From the NCBI GenBank assembly GCA_030053915.1, contig JASGCT010000001.1, forward strand, positions 62,001 through 126,000: a stretch of DNA of 64,000 nt, given 5' to 3'. The translations under genes and the position numbers were made by a program. Source of the stretch: Alphaproteobacteria bacterium. Lineage in GTDB: Bacteria; Bacteroidota; Bacteroidia; Chitinophagales; Chitinophagaceae. How positions within the stretch are numbered: position 1 is the first letter of the stretch; each line of letters begins with the position of its first letter. This document shows, one piece after another, positions 1 through 64,000 of the stretch. Below the pieces are notes generated by a model. That model saw only the letters and a program-made list of their open reading frames with translations. It searched no databases and was not told where the DNA came from.

Positions 1-273
1 TACATTGCCGTAGTATTTATTATCTAAAGCCACCTTGCCTTTTAAACCCAAAAGCACAACTTTTATAAGATACGCCGTATTGTTGCTTATAACATTAGAA
101 GCGCCATCGAGGGGCGGATTTAAATTCATAACACCACCACCATCTTCTTGATGACAACTAAGACATGCTTCTTGGTATATTTTTTTTCCTTTGTTATAGG
201 TTTGTGATCTTAAATGCGAGGTCATTAAAATCAGTAAAAACAATAAAAACAAAGCTCTTTTTGAAAACGTCAT
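1..273 (-). CDS. Class I cytochrome c, partial (C-terminus beyond window)
   Basis: The frame read leftwards from an ATG at 271-273 stays open to base 1, giving 91 codons. The product begins with a hydrophobic signal peptide (residues 1-24, ending in RSQ) and then shows the haem-binding motif CLSCH at about residue 38, followed by a Gly-rich turn and a Pro-Pro-Leu segment typical of small periplasmic c-type cytochromes. It starts 19 bases after the stop of the PQQ-type dehydrogenase on the same strand, so the two are probably one operon in which this protein takes electrons from the dehydrogenase. The C-terminal methionine ligand lies outside the window, so the family call rests on CXXCH and context. 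Confidence 0.8.
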   Translation of the reverse strand, partial: MTFSKRALFLLFLLILMTSHLRSQTYNKGKKIYQEACLSCHQEDGGGVMNLNPPLDGASNVISNNTAYLIKVVLLGLKGKVALDNKYYGNV

Positions 274-292
274 TATTTTTTATTTTTAATTA

Positions 293-1531
293 TTAAGGAT
301 GTCGATACGATACTTTGTATATAGTACCCATTTTATCGTCGCTAATATAAAGATTCCCTTCTATGTCTTGGGCTAAACCACAAGGGCGATGTTTAGCAAG
401 ATTGGGAGATTTAGGATTTTTAACCTCAGCAAAACCGTCTGCAAAAATTTCCCAGCTATCTTTTAGAGTTGGTTTACTGTCTTTAAAAGGCACAAAGACT
501 ACAAAAAAACCTGCTTGTGGTTCTGGGCTTCTGTTCCAGGAGCCGTGAAAGGCAATAAAAGCGCCATTTTTGTATTTTTCAGGGAATAAATTACCGGTAT
601 AAAAGAGCAAGCCATTGGGTGCTAAATGCGCCGGAAATGCCATAACTGGCTCTTGTGCCACACCTTGATATTCTTTTATTCCATCTCCACCATACGCAGG
701 TGCTAACATTATTTTTTTTAATTCATAATCGTAATAACTATAAGGCCATCCAGCATTAGTGCCTAATTTCGTATCATATAAACATTCGGCGGGCGTATTA
801 GCACTTTTAATTTTGGAATAATATTGCGGATAATTATCGGCAAGTTGATCCATACCGTGTTGTGTTACAAAAAGCGAATTGGTTTGGTAATTCCAATCTA
901 AACCTACTACATTTCGTAAGCCGGTTGCCCAACGGTCGCCTTCTGGATAGGATTGATGCAATGCCTGGCTAGAGAATTTCCAAATACCGCCGGCTTTTTC
1001 TAAAATTGGGCAAGGAAAGAATCCTTTAGATTGTGGGGTTCGGTCTTGTTCTTGACAAGCATTTGAATACGCTCCAATATTAACATATACTTCGTTTTGG
1101 TTATTGACAACAAGCGATTTGGATTCATGTTGCCCTTCGCTTACAAGTTTTTCGATAATCGTATCGGGGTGGTTAGGATTCATAATATTCCATTGCTTAT
1201 CAAATTGGTATTTATAAACGGCTTCATTAGAACTTGCATATAAATAATTACCTTGAATACAGATCCCCGTACCTTCGTAATTTCCAAAATAATATTGGGT
1301 ATATGTTGCGCCATTTTTTTGTAATTTCACAATACCCTTACCGTCTTTTAAATCGTTTAATTTTACATAAATATCCCCATTGGGTGCTACGGTTAAATGC
1401 CTTGCAGACCCTATATTATCGGCAATGATTTCTATTAAAAAATTTTTGGGAACTAAGATTTTTTTATTTTGTTGGGCAAAGCTAGAAATACCCATAAAAA
1501 CAAGAATTAATAAAATAACATGTGACTTCAT
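293..1531 (-). CDS. Secreted PQQ-type sugar (sorbosone/glucose-like) dehydrogenase
   Basis: The protein has 412 residues when started at the ATG at 1531. A further upstream alternative start at 1558 would overlap the promoter -7 box at 1556-1563, so it is rejected. Residues 1-20 form a signal peptide ending in SFAQ. The rest resembles the soluble glucose/sorbosone dehydrogenase beta-propeller family: an ATGLRNVVGLDW segment, the stretch MDQLADNYPQYYSK, and the motif FHGSWNRSPEPQAGF near the C-terminus. Members oxidise sugars or sugar aldehydes in the periplasm with PQQ. The cytochrome c gene directly downstream is a plausible electron acceptor. The substrate cannot be told from sequence. Confidence 0.85.
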   Translation of the reverse strand: MKSHVILLILVFMGISSFAQQNKKILVPKNFLIEIIADNIGSARHLTVAPNGDIYVKLNDLKDGKGIVKLQKNGATYTQYYFGNYEGTGICIQGNYLYASSNEAVYKYQFDKQWNIMNPNHPDTIIEKLVSEGQHESKSLVVNNQNEVYVNIGAYSNACQEQDRTPQSKGFFPCPILEKAGGIWKFSSQALHQSYPEGDRWATGLRNVVGLDWNYQTNSLFVTQHGMDQLADNYPQYYSKIKSANTPAECLYDTKLGTNAGWPYSYYDYELKKIMLAPAYGGDGIKEYQGVAQEPVMAFPAHLAPNGLLFYTGNLFPEKYKNGAFIAFHGSWNRSPEPQAGFFVVFVPFKDSKPTLKDSWEIFADGFAEVKNPKSPNLAKHRPCGLAQDIEGNLYISDDKMGTIYKVSYRHP

Positions 1532-1555
1532 AACAATAATTAAATTTATAATTTG

Positions 1556-1563
1556 CAAATATA
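1556..1563 (-). promoter_or_regulatory. Bacteroidota -7 promoter box for the sugar dehydrogenase
   Basis: Read on the minus strand the box is TATATTTG, an exact match to the TAnnTTTG -7 consensus of the Bacteroidota primary sigma factor. It lies 24 bases upstream of the ATG at 1531. No clear TTG -33 element is visible. Confidence 0.6.
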
Positions 1564-1600
1564 CGAAAATTAATTATAAGTACAATTATTAAAAAATTAC

Positions 1601-1608
1601 TATATTTG
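1601..1608 (+). promoter_or_regulatory. Bacteroidota -7 promoter box for the gene at 1622
   Basis: TATATTTG matches the TAnnTTTG consensus exactly and lies 13 bases before the ATG at 1622. With the box at 1556-1563 it makes a divergent promoter pair. Confidence 0.6.
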
Positions 1609-1621
1609 CAAAAATAAACCC

Positions 1622-3169
1622 ATGAACTCGCAACATAATGCCGAAACTATTTTTGTGCTCATAAAATCCTTAGAACCTCACGAAAAAAGGCATTTTAAGC
1701 TTTATATGAAGCGGTTGTCCGACTTTGACAACTTTAAAGTCATTCAACTATTTATGGCAATAGATAGTTCTAAAAACTATAATGAAGTGGATATTTTAAA
1801 AAAAAATCCTCAAATTCAAAAAAAACAAATTTCAAATTTAAAAGCCCATTTATTTCAATCAATTTTAACCTGTTTACGATTGATTAAACAAAAAGAAAAC
1901 ATTGAACTTCAACTGAATGAACAGTTAGATTTTGCCAAAATTGTATATCAAAAAGGAATGTACCTCCAAAGTTTAAAAATGTTAAGTAGGATTAAAGAAC
2001 TTGCCACTACTTATAATCAAATTACGTATTTAATTCAAGCCCAGTTTTTAGAAAAAAAAATTGAGTCCTTACATATTACGCGTAGTATGGAACAAAGGGC
2101 TATAAATTTAGCTAAAGAATCTGAAACCGCCTGCGACTTATTGAAATTAGTCAATCAAATTTCAAATCACTCTTTATTATTATATAGTTGGTACATCAAA
2201 AACGGTTTTGTTAGAAATAAACAAGATTTTGATTATATAACCAATATTTTTAAATCGGATATAGAACCCTTAGGCAAAAAACTATCTACATTTTACGATA
2301 AATGTTATTATTATCAAGCGTATTGTTGGTATAGTTTTATTGTACAAGATTTTTTAAACTTTTATAAATATTCTATACGTTGGGTTCAAATATTCGACCA
2401 ATACCCCATCATGATAGAAACCGAAACCTTTATGTATATTAAAGCCCAGCATAATTTAATTACTGCTTTATTTAATATCAAGCGATACGAAGAGTTTAAA
2501 ACTGCTGTGGATCATTTTGAACAATTTAGTAAATTAAAATGGGTTGACAATATACCAAACAATAAAATTCAATGCTTTGTATATTTAAATATTGCCAAAA
2601 TTAACCAAATATTATTAGATGGAAATATCCAAAGCGGTATCGCTTTGATTCCACAAATTAATAAGCAATTAAAAGTATATGAACTTTTTTTAGATAAACA
2701 TAGGATATTAGTATTTTATTATAAATTTGCCTCCTTGTATTTTGCGGGGGCTAAGTATGAATCTTGCATTGATTTTTTAAATAAAATTATTAATTATAAA
2801 GTTAATTTAAGAACTGATATTCAATGTTACGCACGATTTTTATTGCTTATTGCACATTATGAATTAAATAACGACTATATTATTCCATATTTAATAAAAT
2901 CGGTGTATCGTTTTCTTTTAAAAATGCAAAATTTAAATTTGATTGAACAGGAAATTTTGAAATTTTTACAACAGTTTTTTGAAATAGACCAAAGAAAACT
3001 CAAATCAGCCTTTAAAAATTTACTTAACAAACTTAAGGAGATTGAAAAAAATAAAATTGACAACCGTGCCATTATGTACTTAGACATCATTGCGTGGTTA
3101 GAAAGCAAACTCACAGGGTGTACCGTTGCCGAAATTTTTCAAAAAAGAATGAATGCTAAGAAGTTATAG
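1622..3169 (+). CDS. Hypothetical helical-repeat protein, 515 aa
   Basis: No named family is recognised. There is no signal peptide or membrane segment, so the protein is probably cytoplasmic. The sequence is strongly alpha-helical with pairs of amphipathic helices and many Tyr, Lys and Ile residues, resembling degenerate TPR or other helical solenoids. It begins with a segment (ETIFVLIKSLEPHEKRHFKL) of a kind often seen at the start of uncharacterised Bacteroidota proteins. The gene has its own promoter box. Its stop codon lies inside the left copy of the 59-bp repeat, whose remaining bases derive from the end of typA. Before the cassette inserted, this gene and typA therefore converged almost stop to stop. 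Confidence 0.75.
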   Translation: MNSQHNAETIFVLIKSLEPHEKRHFKLYMKRLSDFDNFKVIQLFMAIDSSKNYNEVDILKKNPQIQKKQISNLKAHLFQSILTCLRLIKQKENIELQLNEQLDFAKIVYQKGMYLQSLKMLSRIKELATTYNQITYLIQAQFLEKKIESLHITRSMEQRAINLAKESETACDLLKLVNQISNHSLLLYSWYIKNGFVRNKQDFDYITNIFKSDIEPLGKKLSTFYDKCYYYQAYCWYSFIVQDFLNFYKYSIRWVQIFDQYPIMIETETFMYIKAQHNLITALFNIKRYEEFKTAVDHFEQFSKLKWVDNIPNNKIQCFVYLNIAKINQILLDGNIQSGIALIPQINKQLKVYELFLDKHRILVFYYKFASLYFAGAKYESCIDFLNKIINYKVNLRTDIQCYARFLLLIAHYELNNDYIIPYLIKSVYRFLLKMQNLNLIEQEILKFLQQFFEIDQRKLKSAFKNLLNKLKEIEKNKIDNRAIMYLDIIAWLESKLTGCTVAEIFQKRMNAKKL

Positions 3170-3224
3170 AAACCCTTTTAATCAGACTTCACCTTAGAAA
3201 CTTTCTTTCGTTCGTCTTCATTTA
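3166..3224. repeat. 59-bp direct repeat, left copy (displaced typA 3' end)
   Basis: These 59 bases are identical to 5783-5841. The right copy covers the last 15-16 codons and stop of typA plus 12 bases beyond; the left copy begins at the stop codon of the 515-residue gene. Identity ends sharply on both sides (t versus a before it, c versus a after it). Confidence 0.97.
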
Positions 3225-3446
3225 CTTTTAACCCAACTTTCAGTAAAATTAATAAATTGTTAAACAAATCACAAATTTTGGGGTTTTTATGACGTAATTT
3301 TTGATAAAATATACGATTTATTGGGTTAAAATAGGTAACAAAACGGACTTAAGCTCTATTTTTATTGAATTTTGGTTTGTATAACACTTGGGGGGTGTTT
3401 TTTATAAAGGTTATGCTCTTTTCTTTGCACCTATATGATAAAAAAA

Positions 3447-3476
3447 ATTAAATTTTGAAATATTTCAAAATTTAAT
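3447..3476. repeat. 30-bp perfect palindrome upstream of the cassette genes
   Basis: Bases 3447-3476 read the same on both strands (arms of 15, centre GAAATATTTC). The palindrome lies 24 bases before the ATG at 3501. As RNA it would form a long AU-rich hairpin in the leader; as DNA it could be a dimer-binding operator. The core GAAATATTTC occurs again at 4007-4016, over the start of the second cassette gene. Confidence 0.85.
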
Positions 3477-3500
3477 ATGTATTTTGCAAAAAAATTAAAA

Positions 3501-4001
3501 ATGAAAACATTTATTAATACAGTTATTAAAGCTACACTTTTTATAAGTTCATTGATTTTATTACCGGCATGTTCAAAAACAGAAAATTCATTATTAGATA
3601 ATTTGGATATAACCAACAAAATTTTTATAAACAAAACTAATTTCCCAGATGGTATTTTAAGCTTTAGCACTAAAACTGAGGCGCGGAAATATTATAAAGA
3701 CATTAACAACCAAAACACAACAGAAATAAAGAATAATGGTTTTATTTCTGCCTTTGAATTTATTCATCAAAATTTAAATACAAGAACTGCTTTAAGTAAT
3801 GAAACACTTGATAAACATCAAGTACAGGCTTTAGTAAATGATAATATTACAGAAAGTGATACTACAATACAAAAAATATTAAATAAAAATTTAGAAGTTA
3901 TTTTAGAAAATAAGCTCATTGTTTTATTTGATATTGGAACTTTTGAGGTAGAATTGACAAAAATAAAAATATTTATAACTAACATCATATTAAAACATTA
4001 A
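3501..4001 (+). CDS. Small lipoprotein of unknown function (cassette gene 1)
   Basis: Started at the ATG at 3501 the product has 166 residues; the frame is open further upstream, but only this start gives a clean signal peptide. The signal peptide ends in a lipobox (LLPAC, Cys 24), so a lipoprotein is expected. The mature part is polar and rich in Asn, Thr and Lys. The segment IQKILNKNLEVILENKL followed by FDIGTFEVEL resembles the ending of uncharacterised Bacteroidota lipoproteins that carry ILNEDGEI-like and YGTY-like motifs, which is a weak resemblance from memory. The C-terminus may be shortened relative to those. The next gene begins 3 bases after its stop, so the cassette genes are probably cotranscribed. 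Confidence 0.7.
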   Translation: MKTFINTVIKATLFISSLILLPACSKTENSLLDNLDITNKIFINKTNFPDGILSFSTKTEARKYYKDINNQNTTEIKNNGFISAFEFIHQNLNTRTALSNETLDKHQVQALVNDNITESDTTIQKILNKNLEVILENKLIVLFDIGTFEVELTKIKIFITNIILKH

Positions 4002-4004
4002 AGT

Positions 4005-5000
4005 ATGAAATATTTCACACAATTAAAGTTCTTTTTCTCTATTGTTTTTATCATGCTTTGTCTTTTAATTTTAACAAATTGTATTAAAAGCTTTCCATAT
4101 TTTTCAACCAATTTAATAAGTAATTCTGACACAATATACACAATAGCATTTAGTCCTGATAGCCAAACACTTGCAAGTTCTGGCAAAGATAAAGTCATTA
4201 GAATTTGGGAATATAAAACAAAAAAATTAGTTCAAGAACTTTCAGGTCATAACAACTTAATATATTATTTAAAATTCAGTCCAAATGGTAAAACTTTAGT
4301 TAGCGGTAGTCAGGATGGAACAACTAAATTTTGGGATTTAAGCAATAACATTCTTATGAGAACTATAAATACCACGCCTGCTTATGGTGGCGATATATCA
4401 AGCGATGGCCGTACATTAGTTTGTGTTACTTCAGGAAGTTTGATTAAATTTTATAATATCATTGATGGTCAACTCAAAAAATCCATTTATAGTAATAATA
4501 CCGCAAATCCTACTTCAATACTTTATAGCAGAAATGATAATTTTATATTTGTTGCTGGTCAAGATAGTGTTATCACAATGTTAGATACAAACGGAGTGTT
4601 CGTAAAAAAATTTATTGATTTATCACAAAATTCTTTTTCTGATTATATTGAAAAATTTGTTTTATCTTTTGCAATTAGTCCTGATGGCAATTTTATAATA
4701 GGTGGTAATTCAATTGGTGTAGTGAATGTTTGGTCTATTAATAATGGAAAACTTTTAGCAACTTCTGATGTTTTTGATGGTGTTGTTTTTTCTGTAGCCT
4801 TAAGTCCAGATGGTAAATTTATTTCTGGAGCGAGTAGTGATAAGACTATTAAAACTTTATATGCAAATTCTGGTGATTTTTATGATGCAAACTATGATAG
4901 TAGGGGACCCTTATTTTCAATTGCTTACAGTATAGATGGTAAATATATTGCAAGCGGAGGTGCTGATAAAATTGTTAGATTATGGCAAATAAAAAAATAA
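4005..5000 (+). CDS. WD40 beta-propeller lipoprotein (cassette gene 2)
   Basis: 331 residues. Residues 1-25 are a signal peptide ending in a lipobox-like LTNC (Cys 26), so the propeller is probably anchored to a membrane on the periplasmic or surface side. Seven WD40-type blades can be counted. Most have the FSPDG or SPDG turn and a closing W, F or Y, for example TIAFSPDSQTLASSG then IRIWE, LKFSPNGKTLVSG then TKFWD, and a final SIDGKYIASGG then VRLWQ. Seven blades close a full propeller. Such domains are protein-binding scaffolds; no enzyme motif is seen. It starts 3 bases after gene 1 and ends 5 bases before gene 3. Confidence 0.85.
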   Translation: MKYFTQLKFFFSIVFIMLCLLILTNCIKSFPYFSTNLISNSDTIYTIAFSPDSQTLASSGKDKVIRIWEYKTKKLVQELSGHNNLIYYLKFSPNGKTLVSGSQDGTTKFWDLSNNILMRTINTTPAYGGDISSDGRTLVCVTSGSLIKFYNIIDGQLKKSIYSNNTANPTSILYSRNDNFIFVAGQDSVITMLDTNGVFVKKFIDLSQNSFSDYIEKFVLSFAISPDGNFIIGGNSIGVVNVWSINNGKLLATSDVFDGVVFSVALSPDGKFISGASSDKTIKTLYANSGDFYDANYDSRGPLFSIAYSIDGKYIASGGADKIVRLWQIKK

Positions 5001-5005
5001 TTATT

Positions 5006-5650
5006 ATGAAATATTTAATTTTAAGTAAAAAAACACTTCTTTTATCAAGTATATTATTTACTTCGTTTCAATGTCTCTCTCAAGAAGCGGGTAAAAATGA
5101 TATTGAAAATGTTTCTAAAATAACATTTCCAGATTTTGGATTTAGTTATGAATTAAGAATTGCAAAATTTCAATCTTTAGTAGGTAAAGTATCATTATCA
5201 CCTTATGTTTTTCTTGCATTGTCTACAATGTTTGGCAATAATTCTTCTATATCATTAAACCCAACGCTTTCTTTACAATACAGAAAATATTATAATTTTG
5301 ATAAAAGGCATAAAAAACAAAAAAGAACTGATTTTAATAATTTAAATTATATAAGTCCGATAATCATGAGTAGATACAGTAGTAACAGTTTGATATTTCC
5401 AGATGGCTTTTCTAGTAATAATACTAATAAAAGATATTCGTATGAAGACTTTAGGAATACAATTGGTTTTCTTTGGGGTCTTCAAAGAAATTATCAAAAA
5501 CGATTCAGTTTCGATTTTAGTGCAGGCTTAGGCATAAACTTGAATTATACAAGATCACTTGATATTTATAACGAATTAAGCAACTCATTCGATGCCTCTA
5601 TTACACCAATAATAAAACTTTCGGTTGGCGTTTGGTTAAATGATAGATAA
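5006..5650 (+). CDS. Outer-membrane beta-barrel-like protein (cassette gene 3)
   Basis: 214 residues from the ATG at 5006. A longer start at 4982 would overlap the WD40 gene and precede a second, better signal peptide, so it is rejected. Residues 1-26 form a signal peptide ending in CLSQ. The mature chain alternates polar and hydrophobic residues with many aromatic residues, as in small Bacteroidota outer-membrane barrels: FPDFGFSYELRIAKF, LSLQYRKYYNF, GFLWGLQRNYQKRF and a C-terminal strand KLSVGVWL. The family is not certain. It may give the WD40 lipoprotein an outer-membrane partner. Confidence 0.7.
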   Translation: MKYLILSKKTLLLSSILFTSFQCLSQEAGKNDIENVSKITFPDFGFSYELRIAKFQSLVGKVSLSPYVFLALSTMFGNNSSISLNPTLSLQYRKYYNFDKRHKKQKRTDFNNLNYISPIIMSRYSSNSLIFPDGFSSNNTNKRYSYEDFRNTIGFLWGLQRNYQKRFSFDFSAGLGINLNYTRSLDIYNELSNSFDASITPIIKLSVGVWLNDR

Positions 5651-5782
5651 AAAACTGCGTTTTGGTGTTCTTCAACAAATACGAGCAATATATACTACAA
5701 TTTATGTCCCCATAATTTCTATTTTAATATAGGACTTCAAATTCATCTCAATAAGTATTATTAATTCGTTTTGAGGATTTTA

Positions 5783-5841
5783 ATAGAAACCCTTTTAATC
5801 AGACTTCACCTTAGAAACTTTCTTTCGTTCGTCTTCATTTA
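5783..5841. repeat. 59-bp direct repeat, right copy (native typA 3' end)
   Basis: Identical to 3166-3224. This copy is in its functional place: bases 5795-5841 are the last codons and stop of typA on the minus strand, and 5783-5794 lie just downstream of it. Confidence 0.97.
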
Positions 5842-7597
5842 AAACCGTTTTACGCAAGCGAATGTTTTTGGGGGTTACCTCTATGCACTCGTCTTCTTGA
5901 ATAAATTCCATACACTCTTCAAGCGTATATTCAATTTTGGGAACAATTCTAACGCTATCATCGCTACCACTTGCCCGATGATTGGTTAATTTTTTGGTTT
6001 CAACCACATTGACATTTAAATCACCTGGTTTAATATGTTCGGCCAAAATTTGTCCAACATAAATCTCGTCGCCTGGCGAAATTAAAAAGCTCCCGCGTTC
6101 TTGTAATTTATCTATAGAATACGGTGTGGCTGTGCCTTGAAATTTTGCCACTAAAACGCCGTTATTTCTGCCAGGAATATTGCCTTTCCATTCTTTATAA
6201 TCTAAAAAGCGGTGGTTCATAGTAGCCTCACCAGCTGTTTGGGTTAGCATTTGAGAACGCAACCCTATCAAACCACGTGAAGGTATCTCAAACTCTAAAT
6301 GTTGCATGGCACCTTTGCTTTCCATAATGGTCATTTCGCCTTTACGTTGGGTAACTAAATCAATCACTTTTCCGCTAAATTGTTCGGGAACATCTACAAC
6401 TAAAATTTCATAAGGTTCGCTTTTTTTACCATTGATATTTTTAACGATTACCTGTGGATTGCCTACAGTGAGTTCGTAACCTTCGCGACGCATGGTTTCC
6501 ACTAAAATACCGAGATGTAAAATACCTCTACCAAAAACCATAAAACTATCTGTTTCATGACTTGATTCAACTTTTAAGGCTAAATTTTTTTCGGTTTCTT
6601 TAAAAAGACGCTCGCGAAGATGCCGCGAAGTAACAAACTTGCCTTCTTTACCAAAAAAGGGCGAATTATTAATCGAAAACATCATGCTCATCGTAGGTTC
6701 ATCTACTTTTATAAATGGTAAGGCTTCTGGATTGTCGGCATCGGCAATGGTATCGCCAATATTAAAATCTTCTAAACCCACTACGGCGCAAAGGTCGCCA
6801 GCGGTTACCACACTTTGTTTTTTCTTACCCATACCTTCAAAAACATAAAGTTCTTTTATTTTAATTTTTTTCTTTTGGTCGTTAGCTTGTAGTAACATAA
6901 TTTGTTGTCCTTCTCTAATTTCGCCTCTTGACACTTTACCAATGGCGATACGACCTAAAAATGACGAATAATCTAAAGACGTTATTTGAAGTTGTAAATT
7001 ACCTTCGCTTATTTTGGGTGGTGGTACATATTGCAAAATACCATCTAATAAAGGGATGATATCGTCGCAAGGCGTTAAAGAGGTATTGAACCAGCCTTTT
7101 TTGCCACTGCCGTAAAACGTAGGAAAATTAAGTTGTTCTTCGGTAGCATTTAAACTAAAAAATAATTCAAAAACCGCATCATGCACTTCATCTGGGCGGC
7201 AATTTTCTTTATCCACTTTATTGATAACTACGATGGGTGATAAATGAAGCGCTAAGGCTTTTTCTAACACAAAGCGGGTTTGGGGCATGGGTCCTTCAAA
7301 AGCATCTACCAATAAAAGCACGCCATCAGCCATTTTTAAAACTCGTTCTACTTCACCGCCAAAATCGCTGTGTCCTGGTGTATCAATAACGTTAATTTTA
7401 TAATCTTTATAAATTACCGCGGCATTCTTACTAAAAATGGTGATGCCTCTTTCACGTTCTAATTCGTTGCTATCCATAATCAGCTCACCCGTGTCTTGAT
7501 TATCTCTAAATACTTTGGTGGCTAATAATATTTTATCAACTAAGGTTGTTTTGCCGTGATCTACGTGGGCAATAATTGCAATGTTTCTGATATTCAT
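5795..7597 (-). CDS. typA: Ribosome-associated GTPase TypA/BipA
   Basis: 600 residues, the usual length of TypA/BipA. The translation-factor GTPase core is complete: [10 protein letters not shown] at residues 10-19 (G1), the ERERGITI switch, [16 protein letters not shown] (G3) and [13 protein letters not shown] (G4). The C-terminal part has EF-G-like domains with [19 protein letters not shown]-type sequence, a TypA hallmark. The protein binds the ribosome under stress and at low temperature and helps assemble the large subunit. Its own promoter box lies at 7612-7619. The 3' end is the source of the 59-bp duplication; the coding sequence itself is intact. Confidence 0.97.
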
Positions 7598-7611
7598 GTT
7601 TAAAAATTCGG

Positions 7612-7619
7612 CGAAGGTA
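7612..7619 (-). promoter_or_regulatory. -7 promoter box for typA
   Basis: Read on the minus strand the box is TACCTTCG, one base away from TAnnTTTG, and lies 14 bases upstream of the typA ATG. Confidence 0.5.
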
Positions 7620-7724
7620 CTAAATTTAAACCGAAATAAAATATTTTAACTAAAAATATTTATTTTTACCAATATTTAAACCTAAATTTATGATTTTTTT
7701 ATAAAAGTCATCTTAAAGTAAACG

Positions 7725-7732
7725 TAACTTTG
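7725..7732 (+). promoter_or_regulatory. -7 promoter box for the BNR lipoprotein
   Basis: TAACTTTG is an exact TAnnTTTG match, 14 bases before the ATG at 7747. Confidence 0.6.
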
Positions 7733-7746
7733 CAAAAAGTAAAATT

Positions 7747-8901
7747 ATGAAAATGTATTGTTTAATTATTGGTTTAATTATTGGTTTTGTAGGATGTAAA
7801 CAGGACGATGGGGTGGCACCTATAATCATTCCAGGAAATGGCACATTTAAAGAATTTGCTGTTCTTAATACGAACACAACCGACCCTTTTGATGCTATTA
7901 GCTTTCAAGCTGGATTTTTCGACAACAATAATATTGTTGTTGGTACTTCTGATGGCATTTGGAGGCTCAATTTAATAACGAATACCTGGGATAGTTTGGG
8001 ATTTAGCGGCAAAAAATTAACCGCACTTTATAAACATCCCGTTTTAAACACCTATTTAGCTTCAATTAAAACAGGATATTCTAAGACCCTTCCAGCAATT
8101 TATACCTCTATTAATCAAGGTAAAACATGGACTGCAGCCTCTGGTATTTACAGTACATTAGATTCTTATTATTTTTCGTTCTCACATTTTCGAGCCCATC
8201 CTACTTTAAACCAAGTTATTTTTTCTAACATTTCTGGTAATCAATTTGTGGTTTCTAAAGACGGCGGCTTAACTTGGAATTTACAAAATTACAGCAAATC
8301 AGTGGGCTTTGGCTATGACCTTATTTCAAATTTTTATCCTGACCAACCTAATAAGATTTATTTTGGAACCGAAAATCCTTTAGATGTTTCGTGGTTAGGG
8401 CGTTTTGATATTAATATTAACGACCCAGTATTGTTAACCAATTTAACCCAAATTATCAAACCAAATACGGTTTGGGGCAATCGGCGTCCAAATTCTTTAG
8501 AATATTTTAGTTATGTACCTAATTCGTTTTATGTTGGTCAAGAAGGGGCTTTAGCCAAGGTTACCGATACCAATTCAACATATATTTTTAATGTAGGTAT
8601 TACAGGAAAGGATAGTTTTCCATATTCATATATTCGAGGTATTTGGGTTGATCCTAAAAATACTAAACATATATTATTTGGTGGTTTTACCCAAGCCCCA
8701 ACCACCGAACTTAATTTATTTGAAACGTATGACGAGGGTAAAACGATTGTTCAAATTAAAAATGGTTTTGGCTTACAACACCCCCGTCTTCTTCAAATTA
8801 TAGCTACCAACGACTATCCAGTTTTAGTTCTCGAAGAATCCTTTGTGCCTATTGGGCAAATGGCTAAAATCAAAATTGTTAAGTATATTCCAAGTAATTA
8901 A
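7747..8901 (+). CDS. BNR/sialidase-like beta-propeller lipoprotein
   Basis: 384 residues. A short signal peptide ends in a lipobox (GFVGC, Cys 17) followed by acidic residues. The rest looks like a beta-propeller with Asp-box or sortilin-type turns, seen at YTSINQGKTWTAASG, VVSKDGGLTWNLQNY and ETYDEGKTIVQIKNG. Such proteins bind or sometimes cleave glycans, but no sialidase catalytic Arg triad or FRIP motif can be made out, so a binding role is as likely as an enzymatic one. The gene is transcribed alone and converges with the sugar transporter. Confidence 0.65.
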   Translation: MKMYCLIIGLIIGFVGCKQDDGVAPIIIPGNGTFKEFAVLNTNTTDPFDAISFQAGFFDNNNIVVGTSDGIWRLNLITNTWDSLGFSGKKLTALYKHPVLNTYLASIKTGYSKTLPAIYTSINQGKTWTAASGIYSTLDSYYFSFSHFRAHPTLNQVIFSNISGNQFVVSKDGGLTWNLQNYSKSVGFGYDLISNFYPDQPNKIYFGTENPLDVSWLGRFDININDPVLLTNLTQIIKPNTVWGNRRPNSLEYFSYVPNSFYVGQEGALAKVTDTNSTYIFNVGITGKDSFPYSYIRGIWVDPKNTKHILFGGFTQAPTTELNLFETYDEGKTIVQIKNGFGLQHPRLLQIIATNDYPVLVLEESFVPIGQMAKIKIVKYIPSN

Positions 8902-8931
8902 GTTTGGCAATATCAATTATTTTAGAAAGGG

Positions 8932-10233
8932 TTAATGATAAGCCGTTTTTTCTAAGGAAACGCCTTTGGTTTCGGGCATCAGTTTCCACACAAATAACAA
9001 TTGTAATATCATCATGAAAGCAAAGAACCCAAAAATGGATGTTGCCCCAAAATGATGCGTAATATTTGTAAATTGGTCTGAAATCAAGGTAGCAAAAATC
9101 CAATGCACCATACAGCCCCAACTCATGCCTTGTGAACGTATTTCATTAGGAAAAATTTCGGCAATAAACACCCATATAACAGCACCTTGACCAATGGCAT
9201 GCGACAAAATAAATATATAAATAAAAGTAGGTACTAAAGTAAATTGTTGATTATAAAAACAATAGGTTATCATGCCTAAAGATATAATGTAGCCAAACGA
9301 GCCTATATACATTAAAAAGCGTCTGCCGTATCTGTCAATTAAATACCAACCTAAAATGGTACTGATAAAATTGACGACCCCTATACCAATTGTAGATAAC
9401 AAAGCACTACTTGAGCCTAAACCAGTCATTTGAAAAATTCTGGGTGCATAATAAATAACGGCATTGATGCCAGAAACTTGATTGAAAAATGCAATTAAAA
9501 ATGACAAAAAAATTGGGGTAAAATATTTTTTTTGAAAAAATTTGGTGTGGCTCATGTTGTTCTGTACAGATTTTTTAATATTTTCAATAGCTTGCTCAAC
9601 ATTGTCTTCGATACAGGCAAGTATTTTTTTTGCGGCATCACTATTGTGTTGATATAAAATGAGCCATCGCGGACTTTCAGGCACAAAAATTAAACCCACA
9701 CTAAACAATAACGACGGCAGCGCAACAATGCCCAACATCCACCGCCACCCCGCTTGAGTAATATATAAATCGATAAGATAATTGGTTAAATAGGCTAATA
9801 AAATGCCAGCGACAATATTAATTTGAAATGCCATAACCATTTTGCCACGGTGTTTAGCAGGTGCTATTTCTGAAATATAAACTGGGGCTACTACCGATGA
9901 TGCCCCTATAGCGATACCACCTAAAAATCGGAATAATATAAAAACATAAACATTCCAGGCTAAAGCAGCACCGATAGATGTTACAAAAAATAAAATACCA
10001 ACTAAAAATAGTGTTTTTTTTCTTCCTAAACGATTCGATGGTATATTGCCAAAAGCTGCACCAACTATGGTACCCATGAGGGCAGACGATATAGCCCGTC
10101 CGTGCATTTGTGGACTCAACTGCCACAAATTTTGAATAGTCATTTCGGCGCCAGAAATAACTGCACAATCCAAGCCAAATAATAAACCTCCCATTGAAAT
10201 ACAAAGCGACCAAAACCAAATTTTTTGAGACAT
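8932..10233 (-). CDS. Sugar porter family MFS transporter
   Basis: 433 residues with about 12 predicted membrane segments. The signatures of the sugar porter subfamily are present: GGLLFGLDCAVISGA in helix 1, NRLGRKKTL in the loop between helices 2 and 3, RFLGGIAIGASSVVAPVYISE in helices 4-5, PESPRWL before the central loop, the repeat signature DRYGRRFL, and PETKG at the C-terminus. Members such as XylE import a hexose or pentose with protons across the inner membrane. The substrate is unknown. It has its own promoter and lies downstream of the M4 peptidase gene on the same strand. Confidence 0.9.
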   Translation of the reverse strand: MSQKIWFWSLCISMGGLLFGLDCAVISGAEMTIQNLWQLSPQMHGRAISSALMGTIVGAAFGNIPSNRLGRKKTLFLVGILFFVTSIGAALAWNVYVFILFRFLGGIAIGASSVVAPVYISEIAPAKHRGKMVMAFQINIVAGILLAYLTNYLIDLYITQAGWRWMLGIVALPSLLFSVGLIFVPESPRWLILYQHNSDAAKKILACIEDNVEQAIENIKKSVQNNMSHTKFFQKKYFTPIFLSFLIAFFNQVSGINAVIYYAPRIFQMTGLGSSSALLSTIGIGVVNFISTILGWYLIDRYGRRFLMYIGSFGYIISLGMITYCFYNQQFTLVPTFIYIFILSHAIGQGAVIWVFIAEIFPNEIRSQGMSWGCMVHWIFATLISDQFTNITHHFGATSIFGFFAFMMILQLLFVWKLMPETKGVSLEKTAYH

Positions 10234-10261
10234 AGACTAACTATTTATAACAAAAACTAAG

Positions 10262-10269
10262 CAAATATA
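10262..10269 (-). promoter_or_regulatory. -7 promoter box for the sugar transporter
   Basis: On the minus strand it reads TATATTTG, an exact consensus match, 28 bases upstream of the ATG at 10233. Confidence 0.55.
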
Positions 10270-10319
10270 CAATTTAATATTTTAATTTGATAAAATTATT
10301 TAAATAACATAAAATTAAA

Positions 10320-10347
10320 ATTCCCTCTTGAGTTAACAAAAGGGAAT
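10320..10347 (-). terminator. Hairpin copy 1 downstream of the M4 peptidase
   Basis: A 26-base unit (10321-10346) has ATTCCCT pairing with AGGGAAT around an AT-rich loop. It is an exact direct repeat of 10364-10389. It lies 3' of the M4 peptidase gene and 5' of the transporter promoter, so transcription ending is the likely role. Confidence 0.5.
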
Positions 10348-10361
10348 ATTAATTAAGAAAA

Positions 10362-10391
10362 AGTTCCCTCTTGAGTTAACAAAAGGGAACT
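10362..10391 (-). terminator. Hairpin copy 2 downstream of the M4 peptidase
   Basis: Second copy of the same 26-base unit (10364-10389), with an eight-base stem AGTTCCCT/AGGGAACT. It starts 14 bases after the peptidase stop codon. On the minus strand a T-rich run follows the stem. Confidence 0.6.
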
Positions 10392-10405
10392 AAAATCAAA
10401 AAAAA

Positions 10406-12424
10406 CTAATTTTTAAGTATATTTAAATTAGCTAAAACTTTATTGCCTTGCTGTACTCTAATGATAAAAACACCATTATCATAACCAGCTAAAGATATTT
10501 GTGAGGTCGTTGATTCAGGATTAACTTGTTGAACTAAATGCCCACTTTTATCATAAACATTTATATTAACATCTTGGGTATTATATCCTTCAGGTAATTT
10601 TACGTTGACGTTATTTACTGTAGGATTAGGATAGGCTACTGCGCTAAATTCATGTTCTTGATTATCTTGGATTGAATTGTTGTTTTGAAAAGTAGAAGTA
10701 TTTTCGGCTGTGGTTAAGCTGTTGTTATTTAATCCATCTATAAAATTTGCGGCTACATTATTTGCACAAGAATTATCACCAACTCCTACTGCGTACCAGG
10801 CTTGACACACTGCAACGGCTTCTGTAGAACCAACACCATACAAATCTTCAGCGGCCTGAATGGTAAACGTTCTGGCTTGAGCAAATGTAGTATTAGCTGT
10901 AAAATAAACGCTTTCAGAACGATAGGTTATTTGAGCGGCTTTATCTTTACCAATACCATTTACGTTATAGCTATTTCCTAAATCATTTGTACCATTTTTT
11001 CCTTCGGCAAGAATATAAAACCAATGATTAAAAACGCCGCTATTGCTATGAACCCCGCCATTGTCTGATGTACCAGTATAATAGTATTGACCTTTATATG
11101 TAGAAGGGTTCGATTTTGTTTTAGGATTTTCCATATCTCTTAACCAACCACCTGATTTATAAATTTGTTCACCAATTTTATAAGTTAATTTAGAAGAATT
11201 TGTTGGGTCGGAATAGTATTCAATCATACTTCCCCAAATATCACTTAAGGCTTCATTGATAGCACCCGATTCGTTAGCATATACTAAGTCTGCAGTATAA
11301 GTACAAACACCATGTCCTATTTCGTGTCCTACAACATCAATTGAAGTTAAAGGCCAGAAGGTTGTAGCACCATCGCCATAAGTCATTCTGGTACCATCCC
11401 AAAAAGCATTTTCGTACCTTCTACCATAATGAACATAACTTTTAATTGCAGCACCACCACCGTTAAAACTATTACGATTGTGAACATTTAAAAAATAATT
11501 ATAGGTTTGCATTGCACCCCAATGGGCGTCGAAAGCCGCATTATCATACGCTGAGTTATTATACTCTAAGGCTGTCCAGTTATTATCGGCATCAATAAAT
11601 TCTGTGGCTCTTGCATAATTTGTTGCATTTCCGGTATTATAAGTAAAAATTCCAGAACCTAAACTGTAATCAGCTAAAATATACGTTGTAGGAGAAGATT
11701 GATAAGTTCCAATACTTTGAGTTCCACTATATCTTGTAGCAGCTGTACCAGTTACATCTTTAATTTGGGCGTTTTTTAATAAGATAGTACCATTTTCGGC
11801 ATCAACATACACAAAATCACGACTTAAGGGCTCTTCAGCATAAATGTCGAATTTGTAAGCTAATCGGCTACCATTGTTTTCAGTACCTAAAACTACCAAT
11901 TCTGCTTTTGGATAATAAGTAGCAGATAAATTGTTTTGTTCTTTTTTAAGAAAAGCTTCTTCTTCAGCATTTTGCCATTTGTAACTTGAAGCCCCAATGT
12001 TGGTTAAAGCAAATTGTAATGCTTGACTTTCTGAAATTGCAGGGTTTTTAGTAACATTGTCAACATCAACAAATTCGCTACTTAAAGAACTTGCAAAACC
12101 ATTTTTAGTAACAAAAGTCTGCGTAGCAAACTCAACTTTGATACCATCATAGTATTGTTGGAGTTTTTTTACAGTGAATCCTGCTTTATTTAAGTTTGCA
12201 AAATCACTTTTGGCTTTAAACTCGGTTTTGGCATTCGCTTTAAACTGTTTTTTGGCAAAACTTTTTAAAGATTCGTCATCGTCGGTTACCTGAGTAGTTT
12301 TAAATTTAATTAAAGTTGTTTTTCCTTTACCATTCTTACCTTTAATTTCATCTGAATTGGCTTGAGCATTACTTTGAAACGCTAAGATTGTTATAGCGAA
12401 GCATGCTAAGATTGTTTTTTTCAT
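10406..12424 (-). CDS. Secreted M4 (thermolysin-family) metallopeptidase with T9SS sorting tail
   Basis: 672 residues. Residues 1-21 are a signal peptide (ending SNAQA); residues 30-200 are the FTP/PepSY-type propeptide. The catalytic domain carries HEIGH at residues 367-371 (zinc His 367 and 371, Glu 368), the third zinc ligand Glu 391 in NESGAINEALSD, and the transition-state His in DNGGVHSNSGVFNHWFY. About 80 C-terminal residues form a type A T9SS sorting domain (Por secretion tail), starting AVAYPNPTVNNVNV and ending in a short beta strand with Lys-Asn. The enzyme is thus exported across the outer membrane and released or anchored after tail removal. Extracellular protein digestion is the likely role. 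Confidence 0.95.
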   Translation of the reverse strand: MKKTILACFAITILAFQSNAQANSDEIKGKNGKGKTTLIKFKTTQVTDDDESLKSFAKKQFKANAKTEFKAKSDFANLNKAGFTVKKLQQYYDGIKVEFATQTFVTKNGFASSLSSEFVDVDNVTKNPAISESQALQFALTNIGASSYKWQNAEEEAFLKKEQNNLSATYYPKAELVVLGTENNGSRLAYKFDIYAEEPLSRDFVYVDAENGTILLKNAQIKDVTGTAATRYSGTQSIGTYQSSPTTYILADYSLGSGIFTYNTGNATNYARATEFIDADNNWTALEYNNSAYDNAAFDAHWGAMQTYNYFLNVHNRNSFNGGGAAIKSYVHYGRRYENAFWDGTRMTYGDGATTFWPLTSIDVVGHEIGHGVCTYTADLVYANESGAINEALSDIWGSMIEYYSDPTNSSKLTYKIGEQIYKSGGWLRDMENPKTKSNPSTYKGQYYYTGTSDNGGVHSNSGVFNHWFYILAEGKNGTNDLGNSYNVNGIGKDKAAQITYRSESVYFTANTTFAQARTFTIQAAEDLYGVGSTEAVAVCQAWYAVGVGDNSCANNVAANFIDGLNNNSLTTAENTSTFQNNNSIQDNQEHEFSAVAYPNPTVNNVNVKLPEGYNTQDVNINVYDKSGHLVQQVNPESTTSQISLAGYDNGVFIIRVQQGNKVLANLNILKN

Positions 12425-13050
12425 AATTTAAAGTTTTAAAGTTTTAAAATTTGTTTTTTTGATTTTAATATTGCAAAGTAAGGGCAATAATTGTTAACAA
12501 AAAACTAATAGCTGTTAAACTATCATTAAAAATTAGAATAATTTTGTTGTGTTTTTTTTAACATTGTTTTGTAATAAACTAATAATCAATATCATATATA
12601 ACATTAATTTTATTGTATTACATTTAATTGGTTACCCGAAAAATTAAGTTGTAGTAGCAAAATAAAAATTTATTACCACTCTGATGTCAATTTAAGATTT
12701 TTCTTCAAAAGGACAAAATGTTTTAATAATATTTTATATAATATTGATATTTAGATAATTGTAAAATATTCAATAAAATTAATAATTATTTTTTAAAGAA
12801 CTGGTTTAGTTATTTTAAATTAAAACTGTTTTTTATAACGTTGATACACATTTTAAACAATTGATAATATGATAGTTAAGAAAATATACTGTTTATTATG
12901 TATTAATTTTATGTCTTGTTTTTAATGAAAGTGGCTAATATACTAAATAAAAAGTAAACTATATAAAGTAAAAATACTTAAAATATTGCGTATTAATACT
13001 CAATTTACGAATCCTTTTTTTTTGCATCTTTGCGCATTAAAATTTTTTAT
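12425..13050. other. Long AT-rich intergenic region between the M4 peptidase and ssb
   Basis: About 625 bases with no open frame of note, no tRNA and no convincing hairpin. It must hold the divergent promoters. A weak box (CATCTTTG, 13025-13032) lies before ssb; on the peptidase side a TTACTTTG-like box occurs near 12473-12480. Nothing else is supported. Confidence 0.6.
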
Positions 13051-13422
13051 ATGTTTTCAAACACCATCAAAAACAAAATCCAGTTAATGGGTAATTTGGG
13101 CAAAGACCCAGATCTTAAGTCGATTGGTACCGACAAAAAAGTAGCCACTTTTTCTTTAGCTACCAACGAAACGTACTACAATTCGCAGGGCGAAAAAATT
13201 ACCGAGACTATTTGGCACAATATTGTAGCCTGGGGTAAATTAGCCGAAATTAGCGAAAAGTATTTAAGTAAAGGTTCTGAAATTTTGCTTGAAGGCCGCC
13301 TTATTAATCGTACTTATGCCGACAAAAACGGTAATAAGAAATTTACCAGCGAAGTGCAAATAAGCGAATTAGTTATGATTGGCAAACGTTTAAAAAATGA
13401 AGAAAGCGAACCTGCTGAATAA
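13051..13422 (+). CDS. ssb: Single-stranded DNA-binding protein
   Basis: 123 residues from the ATG at 13051. An earlier TTG at 13030 lies within the presumed -7 box and is not used. One OB-fold domain is visible: NKIQLMGNLGKDPDLKSIG, then VATFSLATNETY, then TIWHNIVAWGKLAEISEKYL, the core SSB pattern with the conserved Trp. The C-terminus is short and acidic (EESEPAE) but lacks the classical DDDIPF tail, so it may be a second SSB rather than the main replicative one. A strong terminator follows. Confidence 0.93.
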   Translation: MFSNTIKNKIQLMGNLGKDPDLKSIGTDKKVATFSLATNETYYNSQGEKITETIWHNIVAWGKLAEISEKYLSKGSEILLEGRLINRTYADKNGNKKFTSEVQISELVMIGKRLKNEESEPAE

Positions 13423-13440
13423 TTACAACTGGATTTTTTT

Positions 13441-13473
13441 TAAGGGGTGGCAAGATTGCTGCCCCTTTTTTTA
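13441..13473 (+). terminator. Rho-independent terminator after ssb
   Basis: AAGGGG pairs with CCCCTT across a partly paired inner region (GGCA/TGC) and is followed by a run of seven Ts. It begins 19 bases after the ssb stop codon. Confidence 0.8.
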
Positions 13474-13742
13474 TTTAATACTTAGGTATTTCTAATAGTA
13501 TAATTTTTAAATACAAACTTTTGCAAAATTAGGGTATTTCTTTTTTTTGCATTAAAACTGCTTTCTACCCAATCTTTGAGACATTAATCATGTAACGGAA
13601 TTTTAGAAAAATTAAGAAACCTAGTCCGGAAAGCTTAGAAGCCAATAAATTATCCCAATACAACAATTAGAGGCGTGGTCATAACGTCTAAAGCGTCATA
13701 AAATTATACATCTCAATTAAGCTTTTACAATGTCGATAAAAA
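13474..13742. other. Intergenic region, no gene seen
   Basis: About 270 bases between the ssb terminator and the DUF885 gene. A less AT-rich patch at 13600-13720 translates into short frame-interrupted pieces on the minus strand; it might be an old gene or insertion-sequence remnant, but no family is recognised. Confidence 0.4.
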
Positions 13743-15515
13743 TTACTTAATATATTTATAAAACCGCCAAACAGGCTCCGCATTTTCAGGAGGCGCCGTT
13801 TTAGTAATAATATATCGTAATACTTCTATTGGCATACTATTTTGTTGCACAATGGCGTCATTAAAGTCTTTTAAAGTATATAGTTTTTGGGTATCTACTA
13901 CGTCATTTTTTAAAGCCCAAAACTGAAGCCCACCTATTAAATAAGCAATTTGATACAATGGACCATAATTACTTTCAAAACTACGTCTTACCTCACTTTC
14001 AGCCGAAAATGGCTCGTGCCCAACCGTGTCTATTAAATACTGAATACATTCATCAGCACTCCATTTCCCCAAATGAAAATTTAAGGAAAATATCACACGA
14101 GCACTGCGGTGCATCCGCCAAAACAACATGCCTATTTTGTCCTCTGGGGTTTTAGCAAACCCTTTGTCGTACAATAAAAATTCCCAATATAACGCATTGC
14201 CCTCGTGCCAAAAAGGCGTCTCAAAGTTGCGATACACTTTATACCTATTATTCATATACCCTTGTAAATGATGCCCGGCAATTAATTCGTGATGGATCAC
14301 TGCTTTCGAGAAATGAGGATTATTACTTCTTATACTCATCAGCTTATCTTCTTCGGTCATATCAGCGGTTGGATATGCAATAAGTAAGGTTTCGCCTCCT
14401 AAAAAGAATGGCGCAAATTTTTGTTGAGCGGGCGTAAGCATGTTCATTTGCCATGTTTCTTCGGCTAAAGGCGGTATTGTAATTAAATTATTGTTTTTTA
14501 TAAAATTTATGGATTCCTGATAAATTTTATAAACTAATGCGGGCTGGTCGCCGGGTTTAGGAGATGTTTGCTTTACCTTTTCAAGAGCTTGTTTCCAATT
14601 GTCTTGATACCCCATACTCGTTGCCGCTTTTTTAACTTCTTTTAAACACCATGTCATTTCATTTTCGGCAATTAAAATCAATTCTTCGGGTGTATAGGCC
14701 AGCCACTCTTGTTTTAAAAGTTCATTTAAATTATCTGCACCAATAGGGTTCCCTTTAATTCCATATTTATTGGGTTTTGTAGTTTTAATTTGTTCTACTT
14801 CAATTTTAGCAATAGCCGTATTTGTTTTCTTAAATTGTGCCATTAAGCTATCATAAGGATTTTTAACCCACCACGTAAATTCTGGGTCGTAGTTAAAATA
14901 AAACTGAACATAGTTTTGTAAGGCGTTTTCGGTCATTTTCCATTCGCCTATAAACCATTTTTTTTCTGAAGCACTTAATGTTTTTGGAACAGCAGTATTT
15001 TCGAGTTTGGTTTTTAATATCATTAAGTTTTTAGCAACGTTACTGGCATTGGGTTTATAGCCTCTTTGCCTTAAAGTCCAAAGATTTAAAATACTATCTC
15101 GAACTTCAAAATATCCATCGTATGAACTTGCTAATTTAATATCATCAAGTAATTCATTTTTTTCAAATAATAAATTACGTTTAAATAAAATATAATCTAC
15201 TTTGCCGTCTAAACTTAAACTATTATAATCAAATGATTCCAATTTGTTTAAATAGTCATCTATCAATAATAATAATCGCTGTCTTCTTAGAGGGCTATGG
15301 TAGGGGTCTGTATATTTATTAGCTCGGCTTCTGCCTTCGGTTAAAGTAGAATAAAAACGCCATATATTACCCTTGTCTGCTTCATAAGGAAGCATCAAAT
15401 TATTCACTTCGCTGGTTTGTTGTAATAACTGTGTGGTTTGTGCATTTACATGATACAATGAAACATTCAGGAGCATTGTAAACACAAAAAAGTTCAATAT
15501 TTTTTTACGCATCAT
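13743..15515 (-). CDS. Secreted DUF885 family protein (putative metallopeptidase)
   Basis: 590 residues from the ATG at 15515. The frame also opens at a TTG at 15530, which is unlikely because two ATGs follow at once. A signal peptide ends near VNAQ. The body matches the DUF885 family: long helices, then HHELIAGHHLQGYMNNR near two thirds of the chain, the family HExxxGHH-type motif that probably binds zinc, followed by FWHEGNALYWEFLLYDKG and a Cys-free C-terminal helical part. DUF885 proteins are thought to be peptidases related to the gluzincins; the exact reaction is not established. Confidence 0.85.
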   Translation of the reverse strand: MMRKKILNFFVFTMLLNVSLYHVNAQTTQLLQQTSEVNNLMLPYEADKGNIWRFYSTLTEGRSRANKYTDPYHSPLRRQRLLLLIDDYLNKLESFDYNSLSLDGKVDYILFKRNLLFEKNELLDDIKLASSYDGYFEVRDSILNLWTLRQRGYKPNASNVAKNLMILKTKLENTAVPKTLSASEKKWFIGEWKMTENALQNYVQFYFNYDPEFTWWVKNPYDSLMAQFKKTNTAIAKIEVEQIKTTKPNKYGIKGNPIGADNLNELLKQEWLAYTPEELILIAENEMTWCLKEVKKAATSMGYQDNWKQALEKVKQTSPKPGDQPALVYKIYQESINFIKNNNLITIPPLAEETWQMNMLTPAQQKFAPFFLGGETLLIAYPTADMTEEDKLMSIRSNNPHFSKAVIHHELIAGHHLQGYMNNRYKVYRNFETPFWHEGNALYWEFLLYDKGFAKTPEDKIGMLFWRMHRSARVIFSLNFHLGKWSADECIQYLIDTVGHEPFSAESEVRRSFESNYGPLYQIAYLIGGLQFWALKNDVVDTQKLYTLKDFNDAIVQQNSMPIEVLRYIITKTAPPENAEPVWRFYKYIK

Positions 15516-15561
15516 ACTATTTTTTTGCAAGATATGAATTTTTGTTTATTTTTTAACGATT

Positions 15562-15593
15562 TTGTACTGTTTTAAAAATTATTTGTACATTTG
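15562..15593 (+). promoter_or_regulatory. Promoter (TTG, 21-base spacer, TACATTTG) of the SWIM remnant
   Basis: TTG at 15562-15564 and TACATTTG at 15586-15593 are 21 bases apart and fit the Bacteroidota consensus at both elements. The remnant's ATG follows 7 bases later, so transcription would start almost at the start codon. Confidence 0.55.
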
Positions 15594-15600
15594 TGAAAAA

Positions 15601-15780
15601 ATGAGTTTAGAAGTGTTTGGAAAAACATGGTGGGGTCAGCAATGGCTTAAAGCTGTAAGTTATATAGACACTATATTATTTAATAAACAAAAATTAGACA
15701 ACCTCACAGGTTGTTCCGAGTAAATTTGGATTGATAACTTAAACAACAATGCATTACAAAGATTAATTCAATTAGATTAA
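15601..15780 (+). pseudogene. Remnant of a SWIM zinc-finger protein gene
   Basis: An ATG at 15601 opens a 40-codon frame starting MSLEVFGKTWWGQQWLKAV and ending at TAA 15721. The FGKTWWGxxWLxA start followed by a Tyr-Ile-Asp is the N-terminal signature of SWIM zinc-finger proteins, which are normally several hundred residues long; here nothing of the zinc finger remains. After the stop, another frame reads IDNLNNNALQRLIQLD and then stops at 15778-15780, which may be the C-terminal scrap. A large internal deletion is the simplest reading. The promoter is still in good shape. The N-terminal match is recalled, not searched. Confidence 0.55.
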
Positions 15781-15813
15781 ATATAAACCTTTTAAATTTA
15801 CAAAACTATCATC

Positions 15814-18498
15814 ATGTTAAATTTGAAATTCTTTACCTATATTATTTTTATGGTTCTTGCCCATAGTGTGTTTAGCCAAAGCGTTTATTTAAAGGGCACG
15901 GTTATTGATAGCTTTAAAAACCCAATGGCGGGGCTCAAGGTTCAAGCCCTAAAAGAAAAAGTTGTTACGGATTCGTATGGGAAATTTGATATATTGATGA
16001 CTAAAAATTCGCAGCTAACTATCACATCTTACAATCGAAATGTATTTAGATTTCTTATAACCGATACAAATTTTAAAACCTTTGTATTACCGCCTCAAAA
16101 AGCCGACATTTTAGAAGAAGTTAATATATTAGGATCTCGTAGCAGTTATAAAAGAAATAATATTATTAGCCCCATTCCTTTAGAAAAACTTAGTATTAAA
16201 GAGTTAGAAATAACTGCCCAAAACGATGTTGCACAAATGTTGCAATATGTTTTACCCTCTTTTAATGCAAACAAAACTGCCGTAAATGGCAGTTCCAATT
16301 ATGCCTCACCAGCGTCTTTAAAAGGCTTACCGCCAGACCAAACCCTTGTTTTAATTGAAGGCAAAAGACGACATCAGTTTTCAGGTTTAAATAATAATTT
16401 TGTTTTTGGACGGGGTTCGGTTCCAACCGATTTAAGTGCTATTCCTGCGATCGCTCTTGAAAATATTGAAGTATTAAAAGACGGCGCCGCTGCCCAATAC
16501 GGATCAGACGCCATTGCTGGTATCATAAACCTGCGCTTAAAAAAAACTGTCCATAAACTGACCCTACAATATCAAACCAGTATCACCCAACAAGGTGATG
16601 GTTTCAAAAATTCATTAGGCTTAAATTATGGCATAAAATTAGGAAAATATCAAGGGTTCTGGAATTTTAGTGCTTTCATTATAAACGCACAATATACCAA
16701 TCGTGCCGACAATTATAGTGGTAATATTTATTCTTTAAATAAAGTCAAAGAAGATAGTATCCGGTTAGCCAAAGTTGTGTATCCAGTTACAAACTCTTTT
16801 CGTGTTAATATTTATGGTGATAATGGTTCTAAAGCCTATCAATTGTTTTCAAATTTAAGAGCCTATTTTAATAAAAACACCTATTTTTATAGCTTTGGTG
16901 GTTATTCTAATAATAATATAACTTCTTTTGGCTTTTTTAGAAATGCAATTCCAAGTGATGCAGGAAGTAATACCGATATTTATCCTAATGGCTATCTTAT
17001 TGAAACGCCTGGAAATACAAGCGACGCAAGCCTTGTTATTGGCATTTTTTCGAATGTTGCCCAAAATTGGAAATTCGATTTAAGTACAAGTTATGGTGGC
17101 AACACATTAAAACTTTTTACAGATAATAACACCAATCCTTCACTTGGTAAAAATTCTCCTACAAACTTCTACATTGGTTCATTTCAATTTCAACAAATCA
17201 CAACCGAATTGAATATTTCAAAATTTTTTAAACGCCTTATTGGCATTCAAAATTTTAGTATGGCTTATGGTGTACAACATCGGGTTGAATTATTTAATGT
17301 ATATCATGGGGACTCCACTTCTTATATTGCAGGACCTTTGGCTTTTGCACCGCAGTTTCCCCCTAAAAACATTGGGGCTGTAGGCAGAACGGGCATTGCA
17401 CCAAATAACGAAAGCAACGCCATCAGAACCAATTTAGGTGTTTACGCAGATTTCGAAGGCGATATTTTGCCTCATTGGAATTTTATTTTTGCCCTTAGAA
17501 ATGAATATTATAGCGACTTTGGCTATAATTTCTCTCTAAAATTAGCCTCTTTGTATCAAATTAAAGATTGGATTAGTATAAGAGCCTCTTTTGACAAAGG
17601 CTTTAGAGCGCCTTCTTTACAACAAATTTATAATAACCAAACAACTACCATAAATATTTCTGGACAATTATATTTAAATGAAAATCTTAGAAGTAACGAC
17701 CTACGACTTGCTGAAGTAGGCATCAAACCACCTCAACCTGAAATTTCTTATAATTTTAATATAGGAAGTACGCTACAATTTGGCAAAAATATATATAGTT
17801 CCATAGATTTTTATAATATTGATATTTATGACAGAATTGTGATTTCTGAAAATGTATTCGTTTCTAAAATTCCAGCTTTACAAAAAGTTTTTGGACCTAC
17901 ATTTCAACAACAAATATCATTTATAACCAATCAAATTAATACCAATACCCAAGGCATAGATTTTCTTTTTAACTATTTGTTACCAATTTCATTAACAAAA
18001 ACAATCAAATTTAATTTTGTTTATTCTTACAATCAAACAAAAGTAACGCATATAAATGCACCACCGCCCGAACTAACGGTTGGTTTAAACCCAAATCAAA
18101 AAATAAGTTTATTTGATACCATCAGTATCGGGCTTATTGAAAACGCCCAACCCCAAGATAAATGTATAGTTTCAGTGGGCTTCGCTTCAAAGAAATTCAG
18201 TATAGATCTGCGGGCATCTTATTTTGGTGCAGTTAAAACCAATGAAAAAAATATTAATATGTCCATTTTGCAACAAAATTATCGAGGAAAAATAATTACA
18301 GATTTAAATTTTCAATATAAAATATCAGTTAAAACCAAAATAGGTTGGGGTATAAATAATGTTTTTGATATCTATCCAGATAAATCAATTCCAAATTCAC
18401 CTGGTTATTTTTCAGGACAATTCCCTTATACAAGAAGTGCAACCCAATTTGGCTTTACTGGCCGTTTCTTTTTTGCAAACTTTACTTTAACAATTTAG
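15814..18498 (+). CDS. TonB-dependent outer-membrane receptor
   Basis: 894 residues. Signal peptide at residues 1-21 (ending VFSQ), then a carboxypeptidase-like regulatory domain (YLKGTVIDSFKNPMAGLKV), then the plug with the classical tail (IENIEVLKDG-like, here ALENIEVLKDGAAAQYGSDA, followed by AGIINLRLKK). The remainder is a 22-strand barrel ending in aromatic FTGRFFFANFTLTI. It follows the catecholate-siderophore/cobalamin-like receptor layout rather than SusC, because it is shorter and has no SusD gene beside it. The ligand is unknown. It stands alone, with no transporter genes adjacent. Confidence 0.93.
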   Translation: MLNLKFFTYIIFMVLAHSVFSQSVYLKGTVIDSFKNPMAGLKVQALKEKVVTDSYGKFDILMTKNSQLTITSYNRNVFRFLITDTNFKTFVLPPQKADILEEVNILGSRSSYKRNNIISPIPLEKLSIKELEITAQNDVAQMLQYVLPSFNANKTAVNGSSNYASPASLKGLPPDQTLVLIEGKRRHQFSGLNNNFVFGRGSVPTDLSAIPAIALENIEVLKDGAAAQYGSDAIAGIINLRLKKTVHKLTLQYQTSITQQGDGFKNSLGLNYGIKLGKYQGFWNFSAFIINAQYTNRADNYSGNIYSLNKVKEDSIRLAKVVYPVTNSFRVNIYGDNGSKAYQLFSNLRAYFNKNTYFYSFGGYSNNNITSFGFFRNAIPSDAGSNTDIYPNGYLIETPGNTSDASLVIGIFSNVAQNWKFDLSTSYGGNTLKLFTDNNTNPSLGKNSPTNFYIGSFQFQQITTELNISKFFKRLIGIQNFSMAYGVQHRVELFNVYHGDSTSYIAGPLAFAPQFPPKNIGAVGRTGIAPNNESNAIRTNLGVYADFEGDILPHWNFIFALRNEYYSDFGYNFSLKLASLYQIKDWISIRASFDKGFRAPSLQQIYNNQTTTINISGQLYLNENLRSNDLRLAEVGIKPPQPEISYNFNIGSTLQFGKNIYSSIDFYNIDIYDRIVISENVFVSKIPALQKVFGPTFQQQISFITNQINTNTQGIDFLFNYLLPISLTKTIKFNFVYSYNQTKVTHINAPPPELTVGLNPNQKISLFDTISIGLIENAQPQDKCIVSVGFASKKFSIDLRASYFGAVKTNEKNINMSILQQNYRGKIITDLNFQYKISVKTKIGWGINNVFDIYPDKSIPNSPGYFSGQFPYTRSATQFGFTGRFFFANFTLTI

Positions 18499-18565
18499 CG
18501 TTTTTTAAAGGATTCATTGTTTAAAAGGATGGATATACCTTTTTTTAGAAATTTTATGATAGATT

Positions 18566-18597
18566 TTGTAAATATTTTTAAAAAAGTTGTATTTTTG
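18566..18597 (+). promoter_or_regulatory. Promoter (TTG, 21-base spacer, TATTTTTG) of the NTF2-like gene
   Basis: TTG at 18566-18568 and TATTTTTG at 18590-18597 match both Bacteroidota promoter elements with a 21-base spacer. The open frame with the signal peptide begins 14 bases further on. Confidence 0.6.
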
Positions 18598-18611
18598 ACA
18601 AAATTTAAAAT

Positions 18612-19067
18612 ATTAATAAGGTTTTATTATTATTTGTAGCCATTACAATTACGATTAATGTAAGTGCGCAATCGGGTGTAAGTTCATCTGAAGAACAAAA
18701 GATTAAGGAAAGCGTTTTAAATGTCAGGAAATCCAAACTAAACGCAATTATGAACAACAACATGGACAGCTTGAATGAAGTTCTTTCCGTAAATTTTAAA
18801 AATGAAATTCCTAATGGACTTCGTCATAATAAAGAATCTTATATGGCTTCTTTAAAAAAAGGGCACCATCAACTTCATAAAATTTTAGATTATGATATCA
18901 ATATTGAAGTCATCAATAATAATTTAGCTATCATTTCCGGCTTAGGAGAAACAGATAGAACGCAAAATTCAAAAAGAGAACAGACTAAAATAAAGTTTGT
19001 TGATATTTATTATAACGAAAATGGTACTTGGAAAAGTGTCTTTTATACTGCATCCGTGGTTAAGTAA
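18612..19067 (+). CDS. Secreted NTF2-like (DUF4440/SnoaL-type) protein, apparent ATT start
   Basis: The only ATG in frame near the start is internal (18750). Upstream of it the frame stays open to a stop at 18606-18608 and encodes a clear signal peptide, KVLLLFVAITITINVSAQ, right after a consensus promoter. The only codons before it are AAT, ATT, AAT, so the start is either ATT at 18612 (151 residues) or an ATG lost by one base change. The mature part has the NTF2-like fold pattern: helix ESVLNVRKSKLNAIMNNNM, then LSVNFKNEIPNG, and strands NLAIISGLGETD and KFVDIYYNENGTWKSVFY. NTF2-like domains bind small molecules or act as enzymes; no catalytic set is evident. Confidence 0.65.
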   Translation: MNKVLLLFVAITITINVSAQSGVSSSEEQKIKESVLNVRKSKLNAIMNNNMDSLNEVLSVNFKNEIPNGLRHNKESYMASLKKGHHQLHKILDYDINIEVINNNLAIISGLGETDRTQNSKREQTKIKFVDIYYNENGTWKSVFYTASVVK

Positions 19068-19069
19068 GA

Positions 19070-19240
19070 TTACTGTTCTTCAGTTGGTGTTTTTGGTGAT
19101 TCTTCAATAGTATGTTTGTTTTTTTGATATAATTGATGCAAAAACAGACCATACAAAATTAAACTAATAGTCTCCTGTTTTAAAGGATACTTTAGCTCTT
19201 CTTTGGGTTCCTTTTTGGGGCTTACCTTTTTCTTGTTCAT
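19070..19240 (-). CDS. Small 56-residue protein of unknown function
   Basis: A 57-codon frame from ATG (19238-19240) to TAA (19070-19072), just 2 bases from the convergent NTF2-like stop. The protein is Lys-rich at the start (MNKKKVSPKKEPKEELKYP), has a short hydrophobic middle (ISLILYGLFLHQLY) that could touch a membrane, and an acidic polar end (EESPKTPTEEQ). A consensus -7 box and a palindrome lie directly upstream, which supports it as a real gene. No family is recognised. Confidence 0.6.
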   Translation of the reverse strand: MNKKKVSPKKEPKEELKYPLKQETISLILYGLFLHQLYQKNKHTIEESPKTPTEEQ

Positions 19241-19244
19241 TACC

Positions 19245-19252
19245 CAAATTTA
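19245..19252 (-). promoter_or_regulatory. -7 promoter box of the 56-residue gene
   Basis: On the minus strand it reads TAAATTTG, an exact TAnnTTTG match, 4 bases upstream of the ATG. A TTG lies 16 bases further upstream. Transcription may start close to the start codon, giving a nearly leaderless message. Confidence 0.55.
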
Positions 19253-19266
19253 GACTAAAGTCTAAA
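19249..19266. promoter_or_regulatory. Palindromic operator candidate overlapping the -7 box
   Basis: TTTAGACT and AGTCTAAA are perfect inverted eight-base arms with a 2-base spacer. The palindrome overlaps four bases of the -7 box of the small gene and fills most of the -33 to -7 spacer, the position of a repressor site. Confidence 0.5.
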
Positions 19267-19371
19267 TACAAAACATAGTTTGCGGTTAATACGTATAATT
19301 GCCTAAGTAATTTTAACATTTAATATTTAAAAATTACGTATAAATACTTGAAATTTGCGCAAAAGCGAAAA

Positions 19372-20295
19372 TTATTGCCACCTATATTTTAAAATAGAAT
19401 CATACATCTGCACATAATTTGTATATCTTTGACTAAATATTTTTCCGTTTTTTACCGCATTTTTAATAGCACATTCTGGCTCTGCAATATGCACACAATT
19501 ATGATATTTACACGCTGTTAATAACATCCGCATTTCAGGAAAATATTGCGAAAGTTCCGATTGCTCTACATTTACTAAACCTAATTCTTTTATGCCCGGA
19601 CTATCAATAATGTTGCTGGTATCCATAAATTGGTACATTTCGGCAAAAGTTGTGGTATGAACTCCTTTGCCAGACCCTGCATTAACATTTTGAGTATCAA
19701 TAAATGCCGAAGGGATATAATAATTTATAAAACTAGATTTTCCAACCCCACTTTGACCACTAATTAACGAAGTTTTATGTTGCAAAACATCCGTAAGCTT
19801 ATCCATGCCCACATTCGCAACCACACTAACCAAAAATACTTGATAACCAATGGTTTCATACATGTTTTTTATAGATTTATAACGTAACAAATCATCGGGT
19901 GTCATCGCATCTTGTTTATTAAAAACCAATATGGCATGAATATGAAATAATTCGCAACTTACTAAAAATCTATCTATAAACCCTAAGGGTGTAGTAGGAT
20001 CCGGAATTGAACACATTAATATACTTTGATCGATATTGGCGGCAATAATGTGTTGCCGTTTACGATGTTGAATGGATTCACGAGCAATAAAATTACGGCG
20101 CGGATAAATTTTGGTAATCATACATTGCTGGTTCGAGTCACTCGAAAAATCAACGCAATCACCAACAGCAATTGGATTTGTCTCTAACTGTTTTTGTTGT
20201 TTAAAAATACCTTTTAGGCGGGCTTGAAAGAGCCTACCAGAATCATCAATAATAGAATACCAAAGTCCGGTTGACTTATAAACGATACCGGTCAT
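19372..20295 (-). CDS. rsgA: Small-subunit ribosome biogenesis GTPase RsgA
   Basis: 307 residues in the normal range. It has an N-terminal OB-fold (MTGIVYKSTGLWYSI, GDCVDF) and a circularly permuted GTPase domain: G4 NKQDAM comes before G1 GQSGVGKSS and G3 DSPGIKEL. The C-terminal zinc segment CKYHNCVHIAEPECAI is present. RsgA acts late in 30S subunit maturation. It is the last gene of the rpiB, M28, S10, rsgA operon, with an 8-base gap from the S10 stop. Confidence 0.96.
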   Translation of the reverse strand: MTGIVYKSTGLWYSIIDDSGRLFQARLKGIFKQQKQLETNPIAVGDCVDFSSDSNQQCMITKIYPRRNFIARESIQHRKRQHIIAANIDQSILMCSIPDPTTPLGFIDRFLVSCELFHIHAILVFNKQDAMTPDDLLRYKSIKNMYETIGYQVFLVSVVANVGMDKLTDVLQHKTSLISGQSGVGKSSFINYYIPSAFIDTQNVNAGSGKGVHTTTFAEMYQFMDTSNIIDSPGIKELGLVNVEQSELSQYFPEMRMLLTACKYHNCVHIAEPECAIKNAVKNGKIFSQRYTNYVQMYDSILKYRWQ

Positions 20296-20303
20296 AATGG
20301 TAA

Positions 20304-21824
20304 TTATTTTTTAACATCCGCAGGCTCATTAGGTTGAGGAAGCGCTTTTTTTATAAAGACTCTTAAATCTTCATTGCTTGTATTTAAGTCAACCTTTCTT
20401 AAATACATCATGTGCCCACTTCGGTAGCCTTTCCAATCCATACGGTCTTTTAATTTTCCTGAAAGATCCATTTGCCATAAATTATACTTGGCATTAAAAT
20501 AATCGCAAGCACCATCATAATACCCCGACTGAACTAAAAGGTGTAAAAAAGGATTTTGCAGCATCGCTGAAGCTAAATTGCTCCCTGTATTATTATTTTT
20601 ATTATCCCAAGGATGAACAGGTCCAAACATTAAATAAGGTAAATCGGTTTTAAAACCTAACTCATCTCTTAAATACATATTGATGGCTGGGGTAAACGCA
20701 TGAAGCCAAGATGTAAGCTCAGCGTTATAATCAGGGGCATCGCCTGCATTTTTTTTGTCTTCCCCTAAATATCTTGAATCTAAGCGTCCAACTGTAAACC
20801 CTTGATCTCTTAAAAGTTCTTTCCAAAAAAATTGGGCTGGAATTCTTAAATTTTGTTGAAGAATAGCAGAGGATTTTAAACCACTAAATTTAGAAATTTT
20901 TTGAGCTAAAGCGTCTTTTTCAGTTTGATTTAACAAATGCCCTTTTACTAAATTAGGGATATAGTCGTTCAGTGTAAATTTCTCCACCTCTGGTAATAAC
21001 TCGTTTAAATCTTTGGCTTGAAGTTCTGGGGTTAGTGCTTTATGATACCAAGCTGTAGCGGCATAATAAGGCAACATGAGTGCTTCGTCAACTGGCCCTT
21101 CCCTACTGATGCCTAAATCGGTAGGAGATACTAAAATAACGCCGTTTAAATACATCCAATGTCTTGATTGAAGTTCATGGGCTAAACCAGAAACTCTTGT
21201 AGTACCATAGCTTTCACCAATCAAAAACTTGGGCGAGCCCCATCTTTTATATTTACTCACAAAGCCATCAATCCAATCTGCCAAATAACTTACGTCAGCA
21301 TTTACACCAAAAAATTTTGAGGTTGGTACATCTTTTCCTAAGATTCTAGAAAACCCGGTATTCACTGGATCTACAAAAACAATATCTGTCATATCTAATA
21401 CCGAATTGGGATTATCTTTCATGCCATAGGGTTGAATGGGGTAGCCCTCATCATTGATATTTAAAATTCGGGGACCTGTGTAGCCAATATGCATCCAAAC
21501 CGAAGCTGTGCCTGGTCCGCCATTAAATGAAATCATTAAAGGGCGTGTAGATTTATCTGCAACATCCGAACGTTCGTAATAAGTATAAAACATCGAGGCG
21601 ACTACTTTGTTGTCGTTATCATAAACAGGTAATGTTCCGAAACTTACGTTATACGGCACTTTAGTGCCTTTAATAACAACTGTTTTAGCAAGCGTTTGTA
21701 CTGTTTCGGCAGGCAATTCACGTTTTGTTACTGCACCCATCATCATTTTGCTACTATCTTTTTGGCTAAACCCAAACATAGGCAAAAACATCAAGATTAA
21801 AATTTTTACAAGATTTATTTTCAT
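20304..21824 (-). CDS. Secreted S10 family serine carboxypeptidase-like protein
   Basis: 506 residues. A signal peptide ends GFSQ. The S10 alpha/beta-hydrolase pattern is complete: the oxyanion segment ISFNGGPGTASVWMH, FVDPVNTGFSR, the nucleophile elbow GESYGTTR at about residue 200, an Asp in GYYDGACDYFNAK and the His in YRSGHMMYL near the C-terminus. Members remove C-terminal residues from peptides. It sits between the M28 peptidase (11-base gap) and rsgA, so two exported exopeptidases are made from one message and may finish peptides released by the M4 enzyme. Confidence 0.92.
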   Translation of the reverse strand: MKINLVKILILMFLPMFGFSQKDSSKMMMGAVTKRELPAETVQTLAKTVVIKGTKVPYNVSFGTLPVYDNDNKVVASMFYTYYERSDVADKSTRPLMISFNGGPGTASVWMHIGYTGPRILNINDEGYPIQPYGMKDNPNSVLDMTDIVFVDPVNTGFSRILGKDVPTSKFFGVNADVSYLADWIDGFVSKYKRWGSPKFLIGESYGTTRVSGLAHELQSRHWMYLNGVILVSPTDLGISREGPVDEALMLPYYAATAWYHKALTPELQAKDLNELLPEVEKFTLNDYIPNLVKGHLLNQTEKDALAQKISKFSGLKSSAILQQNLRIPAQFFWKELLRDQGFTVGRLDSRYLGEDKKNAGDAPDYNAELTSWLHAFTPAINMYLRDELGFKTDLPYLMFGPVHPWDNKNNNTGSNLASAMLQNPFLHLLVQSGYYDGACDYFNAKYNLWQMDLSGKLKDRMDWKGYRSGHMMYLRKVDLNTSNEDLRVFIKKALPQPNEPADVKK

Positions 21825-21835
21825 AGTATTTATAT

Positions 21836-23296
21836 TTAATTATATTTAACTAATGGGATATCTCGAACTAAGCTATTGTTATTAGTAGCCGCTTTCCAAG
21901 CGGTTAACAAAATAAGTTGAGTTCTTAATTTAAGTAATTTAAAATCAATTTTTTCGATTTTGTCGGAAGGTTTATGATAGTCTTCGTGTAATCCACCAAA
22001 AAAGAATAATACGGGGACGCCCTTTGAGGCGAAATTGTAATGATCGCTACGATAATATAATCTATCTGGGTCGTTAGGGTCGTTATATTTGCGGTCGAGC
22101 TCTAATTTTGTAAAACCAGTATTAATGGTATCAATTAAGCCCACGAGTTGCGAAGACAACTTGTCGTCTCCAATGAGGTACACATAATTGTTTTTATTTC
22201 CAGAATAATTAGGGTCGGCACGCCCAATCATATCGATATTTAAATCGAGATTCACTTTATTAAGTGGGTAAAGAGAATTTTCGGTAAAATAAAGCGAACC
22301 CAACAATCCTTTTTCTTCACCAGAATTGGCTAAAAAAACGATAGTTCGGTCGGCAATAATATTTTGGTTTTTAAATTCTGAAAGAACACGTGCTATTTCT
22401 AAAACAGCGGCAGTTCCAGAGCCATCGTCATCGGCACCATTATAAATCTTTCCATCAATGATTCCTAAATGGTCGTAATGACAGGTAACAAATACATATT
22501 CAAAGGGTTTCGTTTTACCTTTTATAGCCCCAATCACGTTTTTGCTATTGAGTGTGTTTTTATCGAATGTAGCTGTTAAGGTCATTTTAAGATCGATTTC
22601 TTGTGGAAATTTTTCGTTTAATATTTGCGATTTTTGTAAAATTTCTTTAAAAAGTGCTTTGGCAACATGGCAAACAAAAAAATTTGATTTTTGGTCTGCA
22701 GTAAAAAATTTAGATTTTATATTTGAATTCGACAATGGATTTTTATCGTCTAAAACAAAGCAACCAAGTACGCCTTTGCGTTTTATAAAATCGATAAATC
22801 TTATTAAAGTTTGATAATTATTACTGTTTTTAATGAGTAATACCTTTCCTTTGATTCCATTTAAAAAGGCAGTATCTAACAAGTTGTCATTTAAAAAACA
22901 AAGTACTTTCTCGATGTCTATTTTTCCTTGAAATGGGAAGTCGTTTTGTAGATAAAATTCTTCGTCTAATTTTTTGCCAGACCCTTTTAAAATAAATTCG
23001 GCGGATTTTGTTTGATAAGAAAAAAGTGTAAAGGGTTGCATAAAACTCGTTTTATTGCCAGGAATTAATCCAAGTTTTTTAAATTCTGAAGCTAAATAAT
23101 TTGCAGCTTTCGTTTCGCCTACAGTGCCTGTTTCGCGTCCTTCCATCGTGTCGGAGGATAGTATCGTTAATTTTGATTTTAATTGATTTTCATTAACAGC
23201 ATTCATTAAGTTTAAATAATTTTTTTCGTTTGTTTGAGACCGACCGCATAATACTATCAGGAAGCAAATTGTAAAAAGGATTTTTTTTAGTTTCAT
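21836..23296 (-). CDS. Secreted M28 family aminopeptidase
   Basis: 486 residues with a signal peptide at 1-20. The middle region (about 110-250) fits a PA-type insertion (KIDIEKVLCFLNDN, KGVLGCFVLDD). The catalytic domain has all M28 metal ligands: CHYDHLG (His), NGADDDGSGTAAVLEIAR (Asp), SGEEKGLLGS (Glu-Glu), DMIGRADP (Asp) and YRSDHYNF (His). It would act as a two-zinc aminopeptidase outside the inner membrane. It follows rpiB after 3 bases. Confidence 0.94.
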   Translation of the reverse strand: MKLKKILFTICFLIVLCGRSQTNEKNYLNLMNAVNENQLKSKLTILSSDTMEGRETGTVGETKAANYLASEFKKLGLIPGNKTSFMQPFTLFSYQTKSAEFILKGSGKKLDEEFYLQNDFPFQGKIDIEKVLCFLNDNLLDTAFLNGIKGKVLLIKNSNNYQTLIRFIDFIKRKGVLGCFVLDDKNPLSNSNIKSKFFTADQKSNFFVCHVAKALFKEILQKSQILNEKFPQEIDLKMTLTATFDKNTLNSKNVIGAIKGKTKPFEYVFVTCHYDHLGIIDGKIYNGADDDGSGTAAVLEIARVLSEFKNQNIIADRTIVFLANSGEEKGLLGSLYFTENSLYPLNKVNLDLNIDMIGRADPNYSGNKNNYVYLIGDDKLSSQLVGLIDTINTGFTKLELDRKYNDPNDPDRLYYRSDHYNFASKGVPVLFFFGGLHEDYHKPSDKIEKIDFKLLKLRTQLILLTAWKAATNNNSLVRDIPLVKYN

Positions 23297-23299
23297 GTA

Positions 23300-23737
23300 T
23301 TATAAATTTATTTTTTCAACTCTTTTTTGGTGTCTTCCTCCTTCAAATGTTGTATTTAAAAAAGCTTCTACAATAGCTTCTGCTTCAACAGTTGTAACAA
23401 ATCGTGCAGGTAGGCATAAAACATTTGCATTATTATGTTGTTTTGCCAGTTCAGCAATTTGAGGTGTCCAGCATAAAGCAGCACGTACATGGGGATGTTT
23501 ATTTGCCGCCATAGCAATGCCATTTCCCGAACCACAAATTAAAATTGCCAATTGATTGGGGTTTTCAGAAATGGATGTTCCTATGATATGGGCATAATCT
23601 GGATAGTCGGTTGATTCGTTTGAATGGGTGCCAAAATCCTTAACATTTATATGATGATGTAAAAAATACTCTACTAAATGATTTTTCAATTGAAAACCAG
23701 CGTGGTCTGAAGCAATAAAAAGTTGTTGTTCTATCAT
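23300..23737 (-). CDS. rpiB: Ribose-5-phosphate isomerase B
   Basis: 145 residues, typical for RpiB. IASDHAGFQLK near the start, DYPDYAH, and the catalytic loop CGSGNGIAMAANKHPHVRAAL are all present, as are HNNANVLCLPAR and a C-terminal GGRHQKRVEKI. It interconverts ribose 5-phosphate and ribulose 5-phosphate in the pentose phosphate pathway. It leads the operon that continues with two exported peptidases and rsgA, an unusual mix. Confidence 0.97.
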   Translation of the reverse strand: MIEQQLFIASDHAGFQLKNHLVEYFLHHHINVKDFGTHSNESTDYPDYAHIIGTSISENPNQLAILICGSGNGIAMAANKHPHVRAALCWTPQIAELAKQHNNANVLCLPARFVTTVEAEAIVEAFLNTTFEGGRHQKRVEKINL

Positions 23738-23751
23738 ATTTCTCTAAAGTA

Positions 23752-23759
23752 CAAAAATA
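23752..23759 (-). promoter_or_regulatory. -7 promoter box of the rpiB operon
   Basis: On the minus strand TATTTTTG fits TAnnTTTG, 14 bases upstream of the rpiB ATG. Confidence 0.55.
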
Positions 23760-23872
23760 AAGAAAAAATATTATAATTTATAAAAAAAAGAAAAAAAAGA
23801 AAAAATAGAACATTTTTAATCAAAAGCCAGCACCTTTTTAAAAATAAACCCTAACTTAAACTATAAAAATTG

Positions 23873-23880
23873 TATCTTTG
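23873..23880 (+). promoter_or_regulatory. -7 promoter box of the gene at 23896
   Basis: TATCTTTG is an exact consensus match, 15 bases before the ATG. Confidence 0.55.
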
Positions 23881-23895
23881 TAAAAATTATTTATT

Positions 23896-24288
23896 ATGAA
23901 AACAATTAAAAAATCGCTCTTGTGTCTTTTTATTGGACTTTTATTGAGTGTTAGTAGCTTTAGCCAAAAAGCCAAAGAATTTATTTATAAAATACCAAAA
24001 CCAACGTCCGAATTGTATAGTACTTTAATAGAAGGATTGTTAAAAATTGGCTATAATATTGAATATGAGGATAAAACAAATCAAGTTATTAAAGCTAAAA
24101 TTGTGGTATTTACGGCAATAGTTAATTTAGATTGCAGAATTACATCGGCTAATGAAGATGGTATCGTAACATGCTTTGCAACTAAAAATGGTATAGGACC
24201 TAAAGAAAGAATTTATAAGGACGCTTCCAAAGATATCTATGTAAAATTACTTGAAAAATTTCCAGGCGTTACTTACGAAATTAAGTAA
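23896..24288 (+). CDS. Small secreted protein of unknown function, 130 aa
   Basis: Signal peptide at residues 1-24 (SSFSQ). The mature part begins KAKEFIYKIPKPTSELYSTLIEGLLKIGYNIEYED, followed by strands such as IKAKIVVFTAIVNLDCRIT and a C-terminal helix. This is a small alpha-beta sandwich of about 105 residues, the size of periplasmic binding or ligand-sensing domains of Bacteroidota, but no family is recognised. The frame continues for 42 sense codons after the stop (see the next entry). Confidence 0.7.
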   Translation: MKTIKKSLLCLFIGLLLSVSSFSQKAKEFIYKIPKPTSELYSTLIEGLLKIGYNIEYEDKTNQVIKAKIVVFTAIVNLDCRITSANEDGIVTCFATKNGIGPKERIYKDASKDIYVKLLEKFPGVTYEIK

Positions 24289-24417
24289 AGTCGTCTTGAT
24301 AAGAATTTTATTGTTTTGAAAACGTCAATTATTAAAGCGTTTAGCCCTGAACAACATGGCAATAAACCCTTATATATAGAATCGCCACCACCACAAGCTG
24401 TCCAATATTGCCTTTAA
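24289..24417 (+). other. In-frame open stretch after the 130-aa gene, possible gene remnant
   Basis: The frame is continuous with the preceding gene beyond its TAA and stays open for 42 codons until TAA at 24415. The translation has a protein-like look (FIVLKTSIIKAFSPEQ, then PLYIESPPPQAVQYCL) and ends in a proline-rich tail. There is no ATG at its start. It may be the 3' end of a lost gene, or chance. Confidence 0.3.
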
Positions 24418-24461
24418 AACAAATTTTTACAACTATTTAATAAATATTAGGTTTTTTTACT

Positions 24462-24469
24462 TAATTTTG
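24462..24469 (+). promoter_or_regulatory. -7 promoter box of tRNA-Cys
   Basis: TAATTTTG fits TAnnTTTG and ends 8 bases before the first base of the tRNA. Confidence 0.5.
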
Positions 24470-24477
24470 CATGTTCT

Positions 24478-24548
24478 GGTTTCGTGGCCGAGTGGTTAGG
24501 CAGAGCTCTGCAAAAGCTTGTACAGCGGTTCGAATCCGCTCGAAACCT
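24478..24548 (+). tRNA. tRNA-Cys (anticodon GCA)
   Basis: The cloverleaf closes by hand. Acceptor GGTTTCG pairs with CGAAACC. The D stem is GCC/GGC. The anticodon stem GAGCT/AGCTT carries loop CTGCAAA with anticodon GCA. The T stem AGCGG/CCGCT carries loop TTCGAAT. The discriminator base is T and no CCA is encoded. It ends 6 bases before the stop codon of the convergent transporter gene. Confidence 0.95.
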
Positions 24549-24554
24549 CAAAAT

Positions 24555-26279
24555 TTAATGCCCTTTTTCCGCGGCAACATTTTCAAAATCTATACCTTGC
24601 TTCTTTAAAGCCTTTCTTACAACAATCGCAAACACAAACAAATAAGCAAAACAAAGTACCGGCACCCAATACGAATTATGAATGCCAAAACCAACCTTTT
24701 CTAATTGAGCCGATTGTAAATAATCTGCTAATTTGCCCTGAATTGGCGGAATAATACCCCCACCTAAAATCATCATAATTAAAAATGCCGACCCCTGCGT
24801 GGTATATTTTCCTAAACCTGCAACCGACAATGCAAAAATACATGGCCACATAATAGAACAACATAAACCTCCGCTTAAAAAGCAATATATCGCAAACTTA
24901 CCAGAGCTTAAAACACCCGATATCATAAACAACATTCCCAAAAGCCCAAAAACTAAAAGCGTTGTTGCTGGTCTGTTTCTACAATATAAAAATGCCCCAA
25001 TTTGAATAACAATACATATTATATACCATAATAACGGTTTAATATCGTAATTGGCTAAACTGCTTAAGCCTAATATTAATACAAAAGCCAACAGAGGTAA
25101 TAAAATGGTTAAGAGTTGATTGGTTGATTTTTTAAACTCAAACGCGCCTACCGCGCCTGCCCATCTACCCATCATCATACTACCCCAAAACATTGAAATA
25201 TATGGGGCAATTTCGGCTGATGTTAACCCGCCAAAACTTGGTTGTTTTAATAACTCTCCCAAATTACTTTGAATAGAAACCTCTACACCCACATATACAA
25301 AAATAGCTAACATGCCTAACACAAGTTGAGGATATTTTAAAGCACCCCAACCTGTTTCATTTTTTTTAGATGAAAAATATGCTAAGAAAATAGACACAAC
25401 CACAATTAACAATGCCCCAAATGTCCATTTTAACCTATATAACTCAAATTCTAGTTTTAACGCATCAGTTATTTTTTCAGTACCATCTAAAATATAGTTT
25501 ATATATACGCCTCCTATATTTAAACCATTATAACTTTTAAAAATCGGGACAAAACAAATTAATAATAATGCCGTCATGGTTAATAATAAATACAATGCCT
25601 TATGAGCAGGCTCTGTTTTTTCGGTCATAACTCCAGCTGGAACTTTTTTAGAGAAATGAAAAAGGGCTGCTGCTACTAAAAATAACAATCCTACACCCAC
25701 ATATAAAAAAGTAACTTTTTCTAAACTCAAACCAGCTATTTCTGTATCGTTTACCGCTGCTTTTCCAAATAAAGCAAAGGCTACTACAATAGGACCAATG
25801 GTACTGCCTAAAGAATTCATACCCCCACAAAATGTAATTCTACCTGAACCCGTGGCTGGGTCGCCTAAAGCAATAGCAAAGGGTTGCGCCGCAGTTTGCT
25901 GAATAGAAAAACCAAGCGCTACAATAAATAAGCCCAATAACATGCCATAAAAACTCTCTTCGTTCACCATTAAAATCATCACAACTGCCCCAATTAACGA
26001 AAGCACCAAACCATAAACAATACTTTTTTTATAACCCCAAGATCCTACAATATCATTACGTCGCAGCGAACTAAAAAGGAATAAAAATAAAGCTCCAATA
26101 AAATAAGCAAAATAAAACGCGAAATCAACTAACTGACTCTGAAACTGGTCGAGATTAAACTTGTGTTTACAAAACGGAATAAACACCCCGTTGCCAGCGG
26201 CAATAAAGCCCCAGAAAAAAAACACCACAATTAAGGTGGTTAATGCACCTTTATTAGTTTCTACTTTTTGAAATGTCAT
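24555..26279 (-). CDS. FucP/NagP-type sugar MFS transporter
   Basis: 574 residues from the ATG at 26279; a TTG six codons further upstream is not used. About 12 membrane segments are visible. The FucP family features are VVFFFWGFIAAGNGVFIPFCK in helix 1, QLVDFAFYFAYFIGALFLF in helix 2 and GFSIQQTAAQPFAIALGDP before helix 5. It is about 120-150 residues longer than ordinary FucP proteins, mainly through a longer central region (about 225-330) with an extra hydrophilic stretch. Nearby amino-sugar genes suggest N-acetylglucosamine as substrate, but this is inferred from the neighbourhood. Confidence 0.85.
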   Translation of the reverse strand: MTFQKVETNKGALTTLIVVFFFWGFIAAGNGVFIPFCKHKFNLDQFQSQLVDFAFYFAYFIGALFLFLFSSLRRNDIVGSWGYKKSIVYGLVLSLIGAVVMILMVNEESFYGMLLGLFIVALGFSIQQTAAQPFAIALGDPATGSGRITFCGGMNSLGSTIGPIVVAFALFGKAAVNDTEIAGLSLEKVTFLYVGVGLLFLVAAALFHFSKKVPAGVMTEKTEPAHKALYLLLTMTALLLICFVPIFKSYNGLNIGGVYINYILDGTEKITDALKLEFELYRLKWTFGALLIVVVSIFLAYFSSKKNETGWGALKYPQLVLGMLAIFVYVGVEVSIQSNLGELLKQPSFGGLTSAEIAPYISMFWGSMMMGRWAGAVGAFEFKKSTNQLLTILLPLLAFVLILGLSSLANYDIKPLLWYIICIVIQIGAFLYCRNRPATTLLVFGLLGMLFMISGVLSSGKFAIYCFLSGGLCCSIMWPCIFALSVAGLGKYTTQGSAFLIMMILGGGIIPPIQGKLADYLQSAQLEKVGFGIHNSYWVPVLCFAYLFVFAIVVRKALKKQGIDFENVAAEKGH

Positions 26280-26343
26280 ATTTAAAATTTGTAGCAAATT
26301 AAGAAAAAAAAAATTAAAAAATAAAATTATTTTATTTAAAGCG

Positions 26344-26351
26344 TACCTTTG
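26344..26351 (+). promoter_or_regulatory. -7 promoter box of the DNA glycosylase
   Basis: TACCTTTG is an exact TAnnTTTG match, 16 bases before the ATG at 26368. Confidence 0.55.
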
Positions 26352-26367
26352 TATAAATTATTTTAAA

Positions 26368-26796
26368 ATGAGGTTATGGTCTATTGCTCCTAAATATTTA
26401 GATACCAAAGGATTAGTAGCAGTTTGGCGTGAAGGTTTGTTAGCAAAACATGTTTTAGAAGGTAAAACCAAAGGCTATAAAAATCATCCGCAACTCAATC
26501 GTTTCAAGCAGTCTAAAAACCCACTTGCTTTAATAAACCTTTATTTAATAGCTATCTGCCAAGAAGCAACACAGAGAACCTATCATTTTGATGCAAGTAA
26601 ACTAAACTGGGATTTTCCGTTATTTCAAATTACAGTAACCAAAGGGCAAATTGACTACGAATATCAACATCTCTTAAAAAAATTAGAGCATCGAGATCAT
26701 AAAAAATATCTCCATTTAAAAAACATGCCTAACATACTGCCACATCCAATTTTTAAAGTAATTAAAGGCGCTATTGAAGACTGGGAAGTTTTCTAA
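26368..26796 (+). CDS. Pyrimidine-dimer DNA glycosylase (endonuclease V family)
   Basis: 142 residues. The start MRLWSIAPKYLDTKGLVAVW is characteristic of the small pyrimidine-dimer glycosylase/lyase family, in which an N-terminal residue attacks the damaged base's sugar. It is followed by REGLLAKHVLEGKTKGYKNH and HPQLNRFKQSKNPLALI, the conserved core. The enzyme would start repair of UV-induced cyclobutane dimers. The gene lies alone on the plus strand between the transporter and the amino-sugar operon, and its neighbours do not suggest a link. Confidence 0.88.
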   Translation: MRLWSIAPKYLDTKGLVAVWREGLLAKHVLEGKTKGYKNHPQLNRFKQSKNPLALINLYLIAICQEATQRTYHFDASKLNWDFPLFQITVTKGQIDYEYQHLLKKLEHRDHKKYLHLKNMPNILPHPIFKVIKGAIEDWEVF

Positions 26797-26871
26797 AAAC
26801 TTTATTGTTCGTGATTTATAGTCCCTACACAAGCAAACATACGCTTTTCTTAAAAACAATTATTTACTAAG

Positions 26872-27609
26872 TTATAATGGCTTTATTTGCGAATTATACA
26901 TTTCTAAAAACTCCTTATTAATAAGTTCCCCTTCATCTAAATTACTAGAAGAATATATTTCTGGAATAAACTTTTTGTCAATCATAATATCAACAGCTGA
27001 AATTACAACAGCATGCAATATCATGGCGCCTAATGATGTTGACGTGGCAGCAATACTCCTATTAATTTCTGGAATAAATACACACGCATCCCCTACACAA
27101 CCTTGATTATCTAAGACAATGTCTGCAATCTGATACAATTTTTTACCCGAACTATGGCGAGACTCTTGAGCTTTAGAATGGGTTACATTGGTTAAAGCAA
27201 TTACTTTCATGCCACGTTTATGCGCTTCCTGAACCATTTCGATAATAACCGCGTTGCGTCCTGAGTTCGAGGCAATTATTAAACAATCGTTTTTTTTACA
27301 AGGATAGCGGCTTAAGATCAAGGTTGCATACCCACTAAGCCGTTCCATGTCGGTACTTTTAATGGCGCCGTTATGAAGCATTAAAGCGTCTTCTAAAATG
27401 GGATACACCCGCGCTAAGCCTCCTGCCCTATAAAACAATTCTTCTGCCATCATGTGCGAATGACCTGTACCAAAAGTATAAACAAAACCAGACGTCATAA
27501 TCGTTTCTGCTACGATGGCTCCAGCCGCTTCGATCGCCTCAAGTTGTGTCTCTACAACCCGAAATATTAAGTGTTGAATATGTGATAAATAGTGGATGTT
27601 ATTTTTCAT
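26872..27609 (-). CDS. SIS-domain sugar-phosphate-binding protein (UPF0309-like)
   Basis: 245 residues, one SIS domain. Motifs seen: FVYTFGTGHSHMMAEELFYRAGG, then CLIIASNSGRNAVIIEM, the SIS signature Ser-Asn-Ser-Gly, and VIALTNVTHSKAQ. The sequence closely follows the UPF0309 pattern (GGLARVYPILED and AATSTSLGAM). SIS proteins bind and often isomerise phosphosugars. It is the last gene of an operon with a GH20 hexosaminidase and a NagX-like protein, so a role in amino-sugar phosphate metabolism is likely; the exact reaction is not shown. Confidence 0.88.
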   Translation of the reverse strand: MKNNIHYLSHIQHLIFRVVETQLEAIEAAGAIVAETIMTSGFVYTFGTGHSHMMAEELFYRAGGLARVYPILEDALMLHNGAIKSTDMERLSGYATLILSRYPCKKNDCLIIASNSGRNAVIIEMVQEAHKRGMKVIALTNVTHSKAQESRHSSGKKLYQIADIVLDNQGCVGDACVFIPEINRSIAATSTSLGAMILHAVVISAVDIMIDKKFIPEIYSSSNLDEGELINKEFLEMYNSQIKPL

Positions 27610-27620
27610 AATATTTTATT

Positions 27621-28724
27621 TTAAAGTTTAATAAATATTTTTTTTCGATATAAAAACCAAGCAGGTATAAAATTAATACCAACATACATTAAAGCATAGA
27701 CCATACTAACTATTTTGGGAGCAACGCCACAGTCAGTTAAACCATTAAAAAAATGGATATTTAGCGTGGCACTTCCAAACGAAATGCCGTAAAAAACAAT
27801 TGCCAGAAGATCACCCAAAACATATACCGTAATGGCATTCGTGCCATAAATAATTCCGAATTGAGACCATTTTTGATAACCAAGAATATCTATTAAAAAC
27901 ATACAAGACGCCAAGGTCATACACGCCATGCCAGACGTAACAAAAACAAATGAACTAGACCAAATATTTTCATTGAGAGGAAAATCCCAATTCCAAACGA
28001 TACCCAAAGCAAAAGCCAAAAATCCAGTAAAAAACAAAATAATCGTTTTCCTTTCAAGGGTTAAGGAAGACACCAATATGTTTCCTATCAACATGCCCAT
28101 GATGCCCGTTGCAATGGCAGGGAAAGTACTTAAAATGCCTTCTGGATCCCAAGTGCCTTGCCACATCTTGCCAGGCAAGTATAATTGGTCTATCCAAGCT
28201 GCTAAATTTTTACCCGGTTCAAGCATTGTTTCGGTATATCCAGGTGTTATAATTTTTGTCATTGCAAGCCAATAGCCTATCAAAATAAAACACCCAAGAA
28301 AAGCTTGTTGTTTCCAATTGGTATGTAAAAAAATCACTCCGCAAACCCAAAAAACAATGGCAATTCTTGGTAACGTGCCCGTCCAACGCATATTTGCCCA
28401 ACTGATATTATCTAAAATGCCTATAAAATTCAACAAAATGCCTATAACCAATATTTTAAGTGAGCGGATTATAAGTTTAGAATACATGGTGTAAGGTTTT
28501 TCACCAGCTTGTATCCGTTTATGATATGCTAAGGTTATAGAAATTCCAACAATAAACAAAAAAAATGGCGCAATGAGATCGGTAAACGAGATTCCCCACC
28601 AGGTTGTGTGGTTTAAAGGTTCAAAAACATAATCGCCATTACCTGGAAAATTTACTAAAATCATAGCCGCTATTACAAAACCTCGTAGCGCATCTAAAGC
28701 TGCCAATCTATTATTTATCATCAT
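27621..28724 (-). CDS. NagX-like/HGSNAT-type membrane acyltransferase
   Basis: 367 residues with about ten membrane segments. The start RLAALDALRGFVIAAMILVN is the opening of the acyltransferase family that includes NagX and heparan-alpha-glucosaminide N-acetyltransferase; TTWWGISFTDLIAPFFLFIVG and RSLKILVIGILLN follow. Members move an acetyl group across the membrane onto an amino sugar. It lies 15 bases downstream of the GH20 gene and 11 bases upstream of the SIS gene. Confidence 0.88.
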   Translation of the reverse strand: MMINNRLAALDALRGFVIAAMILVNFPGNGDYVFEPLNHTTWWGISFTDLIAPFFLFIVGISITLAYHKRIQAGEKPYTMYSKLIIRSLKILVIGILLNFIGILDNISWANMRWTGTLPRIAIVFWVCGVIFLHTNWKQQAFLGCFILIGYWLAMTKIITPGYTETMLEPGKNLAAWIDQLYLPGKMWQGTWDPEGILSTFPAIATGIMGMLIGNILVSSLTLERKTIILFFTGFLAFALGIVWNWDFPLNENIWSSSFVFVTSGMACMTLASCMFLIDILGYQKWSQFGIIYGTNAITVYVLGDLLAIVFYGISFGSATLNIHFFNGLTDCGVAPKIVSMVYALMYVGINFIPAWFLYRKKIFIKL

Positions 28725-28739
28725 ATTAATATTTATTTA

Positions 28740-31334
28740 TTATTTAGATACTACAGTCCACGCGTTGCCACCGCGTCCCTTCTTATTAAAAGCTCGAATA
28801 TTTACAGAACCTTTTACCCGAACTGGCGCTGTATATTCTGGAGATGTATTTGTAGGTTCAGAGCCATCGGTAGTATAACGAACAATAAGTCCTGGAAAGG
28901 CTATATTAGATTTTAAAATGCCCTGGTCTATAATTGCTCCAACAGGTGGTATGCGGTAATTAAATTCGCCAAAATAAGCATCAAGAAATGGAAACGCCTT
29001 TTGCCCGATGCGGTTGCTTAGTTCGTTCCAGCCTTTTAAAATATCTGCATTGCGTTTTTTTAAATTGGCTTCTTCTTCCCAAAGCGGCGCTTTAGCCCAA
29101 GCTTTTTCAGCAAAGGCAAATAATTTAGGTATCACGTAATATTCCATCATAGACGCTCCTTTTACAGTTTCAGACCACAGCTGCGCTTGAACACCTATAA
29201 TATTTTTTTTACAGTCTGGTTTTAAACCTTGTTTATTAGAGAACGATTCTTGCGTTTCGGTTAATTGACTAAACATATTAAAATTCGCAGTTTTAAACAC
29301 ATTATATGGACATAGAACATAAGGGTCTATGGCATCTTGAAACCCGCCCCAATACAAGCCGGGCTCGGTTGGATCGGCATTATAAGCTAAATCGAAATAT
29401 AAATTGGTAACATTACATAATACCACTGGATAGCCCGAATTGGCAATACGATAACCTAAATCAATATTGTTGTCGGTATTATCCCAAACCAAAACGAATA
29501 CCTGTTTACCTACAAATTTTGGATTAACCACTACGTCTCCTTGGCTATTTTTATTGAGTACAATTTCTTCCCAACCTGAAACTTGTAAATTATATTTTTC
29601 TAAAATAGCCATTGATTTTTCTAAAAAATAACCTTGTAATTGGCGTGCATCTTGTATATTCGGTAAGGTTTTCATAAGAGCACTACAAAGAGGCGATTGG
29701 GTCCAAGCGCCTTTAGGCACTTCATCGCCACCAGTATTAAACATAGTCATTTTTAAACCAGCTTCTTGGTACATGCTTATAAAATCATTAACAACATAGT
29801 CATAAAAATGATACACCGAAGGCTGGGCAACACAAACAATATTATCTTTATACATTTGCGCAGACAGATACTCCGATTTGTCATTGGGATCTATTAATCG
29901 AAATTCTTGTGCTTTTTGAGTATCCTTTTTTGCCATATAATAGTCGTATCGGGCTTCCATAGCTTTTATAGCAGCTCGGGCATGACTTGGAAAACAAACT
30001 TCTGGTATCACTTGAATATGTCGTTGATTGGCATATTTTAATATGTCTATAAAATCTTGTCTGGTATAATAACCAGTACCATGATTGTTTTTTGAATTAG
30101 GGTCTGGTCCTGAACCAAATGAAGGTGTTAACCAATTTTTAGAATTCTTGGTATGCCCACGCTTGCTTCCAACTTCGGTGAGTTCCGGCAAGCCTTTTAT
30201 CTCGATACGCCAACCCTCATCTTCTGTTATTCGAATATTTAAAATATTAATTTTATATAAAGCTAAAACATCAATCAGTTTTAAAACAGCCTCTTTCTTT
30301 TGAAAATTACGAGCCACATCCAATAAAAATCCACGATAACTAAAGCGCGGTGCATCTTTAATATCAACAGCTTGAACCCCAAGATAGGCATTAGATTTGT
30401 CTGCCCAAATAAGTGACACCAAACTTTGAATACCATAAAATACACCTGCACCATCGTTCCCTGTTATCGTAATTCCTTGGTTTGGGCTCACTTCAAGATG
30501 ATAGGCTTCGGCAGATATACCAGTAACCTTAGTTGGAGCAACATGCAATTGAATTGTCTGTGCGTCTTTTATTGGATTGTTCGTTACTTTGGTTGTGAGC
30601 GATATATTAAATAATTTTTTTAGCGCATTTGCTAAATACTGGGCTTCATTTTCTAAATTGCTGGTATAACAAATTGTGGTTTTGTCGTGTATAGTTAAAG
30701 TACCAGCCCCTGTTAGCATCTGTATTGGGGTAGGTATAATTTTTCCAACCTGTGGTAAAGGCAGGGTCGATATGGATAAATTTTGTGTATAAATATTCGT
30801 AGGATTGGGTATATACTTTAATAATGACGTGTCTGGGAAGATCGTATTTAAATTTGTAAAAGGGCGAACTGTAAATTGTTGCGGCAATACAATAAACTCT
30901 TGATTGTTATCAGAAACTTCTGCAAAATACGCCCCGTTTGGGGCATCCTTTTCTTTAATCATGACCCCTTTGTAACGGTACTGAATTTTGAGTGAATCGG
31001 ATGCAGGAATTGTAAAAAGAGCGCCAGGTATAAAACGATACAAGTCGCCATTGATGTGCTCTACAACACCTAAGGCCGAGTCTGGTGTGTTATTACCCAT
31101 ATTCAGAGTATTTTGATTAAAATACAAAGCCCAACGAGAGGAGGTAATAGGTTCCGAGCTATTATTAAAAAATGTAAATTCGGCAACACAATCGCCATTG
31201 GCCATATTACCAACTAATTGCCAATCAACGCTTAATTGGCTAAGATTTGAAGAGTCGGTTTTATTGGTTTGGCATGTTGAAAATAAAATTACTATAATTA
31301 GTAATTTTAAAATGAATAGGTTTGTAAGTTTCAT
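28740..31334 (-). CDS. GH20 beta-N-acetylhexosaminidase, probable lipoprotein
   Basis: 864 residues. A signal peptide ends near Cys 21 (FSTC), suggesting lipidation. The N-terminal part (about 35-165) looks like the carbohydrate-binding CHB_HEX domain, about 190-320 like the GH20b domain, then the barrel: YRGFLLDVARNFQKKEAV, NILNIRITEDEGWRIEIK, VIPEVCFPSHARAAIK and the catalytic Asp-Glu pair in FNTGGDEVPKGAW at about 536-537. A C-terminal module (about 790-864) ends RVKGSVNIRAFNKKG, typical of chitobiase C-terminal domains. It removes GlcNAc or GalNAc from chitin-like or glycan ends. It is the first gene of the amino-sugar operon. Confidence 0.95.
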   Translation of the reverse strand: MKLTNLFILKLLIIVILFSTCQTNKTDSSNLSQLSVDWQLVGNMANGDCVAEFTFFNNSSEPITSSRWALYFNQNTLNMGNNTPDSALGVVEHINGDLYRFIPGALFTIPASDSLKIQYRYKGVMIKEKDAPNGAYFAEVSDNNQEFIVLPQQFTVRPFTNLNTIFPDTSLLKYIPNPTNIYTQNLSISTLPLPQVGKIIPTPIQMLTGAGTLTIHDKTTICYTSNLENEAQYLANALKKLFNISLTTKVTNNPIKDAQTIQLHVAPTKVTGISAEAYHLEVSPNQGITITGNDGAGVFYGIQSLVSLIWADKSNAYLGVQAVDIKDAPRFSYRGFLLDVARNFQKKEAVLKLIDVLALYKINILNIRITEDEGWRIEIKGLPELTEVGSKRGHTKNSKNWLTPSFGSGPDPNSKNNHGTGYYTRQDFIDILKYANQRHIQVIPEVCFPSHARAAIKAMEARYDYYMAKKDTQKAQEFRLIDPNDKSEYLSAQMYKDNIVCVAQPSVYHFYDYVVNDFISMYQEAGLKMTMFNTGGDEVPKGAWTQSPLCSALMKTLPNIQDARQLQGYFLEKSMAILEKYNLQVSGWEEIVLNKNSQGDVVVNPKFVGKQVFVLVWDNTDNNIDLGYRIANSGYPVVLCNVTNLYFDLAYNADPTEPGLYWGGFQDAIDPYVLCPYNVFKTANFNMFSQLTETQESFSNKQGLKPDCKKNIIGVQAQLWSETVKGASMMEYYVIPKLFAFAEKAWAKAPLWEEEANLKKRNADILKGWNELSNRIGQKAFPFLDAYFGEFNYRIPPVGAIIDQGILKSNIAFPGLIVRYTTDGSEPTNTSPEYTAPVRVKGSVNIRAFNKKGRGGNAWTVVSK

Positions 31335-31350
31335 AAAAAAAATTATAACG

Positions 31351-31358
31351 CGAAGCTA
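31351..31358 (-). promoter_or_regulatory. -7-like promoter box of the amino-sugar operon
   Basis: On the minus strand it reads TAGCTTCG, one base from TAnnTTTG, 16 bases upstream of the GH20 ATG. typA has the same TTCG variant. Confidence 0.4.
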
Positions 31359-31544
31359 CGACAATTTTTGAATATTTTAATATTTTTTTTAGAGTTGATT
31401 TTATGGCTTGGGCACTTTGCAATATGAAGATAGCCCCATCTTACTTCCATTATCAATTATACGGCGGTCAATATAGATTGTCGTTAACTCAACTTGATTT
31501 ATGTTATTCCATGTCAAAGTGCTGCTTTGTACTTTAAACAAATC

Positions 31545-32147
31545 TTATTTTCTTCTAAGATAATCCTCTTTAAAAGCGGCATAGTTCCCCTCAAACAAAG
31601 GCTCATTAGTTAAATGAGGATCTAATTCAAGTGCGCTATCAAAATCATGAATAGCATCTTTATAGTCTTTTAATTTGGCTTTTATAATACCTCGTAAAAA
31701 ATAATATAAGCCTTCATCGGGGTGCATCTCGATTGCAATATCAATATCGTATAAAGCACCGATGTTGTCACCTAAATATGTTTCGCATTTTGCTTTGTTA
31801 AAATAAACAATAGGTACGGGGGTAAATTCAAGAGCCGTTTCGAAATCTTTTAAAGCAGCTACGAAATCGTCTGTTCTATATTTTGCAACTCCACGAAATA
31901 AAAAAGTATAGATAAAACTAGAGTCTAAATCATAAGCCATTGTATAGTCTTCAATGGCGCCTTTAAAATCAAACAAACTAGATTTTGCGTAAGCGCGGTT
32001 ATAATAAGCAGGGGCAAGTTCAGGATCTATTGCAATGGCGCGGTTATAATCACTTATAGCACCTTCATAATCTAGCGATTGCGATTTTAAAATCCCCCTA
32101 TTATACCATACAAAACAAGAATTTGATTCAAACTCGTTGGTTTCCAT
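31545..32147 (-). CDS. TPR protein, 200 aa
   Basis: At least five consecutive 34-residue tetratricopeptide repeats fill residues 10-185. Clear ones are WYNRGILKSQSLDYEGAISD then YNRAIAIDPE, YYNRAYAKSSLFDFKGAIED, and FLRGIIKAKLKDYKDAIHD. There is no signal peptide, so a cytoplasmic protein-protein adaptor is expected. The partner is unknown. The gene has its own promoter (32172-32179) and is divergent from gyrB. Confidence 0.85.
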   Translation of the reverse strand: METNEFESNSCFVWYNRGILKSQSLDYEGAISDYNRAIAIDPELAPAYYNRAYAKSSLFDFKGAIEDYTMAYDLDSSFIYTFLFRGVAKYRTDDFVAALKDFETALEFTPVPIVYFNKAKCETYLGDNIGALYDIDIAIEMHPDEGLYYFLRGIIKAKLKDYKDAIHDFDSALELDPHLTNEPLFEGNYAAFKEDYLRRK

Positions 32148-32171
32148 ACTGTTTAATTAATTTTTATATTG

Positions 32172-32179
32172 CAAAGTTA
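32172..32179 (-). promoter_or_regulatory. -7 promoter box of the TPR gene
   Basis: On the minus strand TAACTTTG is an exact consensus match, 24 bases before the ATG at 32147. Confidence 0.55.
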
Positions 32180-32367
32180 CAATTCTTAATTTAAAAAACC
32201 AAAAAAGTTTCAAAAAACCATCTGAAATTGAGTCTGTTTTTTGTTTTTTATCTCAAAAAGAAGCACCGCCTTTTAAAAAAACTATTTTAAAGTTCAAAAA
32301 CCACCTATTTACTGAATTTTATAATTCTAAAATATATTTCATTTTTATCAAAATGTTTCAAAAATAA

Positions 32368-34380
<2,013 letters not shown>

Positions 34381-34399
34381 CCTCCTTTTTAAAATCATT

Positions 34400-35437
34400 A
34401 TGGAAAAACTAATTGACGAAATCAACCACCTAAAATTAAATATTCAAGCCGAAGTTATTGATAACGCTCAAAAAATAGAAGAGTTCCGTATTAAATATCT
34501 TGGAACTAAAGGCATTTTAAAAAACCTCATGATTTTTCTAAAAGATATTCCTATTCACCAAAAACCACAAGCCGGACAAATCTTAAACGACTTTAAATTT
34601 ATGGTTGAAGAAAAGTACAAAACTTTAAAAGAATCTTTTAGCCAAGAACCCGAACCTTTGCAACAATTTGATTACAGTTTGCCAGGAACACCCTTTAAAC
34701 TTGGTTCAAAACACCCACTTCGCATTGTATTAGACGACCTTACCCTCATCTTTAATAAAATGGGATTCTCAATTGAAGAAGGACCAGAAATTGAAGACGA
34801 TTGGCATAATTTTGAATCGATGAATTTACCCGAATTCCACCCTGCCCGTGATATGCAAGATACCTTTTATATTAAAAAATCAACCGATGTAACTCAAAAT
34901 GTGCTTTTAAGAACACATACCAGCAATACCCAAGCCCGAATTATGGAAAAACATAAACCCCCAATTCGAGTAGCGTGCCCTGGACGCGTTTATCGCAACG
35001 AAGCTGTTAGTGCTCGTTCCCATTGCTTTTTTCATCAAATAGAACTATTATATATCGATAAACACGTCAGTTTTGTCGATTTAAAACAAACCCTTTACTA
35101 TTTTGTTAAAGAATATTTTGGCGACGATGTAAACATTCGCTTTAGACCTAGCTATTTTCCTTTTACCGAACCCAGTGCCGAAATGGATATCAGTTGTATT
35201 ATTTGCAACGCCCAAGGTTGTAATATCTGCAAACATACTGGTTGGGTAGAAATTTTAGGTAGTGGTATGGTACACCCCAAAGTACTACAAAATTTTCATA
35301 TTGACCCCGAACTTTACACCGGATTTGCCGCTGGTATGGGGTTAGAACGTATAGCCCAATTAAAATATCAAGTTAACGACCTCCGTTTATACTCTCAAAA
35401 CGACATTCGATTTTTGAAACAATTCTCGTCCTTGTAA
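34400..35437 (+). CDS. pheS: Phenylalanyl-tRNA synthetase alpha subunit
   Basis: 345 residues, a normal length. The N-terminal coiled coil (residues 1-90) leads into the class II core: HPLRIVLDDL, GPEIEDDWHNFESMNLPEFHPARD, LLRTHTSNTQAR, the motif 2 region RVACPGRVYRNEAVSARSHCFFHQ and motif 3 GFAAGMGLERIAQLKY. It joins with PheT to charge tRNA-Phe. A Cys-rich segment (SCIICNAQGCNICKHTG) is retained, which some bacteria lack. It sits between gyrB and recO. Confidence 0.97.
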   Translation: MEKLIDEINHLKLNIQAEVIDNAQKIEEFRIKYLGTKGILKNLMIFLKDIPIHQKPQAGQILNDFKFMVEEKYKTLKESFSQEPEPLQQFDYSLPGTPFKLGSKHPLRIVLDDLTLIFNKMGFSIEEGPEIEDDWHNFESMNLPEFHPARDMQDTFYIKKSTDVTQNVLLRTHTSNTQARIMEKHKPPIRVACPGRVYRNEAVSARSHCFFHQIELLYIDKHVSFVDLKQTLYYFVKEYFGDDVNIRFRPSYFPFTEPSAEMDISCIICNAQGCNICKHTGWVEILGSGMVHPKVLQNFHIDPELYTGFAAGMGLERIAQLKYQVNDLRLYSQNDIRFLKQFSSL

Positions 35438-35438
35438 T

Positions 35439-36164
35439 ATGCACTATGCTGGCAAGGCAATTGTAATTCAGGTTACCCCATACCAAGATTCATGTATAAT
35501 CACAAAATTGTTTACCCCAGAATTTGGCATTTTAAGCTTTATTGTTAAAAGCATCCACGCCAAAGCCAAAACAAGCCCACCTAAATACCTTTTTTTTCAA
35601 GTTGGCTCTTTTATTCAAATAGAATTTGAATATCATGCCCTAAAAAATATTCAAAGTATTAAAAATGTACATTGGCATCGTTTATATAAATCAACGTATC
35701 ATCACGTGATAAAAATTGCCATTTTAATGTATATTACCGAAGTTCTATTAAAAGTGCTCGTGCAACCCGAAAAAAACGAAGACCTCTTTCAATTTATAGA
35801 AGACGTTTTAATGTTATTAGATACTTTGCCTGTAACGGAAACCAATAATATTCCCTTATTTTTTTTAACCAAATTGTCAGGTTTCTTAGGAATTTCAATA
35901 CAAGCTAACGAAGAAAAAACAGAACATACTACAAATGATATTTGGAAAAACGAACCCCAAAACACAGATCTAAACGACCCAGGTTTCCATATTCTTCTTT
36001 TACAAAAACTTGTATCACAATCAACGTATCAAGGGTATCAGTCTATAATCATCACCACCATGCAAAGGAGGGGTTTTTTAAATTATTTACATCGTTTTTA
36101 TGCGCTGCATGGCAAACCTCTTCATCCATTAAAAAGTATTGCTATTATGCAAACAATATTATAA
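35439..36164 (+). CDS. recO: DNA repair and recombination mediator RecO
   Basis: 241 residues. The OB-fold start MHYAGKAIVIQVTPYQDSC, then ITKLFTPEFGILSFIVKSIH, and a helical C-terminal domain (HHVIKIAILMYITEVLLKV, FIEDVLMLLDTLP) match RecO. The four-cysteine zinc finger found in some RecO proteins is missing, as is common in Bacteroidota. RecO helps load RecA on SSB-coated gaps. It starts 1 base after the pheS stop. Confidence 0.85.
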   Translation: MHYAGKAIVIQVTPYQDSCIITKLFTPEFGILSFIVKSIHAKAKTSPPKYLFFQVGSFIQIEFEYHALKNIQSIKNVHWHRLYKSTYHHVIKIAILMYITEVLLKVLVQPEKNEDLFQFIEDVLMLLDTLPVTETNNIPLFFLTKLSGFLGISIQANEEKTEHTTNDIWKNEPQNTDLNDPGFHILLLQKLVSQSTYQGYQSIIITTMQRRGFLNYLHRFYALHGKPLHPLKSIAIMQTIL

Positions 36165-36185
36165 ATGTTCGAACAAAAAAATTAT

Positions 36186-36596
36186 TTATTGTTCTTTAAT
36201 GGCTTCCATAATGGTTTGGGTTAACTGGGTATATAACTCCAGCCAAGACAATTCCATTTCTTTTGTCCAATTATTATCTAATTCCTGAGCTAAGGTCCAT
36301 AACAACGCCTTTCCTACATAGTCGTACATCTCGGCTTTTACCCCATATAAAGTATGCCTTTGGGCTAAACGTTTTAGGTCTATCGTAACCTCCTCCAAAG
36401 TGTCTAACTTGGCTACTATATAACCCAGCATGGTTATTAATTTTGAAGCCTGTTCGTTGATATCATTAACAAATAGCTTTTTGGTTTCTGGGGCAATTTG
36501 AAATAAATGGTTGTAAAACAAGATTCCAAAATCTACAGGATCCCTTCCAATTAAGTCCCAGGATTTTTTGATTAATTTTTTTTGATTTTCTGTCAT
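36186..36596 (-). CDS. Bacterial globin
   Basis: 136 residues, a single-domain globin. It shows KKSWDLIGRDPVDFGILFYNHLF (A-B helices), APETKKLF with the CD1 Phe at 42, and the proximal haem His 81 in LAQRHTLYGVKAEMYDYV, then GKALLWTLAQEL in the G-H region. It would bind haem and react with O2 or NO. It lies 9 bases after the glutathione peroxidase gene and is the last gene of the run starting with the giant protein. Confidence 0.9.
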   Translation of the reverse strand: MTENQKKLIKKSWDLIGRDPVDFGILFYNHLFQIAPETKKLFVNDINEQASKLITMLGYIVAKLDTLEEVTIDLKRLAQRHTLYGVKAEMYDYVGKALLWTLAQELDNNWTKEMELSWLELYTQLTQTIMEAIKEQ

Positions 36597-36605
36597 AAGA
36601 TATTT

Positions 36606-37145
36606 TTATTTATTAATTAGATTTTCGATACTAGGACTTAAAGGATCTACGCCACTATCAAAATGTTGCATTATAAAGCCATTCTCGTCTATTAAGAATT
36701 TATTAAAATTCCAACTAATACTTGCATCCATAACTCCATTTAATTTTTTTTCCGTAAGCCATGCATATACAGACGAAATATGTTTGCCTTTTACGTCAAT
36801 TTTTTCACCAAGTATAAAGCTTACTCCATAATTTTTATTACAAAAATTTTTTATGTCTTGATTGGAACCAGGTTCTTGCCCTAAAAACTGATTACAAGGA
36901 AATCCCACTACTATTAATTTGTCTTTATACTTCTCGTACAATGTTTCTAATCCTTTATATTGCTTGGTATATCCACATTTTGAAGCCGTATTTACAATTA
37001 AAATTTTTTTTCCTTTAAAGCTACTAAACGATACCGTATTGCCATTTATATCTTTAAATTCTAAAGGGTGAATACTAGTTTGGCTATACACCACTGGGGT
37101 CAAAAGTCCAAAATTTGTTAATAAAGCAATCCAAAATTTTTTCAT
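36606..37145 (-). CDS. Exported glutathione-peroxidase-like thiol peroxidase
   Basis: 179 residues. A signal peptide of about 21 residues (ending VVYSQ) precedes the GPx fold. The catalytic set is complete with Cys in place of selenocysteine: Cys 57 in NTASKCGYTKQY, Gln 86 in GFPCNQF and Trp 145-Asn 146 in SWNFNKF. It would reduce peroxides in the periplasm, probably with thioredoxin-like reductants. It starts 11 bases after the end of the giant adhesin gene and ends 9 bases before the globin start. Confidence 0.94.
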   Translation of the reverse strand: MKKFWIALLTNFGLLTPVVYSQTSIHPLEFKDINGNTVSFSSFKGKKILIVNTASKCGYTKQYKGLETLYEKYKDKLIVVGFPCNQFLGQEPGSNQDIKNFCNKNYGVSFILGEKIDVKGKHISSVYAWLTEKKLNGVMDASISWNFNKFLIDENGFIMQHFDSGVDPLSPSIENLINK

Positions 37146-37156
37146 AATAATTTTTT

Positions 37157-40100
37157 TTAATTTGTAATAACGGTTATAGTTCCTCTATTTTTTATAATAA
37201 GGTCGTTTTCGCCACCTCCACTTGCCGTATTATCTTTAGTAACGATGATATTAAAATAATAAATACCTGTATTTACGGTTTGTCCATCTATAGTACCATC
37301 CCATCTACTAAAATTATCTACCTCACTTAAAAGCTCTTTGCCGAAACTATTAAATAATTTAAATGATATTTTATACCCCCTCGACCTAAATGTGGAATAG
37401 TCTGTTATTTCAAAAACATCGTTGCGGTTATCACCATTGGGCGTTAATATGTTATTAGTTGAAATTAATGGATACAAAATAGAATCATTAACAACCACCC
37501 TTATACTTGAACTTGCCTCGCAACTATTGTCTAAAGACGTAGCAGTTACCGTAAATTTATTAGTATTGCTGATTCTATTAGCAAGAAACGTCTGAGAAAC
37601 ATTATTTTCATCACTTGGTAAAATGGTACCTAAAGAATCGCTCCACAAATAGCTCATTCGGGTGGCTTTATAAATTCCTAAAACGGTATCAATAATATCG
37701 GCTGTAAAGGATATAGATGAGTTAGGAACAATCCCGATAGTGTTAGTACTTGGTAAAATTCTTACTATAGGATTGTAAATTGCACGAACTGCTAAAATAT
37801 TGGATGTTGCGGCACAACCAAATTCAGCGATTACTCTATAAAAAGCCACGGAGTCGGTTTGTATAGGTCCTCTAAACAAGGTATCGGTTGTAGTTCCAAT
37901 ACCAGAATAGGTTCCATTCATTGTTAAAGATTTAGTCCATGTATATCTTGTGCCTTGAATTAACCCACCTGTTGGATAAAACGCTCTCAAGTTTGGATTC
38001 GAACCTTGACACACGGTATTACTTTGTCTTCCTTGTAACCTCGCTTGTAAATTACCAATAGAAGGTGATACAGAATAATAAGCCACGTCCGTTTCTCTTC
38101 CCACACAAATTCCTAATACGGGTATGGCTCTAAATGTATCGTAGGTTATTCTATTAATACTTTGATTTATTGTAAAGCTTGGTATGGTTCCAATTCCATT
38201 AGTTGCATTTAATCCAATAGTTGGATTCGTTTGTCGCCAATTTACAGAGGCGCTGCTAATAGTAAGCTCAATATTAAGCGGTTCTGTAACAGTGGGCGAG
38301 CCATTATTAGACACACAATATCTTCTATCTACACCTACGTTTTTAACTTGAGGTGTAGGATTAATAGTAATAATATAAGGCGATGCAAGGTTAGCACATC
38401 CTTTAGGCGCTACCAAATCTATATAATAGGTAATATTTAACGGATCTGACAAACCAGACGTATCAACAATAGTTTCATTAATAATGCCCACGCCTCTGGC
38501 TGTATCATTTTGAATTCTGACGTTAGGATACCTTATCCAAGTAATTCTTGTATTAATAACACTCGAGTTTAAGGTAATGTTTATAGGTTGTCCGCTACAG
38601 AAGTTTACTGTTGAATTTGTAAGTACTGGTTTTGAACTTATGTTTACAGCCGCAAAATTAGTGTATGTGGTATTACATCCCGGAATTGAGGCGCTATCTA
38701 ATAACACGGCATAATAAATAATAGAATCTAAAATGTTTTCAGGACGATATATCGTATCATAGCTATTTAAATTTACGGCGCCAATAGTAGATTTGCTGGT
38801 GTTTCTAAACCAATTTATAGAAACCCGAGTACCCTCTTTTAAATAACTTATTTCAAGAGGTCTCACAACTTCGCCAGAACAATAGCTAGTATCACTAATG
38901 TTTTTAGTTACAATCGGCGCACCAAATACGTTAAGTGTTGCTATCGCACTTGTAATTGTATTACACTTTGTTTGATTATTAAAATTACCTGATGCAATAA
39001 CATAATAATATTTTGTGCCAATATTACTTGTTGAAGGTGTATATCTTGTTATGGCTGTACCATTGCCATTGGTAGGATTGGTTATTAAGGTCCCACCTGA
39101 ATTTGTTTTAACTGTTGACTCGTACCAACGATACATTAAACTTGATATGGCTGATTGGGTGGCCGAACTTGCACTTAACGTTATTGGTAACGCCGTACCG
39201 TCTCTACAAACCGTTTGGCTATTACTTGAAGCAAAATTTAGGCTAAAGGTATTTAAATTATCAACGATTATAGCTGCCGCACGTGTAACCGCTCTATTAA
39301 CACCATCAGGACCATCGTTAGTTATGACACAATAATAATAAGTAGTTATTGGTGCTGCGCTCGGATTTAAAGATGTAGGCGTATAAAAACTATCCGTAGC
39401 ACCATTAATAGCAATACCAGAATTAGTATTATTTAAACTATTTGAATACCATTGATAATAAACCCTTATACCTGTAACAGGGGCAATACGAACCAATAAT
39501 GGCACTGTTATACCTTGATTACAATATGAAGAATCCTTAGGTTGAACAACAATTTGAGGTTGTGCAAACACTTTAACTGGCACCGCAATACTAGTTACAG
39601 TTCTACAAGCAGCACTGGTGCCATTGTCTAACACCACATAGTAATACGTGATTCCTAAACTATTTACCTTAGGCACAAAACTTGATCGCGTTGAATCGGT
39701 AAATGCTCCATTCACGGTAGCTCTTACAGGCGAGCTAAACCAACGATAGGTTAAAATGCCTCCTCCTGTGGTTGCATCAACACTTAATGCCTTAACTGTA
39801 TTCGCACTTAAATCATACTGAGCCGAATCGGGTTGTCTGGTAATTACAGGCGAACCGCTTATAATAACCCTCGACTCGGTGGTTTGAACTGTATTACAAC
39901 CTTGCTGACCACCATTTTCTAAAGTCGCAAAATAATACGACGTGTCGATAGCCGCAGTAGATGGTATATAGGTGGTTAGGGTTTCATTTGGTATTAATTG
40001 CGCCGATTGACTATTCGTACGTTTATACCACCTTATAGTATTATTGCCATATCCTCCGTTACTGGCTGTAAATGTAATGGCTGCTGCGGGTTGTCCGTTA

Positions 40101-43100
40101 TTGCCCTGACAATAAGTAGCTGTAGTAACCGGATTAGAACTAATAGTTGGTTGTTGATAAACTTGTACCGCAACTACAGGTCCTATAATCGAGTTACAAC
40201 TTCCACCACCACCATTAAATACAGCTGTAACATAATAGTAACGAACCCCGGTTAAATTTACAGTGGGCGTATAACTACCATCTGTTTCACCTGGTATTGG
40301 CGTACCACCCACATTCGCATTTTGGCTATTGATAAACCATGTAAACACTGGCTGACTAGACCCCGTTGTAGTATATACTAAAGGCTGCGCAACCCCATTT
40401 ACACAATACTTCACTTCGGAAGGTGGTGTTAAATTAAAGGTTGGCGATGAAATAATGGACACCGCTCCAGTAAAATTACTGGTGGACACGCTTCCATTAC
40501 TTGTTGTAACCACTACAAAATAATAATAAGTTCCGATGCTTGTTGTAATTGGATTAAAACTTAACAAGGTATCGTTGGGTAATCTGGTAGCCCCTAAATA
40601 AGTTTTAGAAGTATTTTGAAACCATTGAATTCTTGTTGCCGAACCAGAGCTTAATGCAAAACTATATGTTACTACTGCCGCTGGTACTGTAAATTGACAA
40701 TAATTATACGCCGTTATTGAATCTGGAATAAAAATAGAAGTGCTATTAATTACCCGAATTAAACCGCTAAAGTTAGAAGTTACATAACAGGCTTTTAAAT
40801 TGTTTTCATTATTAGCTACAACAAAATAATAATTGTCTGAAATTGTTGTTGTAATAGGTTTAAATTGAGCCGATGTGGCATCTAGGGTTTGTACTGCTTC
40901 TCCTGAATTATAATCGGCCTGTGAGGCTTTATACCATTGATAGCCCACAAAAGTACCAGACCCAGGATTCACAGTAACCGTTAAAGGCGTAGGATCTTGG
41001 TTTTGAACATAATTTTGATCAATACCACTTGGCTGACCACTAGGATCTATCGTTGGTAAATTAAACACCGAAACTAAACCTGATACATTTGACGTTGCGG
41101 CACAACTAAACGCCCCTATAGAATTAGAAACCACTACAAAATAATATTTTTGTGATGCCGTATTTACTAAAGGTGTATAATTAGTGCCTCGTGCATTTAC
41201 ACCTGCAATTGCTTGAGCATTTGACGTATTAGAAACATTGTTTTCGTACCATTGGAAATTTAAAGTACCACCACCTGTAACTTGTGCAGTTACACTTAAA
41301 TTGGTTACACTTAAATCATTAACACAATAATTAGCACTTGCCGATGACACATTATTTGTAATAGACGGGAAGGCGTTGACAACTACAGTAGCTGTATTAG
41401 ATTTTACTGGATTACAACTTGCGGTTGGATACGTTATATTAACAAAATAATAACGCGTTCCTGTTGTGGCTACACTTGGATTATAAGAGGCAAAATTAGC
41501 CCCGTCAATTCGGGTAGCCGTGGCAATATCAACGCTATTGGTGTTGTTATAATACCATTGATAAGTTGGCGTACCCACACCATCTCTTGGGAAAGCACTT
41601 AATATTTGTACCCCTGAGCTTATATTCTGACACGCCGCTTGGAAACTCAAAGGCTGGTTCCCCGATTCAATGCTTGGTTGAGCACTAACCGACACAATTC
41701 CCGAAAAATCACTTGTATCACTACAATTAGACGTATTTGTAACAATTGCATAGTAAAAATTTTGACCACTAGTTAAGGTGGGTGGACTAAACGATATAGA
41801 TGTTGCTCCATTAACAGGGAAAGACCCCACAAAAGAACGATTTGAATTGCCAAACCATTGCGCAGTCGTTACACCACCATTATTTTGATTAACAACAATA
41901 TTGAAAGGTTCTGCCGTACCGCCCTGACAAAATCCTTGGTCGATATTATTAGGTTGCGTCGTTATTACTGGTGAAGGGCTTACAAATACCTCGCCACTAA
42001 CACTCGATGCCGTAACACCGCAGTTTGCAGGACCACCGTTATTTACTACCACATAATAATAAAGTCTCGTATTACTTACTAATGTAGATGGTGTATAAGA
42101 ACTTCTTGTTTGACCATCTAACGACACACCTCCTACATTTGTTGCTGAAGCCGACGAAAACCACTGATAAGTATTCGTACCGTAACCACCATTATTATCA
42201 GATATAAATAACGAAACAGGGGTACTGTACTGACATAAATTAGATTGAGGATTCGGCGAAACATTTGTTGTAATAACAGGTGCTCGATACACTTTTATCA
42301 ATCCCGAATTACTACTAATTCGAGTTGCACAAGCTGGTTTAGGACTACCATTACTTACCACCGCATAATAACTTGCCTCACCAACCGCATCGGTTCTTGG
42401 TAAAAATCCACTTGAATTACTATTAGGAACATCCGTTTGTACTAATGGAGACGTATATCGAACCCATTTATAACTAATAGTACCATAACCACCATTCGTG
42501 GCTTGGATCTTTAACGAATCTGTATCTGTTAAACTTGCTCCAAAACAATATTTCTTTTCGGCAGCCGACGGTTGATTAAAAATTACGGGTTCGGCATACG
42601 AAATAATAGCCCCGCTTACCCCGCTGGTTACCCTACAAGACGTGTTATTGGCATTGGCAATAGTTATATAATAATATTTGCGGCTGGCGGTTGTTATTTG
42701 TGGTACAAAAAATGAGTCGTTGGCTTGGAAAGTTTCAGCCACACTCGTGGTATAAGCATTCGTACTATCAAACGAACTAAACCATTGATAATTAAAAGCA
42801 CTCCCTGAAAAATTGTTACCTACTTTTAAGGTATTGGCCGTTTCGGTGTTACAATACACATTGCCATTTAAAACATTATTTTGAGCAATAATAGCAGGCG
42901 TGGCATCAACCGTATATAAACCCGTGGCATTACTTGTTGTAGCACAATTACTAGCACTTACCACAACAAAAAAGTATCTATTAAACGAAGTAACGGTAGT
43001 GGCTATTGTAGTTGACGGCGTGAAACTGGCTGTAGTTCTACCAGAACCGTCATTAGCATTCGTTTGATTTTGTTGGGCTGTGGCAAAGGTTGAGGTATTG

Positions 43101-46100
43101 TTTTTATACCACGTATAACTAATATTGCCTGTATAACTTGTAGGATCAACTGTAATACTAAACGACCTTGCAGACGATCCAGATGTTGTTTGACACACTG
43201 TTTGTGGTTGTGAAAAGTCGGATGGATAAGTAATGACAGGCGCTTGATTAATGGTAATGCCCGCTGTAACAGATTGGCTAACATTTAAACTTATAGCTGT
43301 TTTACATCCTTCTGGAGCTGCATCGTTTGTAATAATATAATAATAAAACCATGTACCAAGCTGAACTGGACGATAAAAAATTGCTGGCGTACTTGTTCCA
43401 GGTTGAATTGTTCCCACCGCATTATTAGCACCCAACATGTCTATGGTGATGCCACCAATCGTATCCCGACGCGAATTACGATACCATTGGTAACGTAACG
43501 GCAAATTAGAAAATCCTTGTAAAGTTGGATTAGGACCTGTAAAATTTTGAAGCTGTTGGGGGTTACATGTTGTTAAAGCTGTATTCCAGTTTGAACTATA
43601 ATTTTGACCCGCTGGGTTTGTTGTGGGTGGTACATACACGTCAATTTTACCACTCACCAACGAGGTATTGGTTCTACATGCTAAGGGTGCCGTTAGTGGA
43701 TTACTTATAATTACTGCTAAATAATAACTGCTCGCCGCTAAAGATGTTGTATAAGGTCTGATACCATAACCAACACCACCAGATATAGATGATAAACTGC
43801 TAATATCATTTACTGTGCCACGCAACCATTGATAACTTAGGTTACCACCTAAACTCATTTGACCTGGGAAACTTGCATAAACTTTTAATGAATCGGCATC
43901 CAAGTCCGACCTACAATAACTTCTAGCTGTTAAAAAACGATTGTCTAAAGAATCTATTATTGGGCGCTCAAACACATCTTTAAATAAGGTTGTAAACGAT
44001 TTGGCATTACAAGTACCTCTTAAAGCGTTTGAAGCCACAACATAATAGTAGCGTCTGCCCGCCGTAGTTGTAGATGGTCCATAAGTTGCCTGCGAACCAG
44101 AACCGTCAATAATGGCATTACCAGTAGTGGTATCAGCATATACACTCGACAAATACCATTGATAGTTTATAGATTGGGTTGCACCAGCTTTGGTTTTTGT
44201 AAACGAAACATTAACACCTACGCGTGTATTGTCGGTATTGTCGTTTAAACAATATACATTCGAACTAAAATTAGCGCCACTGGTTACAGAAGGCTGGGCA
44301 TATATCTTAAATTGACTACTTAAATTAGAGGTTGTGCCACAAGTTACACCACCCTCGGTATTATTAACTACCACATAATAATAAATATCAATAGCTGAAT
44401 CAATTTGAGGTGTGTAATTATTATTCAACCCATTTGCCACACTATAACCACTGTTTGTATTTCTTTGTTCGGTTTTAAACCAATTATAGGTAGGCACATT
44501 ACCACTGGCAGTGGTTGCTGAAATAGTAAGTGGTGTTACGCCAGCTACAGCATTATTTGGGTTTTGACAATATTCTACTATACCCGGATTACTTGAAGGT
44601 TGTTGCACTATTCTGGCGGCACTATTAATTTTATATAAACCACTGGTAGCTGAGGTTTTAATATTACAAGTGGCTGGTCCACCATTAGCTATAACCACAT
44701 AATAGTAGAAAGAGCCCACAGTATCTGCATCTGGCTGATAGAATGTGGCTGTTTGATTAGGTATTAAAAACCCACCCACGCCTGGATCGCCCTGAACCTC
44801 TGTTTGATACCATTGATACCTAATAACACCTGTGCCGCCAGTTGTAGCTTGCACAGACGTAATTGGTAGTTGATTAATTGGAGCGTATTGACAAATGGTA
44901 ACGGCGCCTGTAGGTGCTGTAACTGTTGGAGTTGCATAAACATCAAAACGACCCGATAAACTACTTGTTGAAATATTACAAGCCGCGGCTGGACCGCCGT
45001 TAGTAACTGTAATATAATAATATTTTGACGATGCCGTTAAATAACGCGTAGTAATAGAGCTATTATTAGAATTTTGAACAGCTACCGAGTTTGTAAAGCT
45101 GGCATCATCACAATAATACCAAGTATAACCTAAAGTGCCTACATTATTTACTAAACTTGCATTCGCTGTTAAATTAAAATCTTGGTTTACGCATACTTGC
45201 TTATTTTGTAAAAATTCCGGTGCTACGGTAACTACCGGCGAAGCAAATACTTGAATTAATCCACTTAAAGCAGATGTAGTAACGCAATTTTGATTACTAT
45301 TATTTCTTAAAATAGCATAATAATATCGTTTGCTTGCCACAGAAACATTGGGATTTATAGTATTTAAGCCCACGCCTGTACTAATAGCATTGGCGCTTGT
45401 TTGTCTAAACACAGTGTCGCTATACCACTGATAGTTTATGGCTACCGTTGTTGAGGGTGCCGCTTCAAGTGAAGCACTTATATTTAAAGGGAACGTGCTG
45501 AAAGCATTTACACAGTAATCCCGAGCTACTAAAGACGAACTATTAATAGCAGGAACACCAAACACATTGACCGCCCTACTCACAGCAGAAGTTGTAGAAC
45601 AAGCAGCACCATTTCTGTCGGTTACCACTATATAATAATAACGCACTAAAACACTATCTACATCAGGCGTAATTGCATTAGAATTGGCTCCTATGTTTTT
45701 TAAATTACTTATAGCCCAGCCGTCAGTATTGCGCTCTTGTGAATTAGCAAACCATTGATATTCTAAATTTGTACCTTGTGCTGTTACACTTAATGTATTA
45801 ACGCCACTGGATTGGTTTTTACAATAATTAAATGGCGAAGAAAAATTAACAGGATTTGATATGGTTGCTCCAGGATTGATTAAATAAAAACCGCTAAAAT
45901 TAGAAGTTGTGTATTTACAAGCCTCTGGCGCTCCTGGATTTGTAACGATTACGTAATAATATTTTGTTCCTGTAACAGAATTATCCGGTTGATATGTTGT
46001 GGCGGATTCTGACGCTGGAACAACTAATATACTACCAACAAATTGATTAATAATTGTATTTGAATACCAACTATAATTGATAGATCCCAACCCACTATTA

Positions 46101-49100
46101 TTAGCTACAACATTTAATGATATCACATTCGGGTCAAATTGACAGTATGTGCGATTGGTATCACTAACTTGTTTAGTAATTGTTGGATTTGAATAAACAT
46201 TAATAGCACCACTTACACTTGAAGTTTGCCAACGCGCTTGATTGATTGCCGGAATATTAACATTGGTTACTACCACATAATAATATAATGTTCTCACAAT
46301 AGATTGATCCGGTGTATATGTATTGCTTGTGGCACCAGGAACTGCTACACCACCTGTATTGCTATTGGTAGTATTTCGATACCATTGATACGTTAAAGTT
46401 CCTAATCCATTCGCATTTGCGGTAATACTTAAAGGCGTGCTATTATCGGGTGCCGAACTTGTTCTACAATAACTAGTCCCCGCTAAATTTACTGGCGTAA
46501 TTGTAATTCTGTTATAAACAATCACTTTACCACTAAAATACGGATTGGCAACTCTACAATTTGAACCAATACCTGTTGCCGGGAATTGATTATCGATGAC
46601 TACGTAATAATAACTGCTATCAGACACATTGGTGGGTGGCGAAAATGATGATAAGTTGGATCCAGAATTTAATTGGGTTGCCCCTGAGGTGCTTTGTAAA
46701 CTATTTCTAAACCACGTATAATTTACAGTACCAGGCCCCCCATTTAAAGAACCTGTAATTGTTAAAGGTCTTGCTACGTCATTCACAATGTAAAAAGTAT
46801 CTTGGCTACTATTAAAATTAGTAGCTTGTATTGTTGGTATGGCATACGTACTAACCCTTCCTGTAATGTTACTAGTGGTGTATCTACAACCTGTTTGTGC
46901 CCCGTTATAACCATTATCTACTACCACATAATAACGCCTAATTGCATTAGTATCAACATTAGGATATATTGTAGTTTCGTTAGAAATAGTCCCATCAGCA
47001 TCACTTAGTACTTGCCAACCATTAAATGCATTGGGGGACGTATTCGTTTTTTTGTACCATTTATAACTTAAAGTACCTATATTATTAACTAATTGTGCCC
47101 CAATACTAATTGGCAATATTTGATCTGGTGGCGTATTAATACAATAATCATAATTTGTACTATTTACAATTTCAGGTGAAATTATTGGACTAGCATAAAC
47201 GCTTATTCTACCGCTTAAACTCGAGGTAGTTTGACAAGCGCCATTAGCCGAATTTCTGATAATATCAAAATACCAAAAATTACCTGCCGTAACATTTGAT
47301 GGGGTTCTCGTAGTACTTGTTGCCCCAGAGATAATACTGGCATTGGCAGTATCTTTTATACTATTTACATACCATTGATGATTTACAACGCCAGCGGAAT
47401 TAATTGGAATAGAGGCTGTTATAGCAAGTGGCGTGTAGCCAAAATTATTTATACAATACGAAATATCAGATGCATTTGGTTGTGCGGTAATTCTTGGCAA
47501 GGCAAAAACACTTACTTGACCCGTTGGGTTAGGAGTTGGTGATTCGCAAACGGTGCCACTAAAGGTTACAGTAGCAACCATATAATAATATCTACTTCCT
47601 AAGTTTACGGAATCTACAGGCGGCGCATAACCAACACTTGAATTAGGACCGCTGATTTTTGTACCGCCCGTTGTTACCGCTGTATTAGTATAATACCAAG
47701 AATACGAAATAGTTGAACCCGGTTTAGTGGTTACACTGATATCGAAATCAGGTACGTTCATTTGGTTTTCACAGTAATTTCGTGGGGTTGTATAAGTAGG
47801 TCCTAAAGTTATAGTAGCGCCAGTATTTACGGTAAATAAACCACTCACCCTCGTTGGTGTCATACTACAATTGGCAGGACCACCATTATTAAGTACTGCG
47901 TAATAATATAATGCAGTATCAAAATTACTACTTGGATAGTAAATACCTGTTGTGTTGGAATCGTATCTATTTCCTGTTGAATTATTTTGGCTACTATTAC
48001 GATACCACACATATTTTAATGTACCAGTACCACCGGTATTTCCAACAACCGAAATAGTATCTGGGCGTTCGCCTTGACAGAACGTTAAACTTTGAGGATA
48101 GCGACGATAATTTAAGTCATTTGTTATTACAGGACTGGTATATACCGCAATTTTACCACTCACACGGGAGGTTGTATATCTACAAGAGGCGCCTGCAATG
48201 GTATTATTGTCTATTACTAAATAATAATAACTGGTTTGAGGAGACGATACATCGGGGGCTTGCATTCTTTGCGCATTACCATATACCGAGCCACCGCTAT
48301 TTTGGTCAACTGTTGTTTTAAACCATTGATAAGATAAATTACCAATACCACCCGCTGTATTAGATGTTACAATTAAATTGGTAGGTATGCCTCCCAAAGC
48401 TTGGGTACAATAATTGATATCGGCATTGTTGATGTCGGTTATTATAACAGGATTGTTATACACTTTGATATTGCCACCCAAAATACTAACACTTGTATCA
48501 CACGCGGCTAAACCGCTACTATTACTTAATACGGTGTAATAGAACGAACTATCGGTACTTGAAGTTATAGGTGCTATTGAGTTGAAAATTTCGTTCATTA
48601 TCTCACCAGTAGTCGTGTTTTTATAATTGGTTATATTTGATATTTTAAACCACCTATAGGTTAAAGTGCCCACATTACTATCTAAGGATGCTGTAATGGT
48701 CAATGGTGTAGAAGTAACATTGATACAATATTGAACTGCGGCATTTGAAATTTGAGCATTAATACGTGGTTTATTATACACCCGAATCACACCACTTAAA
48801 TTACTTGTTGTATAACGGCAGGCTATTGGTGCTGCGGCAATTTCATATACGGCATAATAATAATAGGCGCCCGTGGTATCTACAGCCGGTGTAATTATGG
48901 TGTCTCGAGCATCGTTAAATAAACTGGGGCGTGTTGTTGTGCTTAATTCGTATCCGCTATAACTATTCATTTTAGTTTTGTACCAGTGATTTTTTATAAC
49001 ACCAAAGTTGTTTTCAATAGTATTTGTTATTCTTAAATTTAATATGCCAGCCGGGGAATTATTTAAACAGTAATTTGTAGGATTGTTAAAGTTTGACGAA

Positions 49101-52100
49101 TATGAATTTGTGGTAATAATTGGCGCTGAATAAATTCTTACGGTGTCAAATATACTATTCACTTCAAGTCTTGAATTTCTATTAAGTACTTTTACAAAAT
49201 AATAATACAAGCCAGGCGTGCTACTTGGTACATTATACGTAGCGTTACTACCTACATAAACAGTATCTGTATAAGTTGGCTGGGAACCCGTACAACGATA
49301 CCAGCGATATTCTAAACTTGTACCTGTAGCACCATTTAAGTTAGCAACTACCGTAAAGTTAATGACATCGTTTTTACAATAAGTAGCATTGGTAAAACCA
49401 GGAACACCTGGTTGCATGGTTATTACAGGCGGAGCTTGAACAATTCTTGCACCACTAATATTACTTGAATTTACGCAAGACGTTGTTGTGTCTGTTACAT
49501 TTACCCAATAATAACTAGTGCCATCTAAAGTATTTGACGGTAGATAACTACTTAAAGTAGCACCTTGTATTGACATCCTAGAGGCACTTAAATAAGAACT
49601 ATCTGGAGCTACATTCCATTGATATTTAACACGCGTTTCAACAACTTGTACCGATAAGGGTACCAACGGTTGCCCCAAAGTAATTACCACTCTATTCGCA
49701 TCAGGCTGGGTTGTTATATTAGGCGCACTAATGATAATACTATCACTAAGAGGTGTATAATTAATACAACTACCATTTGCTACTTCTAAATAATAAAAAT
49801 AAGTGCCACGTACATTAGTTGGAGGGTATAATGTGGAACTAACAAAATTGGTAGGGGTGCCGCCACTGGCTAAACGATCGTTAATAGATTTAACATACCA
49901 CCTATAGGTTAGTCCAGCTACTTGAGTTAAAATTAGAGGTGAAACCCCCGCCATGGGCGTATTAATACAATACAAGCGCGTGTTTCTAAAATTAGCTGTA
50001 TCCATAACACTGGGGCGTGAATTTACTGTAATAATACCACTATTAGTTGATGAATCGCGACAATTTTCATTATATACCACAACATAATACGTATTTGCAC
50101 CCACTGTACTGATATTTGGGAATAAACTATCCATGCCAGTATTAGACATCCCAACTGGTGTAACTTGGTTTTGAAGAACCCGTGAGGCATTATACCATTC
50201 GTAACGCACAACCGTTGGTAATGGGTTGTCTGCTACTTTAGGGCCTGCTTTCACACTAATCTTCAAAGGAATTACTTCTGAAGTTAGGTTTTGACAATAA
50301 TTTCTGTTTACCGAAAAACCAGTTTCAGGTGTTATTTGCGGTTTAGGATTTACTGTTACATTGGTTCCCGCTGCCGACCTTACTGTATTACAAGAAGCAT
50401 TGAGCCCACCATTGGTTACTACAACATAATAATAGCGTTTTGAAGTATCGAGGGTGGATGGTGTATAAGTAGTTGTTGTGGCGCCTGATAATGGAGTACC
50501 ATTTTGATTGTCGGTGCTATTATAGGTAAAATACCATTGATAGAACAAGGGGTTACCCGGTTTGTTGGCAGTGGCTGCTACCGCTAATAAATTTACCACA
50601 TTGTCCGAAACGCATAAACTTCTTGATATTGGTGTAAGTGTTAAGACTGGTGTGGTATAAACGGTATCAAATCCGCTTAAATTAGACGTTGTATTGTTAC
50701 AAGCACTTAAACCACTTCCATTATAAGCAATTACATAATATTGTTTAACCCCAATTGGATCATTATTAGGTGGTGTATAGCTAAGTGACGTTTGACCAGG
50801 TATCATTGTATTCGTTGAAGCAATTAAATCCCTTACAAACCATTGATACGTTAACGCTTGCGAATAACCACCATTGGCGTTTACCGCAATTGATAAAGCA
50901 TTTTGATTAGCATTTAAACAATAAGAAACCGGTGTTGGATTGGGGTGCATTGTGAAACTAGGCGAATTAAATACCGTATCAAACGCTATATAGGCGGTTG
51001 AGTCGTAACAATTTGCCGTGCCATATAAATATTTAATATAATAGCCATAAATACCTTTGTTAATGGGCGGATTTTGTAATGGAGGATTATAACTAAACAC
51101 ATTTTGAACCACAGGAACACCATTATAGGAGTTGACAATAATAGTATTTGTATCGCGATACCAGGTATAATTATTGGGCACCGTACCCGCTATTCGTGTA
51201 AATGATAGCCCATCAGAGGCATTGCCTGCCACATAACAATATCTTCTATTAACAGAAGGCGGTGTAACAGCAATAATTGGTTGTGAAGCAACTTCAAAAT
51301 AAGTACTTAACATTGTAGTATCACTACAACCCCAAGCATTCGTACTAATAACATAATAATAAAAACTATCTGGAACGTTTATATCAAACTGGCGACTAAA
51401 ATATTTGGTTATGGTTGGATTGTTGTCAACCACTGCCGACTCAATAGGCGTTGCCACATTAAAGGTGGGTGTTTTTGATTTATACCATGCATACGTGAGT
51501 TGATTACTTGGCACCTCCTCGTTCACATTTGCACGTACAGAAATAGTATCATAAACAATCATTGAGTTCGTAGGACCATCGGCTTGACAATATTTATAAA
51601 CTGCACTTTGTGGACGCACACTAAATGGTTTGGTATTAATTTGTAAACGAGCAAAAGACACACTTGTATCTGTGCAATTATTGGTATTCGTTGCAACTAC
51701 ATAATACCAAAACGTATCAGCCACGTTTGTTACTGGTGTATAAGAACTCGTGGTAGCTGTTGTGGACGCATTGTTGAATACCCTTGTTGCCATGGGCGAT
51801 CGTAAATTATTGGTATTTCTAAACCACTGATATTGTTGAATATTTGCTACAACATTTAAAGATACTGCGCCAGGAGTAGCTGTAATATTTAAGGTTGTTG
51901 CTGCATCATTTTTACAATATATTCTGTCTTGATTAGACGCTGAAATGAGTGGCGAAGAACGAATAAATATTTTACCACTTAAATTACTGGTGTCATTAGC
52001 GCAACGTGGATCGGCACCGTTATTAATAATTACAAAATATTGGTTGGTGTCAATTAAATTAGTAGGCACAACTAAAGTAGCGGCATCGCCACCCACTAAA

Positions 52101-55100
52101 ATTTCTGTAAAGCCACTTCTTTGGTCGTTTTTAGTACTAAACCAGCGGTACGTTAAATTATTGCCATTATTAGAACTACCATTCACCGACAACACAAAAG
52201 TATTGGTTCTTTGACATAAGGTTTGCGTAGTTACATTGGGCTGACCCATTGCATCAATGGTTGGTTTGGCCAAAACCAAAACGTTTGGACTAATTAAACT
52301 TGTTGCCATATTACAACCCATAGGTCCACCGTTATTGATGATTACATAATAATAAAACGACCCAACAGCATTGGTAGGAGGGGCATAACTACTCGTTATA
52401 GCACCCACCACACTTGGAGCGCCAGACGAAAGCACAGAATTGCTACCATTATTGTACCATTGATACGTTATTCTACCTACCCGTCCATTGGTTAAATTAA
52501 GTGTGGTTGTTAATGGCGTGGAGGTTTGATATTGACAGAAGAGTTGGTTGGCAGATTGGTCAATTGATACAGCTGGCTGCCCATATACTAATACCAAACT
52601 ACTTCGAAGCGTGTTAAAGCTACAATTACCTACTTGCTGCGTAACCTTGGCATAATAATAACTACTATCAGATGCACTGACCAAAATAGACGAGGTAGAG
52701 GCAAGATTATTTACACCGTCGCCATTTCGGTTGGCGGGCGTAGTAATATCAATACCTGTATCTATAATATTGGGTGCTTTATACCAATTATAAGTTAAAG
52801 TACCTGCACCCGAGGCTGTTACCCTATGTGAACCAATATTAGATGGCTGATTCACACAATACGCCGTATCGCCCGATCGTGTAAAACTTTCAATGGTTGG
52901 ATTGCGCAACACTATATATTGTCCAGATATTTGGCTGGTACTTGTACAAGTATTACCATCTATTACTATCACCCTAAAATATATTGTATCAAATACAAAT
53001 CGGCTGGGAACAAAGAAAATGCTGGTATCTTGTGAAGCACTTACTGTATAATTTTGTCCGGTTATTACCCTTTTATAGGCTTCTTCACCACTTTGGGTTT
53101 CAAAATAATACCATTGATAGTTATAGTTATTAATTCTGCCTTTACTAAATGTAGCATAGAAAGTATCGGTAGAAAGTAAGGTATTACTTTGGCATTGCGC
53201 TTTATTACCCTTAGTAATAGATAATGGTTGTGGTGTTAAATTAACTACAATCGGGGCACTTACCGCAGAAGTTGTTTTACAACCACCATTAGCTTGGGTA
53301 TAAATTACTCTATAATATTGATCACCTACATTATTGGTATTTGGTTTTAAAGAATCAGACGACTCTCCTAATAACGTAGTAAAATTACCCATACTCGTGT
53401 TGGGGTTATAGTCAAAGCTAATTTGCCAGAGGTATTCAAAGCTACCGCCTCCTTGTCCAAGTTGCTGACCTGTTGATTTTATAAAGCTTCCTTGATTACC
53501 TTGGCAATATCTGGCATTGAACGAATTAACAATACCCGGCGATGGATTACCCGTAATTATGATTCTGCCCGAAACTTCGCTGACGGTAAAGCACTGACCA
53601 GCTAAGGTTACCACTACATAATAACGTATTGTATCCCCCACGTTAACACCAGCCGAGTTGGCAAGTTGTGTAAATGAATCCGTTGGCTCGGTTAAGGTTG
53701 TAAGGGTGTCTTTCATGCCATTAGGTTGTGTTCTAATGCGATACCACTTATAAGCTAAAGGCCCGTTAGCAGTAGCCCGGAGGCTTAATTTAATAGCCTC
53801 ACTGATGCACACAAAAGTATCACGGGTTCTAAGTGAGCGGGTAATAAGGGGTATTGGGTTCACAATGATATTGCCAGTGAGGTCGCTAGTGTCGGCAGAA
53901 CAAGACCTTAAATTAGTCGCTGTTGCACCGTTAGACAATATTACAAAATAACGTACCGTATCAATATTGCTGGTTCTGGGTAATAAACTATTAGAAGTCT
54001 CTCCACGATTTTCGTTGGTTATTTTTAAAGCATTTTGAATAGCTAAGGCATCGGTTGCACCTTGAGGTGAGTTAGAATTTGGAGCCCTATACCAAGTCCA
54101 GATTGTATCACCAATAACACCTATATCGAAACTAGTAACGAGTATTCTACCCGGTTCAAAGGTTTGACAATACGACACGGCGCCAAAGCCGCTTGTACCC
54201 ACTATTCTTGGTTTACCATAAATAGTAATTCTTCCCGAGAGGTTGCTTGAAATGGAATTGGTAGGACAGCCCACTAATCCCGTAACATTTGCCACAACTC
54301 TATAATATCGTGCGCCAACCACATTGGTAGGTGGTGATAAGTCCCCACTAACAGTTAAACGGGTTGAAACTTGCGTTAATGCATTGCTATCATACCAGTC
54401 ATAGGTTAAAGTAGCCCCGCCAAAATTTGGTGCCGCAATGGTTGTAACATTGGCGGGAATTTCATTTACACAATATTGGTATGATGTTCCGTCGATACTA
54501 CTAACAGCAGGTAAGGTTTTAATAATAACATTTCCGCTATTATTGCTTGTATCGGCACAACGTGGTATTTTGTTATATACGATAACGTAATACGTAGAGG
54601 TATCATTTAAAGGTCTATTGGTATTCGGTCTTAACGAATCGGTTGTTTCGAGTAAAGGCGTGTTTTGATTTGGATCATTGCGCGTATTTCGATACCAGGT
54701 ATATTTTAAATCGGCATTACCTCCACTTGGGGTTAATGAAGCGATTACTCTTAATGCCTGAATCGCTGCAGGATTTGCATTTTGACAATACGTAATACTG
54801 GCCGTAGTTGGATTGGTAACTGTGGGGGTAACATACACGTTCAAGGTTATTAAACTAGAGCGTACGCTATCGCAAACTAAACCATTTCCTAAATAAGCCA
54901 CTGCATAAAAATAATTAGTTGCAGCATTGTTAATAACCACATTATCAATTTGAGGTGTTAAATTAGACGCATTGCTACCTATTGCCACATTATTAATTAT
55001 AGTTCCTAAGGAAGTACTAGCGGTTGTGTTTTTAAACCATTGGTATTGCAATCCTGCGGGCACATCGGTTGTGTTTACAGCCGCCGCAGATACCGTAAGG

Positions 55101-58100
55101 GCAGCGATAGTTTCGCTAGAACAATAGGTAAGATTATTCGGGGTAACCAAGGAAATTGTTGGCGCCGAATACACGTTTATGCGTCCCGAAATTAAACTCA
55201 TCGCCGTATCACATCCTCCTAAACCACTTAAACCACTTCCATTATTTACTATTACATAATAGTATCTTGATACAGAGCTGTCGGTTGGCGGTCCATACTG
55301 ATTCGTTGAAGTTGGTGGCACAGAAACGGCATCATCGTTGCCATACACATTGTCATAGCTTTTGTACCAAGTATAATTTAAAGTGCCTAAGCCATTATTA
55401 TTTGTTGAAACAATCAAATTATCACCACGAGATCCAACTTGGGCACAATATTTTTTAAGAGTTGTAAAATCTCCAACAACATTAACGCTTGGTTTGGCAT
55501 AAATATCAACAGCGCCACTATAACCGCTCGTTCTATTACAACCAATAGCATCATTATATAAAATTGTAAAATAATAATAACTTCTACCAGCAACCGTATA
55601 ACGTGGTTGGTAATTGTCGCCTGTTGCAATTTGCGTGCCTGTTCTACCCGTATTATTATCGTCGCGATACCAGATAAACATATCGGGACGGAGAGGTGTA
55701 ACATTTATTGTCCAAGTAGGTGTGGTATTATTTATACAATATCTGCCACCATTTAACACGGCTGTAATGGTTGGGGTGTCAAAAACGGCAATTCTGGCAA
55801 GATTTATATCACTTGTAGCCCTACAACCCACAAAGCCGTTGGTTGCTACAATATAGTAAAACGATGTATCCACTTCAGCAACCGTAGGTTTAAATGACGT
55901 GGCATTAGCGGCAACTACGGCAACGCCGTTTGCATAGACATTATCAGAACTTCGATACCATTGATACGTTAGATTGCTTTTATTAGTTCCTGGTGCTGGT
56001 CCTACAGCAGTTTCATTCACCCGTAACGTGTTCACTAAATCGACGCTGGTATTAATACAGTAAGTGTTTGCCATTAATGGCATTGGCACTAAATTGGGTA
56101 ATGTATAATTATTAATTGGATAAGAAACATTACTAATAATTGATGATGGACACCCTGTATTTATAACCCCGGCAATATTAATCCGAACGCGATAATAATA
56201 GGTGTTTGCAGGAACAATTCGGGGTGTATAAGAATTTTGATTGACAACTGTTGTTACATTTTGTACCGTATCCACATTTTGAGAAAAATCGCTTCTCGTG
56301 CTCGATTCCCAAATATACGTTGGGGTGCTTCCAAGTGGTCCTGTGTAAGTAACAGTAAGTGGTGTTATTCCAGACGAATTAGAACAATAATTGACACCCG
56401 TGGCAGGCATGGTTGGTAAATTACTTACTATGGGCGCTTCAATCACCGTAATAGAACCCGAAATATTACTTGTTGTAACACAACCACTTAAATTACCTAC
56501 TTGATTATTTGTTATTACTACATAGTAATAGCGCACATTAGCACTATCTGTATATGGTGCAAAATTTGCATTATTGGTGTTAGGTAAAAGAGAATCTGAA
56601 CCAATGGTTGAATTGTAACTCTTGTACCATTGATAGTTTAATAAATTATTGGTATATGGCTTGATATTTGCCACAAATGAACGAGACGGGAAATTTAAAC
56701 AATAGGACGTATTTTGATAATTGCTCATACTATCAATAGTAGGTTGAACATACACTCTAATATTAGCTGGAAGTGGTCCTGATGATACAGAGTCGCAAGC
56801 AGGCAAATTAATTCCAGTTAAATACGCGCGTACATAATAATAGTTATTATTGACACCCTCGGTATAGTTCAAGTCTTTTAAAAATTGTAAGCTATTATTA
56901 TTAACACCTGCAGTTATAACAGTTCCATTTTGGTTTAAATTAATGTTTTGACGATACCAACGGTAACCGATAGTTGTTCCTGTAATATTAACCGCAGCTG
57001 CATTGGTTGTTAAATCTCTAAAGTTATTGATACTACAATAACTTGTATCGCGCGGCTGTAGCGTTATAGTTGGCGCACTATAAACATCAATTCGTCCAAA
57101 TACGGCGCTTGTTGATGTATTGCAACCTACAGGACCGCCATTGTTTGCAACGGCATAAAAATATCGAGATACCGCCGAGTCTAAAGCTGGTTTAAAAGTC
57201 GCTTGAGATCCTATCTGCATAGTGCCTCCTGTGGCTACTGGGTCTATGGTTTTAAACCAAGTATAGATTACCGTACCATAAGCATTGACAATACTTGTTG
57301 ATAAAGCAATATCTGCTAAACCACCTACTACAGCACAATAACGATACGCTCCAGGATTTACAGCAGTAATGCTTGGGCTATTAAATACTGCTATTCTGCC
57401 AGAATAGTTACTAGTACCATTACAACCTGTTTGACTATAAGTTCCAATTGCATAATAATAACTCTCTCCAGCCACACTAACATCTGGGATAGTTGCACCA
57501 TAACTTGTTACCGGGCTACCAAATAAGGTACCATTAACGCCCAAATTATTTGAATCACGATACCATGACAAGCTTGATAAGGTTGGTAAATTATCTACAT
57601 TCGCATCGGTAATTGAAATAGGCGTTATTGTTGAAGTACCTAAGCAATAATCAAGTGCCGCAGCACCGGTTAACGTTAAAAGTGGTTGCCGTGTTACCGT
57701 AACGGTTACATCTCGCGATGTTCCTGCCGAGTCTACGCAAGTAGGAATAGTATTTTGAACAATAGCACGATAACGTCTTGTACCTACATTATTAATAACT
57801 GGTGTAAAAGCATTATCTGGATTTCCAGCAGGAAATAAAGTGCCATTGTCGATATCTCGCCAACGATAGGTTATATTAGCATTATTAGAGCCATTTAAAA
57901 CGGTGCTTCCAGCAATCAAAGTGGTTGGATTAGGGGCTGCTATACAATAATTAAAAGCCGTCGCATAAGTAGCAATTAAAGTGGGACGTTGATAAACAAC
58001 AATCTGACCAGTTTTGTTAGACCAAACCGAATCCGAACATCCTTGAGTGCCCACACCACTTACTAAAGCCCGATACCAAACAGTTCTGTACTCCGAAGTA

Positions 58101-61100
58101 GATGGGGTGAATGCATTTGAAACCACACCAGAGCTAATATTAGATTGCGACCCTGAAACAAAATTACCATAGCTATTGGCATTACTTGAATTGTCAATAT
58201 ACCAACGAATAGTAGGTGTTCCAGGACCAACATACGTAATCGTTAAAGACCTTGGTGTTGCATTATCACAATAACTTGTATCATTATTATACGGTTGTAC
58301 TGTAATAAGCGGCGCTGCAATTACCCGAATTTCCTTTGAAGTAATCAATCTGGTTTCACAACCACTTAAAGTCAAAGGACCATTTTTAATAAACGCATAA
58401 AAATAATTGTCTCTTACGCGATTTGTGGGCGGACGATAAAAATTTATTTGAACACTTGCTAACGATGAATCGTTGGCTTGTGCCGCATCTAATTGAAACC
58501 AGCGATACGAAATTGAGTTCAAAGGCTGGTTGGCTAAAGATGAAGTTAGTATCGCAAGACTATCCGCTGGAATACCTTGACAATAAATTTGAGGCGTTGA
58601 GGACGTATTTCCCCAGGTGTTGGACAAACTAATATTAACGCCAACAATAGGTTTACTGTAAATATTTAAGACAGACGTATTTGATATAATGCTATCACAG
58701 GCTGGTAAATTATTTTTCAAACTGGCTACTGCATAATATCGATTGACAACACCAGAATATGCATTACCACCATATATTACTTGTTCTACAGGATACTGGG
58801 TTGTGTTGGCGCCTATTACTAAGGTATCTGTTAACCGATTTCTAACTGTACCTGTTTGTTTATACCACTGGTATTGAATCGTAGCAAAATCTGTATTCGT
58901 AGCTGTTGCTAAAGTATTTAAAGGCGGTAGCGTATTAATGGCGGCATCGCTACAAAAATCAACACTCACAATGGGCTGGTTTGTTATGATAGGTGCGCTA
59001 TAAACAGCTACATAACCACTGGTACTAGACGTGGCAACATTACAACCTGCAGGTCCACCATTACTTACTACCATATAATAATACCTTGTATTGGCTGTAT
59101 CTATAAAAGGATCAAATGTGTTACTATTACTAGACCCTATCAATAGACCGTTGCTATTTGTTTGAGTCGTATTTTTATACCACCCATATACTAAAGAACC
59201 ATATCCATTGCTTACCGATGTGGTAAACGTATAACTTGCTCTGGCATTGATTGTAGGGCTTGCACAGAATTTACGATTCAAGTTAAAGTTATTTAATTCT
59301 GTAATAATTGGGCTGCTATAAACGGTAACACCGCCGCTAAAATCTGTAACTACAGAATCAACACAACCACTCGCCCCTATATTGTAAATAACAGCCCGAT
59401 AATAATATCTACCAACTAAGCCATTACTTGGGGTGTAAGAAGATGCTGCGCCAGGTGAGATAGCACCATCGCTTGATATAAGTACGGAATTGTTTGTGGT
59501 TCGGTCAAGGGTACGATACCATTTAATCCGTGCGGTGGCGGTGTTAGGACCTACATAAATTATCTCTAACGGTGTTATTGTAGAATTTTGACAATAGCTG
59601 ATATCTGCGTTACTTGGTTGTTGTATTATGCGCGGCGTCGCAATAATATTATATCTTCTACTATTTTCTCCTTGGGTTATACAATTTATGGAATCTGGTC
59701 CATTTTGAACCGAAATTTTATAATAATTACTTCCAATCCGGGCATTTTGAGGACGATAATACAAAAGATTTTCACCTACAATTCGTGAATTTCCCGGTTG
59801 TACTTGATTTTGGTCTAAGGAATCCCAAAAATATCTAAAGGCTTTTTTACTGTCGTTATTTAAAATTGAACCATTGATTATAACACCAATACTATCAATA
59901 ATAGCACCAGAACAGAAACTTAAATCAACCCCAGAATAATTATTAGTATATGGTACGTTTCCTGTTCCGGGTGTTAAATCGGGTTTGCGATAAATACTAA
60001 TGGTTGCAGAATTTGAATTAATACTATCGCAGGTTAAGCCCAAGTTTAAACTAGCCACACCAAAATAAATATTATCCGTACCTAAAACTAAACTACCGAT
60101 ACCGCTGAAAGTGGGTGTAAAGCTTGTAGTAGTTGCACCTGCTACTAACGTATTAACTCCTGTGTTTTTATACCAACGATACACTAAACCACCAGGTGGA
60201 AGATTATCCGCATTGGCTACAATTGTTATTGGGTTATTGTTGATGGTTCCTTGTGGCACGGTACTACAATATTCGCGTATTATATAGGGCTGTGTGGTGA
60301 TTGTGGGCTGTCGGTAAATACCAATTCTGCCGCTCGTTGTAGTACTGGTATCTACACCGCACACCAAAGGTCCGCCATTATTTATAGATGCATAATAGTA
60401 AAAATTACCCGTAACATCAATATACGGCTGGTAGCTTGTTGTGTCGCCGGGTGCTACGGCTGCGTCATTACCATTGTTTATTATATTATCGGTACTTCTA
60501 AACCATGTATAACTTAAATTCCCATAACCACCATTATTTACCAATATTGTTAAAGCGCTGGACATTCTAGAGCCACTATTACCCACACAATAATTAGCTG
60601 CGTTAAAATTGCTAATGGTTAAGGTTGGTTCGGCATACACCTCTATCGCACCTGTAGCTAAACTTGTAGCACCCGAAGTAGCATCACAACCCTTTTCTTG
60701 ATACCTACCTACAGCATAATAAAATAACCGTCCTACGGCGCTTGTACTTGGGGCTCTATTAAAATAACCACCAGGCGTACTTATAATTTGAGTACCCCCT
60801 GAATTATTACTATTTGTGTTGCTATAGTAAGCAAAATTTATAGGTGTAGCCAAATTGGGTGCCGTATTATTATCACGGGCTATAAATGATATCACAGTAG
60901 GGTTGTTGCTATTTAAACAATACTTGGCTGCCGCATTATTGTCTAAAAAAACTTGTGGTTGTTTCACAACCGAAATAACAATATCGTTTCCTAATTCGGC
61001 AACGCAATTCGCTTTAAAATTTCTTACTTGAACGCGATAGTTCGATGTGCCATTTGCAGTAATGATTGGACGATAAAAACTATCCGTTCCTAAGGTTGTA

Positions 61101-64000
61101 CCCGGGCTTGCCGTATTATACCAACGATAGCTTATTACAGCATTATTTACTCCTGTGCGTGGACTGGTGTTTATGGCTAATGCATCAACTGTTGTATTTT
61201 GACAATATGCCTGGTTTGCTATATTAAGCACCCCGCCACTTGTTATAATGGTTGGGCTTTCATAAATATTAATAAAACCGGTTTTGTTTGAGGTAAACGA
61301 ATCGGAACAACCCGCTATAAATACTCTTAATACGGCTCTATACCATCTGGGGCTTCTAATAGCTGCAGACGGTGAAAAACTTAAGGTTTGGCCAGATGTA
61401 TTAATTAAACTTGTACCAACAAGTGTCCCCAAATTCGCAGCGCTATTTGTATTATCAACGTACCAATTAACATACGGTGCTGGGGTTGAGTTGGTTGGTC
61501 CATTATAAACTACTTGAACTGGCGCTAAAGATTCCGTAGAACAATAATTGGTGTCTATATTGCTTGGGTTAGTTACACTTGGTGTAGCTATGATACTTAT
61601 CTTGGCACTGATATTACTTGTTCCAATACAACCCGCCACGCCATTTTGAACAATCACATAATAATATCTGTCACCGATTCTTGTATCAGGAGTCAACACA
61701 TTACTTGTATTTATTATAACCGAATCCGTAGCTGTATTAATCGAAGAACCGTTAGTATTAGCATACCACGAATACGTAATGGCATTATTTAACACATCGT
61801 TGCCAATGTATCCTAATCTACTAATATTTAATACCAAATTTGCGATCATACTCGTTTGACAATAGGCGATGGTTCTTGTAGGATTTCCCCAGCCCACGCT
61901 TGTATCTATACTAAGCGGAGCGTTCAAAAATTCTGGTTTTCTATAAATATTTATTGTTCCTGTGTTAGAAACCACACTGTCGCAACTACCTATTCCTAAT
62001 CGTAAACTGGCCACTACATAATATCTGTTGGCAGTTCCGTCAATCAAATTGGCTTGGGCTCTTGTTAAATTACTATTTGTAGCATCCATTATTTTTGTAT
62101 CTGTATTAAGGTTTTGAGCTAAGCCAGATTGACGATACCACTGATATTGCAAAGTTGCATCCTCGGAATTAACTACGGTTACCGTTGCGCTTAAATTATT
62201 AATAGTAGGTTCGGTACTACAATAGTTAGCTGTTGCCACAGGTTGCGTACCTACCATGGGTGGGCTATAAACTGCTATTTTACCACTTATACTACTTGTT
62301 CCTGCATTACACTGTGAGGGTCCATTGTTCATGGCTATCATGTAATAATAATTTGTTTTGGCGGTATCTATAAAAGGATTAAAATTTAAGTTATTGCTGG
62401 GTATTACAGCCAAGCCGCTTCCAAGTGCATTTGTAGTACCTTTATACCAGGTGTAAGCAATATTTCCATACGCGTTGGTTACCGTATTGTTTAAACTATA
62501 AGTACTTCGACTTCCAGCACTTGCGTTTAAACAAAATCTTTGCACATTGTCAAATCCAGTTCCTGTGGTAACAGATGGTGGGCTAAACACTTGGATGGCG
62601 CCACTATAACTTGAGGTGCCAAAAGTATTACACCCAGTTGGTGTATAAGTTGTTATAACATAATAATAATTAATACCTGTTAGATTATTTGAAGGCGTGA
62701 TGGATACATAGGTACTACTGGATGCCCCAAAAGCTGTCCCCGAAAAACCAGAACTTGAAGTGCTTTGATACCATTGAACACCATTATTTGAAATCGGCGA
62801 TGGCGCACTACTGGTATCACTAATTGATATTTGTTGAACATTTGGCAAGTTTTGATTAAGGCAATAGTTAGCACTCATGGTTCCACTGCCACCTAAAATT
62901 AATTTTGGTTGGCTATACACTGTTATTTGGATAGGACTTATTAATCCAAACGTATCTGCACAAGTTGTTAATCCGTTATAAACCCAAACCCTATAACTTG
63001 TTGTGCCCGGCACCGCAACACTTGGCGACAAAGTATTTGCACTAGTAGTTTGCAGGGTATTTAGATTTAACCATGTATACACCACACTTCCTGCCGATAC
63101 ATTGCTACTAACCCTTAGAACATTAACCCCAGCGCCAACACAATAACTTTGGTTTGATACATTATTGCCACCGCCACTTGTTTGAAGTGTAGGTCGTTGG
63201 AACACGGTGATAGCGCCACTATAATTACTTTCTACACTATCCGCACAACCACTTGCCGAAACATTATAAACAACAGCTCGATAATAATAAGCGCCATACG
63301 TATTTCTATCAGGTGTATAGTTTGATGGCACATTTGGGGTAATGGAATTATCTGCTACTACAACAACGCCCGTTGTGTTTGGTGCAAAAGAACGATACCA
63401 TTTTACTCTTAATGTAGCACTTGCTGGTCCAATATAAGTAACACTAAGTGGCGTAATAGTTTGATTATCGCAATAAGAAATCGTTGATACACTTGGATTG
63501 TTGGTAATAACAGGTGCCGCGATAATATCAAATTGACGACTATTAGAAGATGGTTGCTTACAATTTAATGAATCTGGTCCATTTTGAACGTTTATTCTAT
63601 AATAATTAGTACCTAATCGTACGTTTTGTGGCTTGTATGTAGCACCTGTTTGACCACTAATGGTGCCTCTAAAAATTTGATTCAAATCTAAAGAATCCCA
63701 GCTAAAGCGTATATCTCTTTTTGTATTACTAAAAATGGGACTACTTAACAAAATACCAATACTATCAACAAGAGATCCTGCACAATAATTTACTACCGAA
63801 CCATCGCCTATAAAATTAGTAGTATAATTAATATTTGAGCCTGCTCCAGTAAATTGCGGTAAGGTATATATATTAATTACAGCATCATTCGATTGGAGGC
63901 TATCGCAACTTAAACCTAAGTTTAAACTTGCTATCGCATAATATCTGTTTTCTGTACCTGCTTCTAAATTTCCTAAACCACTAAAAATAGGATTTAAAGT
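37157..64000 (-). CDS. Giant Ig-like-repeat surface protein with T9SS type B sorting domain (N-terminus beyond window)
   Basis: The frame is open from 64000 to the stop at 37157-37159, giving at least 8947 residues; an internal TTG at 63751 is not the start, since the frame continues unbroken across it. The chain is about 82 modules of roughly 100 residues. A typical module has YCQN or YCxN, then LxV, a QWY or TWY core, a YTP turn, YYYVVVxNGG, a second Cys (xxCxTTSN) and SGxIxVYxxP. This matches Ig-like domains associated with CHU_C proteins; the two cysteines probably form one disulfide per module. A PKD-like module and a CHU_C/type B T9SS domain end the chain, so it should be exported by T9SS and fixed on the surface. 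SprB, the gliding adhesin of Flavobacterium johnsoniae (about 6,500 residues), is a model; whether this protein serves gliding or attachment is inference. Confidence 0.9.
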   Translation of the reverse strand, partial: TLNPIFSGLGNLEAGTENRYYAIASLNLGLSCDSLQSNDAVINIYTLPQFTGAGSNINYTTNFIGDGSVVNYCAGSLVDSIGILLSSPIFSNTKRDIRFSWDSLDLNQIFRGTISGQTGATYKPQNVRLGTNYYRINVQNGPDSLNCKQPSSNSRQFDIIAAPVITNNPSVSTISYCDNQTITPLSVTYIGPASATLRVKWYRSFAPNTTGVVVVADNSITPNVPSNYTPDRNTYGAYYYRAVVYNVSASGCADSVESNYSGAITVFQRPTLQTSGGGNNVSNQSYCVGAGVNVLRVSSNVSAGSVVYTWLNLNTLQTTSANTLSPSVAVPGTTSYRVWVYNGLTTCADTFGLISPIQITVYSQPKLILGGSGTMSANYCLNQNLPNVQQISISDTSSAPSPISNNGVQWYQSTSSSGFSGTAFGASSSTYVSITPSNNLTGINYYYVITTYTPTGCNTFGTSSYSGAIQVFSPPSVTTGTGFDNVQRFCLNASAGSRSTYSLNNTVTNAYGNIAYTWYKGTTNALGSGLAVIPSNNLNFNPFIDTAKTNYYYMIAMNNGPSQCNAGTSSISGKIAVYSPPMVGTQPVATANYCSTEPTINNLSATVTVVNSEDATLQYQWYRQSGLAQNLNTDTKIMDATNSNLTRAQANLIDGTANRYYVVASLRLGIGSCDSVVSNTGTINIYRKPEFLNAPLSIDTSVGWGNPTRTIAYCQTSMIANLVLNISRLGYIGNDVLNNAITYSWYANTNGSSINTATDSVIINTSNVLTPDTRIGDRYYYVIVQNGVAGCIGTSNISAKISIIATPSVTNPSNIDTNYCSTESLAPVQVVYNGPTNSTPAPYVNWYVDNTNSAANLGTLVGTSLINTSGQTLSFSPSAAIRSPRWYRAVLRVFIAGCSDSFTSNKTGFINIYESPTIITSGGVLNIANQAYCQNTTVDALAINTSPRTGVNNAVISYRWYNTASPGTTLGTDSFYRPIITANGTSNYRVQVRNFKANCVAELGNDIVISVVKQPQVFLDNNAAAKYCLNSNNPTVISFIARDNNTAPNLATPINFAYYSNTNSNNSGGTQIISTPGGYFNRAPSTSAVGRLFYYAVGRYQEKGCDATSGATSLATGAIEVYAEPTLTISNFNAANYCVGNSGSRMSSALTILVNNGGYGNLSYTWFRSTDNIINNGNDAAVAPGDTTSYQPYIDVTGNFYYYASINNGGPLVCGVDTSTTTSGRIGIYRQPTITTQPYIIREYCSTVPQGTINNNPITIVANADNLPPGGLVYRWYKNTGVNTLVAGATTTSFTPTFSGIGSLVLGTDNIYFGVASLNLGLTCDSINSNSATISIYRKPDLTPGTGNVPYTNNYSGVDLSFCSGAIIDSIGVIINGSILNNDSKKAFRYFWDSLDQNQVQPGNSRIVGENLLYYRPQNARIGSNYYKISVQNGPDSINCITQGENSRRYNIIATPRIIQQPSNADISYCQNSTITPLEIIYVGPNTATARIKWYRTLDRTTNNSVLISSDGAISPGAASSYTPSNGLVGRYYYRAVIYNIGASGCVDSVVTDFSGGVTVYSSPIITELNNFNLNRKFCASPTINARASYTFTTSVSNGYGSLVYGWYKNTTQTNSNGLLIGSSNSNTFDPFIDTANTRYYYMVVSNGGPAGCNVATSSTSGYVAVYSAPIITNQPIVSVDFCSDAAINTLPPLNTLATATNTDFATIQYQWYKQTGTVRNRLTDTLVIGANTTQYPVEQVIYGGNAYSGVVNRYYAVASLKNNLPACDSIISNTSVLNIYSKPIVGVNISLSNTWGNTSSTPQIYCQGIPADSLAILTSSLANQPLNSISYRWFQLDAAQANDSSLASVQINFYRPPTNRVRDNYFYAFIKNGPLTLSGCETRLITSKEIRVIAAPLITVQPYNNDTSYCDNATPRSLTITYVGPGTPTIRWYIDNSSNANSYGNFVSGSQSNISSGVVSNAFTPSTSEYRTVWYRALVSGVGTQGCSDSVWSNKTGQIVVYQRPTLIATYATAFNYCIAAPNPTTLIAGSTVLNGSNNANITYRWRDIDNGTLFPAGNPDNAFTPVINNVGTRRYRAIVQNTIPTCVDSAGTSRDVTVTVTRQPLLTLTGAAALDYCLGTSTITPISITDANVDNLPTLSSLSWYRDSNNLGVNGTLFGSPVTSYGATIPDVSVAGESYYYAIGTYSQTGCNGTSNYSGRIAVFNSPSITAVNPGAYRYCAVVGGLADIALSTSIVNAYGTVIYTWFKTIDPVATGGTMQIGSQATFKPALDSAVSRYFYAVANNGGPVGCNTSTSAVFGRIDVYSAPTITLQPRDTSYCSINNFRDLTTNAAAVNITGTTIGYRWYRQNINLNQNGTVITAGVNNNSLQFLKDLNYTEGVNNNYYYVRAYLTGINLPACDSVSSGPLPANIRVYVQPTIDSMSNYQNTSYCLNFPSRSFVANIKPYTNNLLNYQWYKSYNSTIGSDSLLPNTNNANFAPYTDSANVRYYYVVITNNQVGNLSGCVTTSNISGSITVIEAPIVSNLPTMPATGVNYCSNSSGITPLTVTYTGPLGSTPTYIWESSTRSDFSQNVDTVQNVTTVVNQNSYTPRIVPANTYYYRVRINIAGVINTGCPSSIISNVSYPINNYTLPNLVPMPLMANTYCINTSVDLVNTLRVNETAVGPAPGTNKSNLTYQWYRSSDNVYANGVAVVAANATSFKPTVAEVDTSFYYIVATNGFVGCRATSDINLARIAVFDTPTITAVLNGGRYCINNTTPTWTINVTPLRPDMFIWYRDDNNTGRTGTQIATGDNYQPRYTVAGRSYYYFTILYNDAIGCNRTSGYSGAVDIYAKPSVNVVGDFTTLKKYCAQVGSRGDNLIVSTNNNGLGTLNYTWYKSYDNVYGNDDAVSVPPTSTNQYGPPTDSSVSRYYYVIVNNGSGLSGLGGCDTAMSLISGRINVYSAPTISLVTPNNLTYCSSETIAALTVSAAAVNTTDVPAGLQYQWFKNTTASTSLGTIINNVAIGSNASNLTPQIDNVVINNAATNYFYAVAYLGNGLVCDSVRSSLITLNVYVTPTVTNPTTASITYCQNANPAAIQALRVIASLTPSGGNADLKYTWYRNTRNDPNQNTPLLETTDSLRPNTNRPLNDTSTYYVIVYNKIPRCADTSNNSGNVIIKTLPAVSSIDGTSYQYCVNEIPANVTTIAAPNFGGATLTYDWYDSNALTQVSTRLTVSGDLSPPTNVVGARYYRVVANVTGLVGCPTNSISSNLSGRITIYGKPRIVGTSGFGAVSYCQTFEPGRILVTSFDIGVIGDTIWTWYRAPNSNSPQGATDALAIQNALKITNENRGETSNSLLPRTSNIDTVRYFVILSNGATATNLRSCSADTSDLTGNIIVNPIPLITRSLRTRDTFVCISEAIKLSLRATANGPLAYKWYRIRTQPNGMKDTLTTLTEPTDSFTQLANSAGVNVGDTIRYYVVVTLAGQCFTVSEVSGRIIITGNPSPGIVNSFNARYCQGNQGSFIKSTGQQLGQGGGSFEYLWQISFDYNPNTSMGNFTTLLGESSDSLKPNTNNVGDQYYRVIYTQANGGCKTTSAVSAPIVVNLTPQPLSITKGNKAQCQSNTLLSTDTFYATFSKGRINNYNYQWYYFETQSGEEAYKRVITGQNYTVSASQDTSIFFVPSRFVFDTIYFRVIVIDGNTCTSTSQISGQYIVLRNPTIESFTRSGDTAYCVNQPSNIGSHRVTASGAGTLTYNWYKAPNIIDTGIDITTPANRNGDGVNNLASTSSILVSASDSSYYYAKVTQQVGNCSFNTLRSSLVLVYGQPAVSIDQSANQLFCQYQTSTPLTTTLNLTNGRVGRITYQWYNNGSNSVLSSGAPSVVGAITSSYAPPTNAVGSFYYYVIINNGGPMGCNMATSLISPNVLVLAKPTIDAMGQPNVTTQTLCQRTNTFVLSVNGSSNNGNNLTYRWFSTKNDQRSGFTEILVGGDAATLVVPTNLIDTNQYFVIINNGADPRCANDTSNLSGKIFIRSSPLISASNQDRIYCKNDAATTLNITATPGAVSLNVVANIQQYQWFRNTNNLRSPMATRVFNNASTTATTSSYTPVTNVADTFWYYVVATNTNNCTDTSVSFARLQINTKPFSVRPQSAVYKYCQADGPTNSMIVYDTISVRANVNEEVPSNQLTYAWYKSKTPTFNVATPIESAVVDNNPTITKYFSRQFDINVPDSFYYYVISTNAWGCSDTTMLSTYFEVASQPIIAVTPPSVNRRYCYVAGNASDGLSFTRIAGTVPNNYTWYRDTNTIIVNSYNGVPVVQNVFSYNPPLQNPPINKGIYGYYIKYLYGTANCYDSTAYIAFDTVFNSPSFTMHPNPTPVSYCLNANQNALSIAVNANGGYSQALTYQWFVRDLIASTNTMIPGQTSLSYTPPNNDPIGVKQYYVIAYNGSGLSACNNTTSNLSGFDTVYTTPVLTLTPISRSLCVSDNVVNLLAVAATANKPGNPLFYQWYFTYNSTDNQNGTPLSGATTTTYTPSTLDTSKRYYYVVVTNGGLNASCNTVRSAAGTNVTVNPKPQITPETGFSVNRNYCQNLTSEVIPLKISVKAGPKVADNPLPTVVRYEWYNASRVLQNQVTPVGMSNTGMDSLFPNISTVGANTYYVVVYNENCRDSSTNSGIITVNSRPSVMDTANFRNTRLYCINTPMAGVSPLILTQVAGLTYRWYVKSINDRLASGGTPTNFVSSTLYPPTNVRGTYFYYLEVANGSCINYTPLSDSIIISAPNITTQPDANRVVITLGQPLVPLSVQVVETRVKYQWNVAPDSSYLSASRMSIQGATLSSYLPSNTLDGTSYYWVNVTDTTTSCVNSSNISGARIVQAPPVITMQPGVPGFTNATYCKNDVINFTVVANLNGATGTSLEYRWYRCTGSQPTYTDTVYVGSNATYNVPSSTPGLYYYFVKVLNRNSRLEVNSIFDTVRIYSAPIITTNSYSSNFNNPTNYCLNNSPAGILNLRITNTIENNFGVIKNHWYKTKMNSYSGYELSTTTRPSLFNDARDTIITPAVDTTGAYYYYAVYEIAAAPIACRYTTSNLSGVIRVYNKPRINAQISNAAVQYCINVTSTPLTITASLDSNVGTLTYRWFKISNITNYKNTTTGEIMNEIFNSIAPITSSTDSSFYYTVLSNSSGLAACDTSVSILGGNIKVYNNPVIITDINNADINYCTQALGGIPTNLIVTSNTAGGIGNLSYQWFKTTVDQNSGGSVYGNAQRMQAPDVSSPQTSYYYLVIDNNTIAGASCRYTTSRVSGKIAVYTSPVITNDLNYRRYPQSLTFCQGERPDTISVVGNTGGTGTLKYVWYRNSSQNNSTGNRYDSNTTGIYYPSSNFDTALYYYAVLNNGGPANCSMTPTRVSGLFTVNTGATITLGPTYTTPRNYCENQMNVPDFDISVTTKPGSTISYSWYYTNTAVTTGGTKISGPNSSVGYAPPVDSVNLGSRYYYMVATVTFSGTVCESPTPNPTGQVSVFALPRITAQPNASDISYCINNFGYTPLAITASIPINSAGVVNHQWYVNSIKDTANASIISGATSTTRTPSNVTAGNFWYFDIIRNSANGACQTTSSLSGRISVYASPIISPEIVNSTNYDYCINTPPDQILPISIGAQLVNNIGTLSYKWYKKTNTSPNAFNGWQVLSDADGTISNETTIYPNVDTNAIRRYYVVVDNGYNGAQTGCRYTTSNITGRVSTYAIPTIQATNFNSSQDTFYIVNDVARPLTITGSLNGGPGTVNYTWFRNSLQSTSGATQLNSGSNLSSFSPPTNVSDSSYYYVVIDNQFPATGIGSNCRVANPYFSGKVIVYNRITITPVNLAGTSYCRTSSAPDNSTPLSITANANGLGTLTYQWYRNTTNSNTGGVAVPGATSNTYTPDQSIVRTLYYYVVVTNVNIPAINQARWQTSSVSGAINVYSNPTITKQVSDTNRTYCQFDPNVISLNVVANNSGLGSINYSWYSNTIINQFVGSILVVPASESATTYQPDNSVTGTKYYYVIVTNPGAPEACKYTTSNFSGFYLINPGATISNPVNFSSPFNYCKNQSSGVNTLSVTAQGTNLEYQWFANSQERNTDGWAISNLKNIGANSNAITPDVDSVLVRYYYIVVTDRNGAACSTTSAVSRAVNVFGVPAINSSSLVARDYCVNAFSTFPLNISASLEAAPSTTVAINYQWYSDTVFRQTSANAISTGVGLNTINPNVSVASKRYYYAILRNNSNQNCVTTSALSGLIQVFASPVVTVAPEFLQNKQVCVNQDFNLTANASLVNNVGTLGYTWYYCDDASFTNSVAVQNSNNSSITTRYLTASSKYYYITVTNGGPAAACNISTSSLSGRFDVYATPTVTAPTGAVTICQYAPINQLPITSVQATTGGTGVIRYQWYQTEVQGDPGVGGFLIPNQTATFYQPDADTVGSFYYYVVIANGGPATCNIKTSATSGLYKINSAARIVQQPSSNPGIVEYCQNPNNAVAGVTPLTISATTASGNVPTYNWFKTEQRNTNSGYSVANGLNNNYTPQIDSAIDIYYYVVVNNTEGGVTCGTTSNLSSQFKIYAQPSVTSGANFSSNVYCLNDNTDNTRVGVNVSFTKTKAGATQSINYQWYLSSVYADTTTGNAIIDGSGSQATYGPSTTTAGRRYYYVVASNALRGTCNAKSFTTLFKDVFERPIIDSLDNRFLTARSYCRSDLDADSLKVYASFPGQMSLGGNLSYQWLRGTVNDISSLSSISGGVGYGIRPYTTSLAASSYYLAVIISNPLTAPLACRTNTSLVSGKIDVYVPPTTNPAGQNYSSNWNTALTTCNPQQLQNFTGPNPTLQGFSNLPLRYQWYRNSRRDTIGGITIDMLGANNAVGTIQPGTSTPAIFYRPVQLGTWFYYYIITNDAAPEGCKTAISLNVSQSVTAGITINQAPVITYPSDFSQPQTVCQTTSGSSARSFSITVDPTSYTGNISYTWYKNNTSTFATAQQNQTNANDGSGRTTASFTPSTTIATTVTSFNRYFFVVVSASNCATTSNATGLYTVDATPAIIAQNNVLNGNVYCNTETANTLKVGNNFSGSAFNYQWFSSFDSTNAYTTSVAETFQANDSFFVPQITTASRKYYYITIANANNTSCRVTSGVSGAIISYAEPVIFNQPSAAEKKYCFGASLTDTDSLKIQATNGGYGTISYKWVRYTSPLVQTDVPNSNSSGFLPRTDAVGEASYYAVVSNGSPKPACATRISSNSGLIKVYRAPVITTNVSPNPQSNLCQYSTPVSLFISDNNGGYGTNTYQWFSSASATNVGGVSLDGQTRSSYTPSTLVSNTRLYYYVVVNNGGPANCGVTASSVSGEVFVSPSPVITTQPNNIDQGFCQGGTAEPFNIVVNQNNGGVTTAQWFGNSNRSFVGSFPVNGATSISFSPPTLTSGQNFYYAIVTNTSNCSDTSDFSGIVSVSAQPSIESGNQPLSFQAACQNISSGVQILSAFPRDGVGTPTYQWYYNNTNSVDIATATRIDGANFASYNPSVATTGTRYYFVNITYPTASCNPVKSNTATVVVNAFPSITNNVSSASANYCVNDLSVTNLSVTAQVTGGGTLNFQWYENNVSNTSNAQAIAGVNARGTNYTPLVNTASQKYYFVVVSNSIGAFSCAATSNVSGLVSVFNLPTIDPSGQPSGIDQNYVQNQDPTPLTVTVNPGSGTFVGYQWYKASQADYNSGEAVQTLDATSAQFKPITTTISDNYYFVVANNENNLKACYVTSNFSGLIRVINSTSIFIPDSITAYNYCQFTVPAAVVTYSFALSSGSATRIQWFQNTSKTYLGATRLPNDTLLSFNPITTSIGTYYYFVVVTTSNGSVSTSNFTGAVSIISSPTFNLTPPSEVKYCVNGVAQPLVYTTTGSSQPVFTWFINSQNANVGGTPIPGETDGSYTPTVNLTGVRYYYVTAVFNGGGGSCNSIIGPVVAVQVYQQPTISSNPVTTATYCQGNNGQPAAAITFTASNGGYGNNTIRWYKRTNSQSAQLIPNETLTTYIPSTAAIDTSYYFATLENGGQQGCNTVQTTESRVIISGSPVITRQPDSAQYDLSANTVKALSVDATTGGGILTYRWFSSPVRATVNGAFTDSTRSSFVPKVNSLGITYYYVVLDNGTSAACRTVTSIAVPVKVFAQPQIVVQPKDSSYCNQGITVPLLVRIAPVTGIRVYYQWYSNSLNNTNSGIAINGATDSFYTPTSLNPSAAPITTYYYCVITNDGPDGVNRAVTRAAAIIVDNLNTFSLNFASSNSQTVCRDGTALPITLSASSATQSAISSLMYRWYESTVKTNSGGTLITNPTNGNGTAITRYTPSTSNIGTKYYYVIASGNFNNQTKCNTITSAIATLNVFGAPIVTKNISDTSYCSGEVVRPLEISYLKEGTRVSINWFRNTSKSTIGAVNLNSYDTIYRPENILDSIIYYAVLLDSASIPGCNTTYTNFAAVNISSKPVLTNSTVNFCSGQPINITLNSSVINTRITWIRYPNVRIQNDTARGVGIINETIVDTSGLSDPLNITYYIDLVAPKGCANLASPYIITINPTPQVKNVGVDRRYCVSNNGSPTVTEPLNIELTISSASVNWRQTNPTIGLNATNGIGTIPSFTINQSINRITYDTFRAIPVLGICVGRETDVAYYSVSPSIGNLQARLQGRQSNTVCQGSNPNLRAFYPTGGLIQGTRYTWTKSLTMNGTYSGIGTTTDTLFRGPIQTDSVAFYRVIAEFGCAATSNILAVRAIYNPIVRILPSTNTIGIVPNSSISFTADIIDTVLGIYKATRMSYLWSDSLGTILPSDENNVSQTFLANRISNTNKFTVTATSLDNSCEASSSIRVVVNDSILYPLISTNNILTPNGDNRNDVFEITDYSTFRSRGYKISFKLFNSFGKELLSEVDNFSRWDGTIDGQTVNTGIYYFNIIVTKDNTASGGGENDLIIKNRGTITVITN
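37160..37475 (-). other. CHU_C / gliding-motility-type T9SS sorting domain
   Basis: The last 105 residues of the giant protein begin near ILTPNGDNRNDVFEI, the hallmark of the type B (TIGR04131, PF13585) domain, and continue with FKLFNSFGKELL, WDGTIDG and TGIYYFNIIV. This domain directs export through T9SS; type B cargo often needs a PorP/SprF-type partner, which is not in the window. Confidence 0.93.
37476..37770 (-). other. PKD-like module before the sorting domain
   Basis: About 95 residues without the YC start (ISFTADIIDTVLGI, YLWSDSLGT, KFTVTATSLDNSCEAS) resemble a PKD or Ig-like spacer. It separates the cysteine-paired modules from the sorting domain. Confidence 0.6.
54866..63907 (-). 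repeat. Six-module super-repeat (about 640 residues) in the giant protein
   Basis: Take the Cys-Asp-Ser codons of the F-type module as a marker. They occur at 63899, 61976, 60023, 58691, 56789 and 54866, giving steps of 1923, 1953, 1332, 1902 and 1923 bases. Each full step holds six module types in the same order. Type A often has NGPDS or a similar turn; B has TYVGP and SGCADS; C has a YRVxVxN-like end; D has TGCNxTS; E has NAYG and NGGPxxCN; F has CDSxxSN. The 1332-base step lacks exactly the C and D types, a difference of 591 bases (197 residues). Confidence 0.85.

Follow-up and report, generated by a model that had tools for sequence, protein, structure and literature searches.

How did six unlike types of Ig-like module come to be repeated in one fixed order along a giant bacterial protein, and does the conserved order mean that neighbouring modules depend on one another? 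The window, by which we mean the whole stretch of 64 000 nt that was analysed, corresponds to C109:62001-126000; the draft genome comprises 2.7 Mb on 166 contigs. The nearest GyrB sequences (~80 %) belong to Chitinophagaceae and Sediminibacterium-like records, most of which are metagenome-assembled. A single minus-strand frame at this locus continues for at least 13 292 codons without a stop (C109:99160-139035). The 5′ end of this giant ORF is cut by the contig end, so that 13 292 aa represents a lower bound and the N-terminus of the protein lies outside the contig.

With a profile derived from the protein's own sequence, we identified ~109 Ig-like modules of ~105 residues each, with the consensus YC...(Y)xWY...P...YYYxV...N...C...TS..SGxIxV...P. 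Exactly two cysteines are present in 101 of the 109 modules, and the pair probably forms a disulfide bond. A Pfam scan found Laminin_G_3 twice in the N-terminal part of the protein, whilst the C-terminus scored 41.2 bits against PF13585 (CHU_C; cut-off 27) and 41 bits against TIGR04131 (cut-off 35). The genome encodes the type IX secretion system (T9SS) translocon protein SprA (family TIGR04189, 1987 bits). No PorP/SprF partner lies next to the giant gene, the downstream neighbour being a glutathione peroxidase gene instead, and the only PorP-like gene found in the genome is a single weak match, below the cut-off, on another contig. We also observed that a LamG-containing segment of ~700 residues is duplicated near the N-terminus, beyond the window (aa 35-765 and 1458-2147; loci L009 and L010), with a local score of 611 compared with at most 92 for shuffled sequence.

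Several ORFs elsewhere in the assembly were considered as the missing 5′ part of the gene. The N-terminal fragment on contig C126 was not adopted, as its modules match those of contig C58 in order, and no 15-base overlap between contig ends was found. The LamG-rich ORFs on contigs C153, C138 and C24 were rejected as complete genes with their own ends. At least five further large LamG-containing ORFs, of about 2800-5900 codons, are present in the genome (on C153, C138, C24 and C52, and at C109:38233); together with the two giant genes and a short relative on C85, the LamG ORFs account for about 4.7 % of the genome. The window itself contains a further T9SS substrate at 10406-12424, a metalloprotease of the thermolysin type (M4) that carries a T9SS sorting domain of the Por_Secre_tail type.

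Table 1. Features of the giant ORF, in window coordinates (m, module number)
Feature	Position	Strand	Remarks
Giant ORF, in-window part	37157..64000	-	Frame ends at window 37157
C-terminal CHU_C / T9SS type B sorting domain (PF13585, TIGR04131)	37229..37462	-	
Ig-like modules m55-m108	37742..54817	-	Without A-F order
Separate six-module duplication, m73-78 / m79-84	45224..49099	-	
Block 8, modules A-F (m49-m54)	54818..56731	-	Most diverged block
Block 7, modules A-F (m43-m48)	56732..58612	-	
Block 6, modules A, B, E, F (m39-m42)	58613..59944	-	Without C and D; closest to block 4
Loss junction B6/E6 (m40/m41)	59240..59360	-	
Block 5, modules A-F (m33-m38)	59945..61891	-	Closest to block 3
Block 4, modules A-F (m27-m32)	61892..63814	-	641 aa
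Module F of block 3, in-window part	63815..64000	-	Block 3 continues beyond the window
Long F-to-A linker	61861..61984	-	41 residues, Cys to Cys
Similar long F-to-A linkers	63784-63907, 59914-60031, 58582-58699		
Blocks 1-2 and lone F module			Wholly outside the window; locus L009

The repeated order can be followed by a Cys-Asp-Ser (CDS) motif in the sixth module (F) of each block. The Cys codons of this motif lie on the minus strand at window positions 63907, 61984, 60031, 58699, 56797 and 54874, and the steps between them are exactly 1923, 1953, 1332, 1902 and 1923 bases, identical to those of the initial annotation. Three more CDS motifs are found past the window edge, at steps of 1929, 1932 and 1935. 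The initial annotation had described six module types in fixed order, five times; types and order stand, but five was too few, as the A-B-C-D-E-F array consists of eight blocks, seven complete and one without C and D, with a lone F module in front. The blocks share only about 30-50 % protein identity. A residue-level comparison of aa 2360-7406 with itself gave peaks at offsets of 643, 1286, 1932 and 2577, in agreement with the diagonals predicted at ~640 residues, and a second set at 434, 1087 and 1733 that is caused by the two-module gap; no offset peaks were seen when the same segment was shuffled. The mean module score at lag 6 was 136, compared with 70 ± 6 for permuted modules.

Module scores averaged 141 within types and 57 between types (AUC 0.95), and for 45 of 47 modules the best match anywhere in the protein is a module of the same type. 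In the IQ-TREE phylogeny, B, D, E and F each form one group, and A and C each do so apart from one divergent block 8 module. The six type labels need 6 changes on this tree, against a minimum of 5 and a mean of 30.8 for shuffled labels. As had been predicted, same-type modules from different blocks therefore cluster with each other and not with their neighbours, on which tree and best matches agree. The block pairs (1,2), (3,5) and (4,6) recur in the trees of most module types, and the block-by-block score matrices of different types are correlated, with a mean mirror correlation r of 0.55 (null 0.00 ± 0.055, maximum 0.26).

These congruent histories support the copying of multi-module blocks proposed in the initial annotation, but not the six-module block as the only duplicating unit, as the step from blocks 3-4 to blocks 5-6 was a twelve-module event. 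On the sequence evidence, the array is a super-repeat by two marks: like-positioned domains cluster, and blocks were copied as units. The array would have grown in frame, either by tandem duplication or by unequal recombination, with several domains involved at a time. The simplest history, read from one genome, starts with a six-module duplication that produced the pair of blocks 1 and 2; in a twelve-module duplication blocks 3-4 were then copied together to yield blocks 5-6, after which C and D disappeared from block 6. A block profile found no orthologue of the block in 396 genomes of the family, only short partial matches, and a search of genome contigs with the block protein found no relative.

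The short step of 1332 bases corresponds, as had been noted, to the in-frame absence of exactly two adjacent modules, which are C and D of block 6. The later loss that the initial annotation had put at 591 bases did occur, but C and D measure 609 bases in the parent block (279 + 330), and the figure of 591 is what remains once other small indels are taken into account. At the junction, m40 resembles type B as far as about residue 91, and m41 resembles type E. The linker between them, 33 residues in length, is within the normal range, and a chimeric module, which was looked for at this junction, could not be demonstrated.

The copies are old. At fourfold sites in identical-residue codons of the closest block pairs, 0.31-0.40 of positions are identical, compared with 0.29-0.31 expected from composition, and because synonymous sites are near saturation we consider the array to be old. 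For the same pairs, NG86 gave dN of ~0.5 and dS of 1.5-2.1, the dS values being saturated and indicative only. Purifying selection acts on the array, which is not undergoing homogenization. Copying would have ceased once the copies had become too dissimilar to recombine; as dissimilar modules recombine poorly, the array would freeze without any selection on order. A different state was observed in another family of the order, where an 8293-codon ORF (G213:C30, L062) has much more similar modules (mean pair score 229) and provides a young array as a comparison.

Is a period of six special? The genome contains a second giant gene on contig C58 (C58:42175-62985; L023, L024), of 6937 codons and open at the 5′ end. 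The 1477-codon ORF at C126:3-4433 (L025), which is open at the 3′ end and has an apparent signal peptide, is probably its N-terminal part. In this second gene, the period over the first 42 modules is four (lag-4 z 8.0), and lag 6 is negative. Some of its C-terminal modules have their best matches, in the same order, among the C-terminal modules of the giant protein in the window. In its C-terminal half, the latter protein carries a separate six-module duplication (m73-78 and m79-84; mean Z 2.60, permutation 99 % level 1.82), which could not be registered on types A-F. Past this duplication, lag 6 gives way to lag 4 (m82-83 to m86-87), perhaps because two modules were lost here as well. Arrays built from the same module family in other genomes of the order have best lags of one, two, three or four. 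The four-module period of the paralogue, the unregistrable m73-84 repeat and the lags of the relatives speak against a special status of six and indicate that the copied unit varies in size. More generally, several domains are often added at once in the growth of domain repeats (PMC1553488).

The suggestion that the kept order hints at dependence between neighbours was not supported, as block copying preserves order by descent, and we infer that the six-fold order is a trace of copying and not proof of mutual need among neighbours. The direct succession of B and E in block 6, with a normal linker, also counts against such dependence. Circumstantial evidence in its favour comes from two features of the array, both of which could be due to descent. 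The F-to-A linker is 38-41 residues long from Cys to Cys at seven of the eight block boundaries, compared with 29-35 residues at other junctions of the array, the F7-to-A8 boundary having a short linker; a longer linker possibly punctuates each block boundary. Most type-specific positions fall either in the loops connecting strands 2 and 3 or around the second cysteine. A comparison of conservation in linkers and cores did not distinguish between descent and a constraint from neighbours.

An alternative explanation is that the six-module order is a functional period like that of the titin A-band, with a binding surface or hinge every ~640 residues and selection keeping the neighbours in place. 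The long linkers are consistent with this explanation, as is the location of the type-specific loops, which by Ig topology sit at the pole facing the previous module. The second six-module duplication within the same gene points the same way, and titin is most strongly conserved at certain positions of its super-repeat (PMC10665226). However, order, linker length and type-specific loops are all inherited through block copying as well, block 6 persists without C and D, the F7-to-A8 linker is short, and periods differ in the paralogue (four) and in the arrays of relatives (one to four). We regard a functional period as unlikely, although it is the strongest of the alternatives, and its more specific form, in which the six-domain block would be a true structural period, a titin-like ruler with block and F-to-A linker as a mechanical or binding unit, as slightly less probable again. 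Were the ruler reading true, a bacterium would have evolved a functional positional super-repeat in a surface filament. Somewhat more doubtful still is selection for unlike neighbours, whereby identical adjacent Ig domains tend to misfold together and duplications of several different domains survive better than those of a single domain, an idea that has been raised for other families (PMC1553488). Adjacent modules of the array are indeed less similar than chance (lag-1 z -2.8), and of the 60 possible circular orders only three give a lower similarity between neighbours than the real one. A rank of 4 in 60 is weak, however; neighbours in the C-terminal half of the protein are more similar than average (lag-1 z 2.7), and several relatives have a strong signal at lag 1 (L057, z 8.0; L070, z 6.0).

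The remaining explanations concern the reality of the blocks and the manner of their origin. A metagenome assembler could have joined or repeated similar stretches, and the draft state of the genome, in which three repeat-protein ORFs run off contig ends, is compatible with this. Copying by an assembler would yield identical blocks, though, and the divergence of the blocks in protein, the near-saturation of synonymous sites even in the closest copies and the 13 292-codon frame without a stop make an artefact very improbable. Duplication of single modules, later sorted into six kinds by convergence, is the least credible of all: the common fold and motif set of the modules would fit it but are not specific to it, and it is refuted by the clustering of types in the tree together with the congruent block histories. 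We favour, with a probability of roughly 78 %, a block-copied super-repeat within a giant T9SS type B protein that would serve as a long surface adhesin or stalk, its module order being a trace of copying.

Structure prediction is in keeping with such a role. AlphaFold modelled a single module with a pLDDT of 87.5 as an almost entirely β Ig/PKD-like sandwich, and a whole block with a mean pLDDT of 79. Foldseek searches with the single module gave weak matches to PKD, Fn3 and Ig domains, and searches with the block matched many multi-Ig chains and also GhpA of Aureispira; profile searches of the PDB returned nothing significant. Export by the T9SS is suggested because the protein carries a type B sorting domain and the genome encodes SprA, and adhesion is proposed from the architecture alone. 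The best-supported role would be that of a long T9SS-exported surface adhesin or stalk: the T9SS would export the giant protein, the C-terminal domain would hold it at the outer membrane, and, as a very long adhesin or stalk, the protein would project its LamG (lectin-like) domains and its Ig surfaces a great distance from the cell.

The giant protein can be compared with several known systems. The closest in organization are the muscle proteins titin (A-band) and nebulin, for which super-repeats and a seven-domain nebulin unit have been described (PMC10665226, PMC1553488). As in these proteins, a block of unlike domains was copied head to tail, order was kept, like positions cluster and there is more than one level of period. 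Unlike them, the protein is bacterial, exported and encoded without introns; it is built from six Ig-like domains of one family, its copies are near synonymous saturation, and there is no known partner with matching spacing. With SprB and other T9SS proteins with a type B C-terminal domain it shares great length, repetitiveness, the type B sorting domain and a T9SS in the genome, although at about twice the size or more of SprB (669 kDa; PMC9143113). The SprB repeat domain was not found in Pfam scans of five segments, which covered part of the protein. The giant gene also differs from SprB in having no adjacent SprF/PorP gene. An adjacent PorP/SprF-like gene is usual for SprB, but not strictly defining for type B proteins.

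GhpA, the protein of the heptameric grappling hook of Aureispira, is likewise a giant T9SS-exported surface protein of Bacteroidota. The block model resembles GhpA fragment 9flx (TM 0.43 by fragment length, E 1e-10). Foldseek E-values are similar for many Ig and cadherin chains, and no sequence match to GhpA was found in the PDB. The first module of the giant protein scores above the cut-off for Ig_7 (PF19081), a domain likewise associated with CHU_C, whereas the scanned A-F modules fall below every Pfam cut-off. In a limited literature search we found no description of higher-order repeats in bacterial adhesins, an absence that is weak evidence. Super-repeats were already known from titin and nebulin, and the giant protein is a striking bacterial example.

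The array is a clear case of nested multi-domain duplication in a bacterium, of six modules and then of twelve, followed by a loss, with a relative order of events that can still be read. This history has survived since the copies are by now too old for homogenization. Two giant paralogues in one genome, one with a period of six and the other with a period of four, lend themselves to a comparison of whether the order of domains in such fibres reflects history or function.
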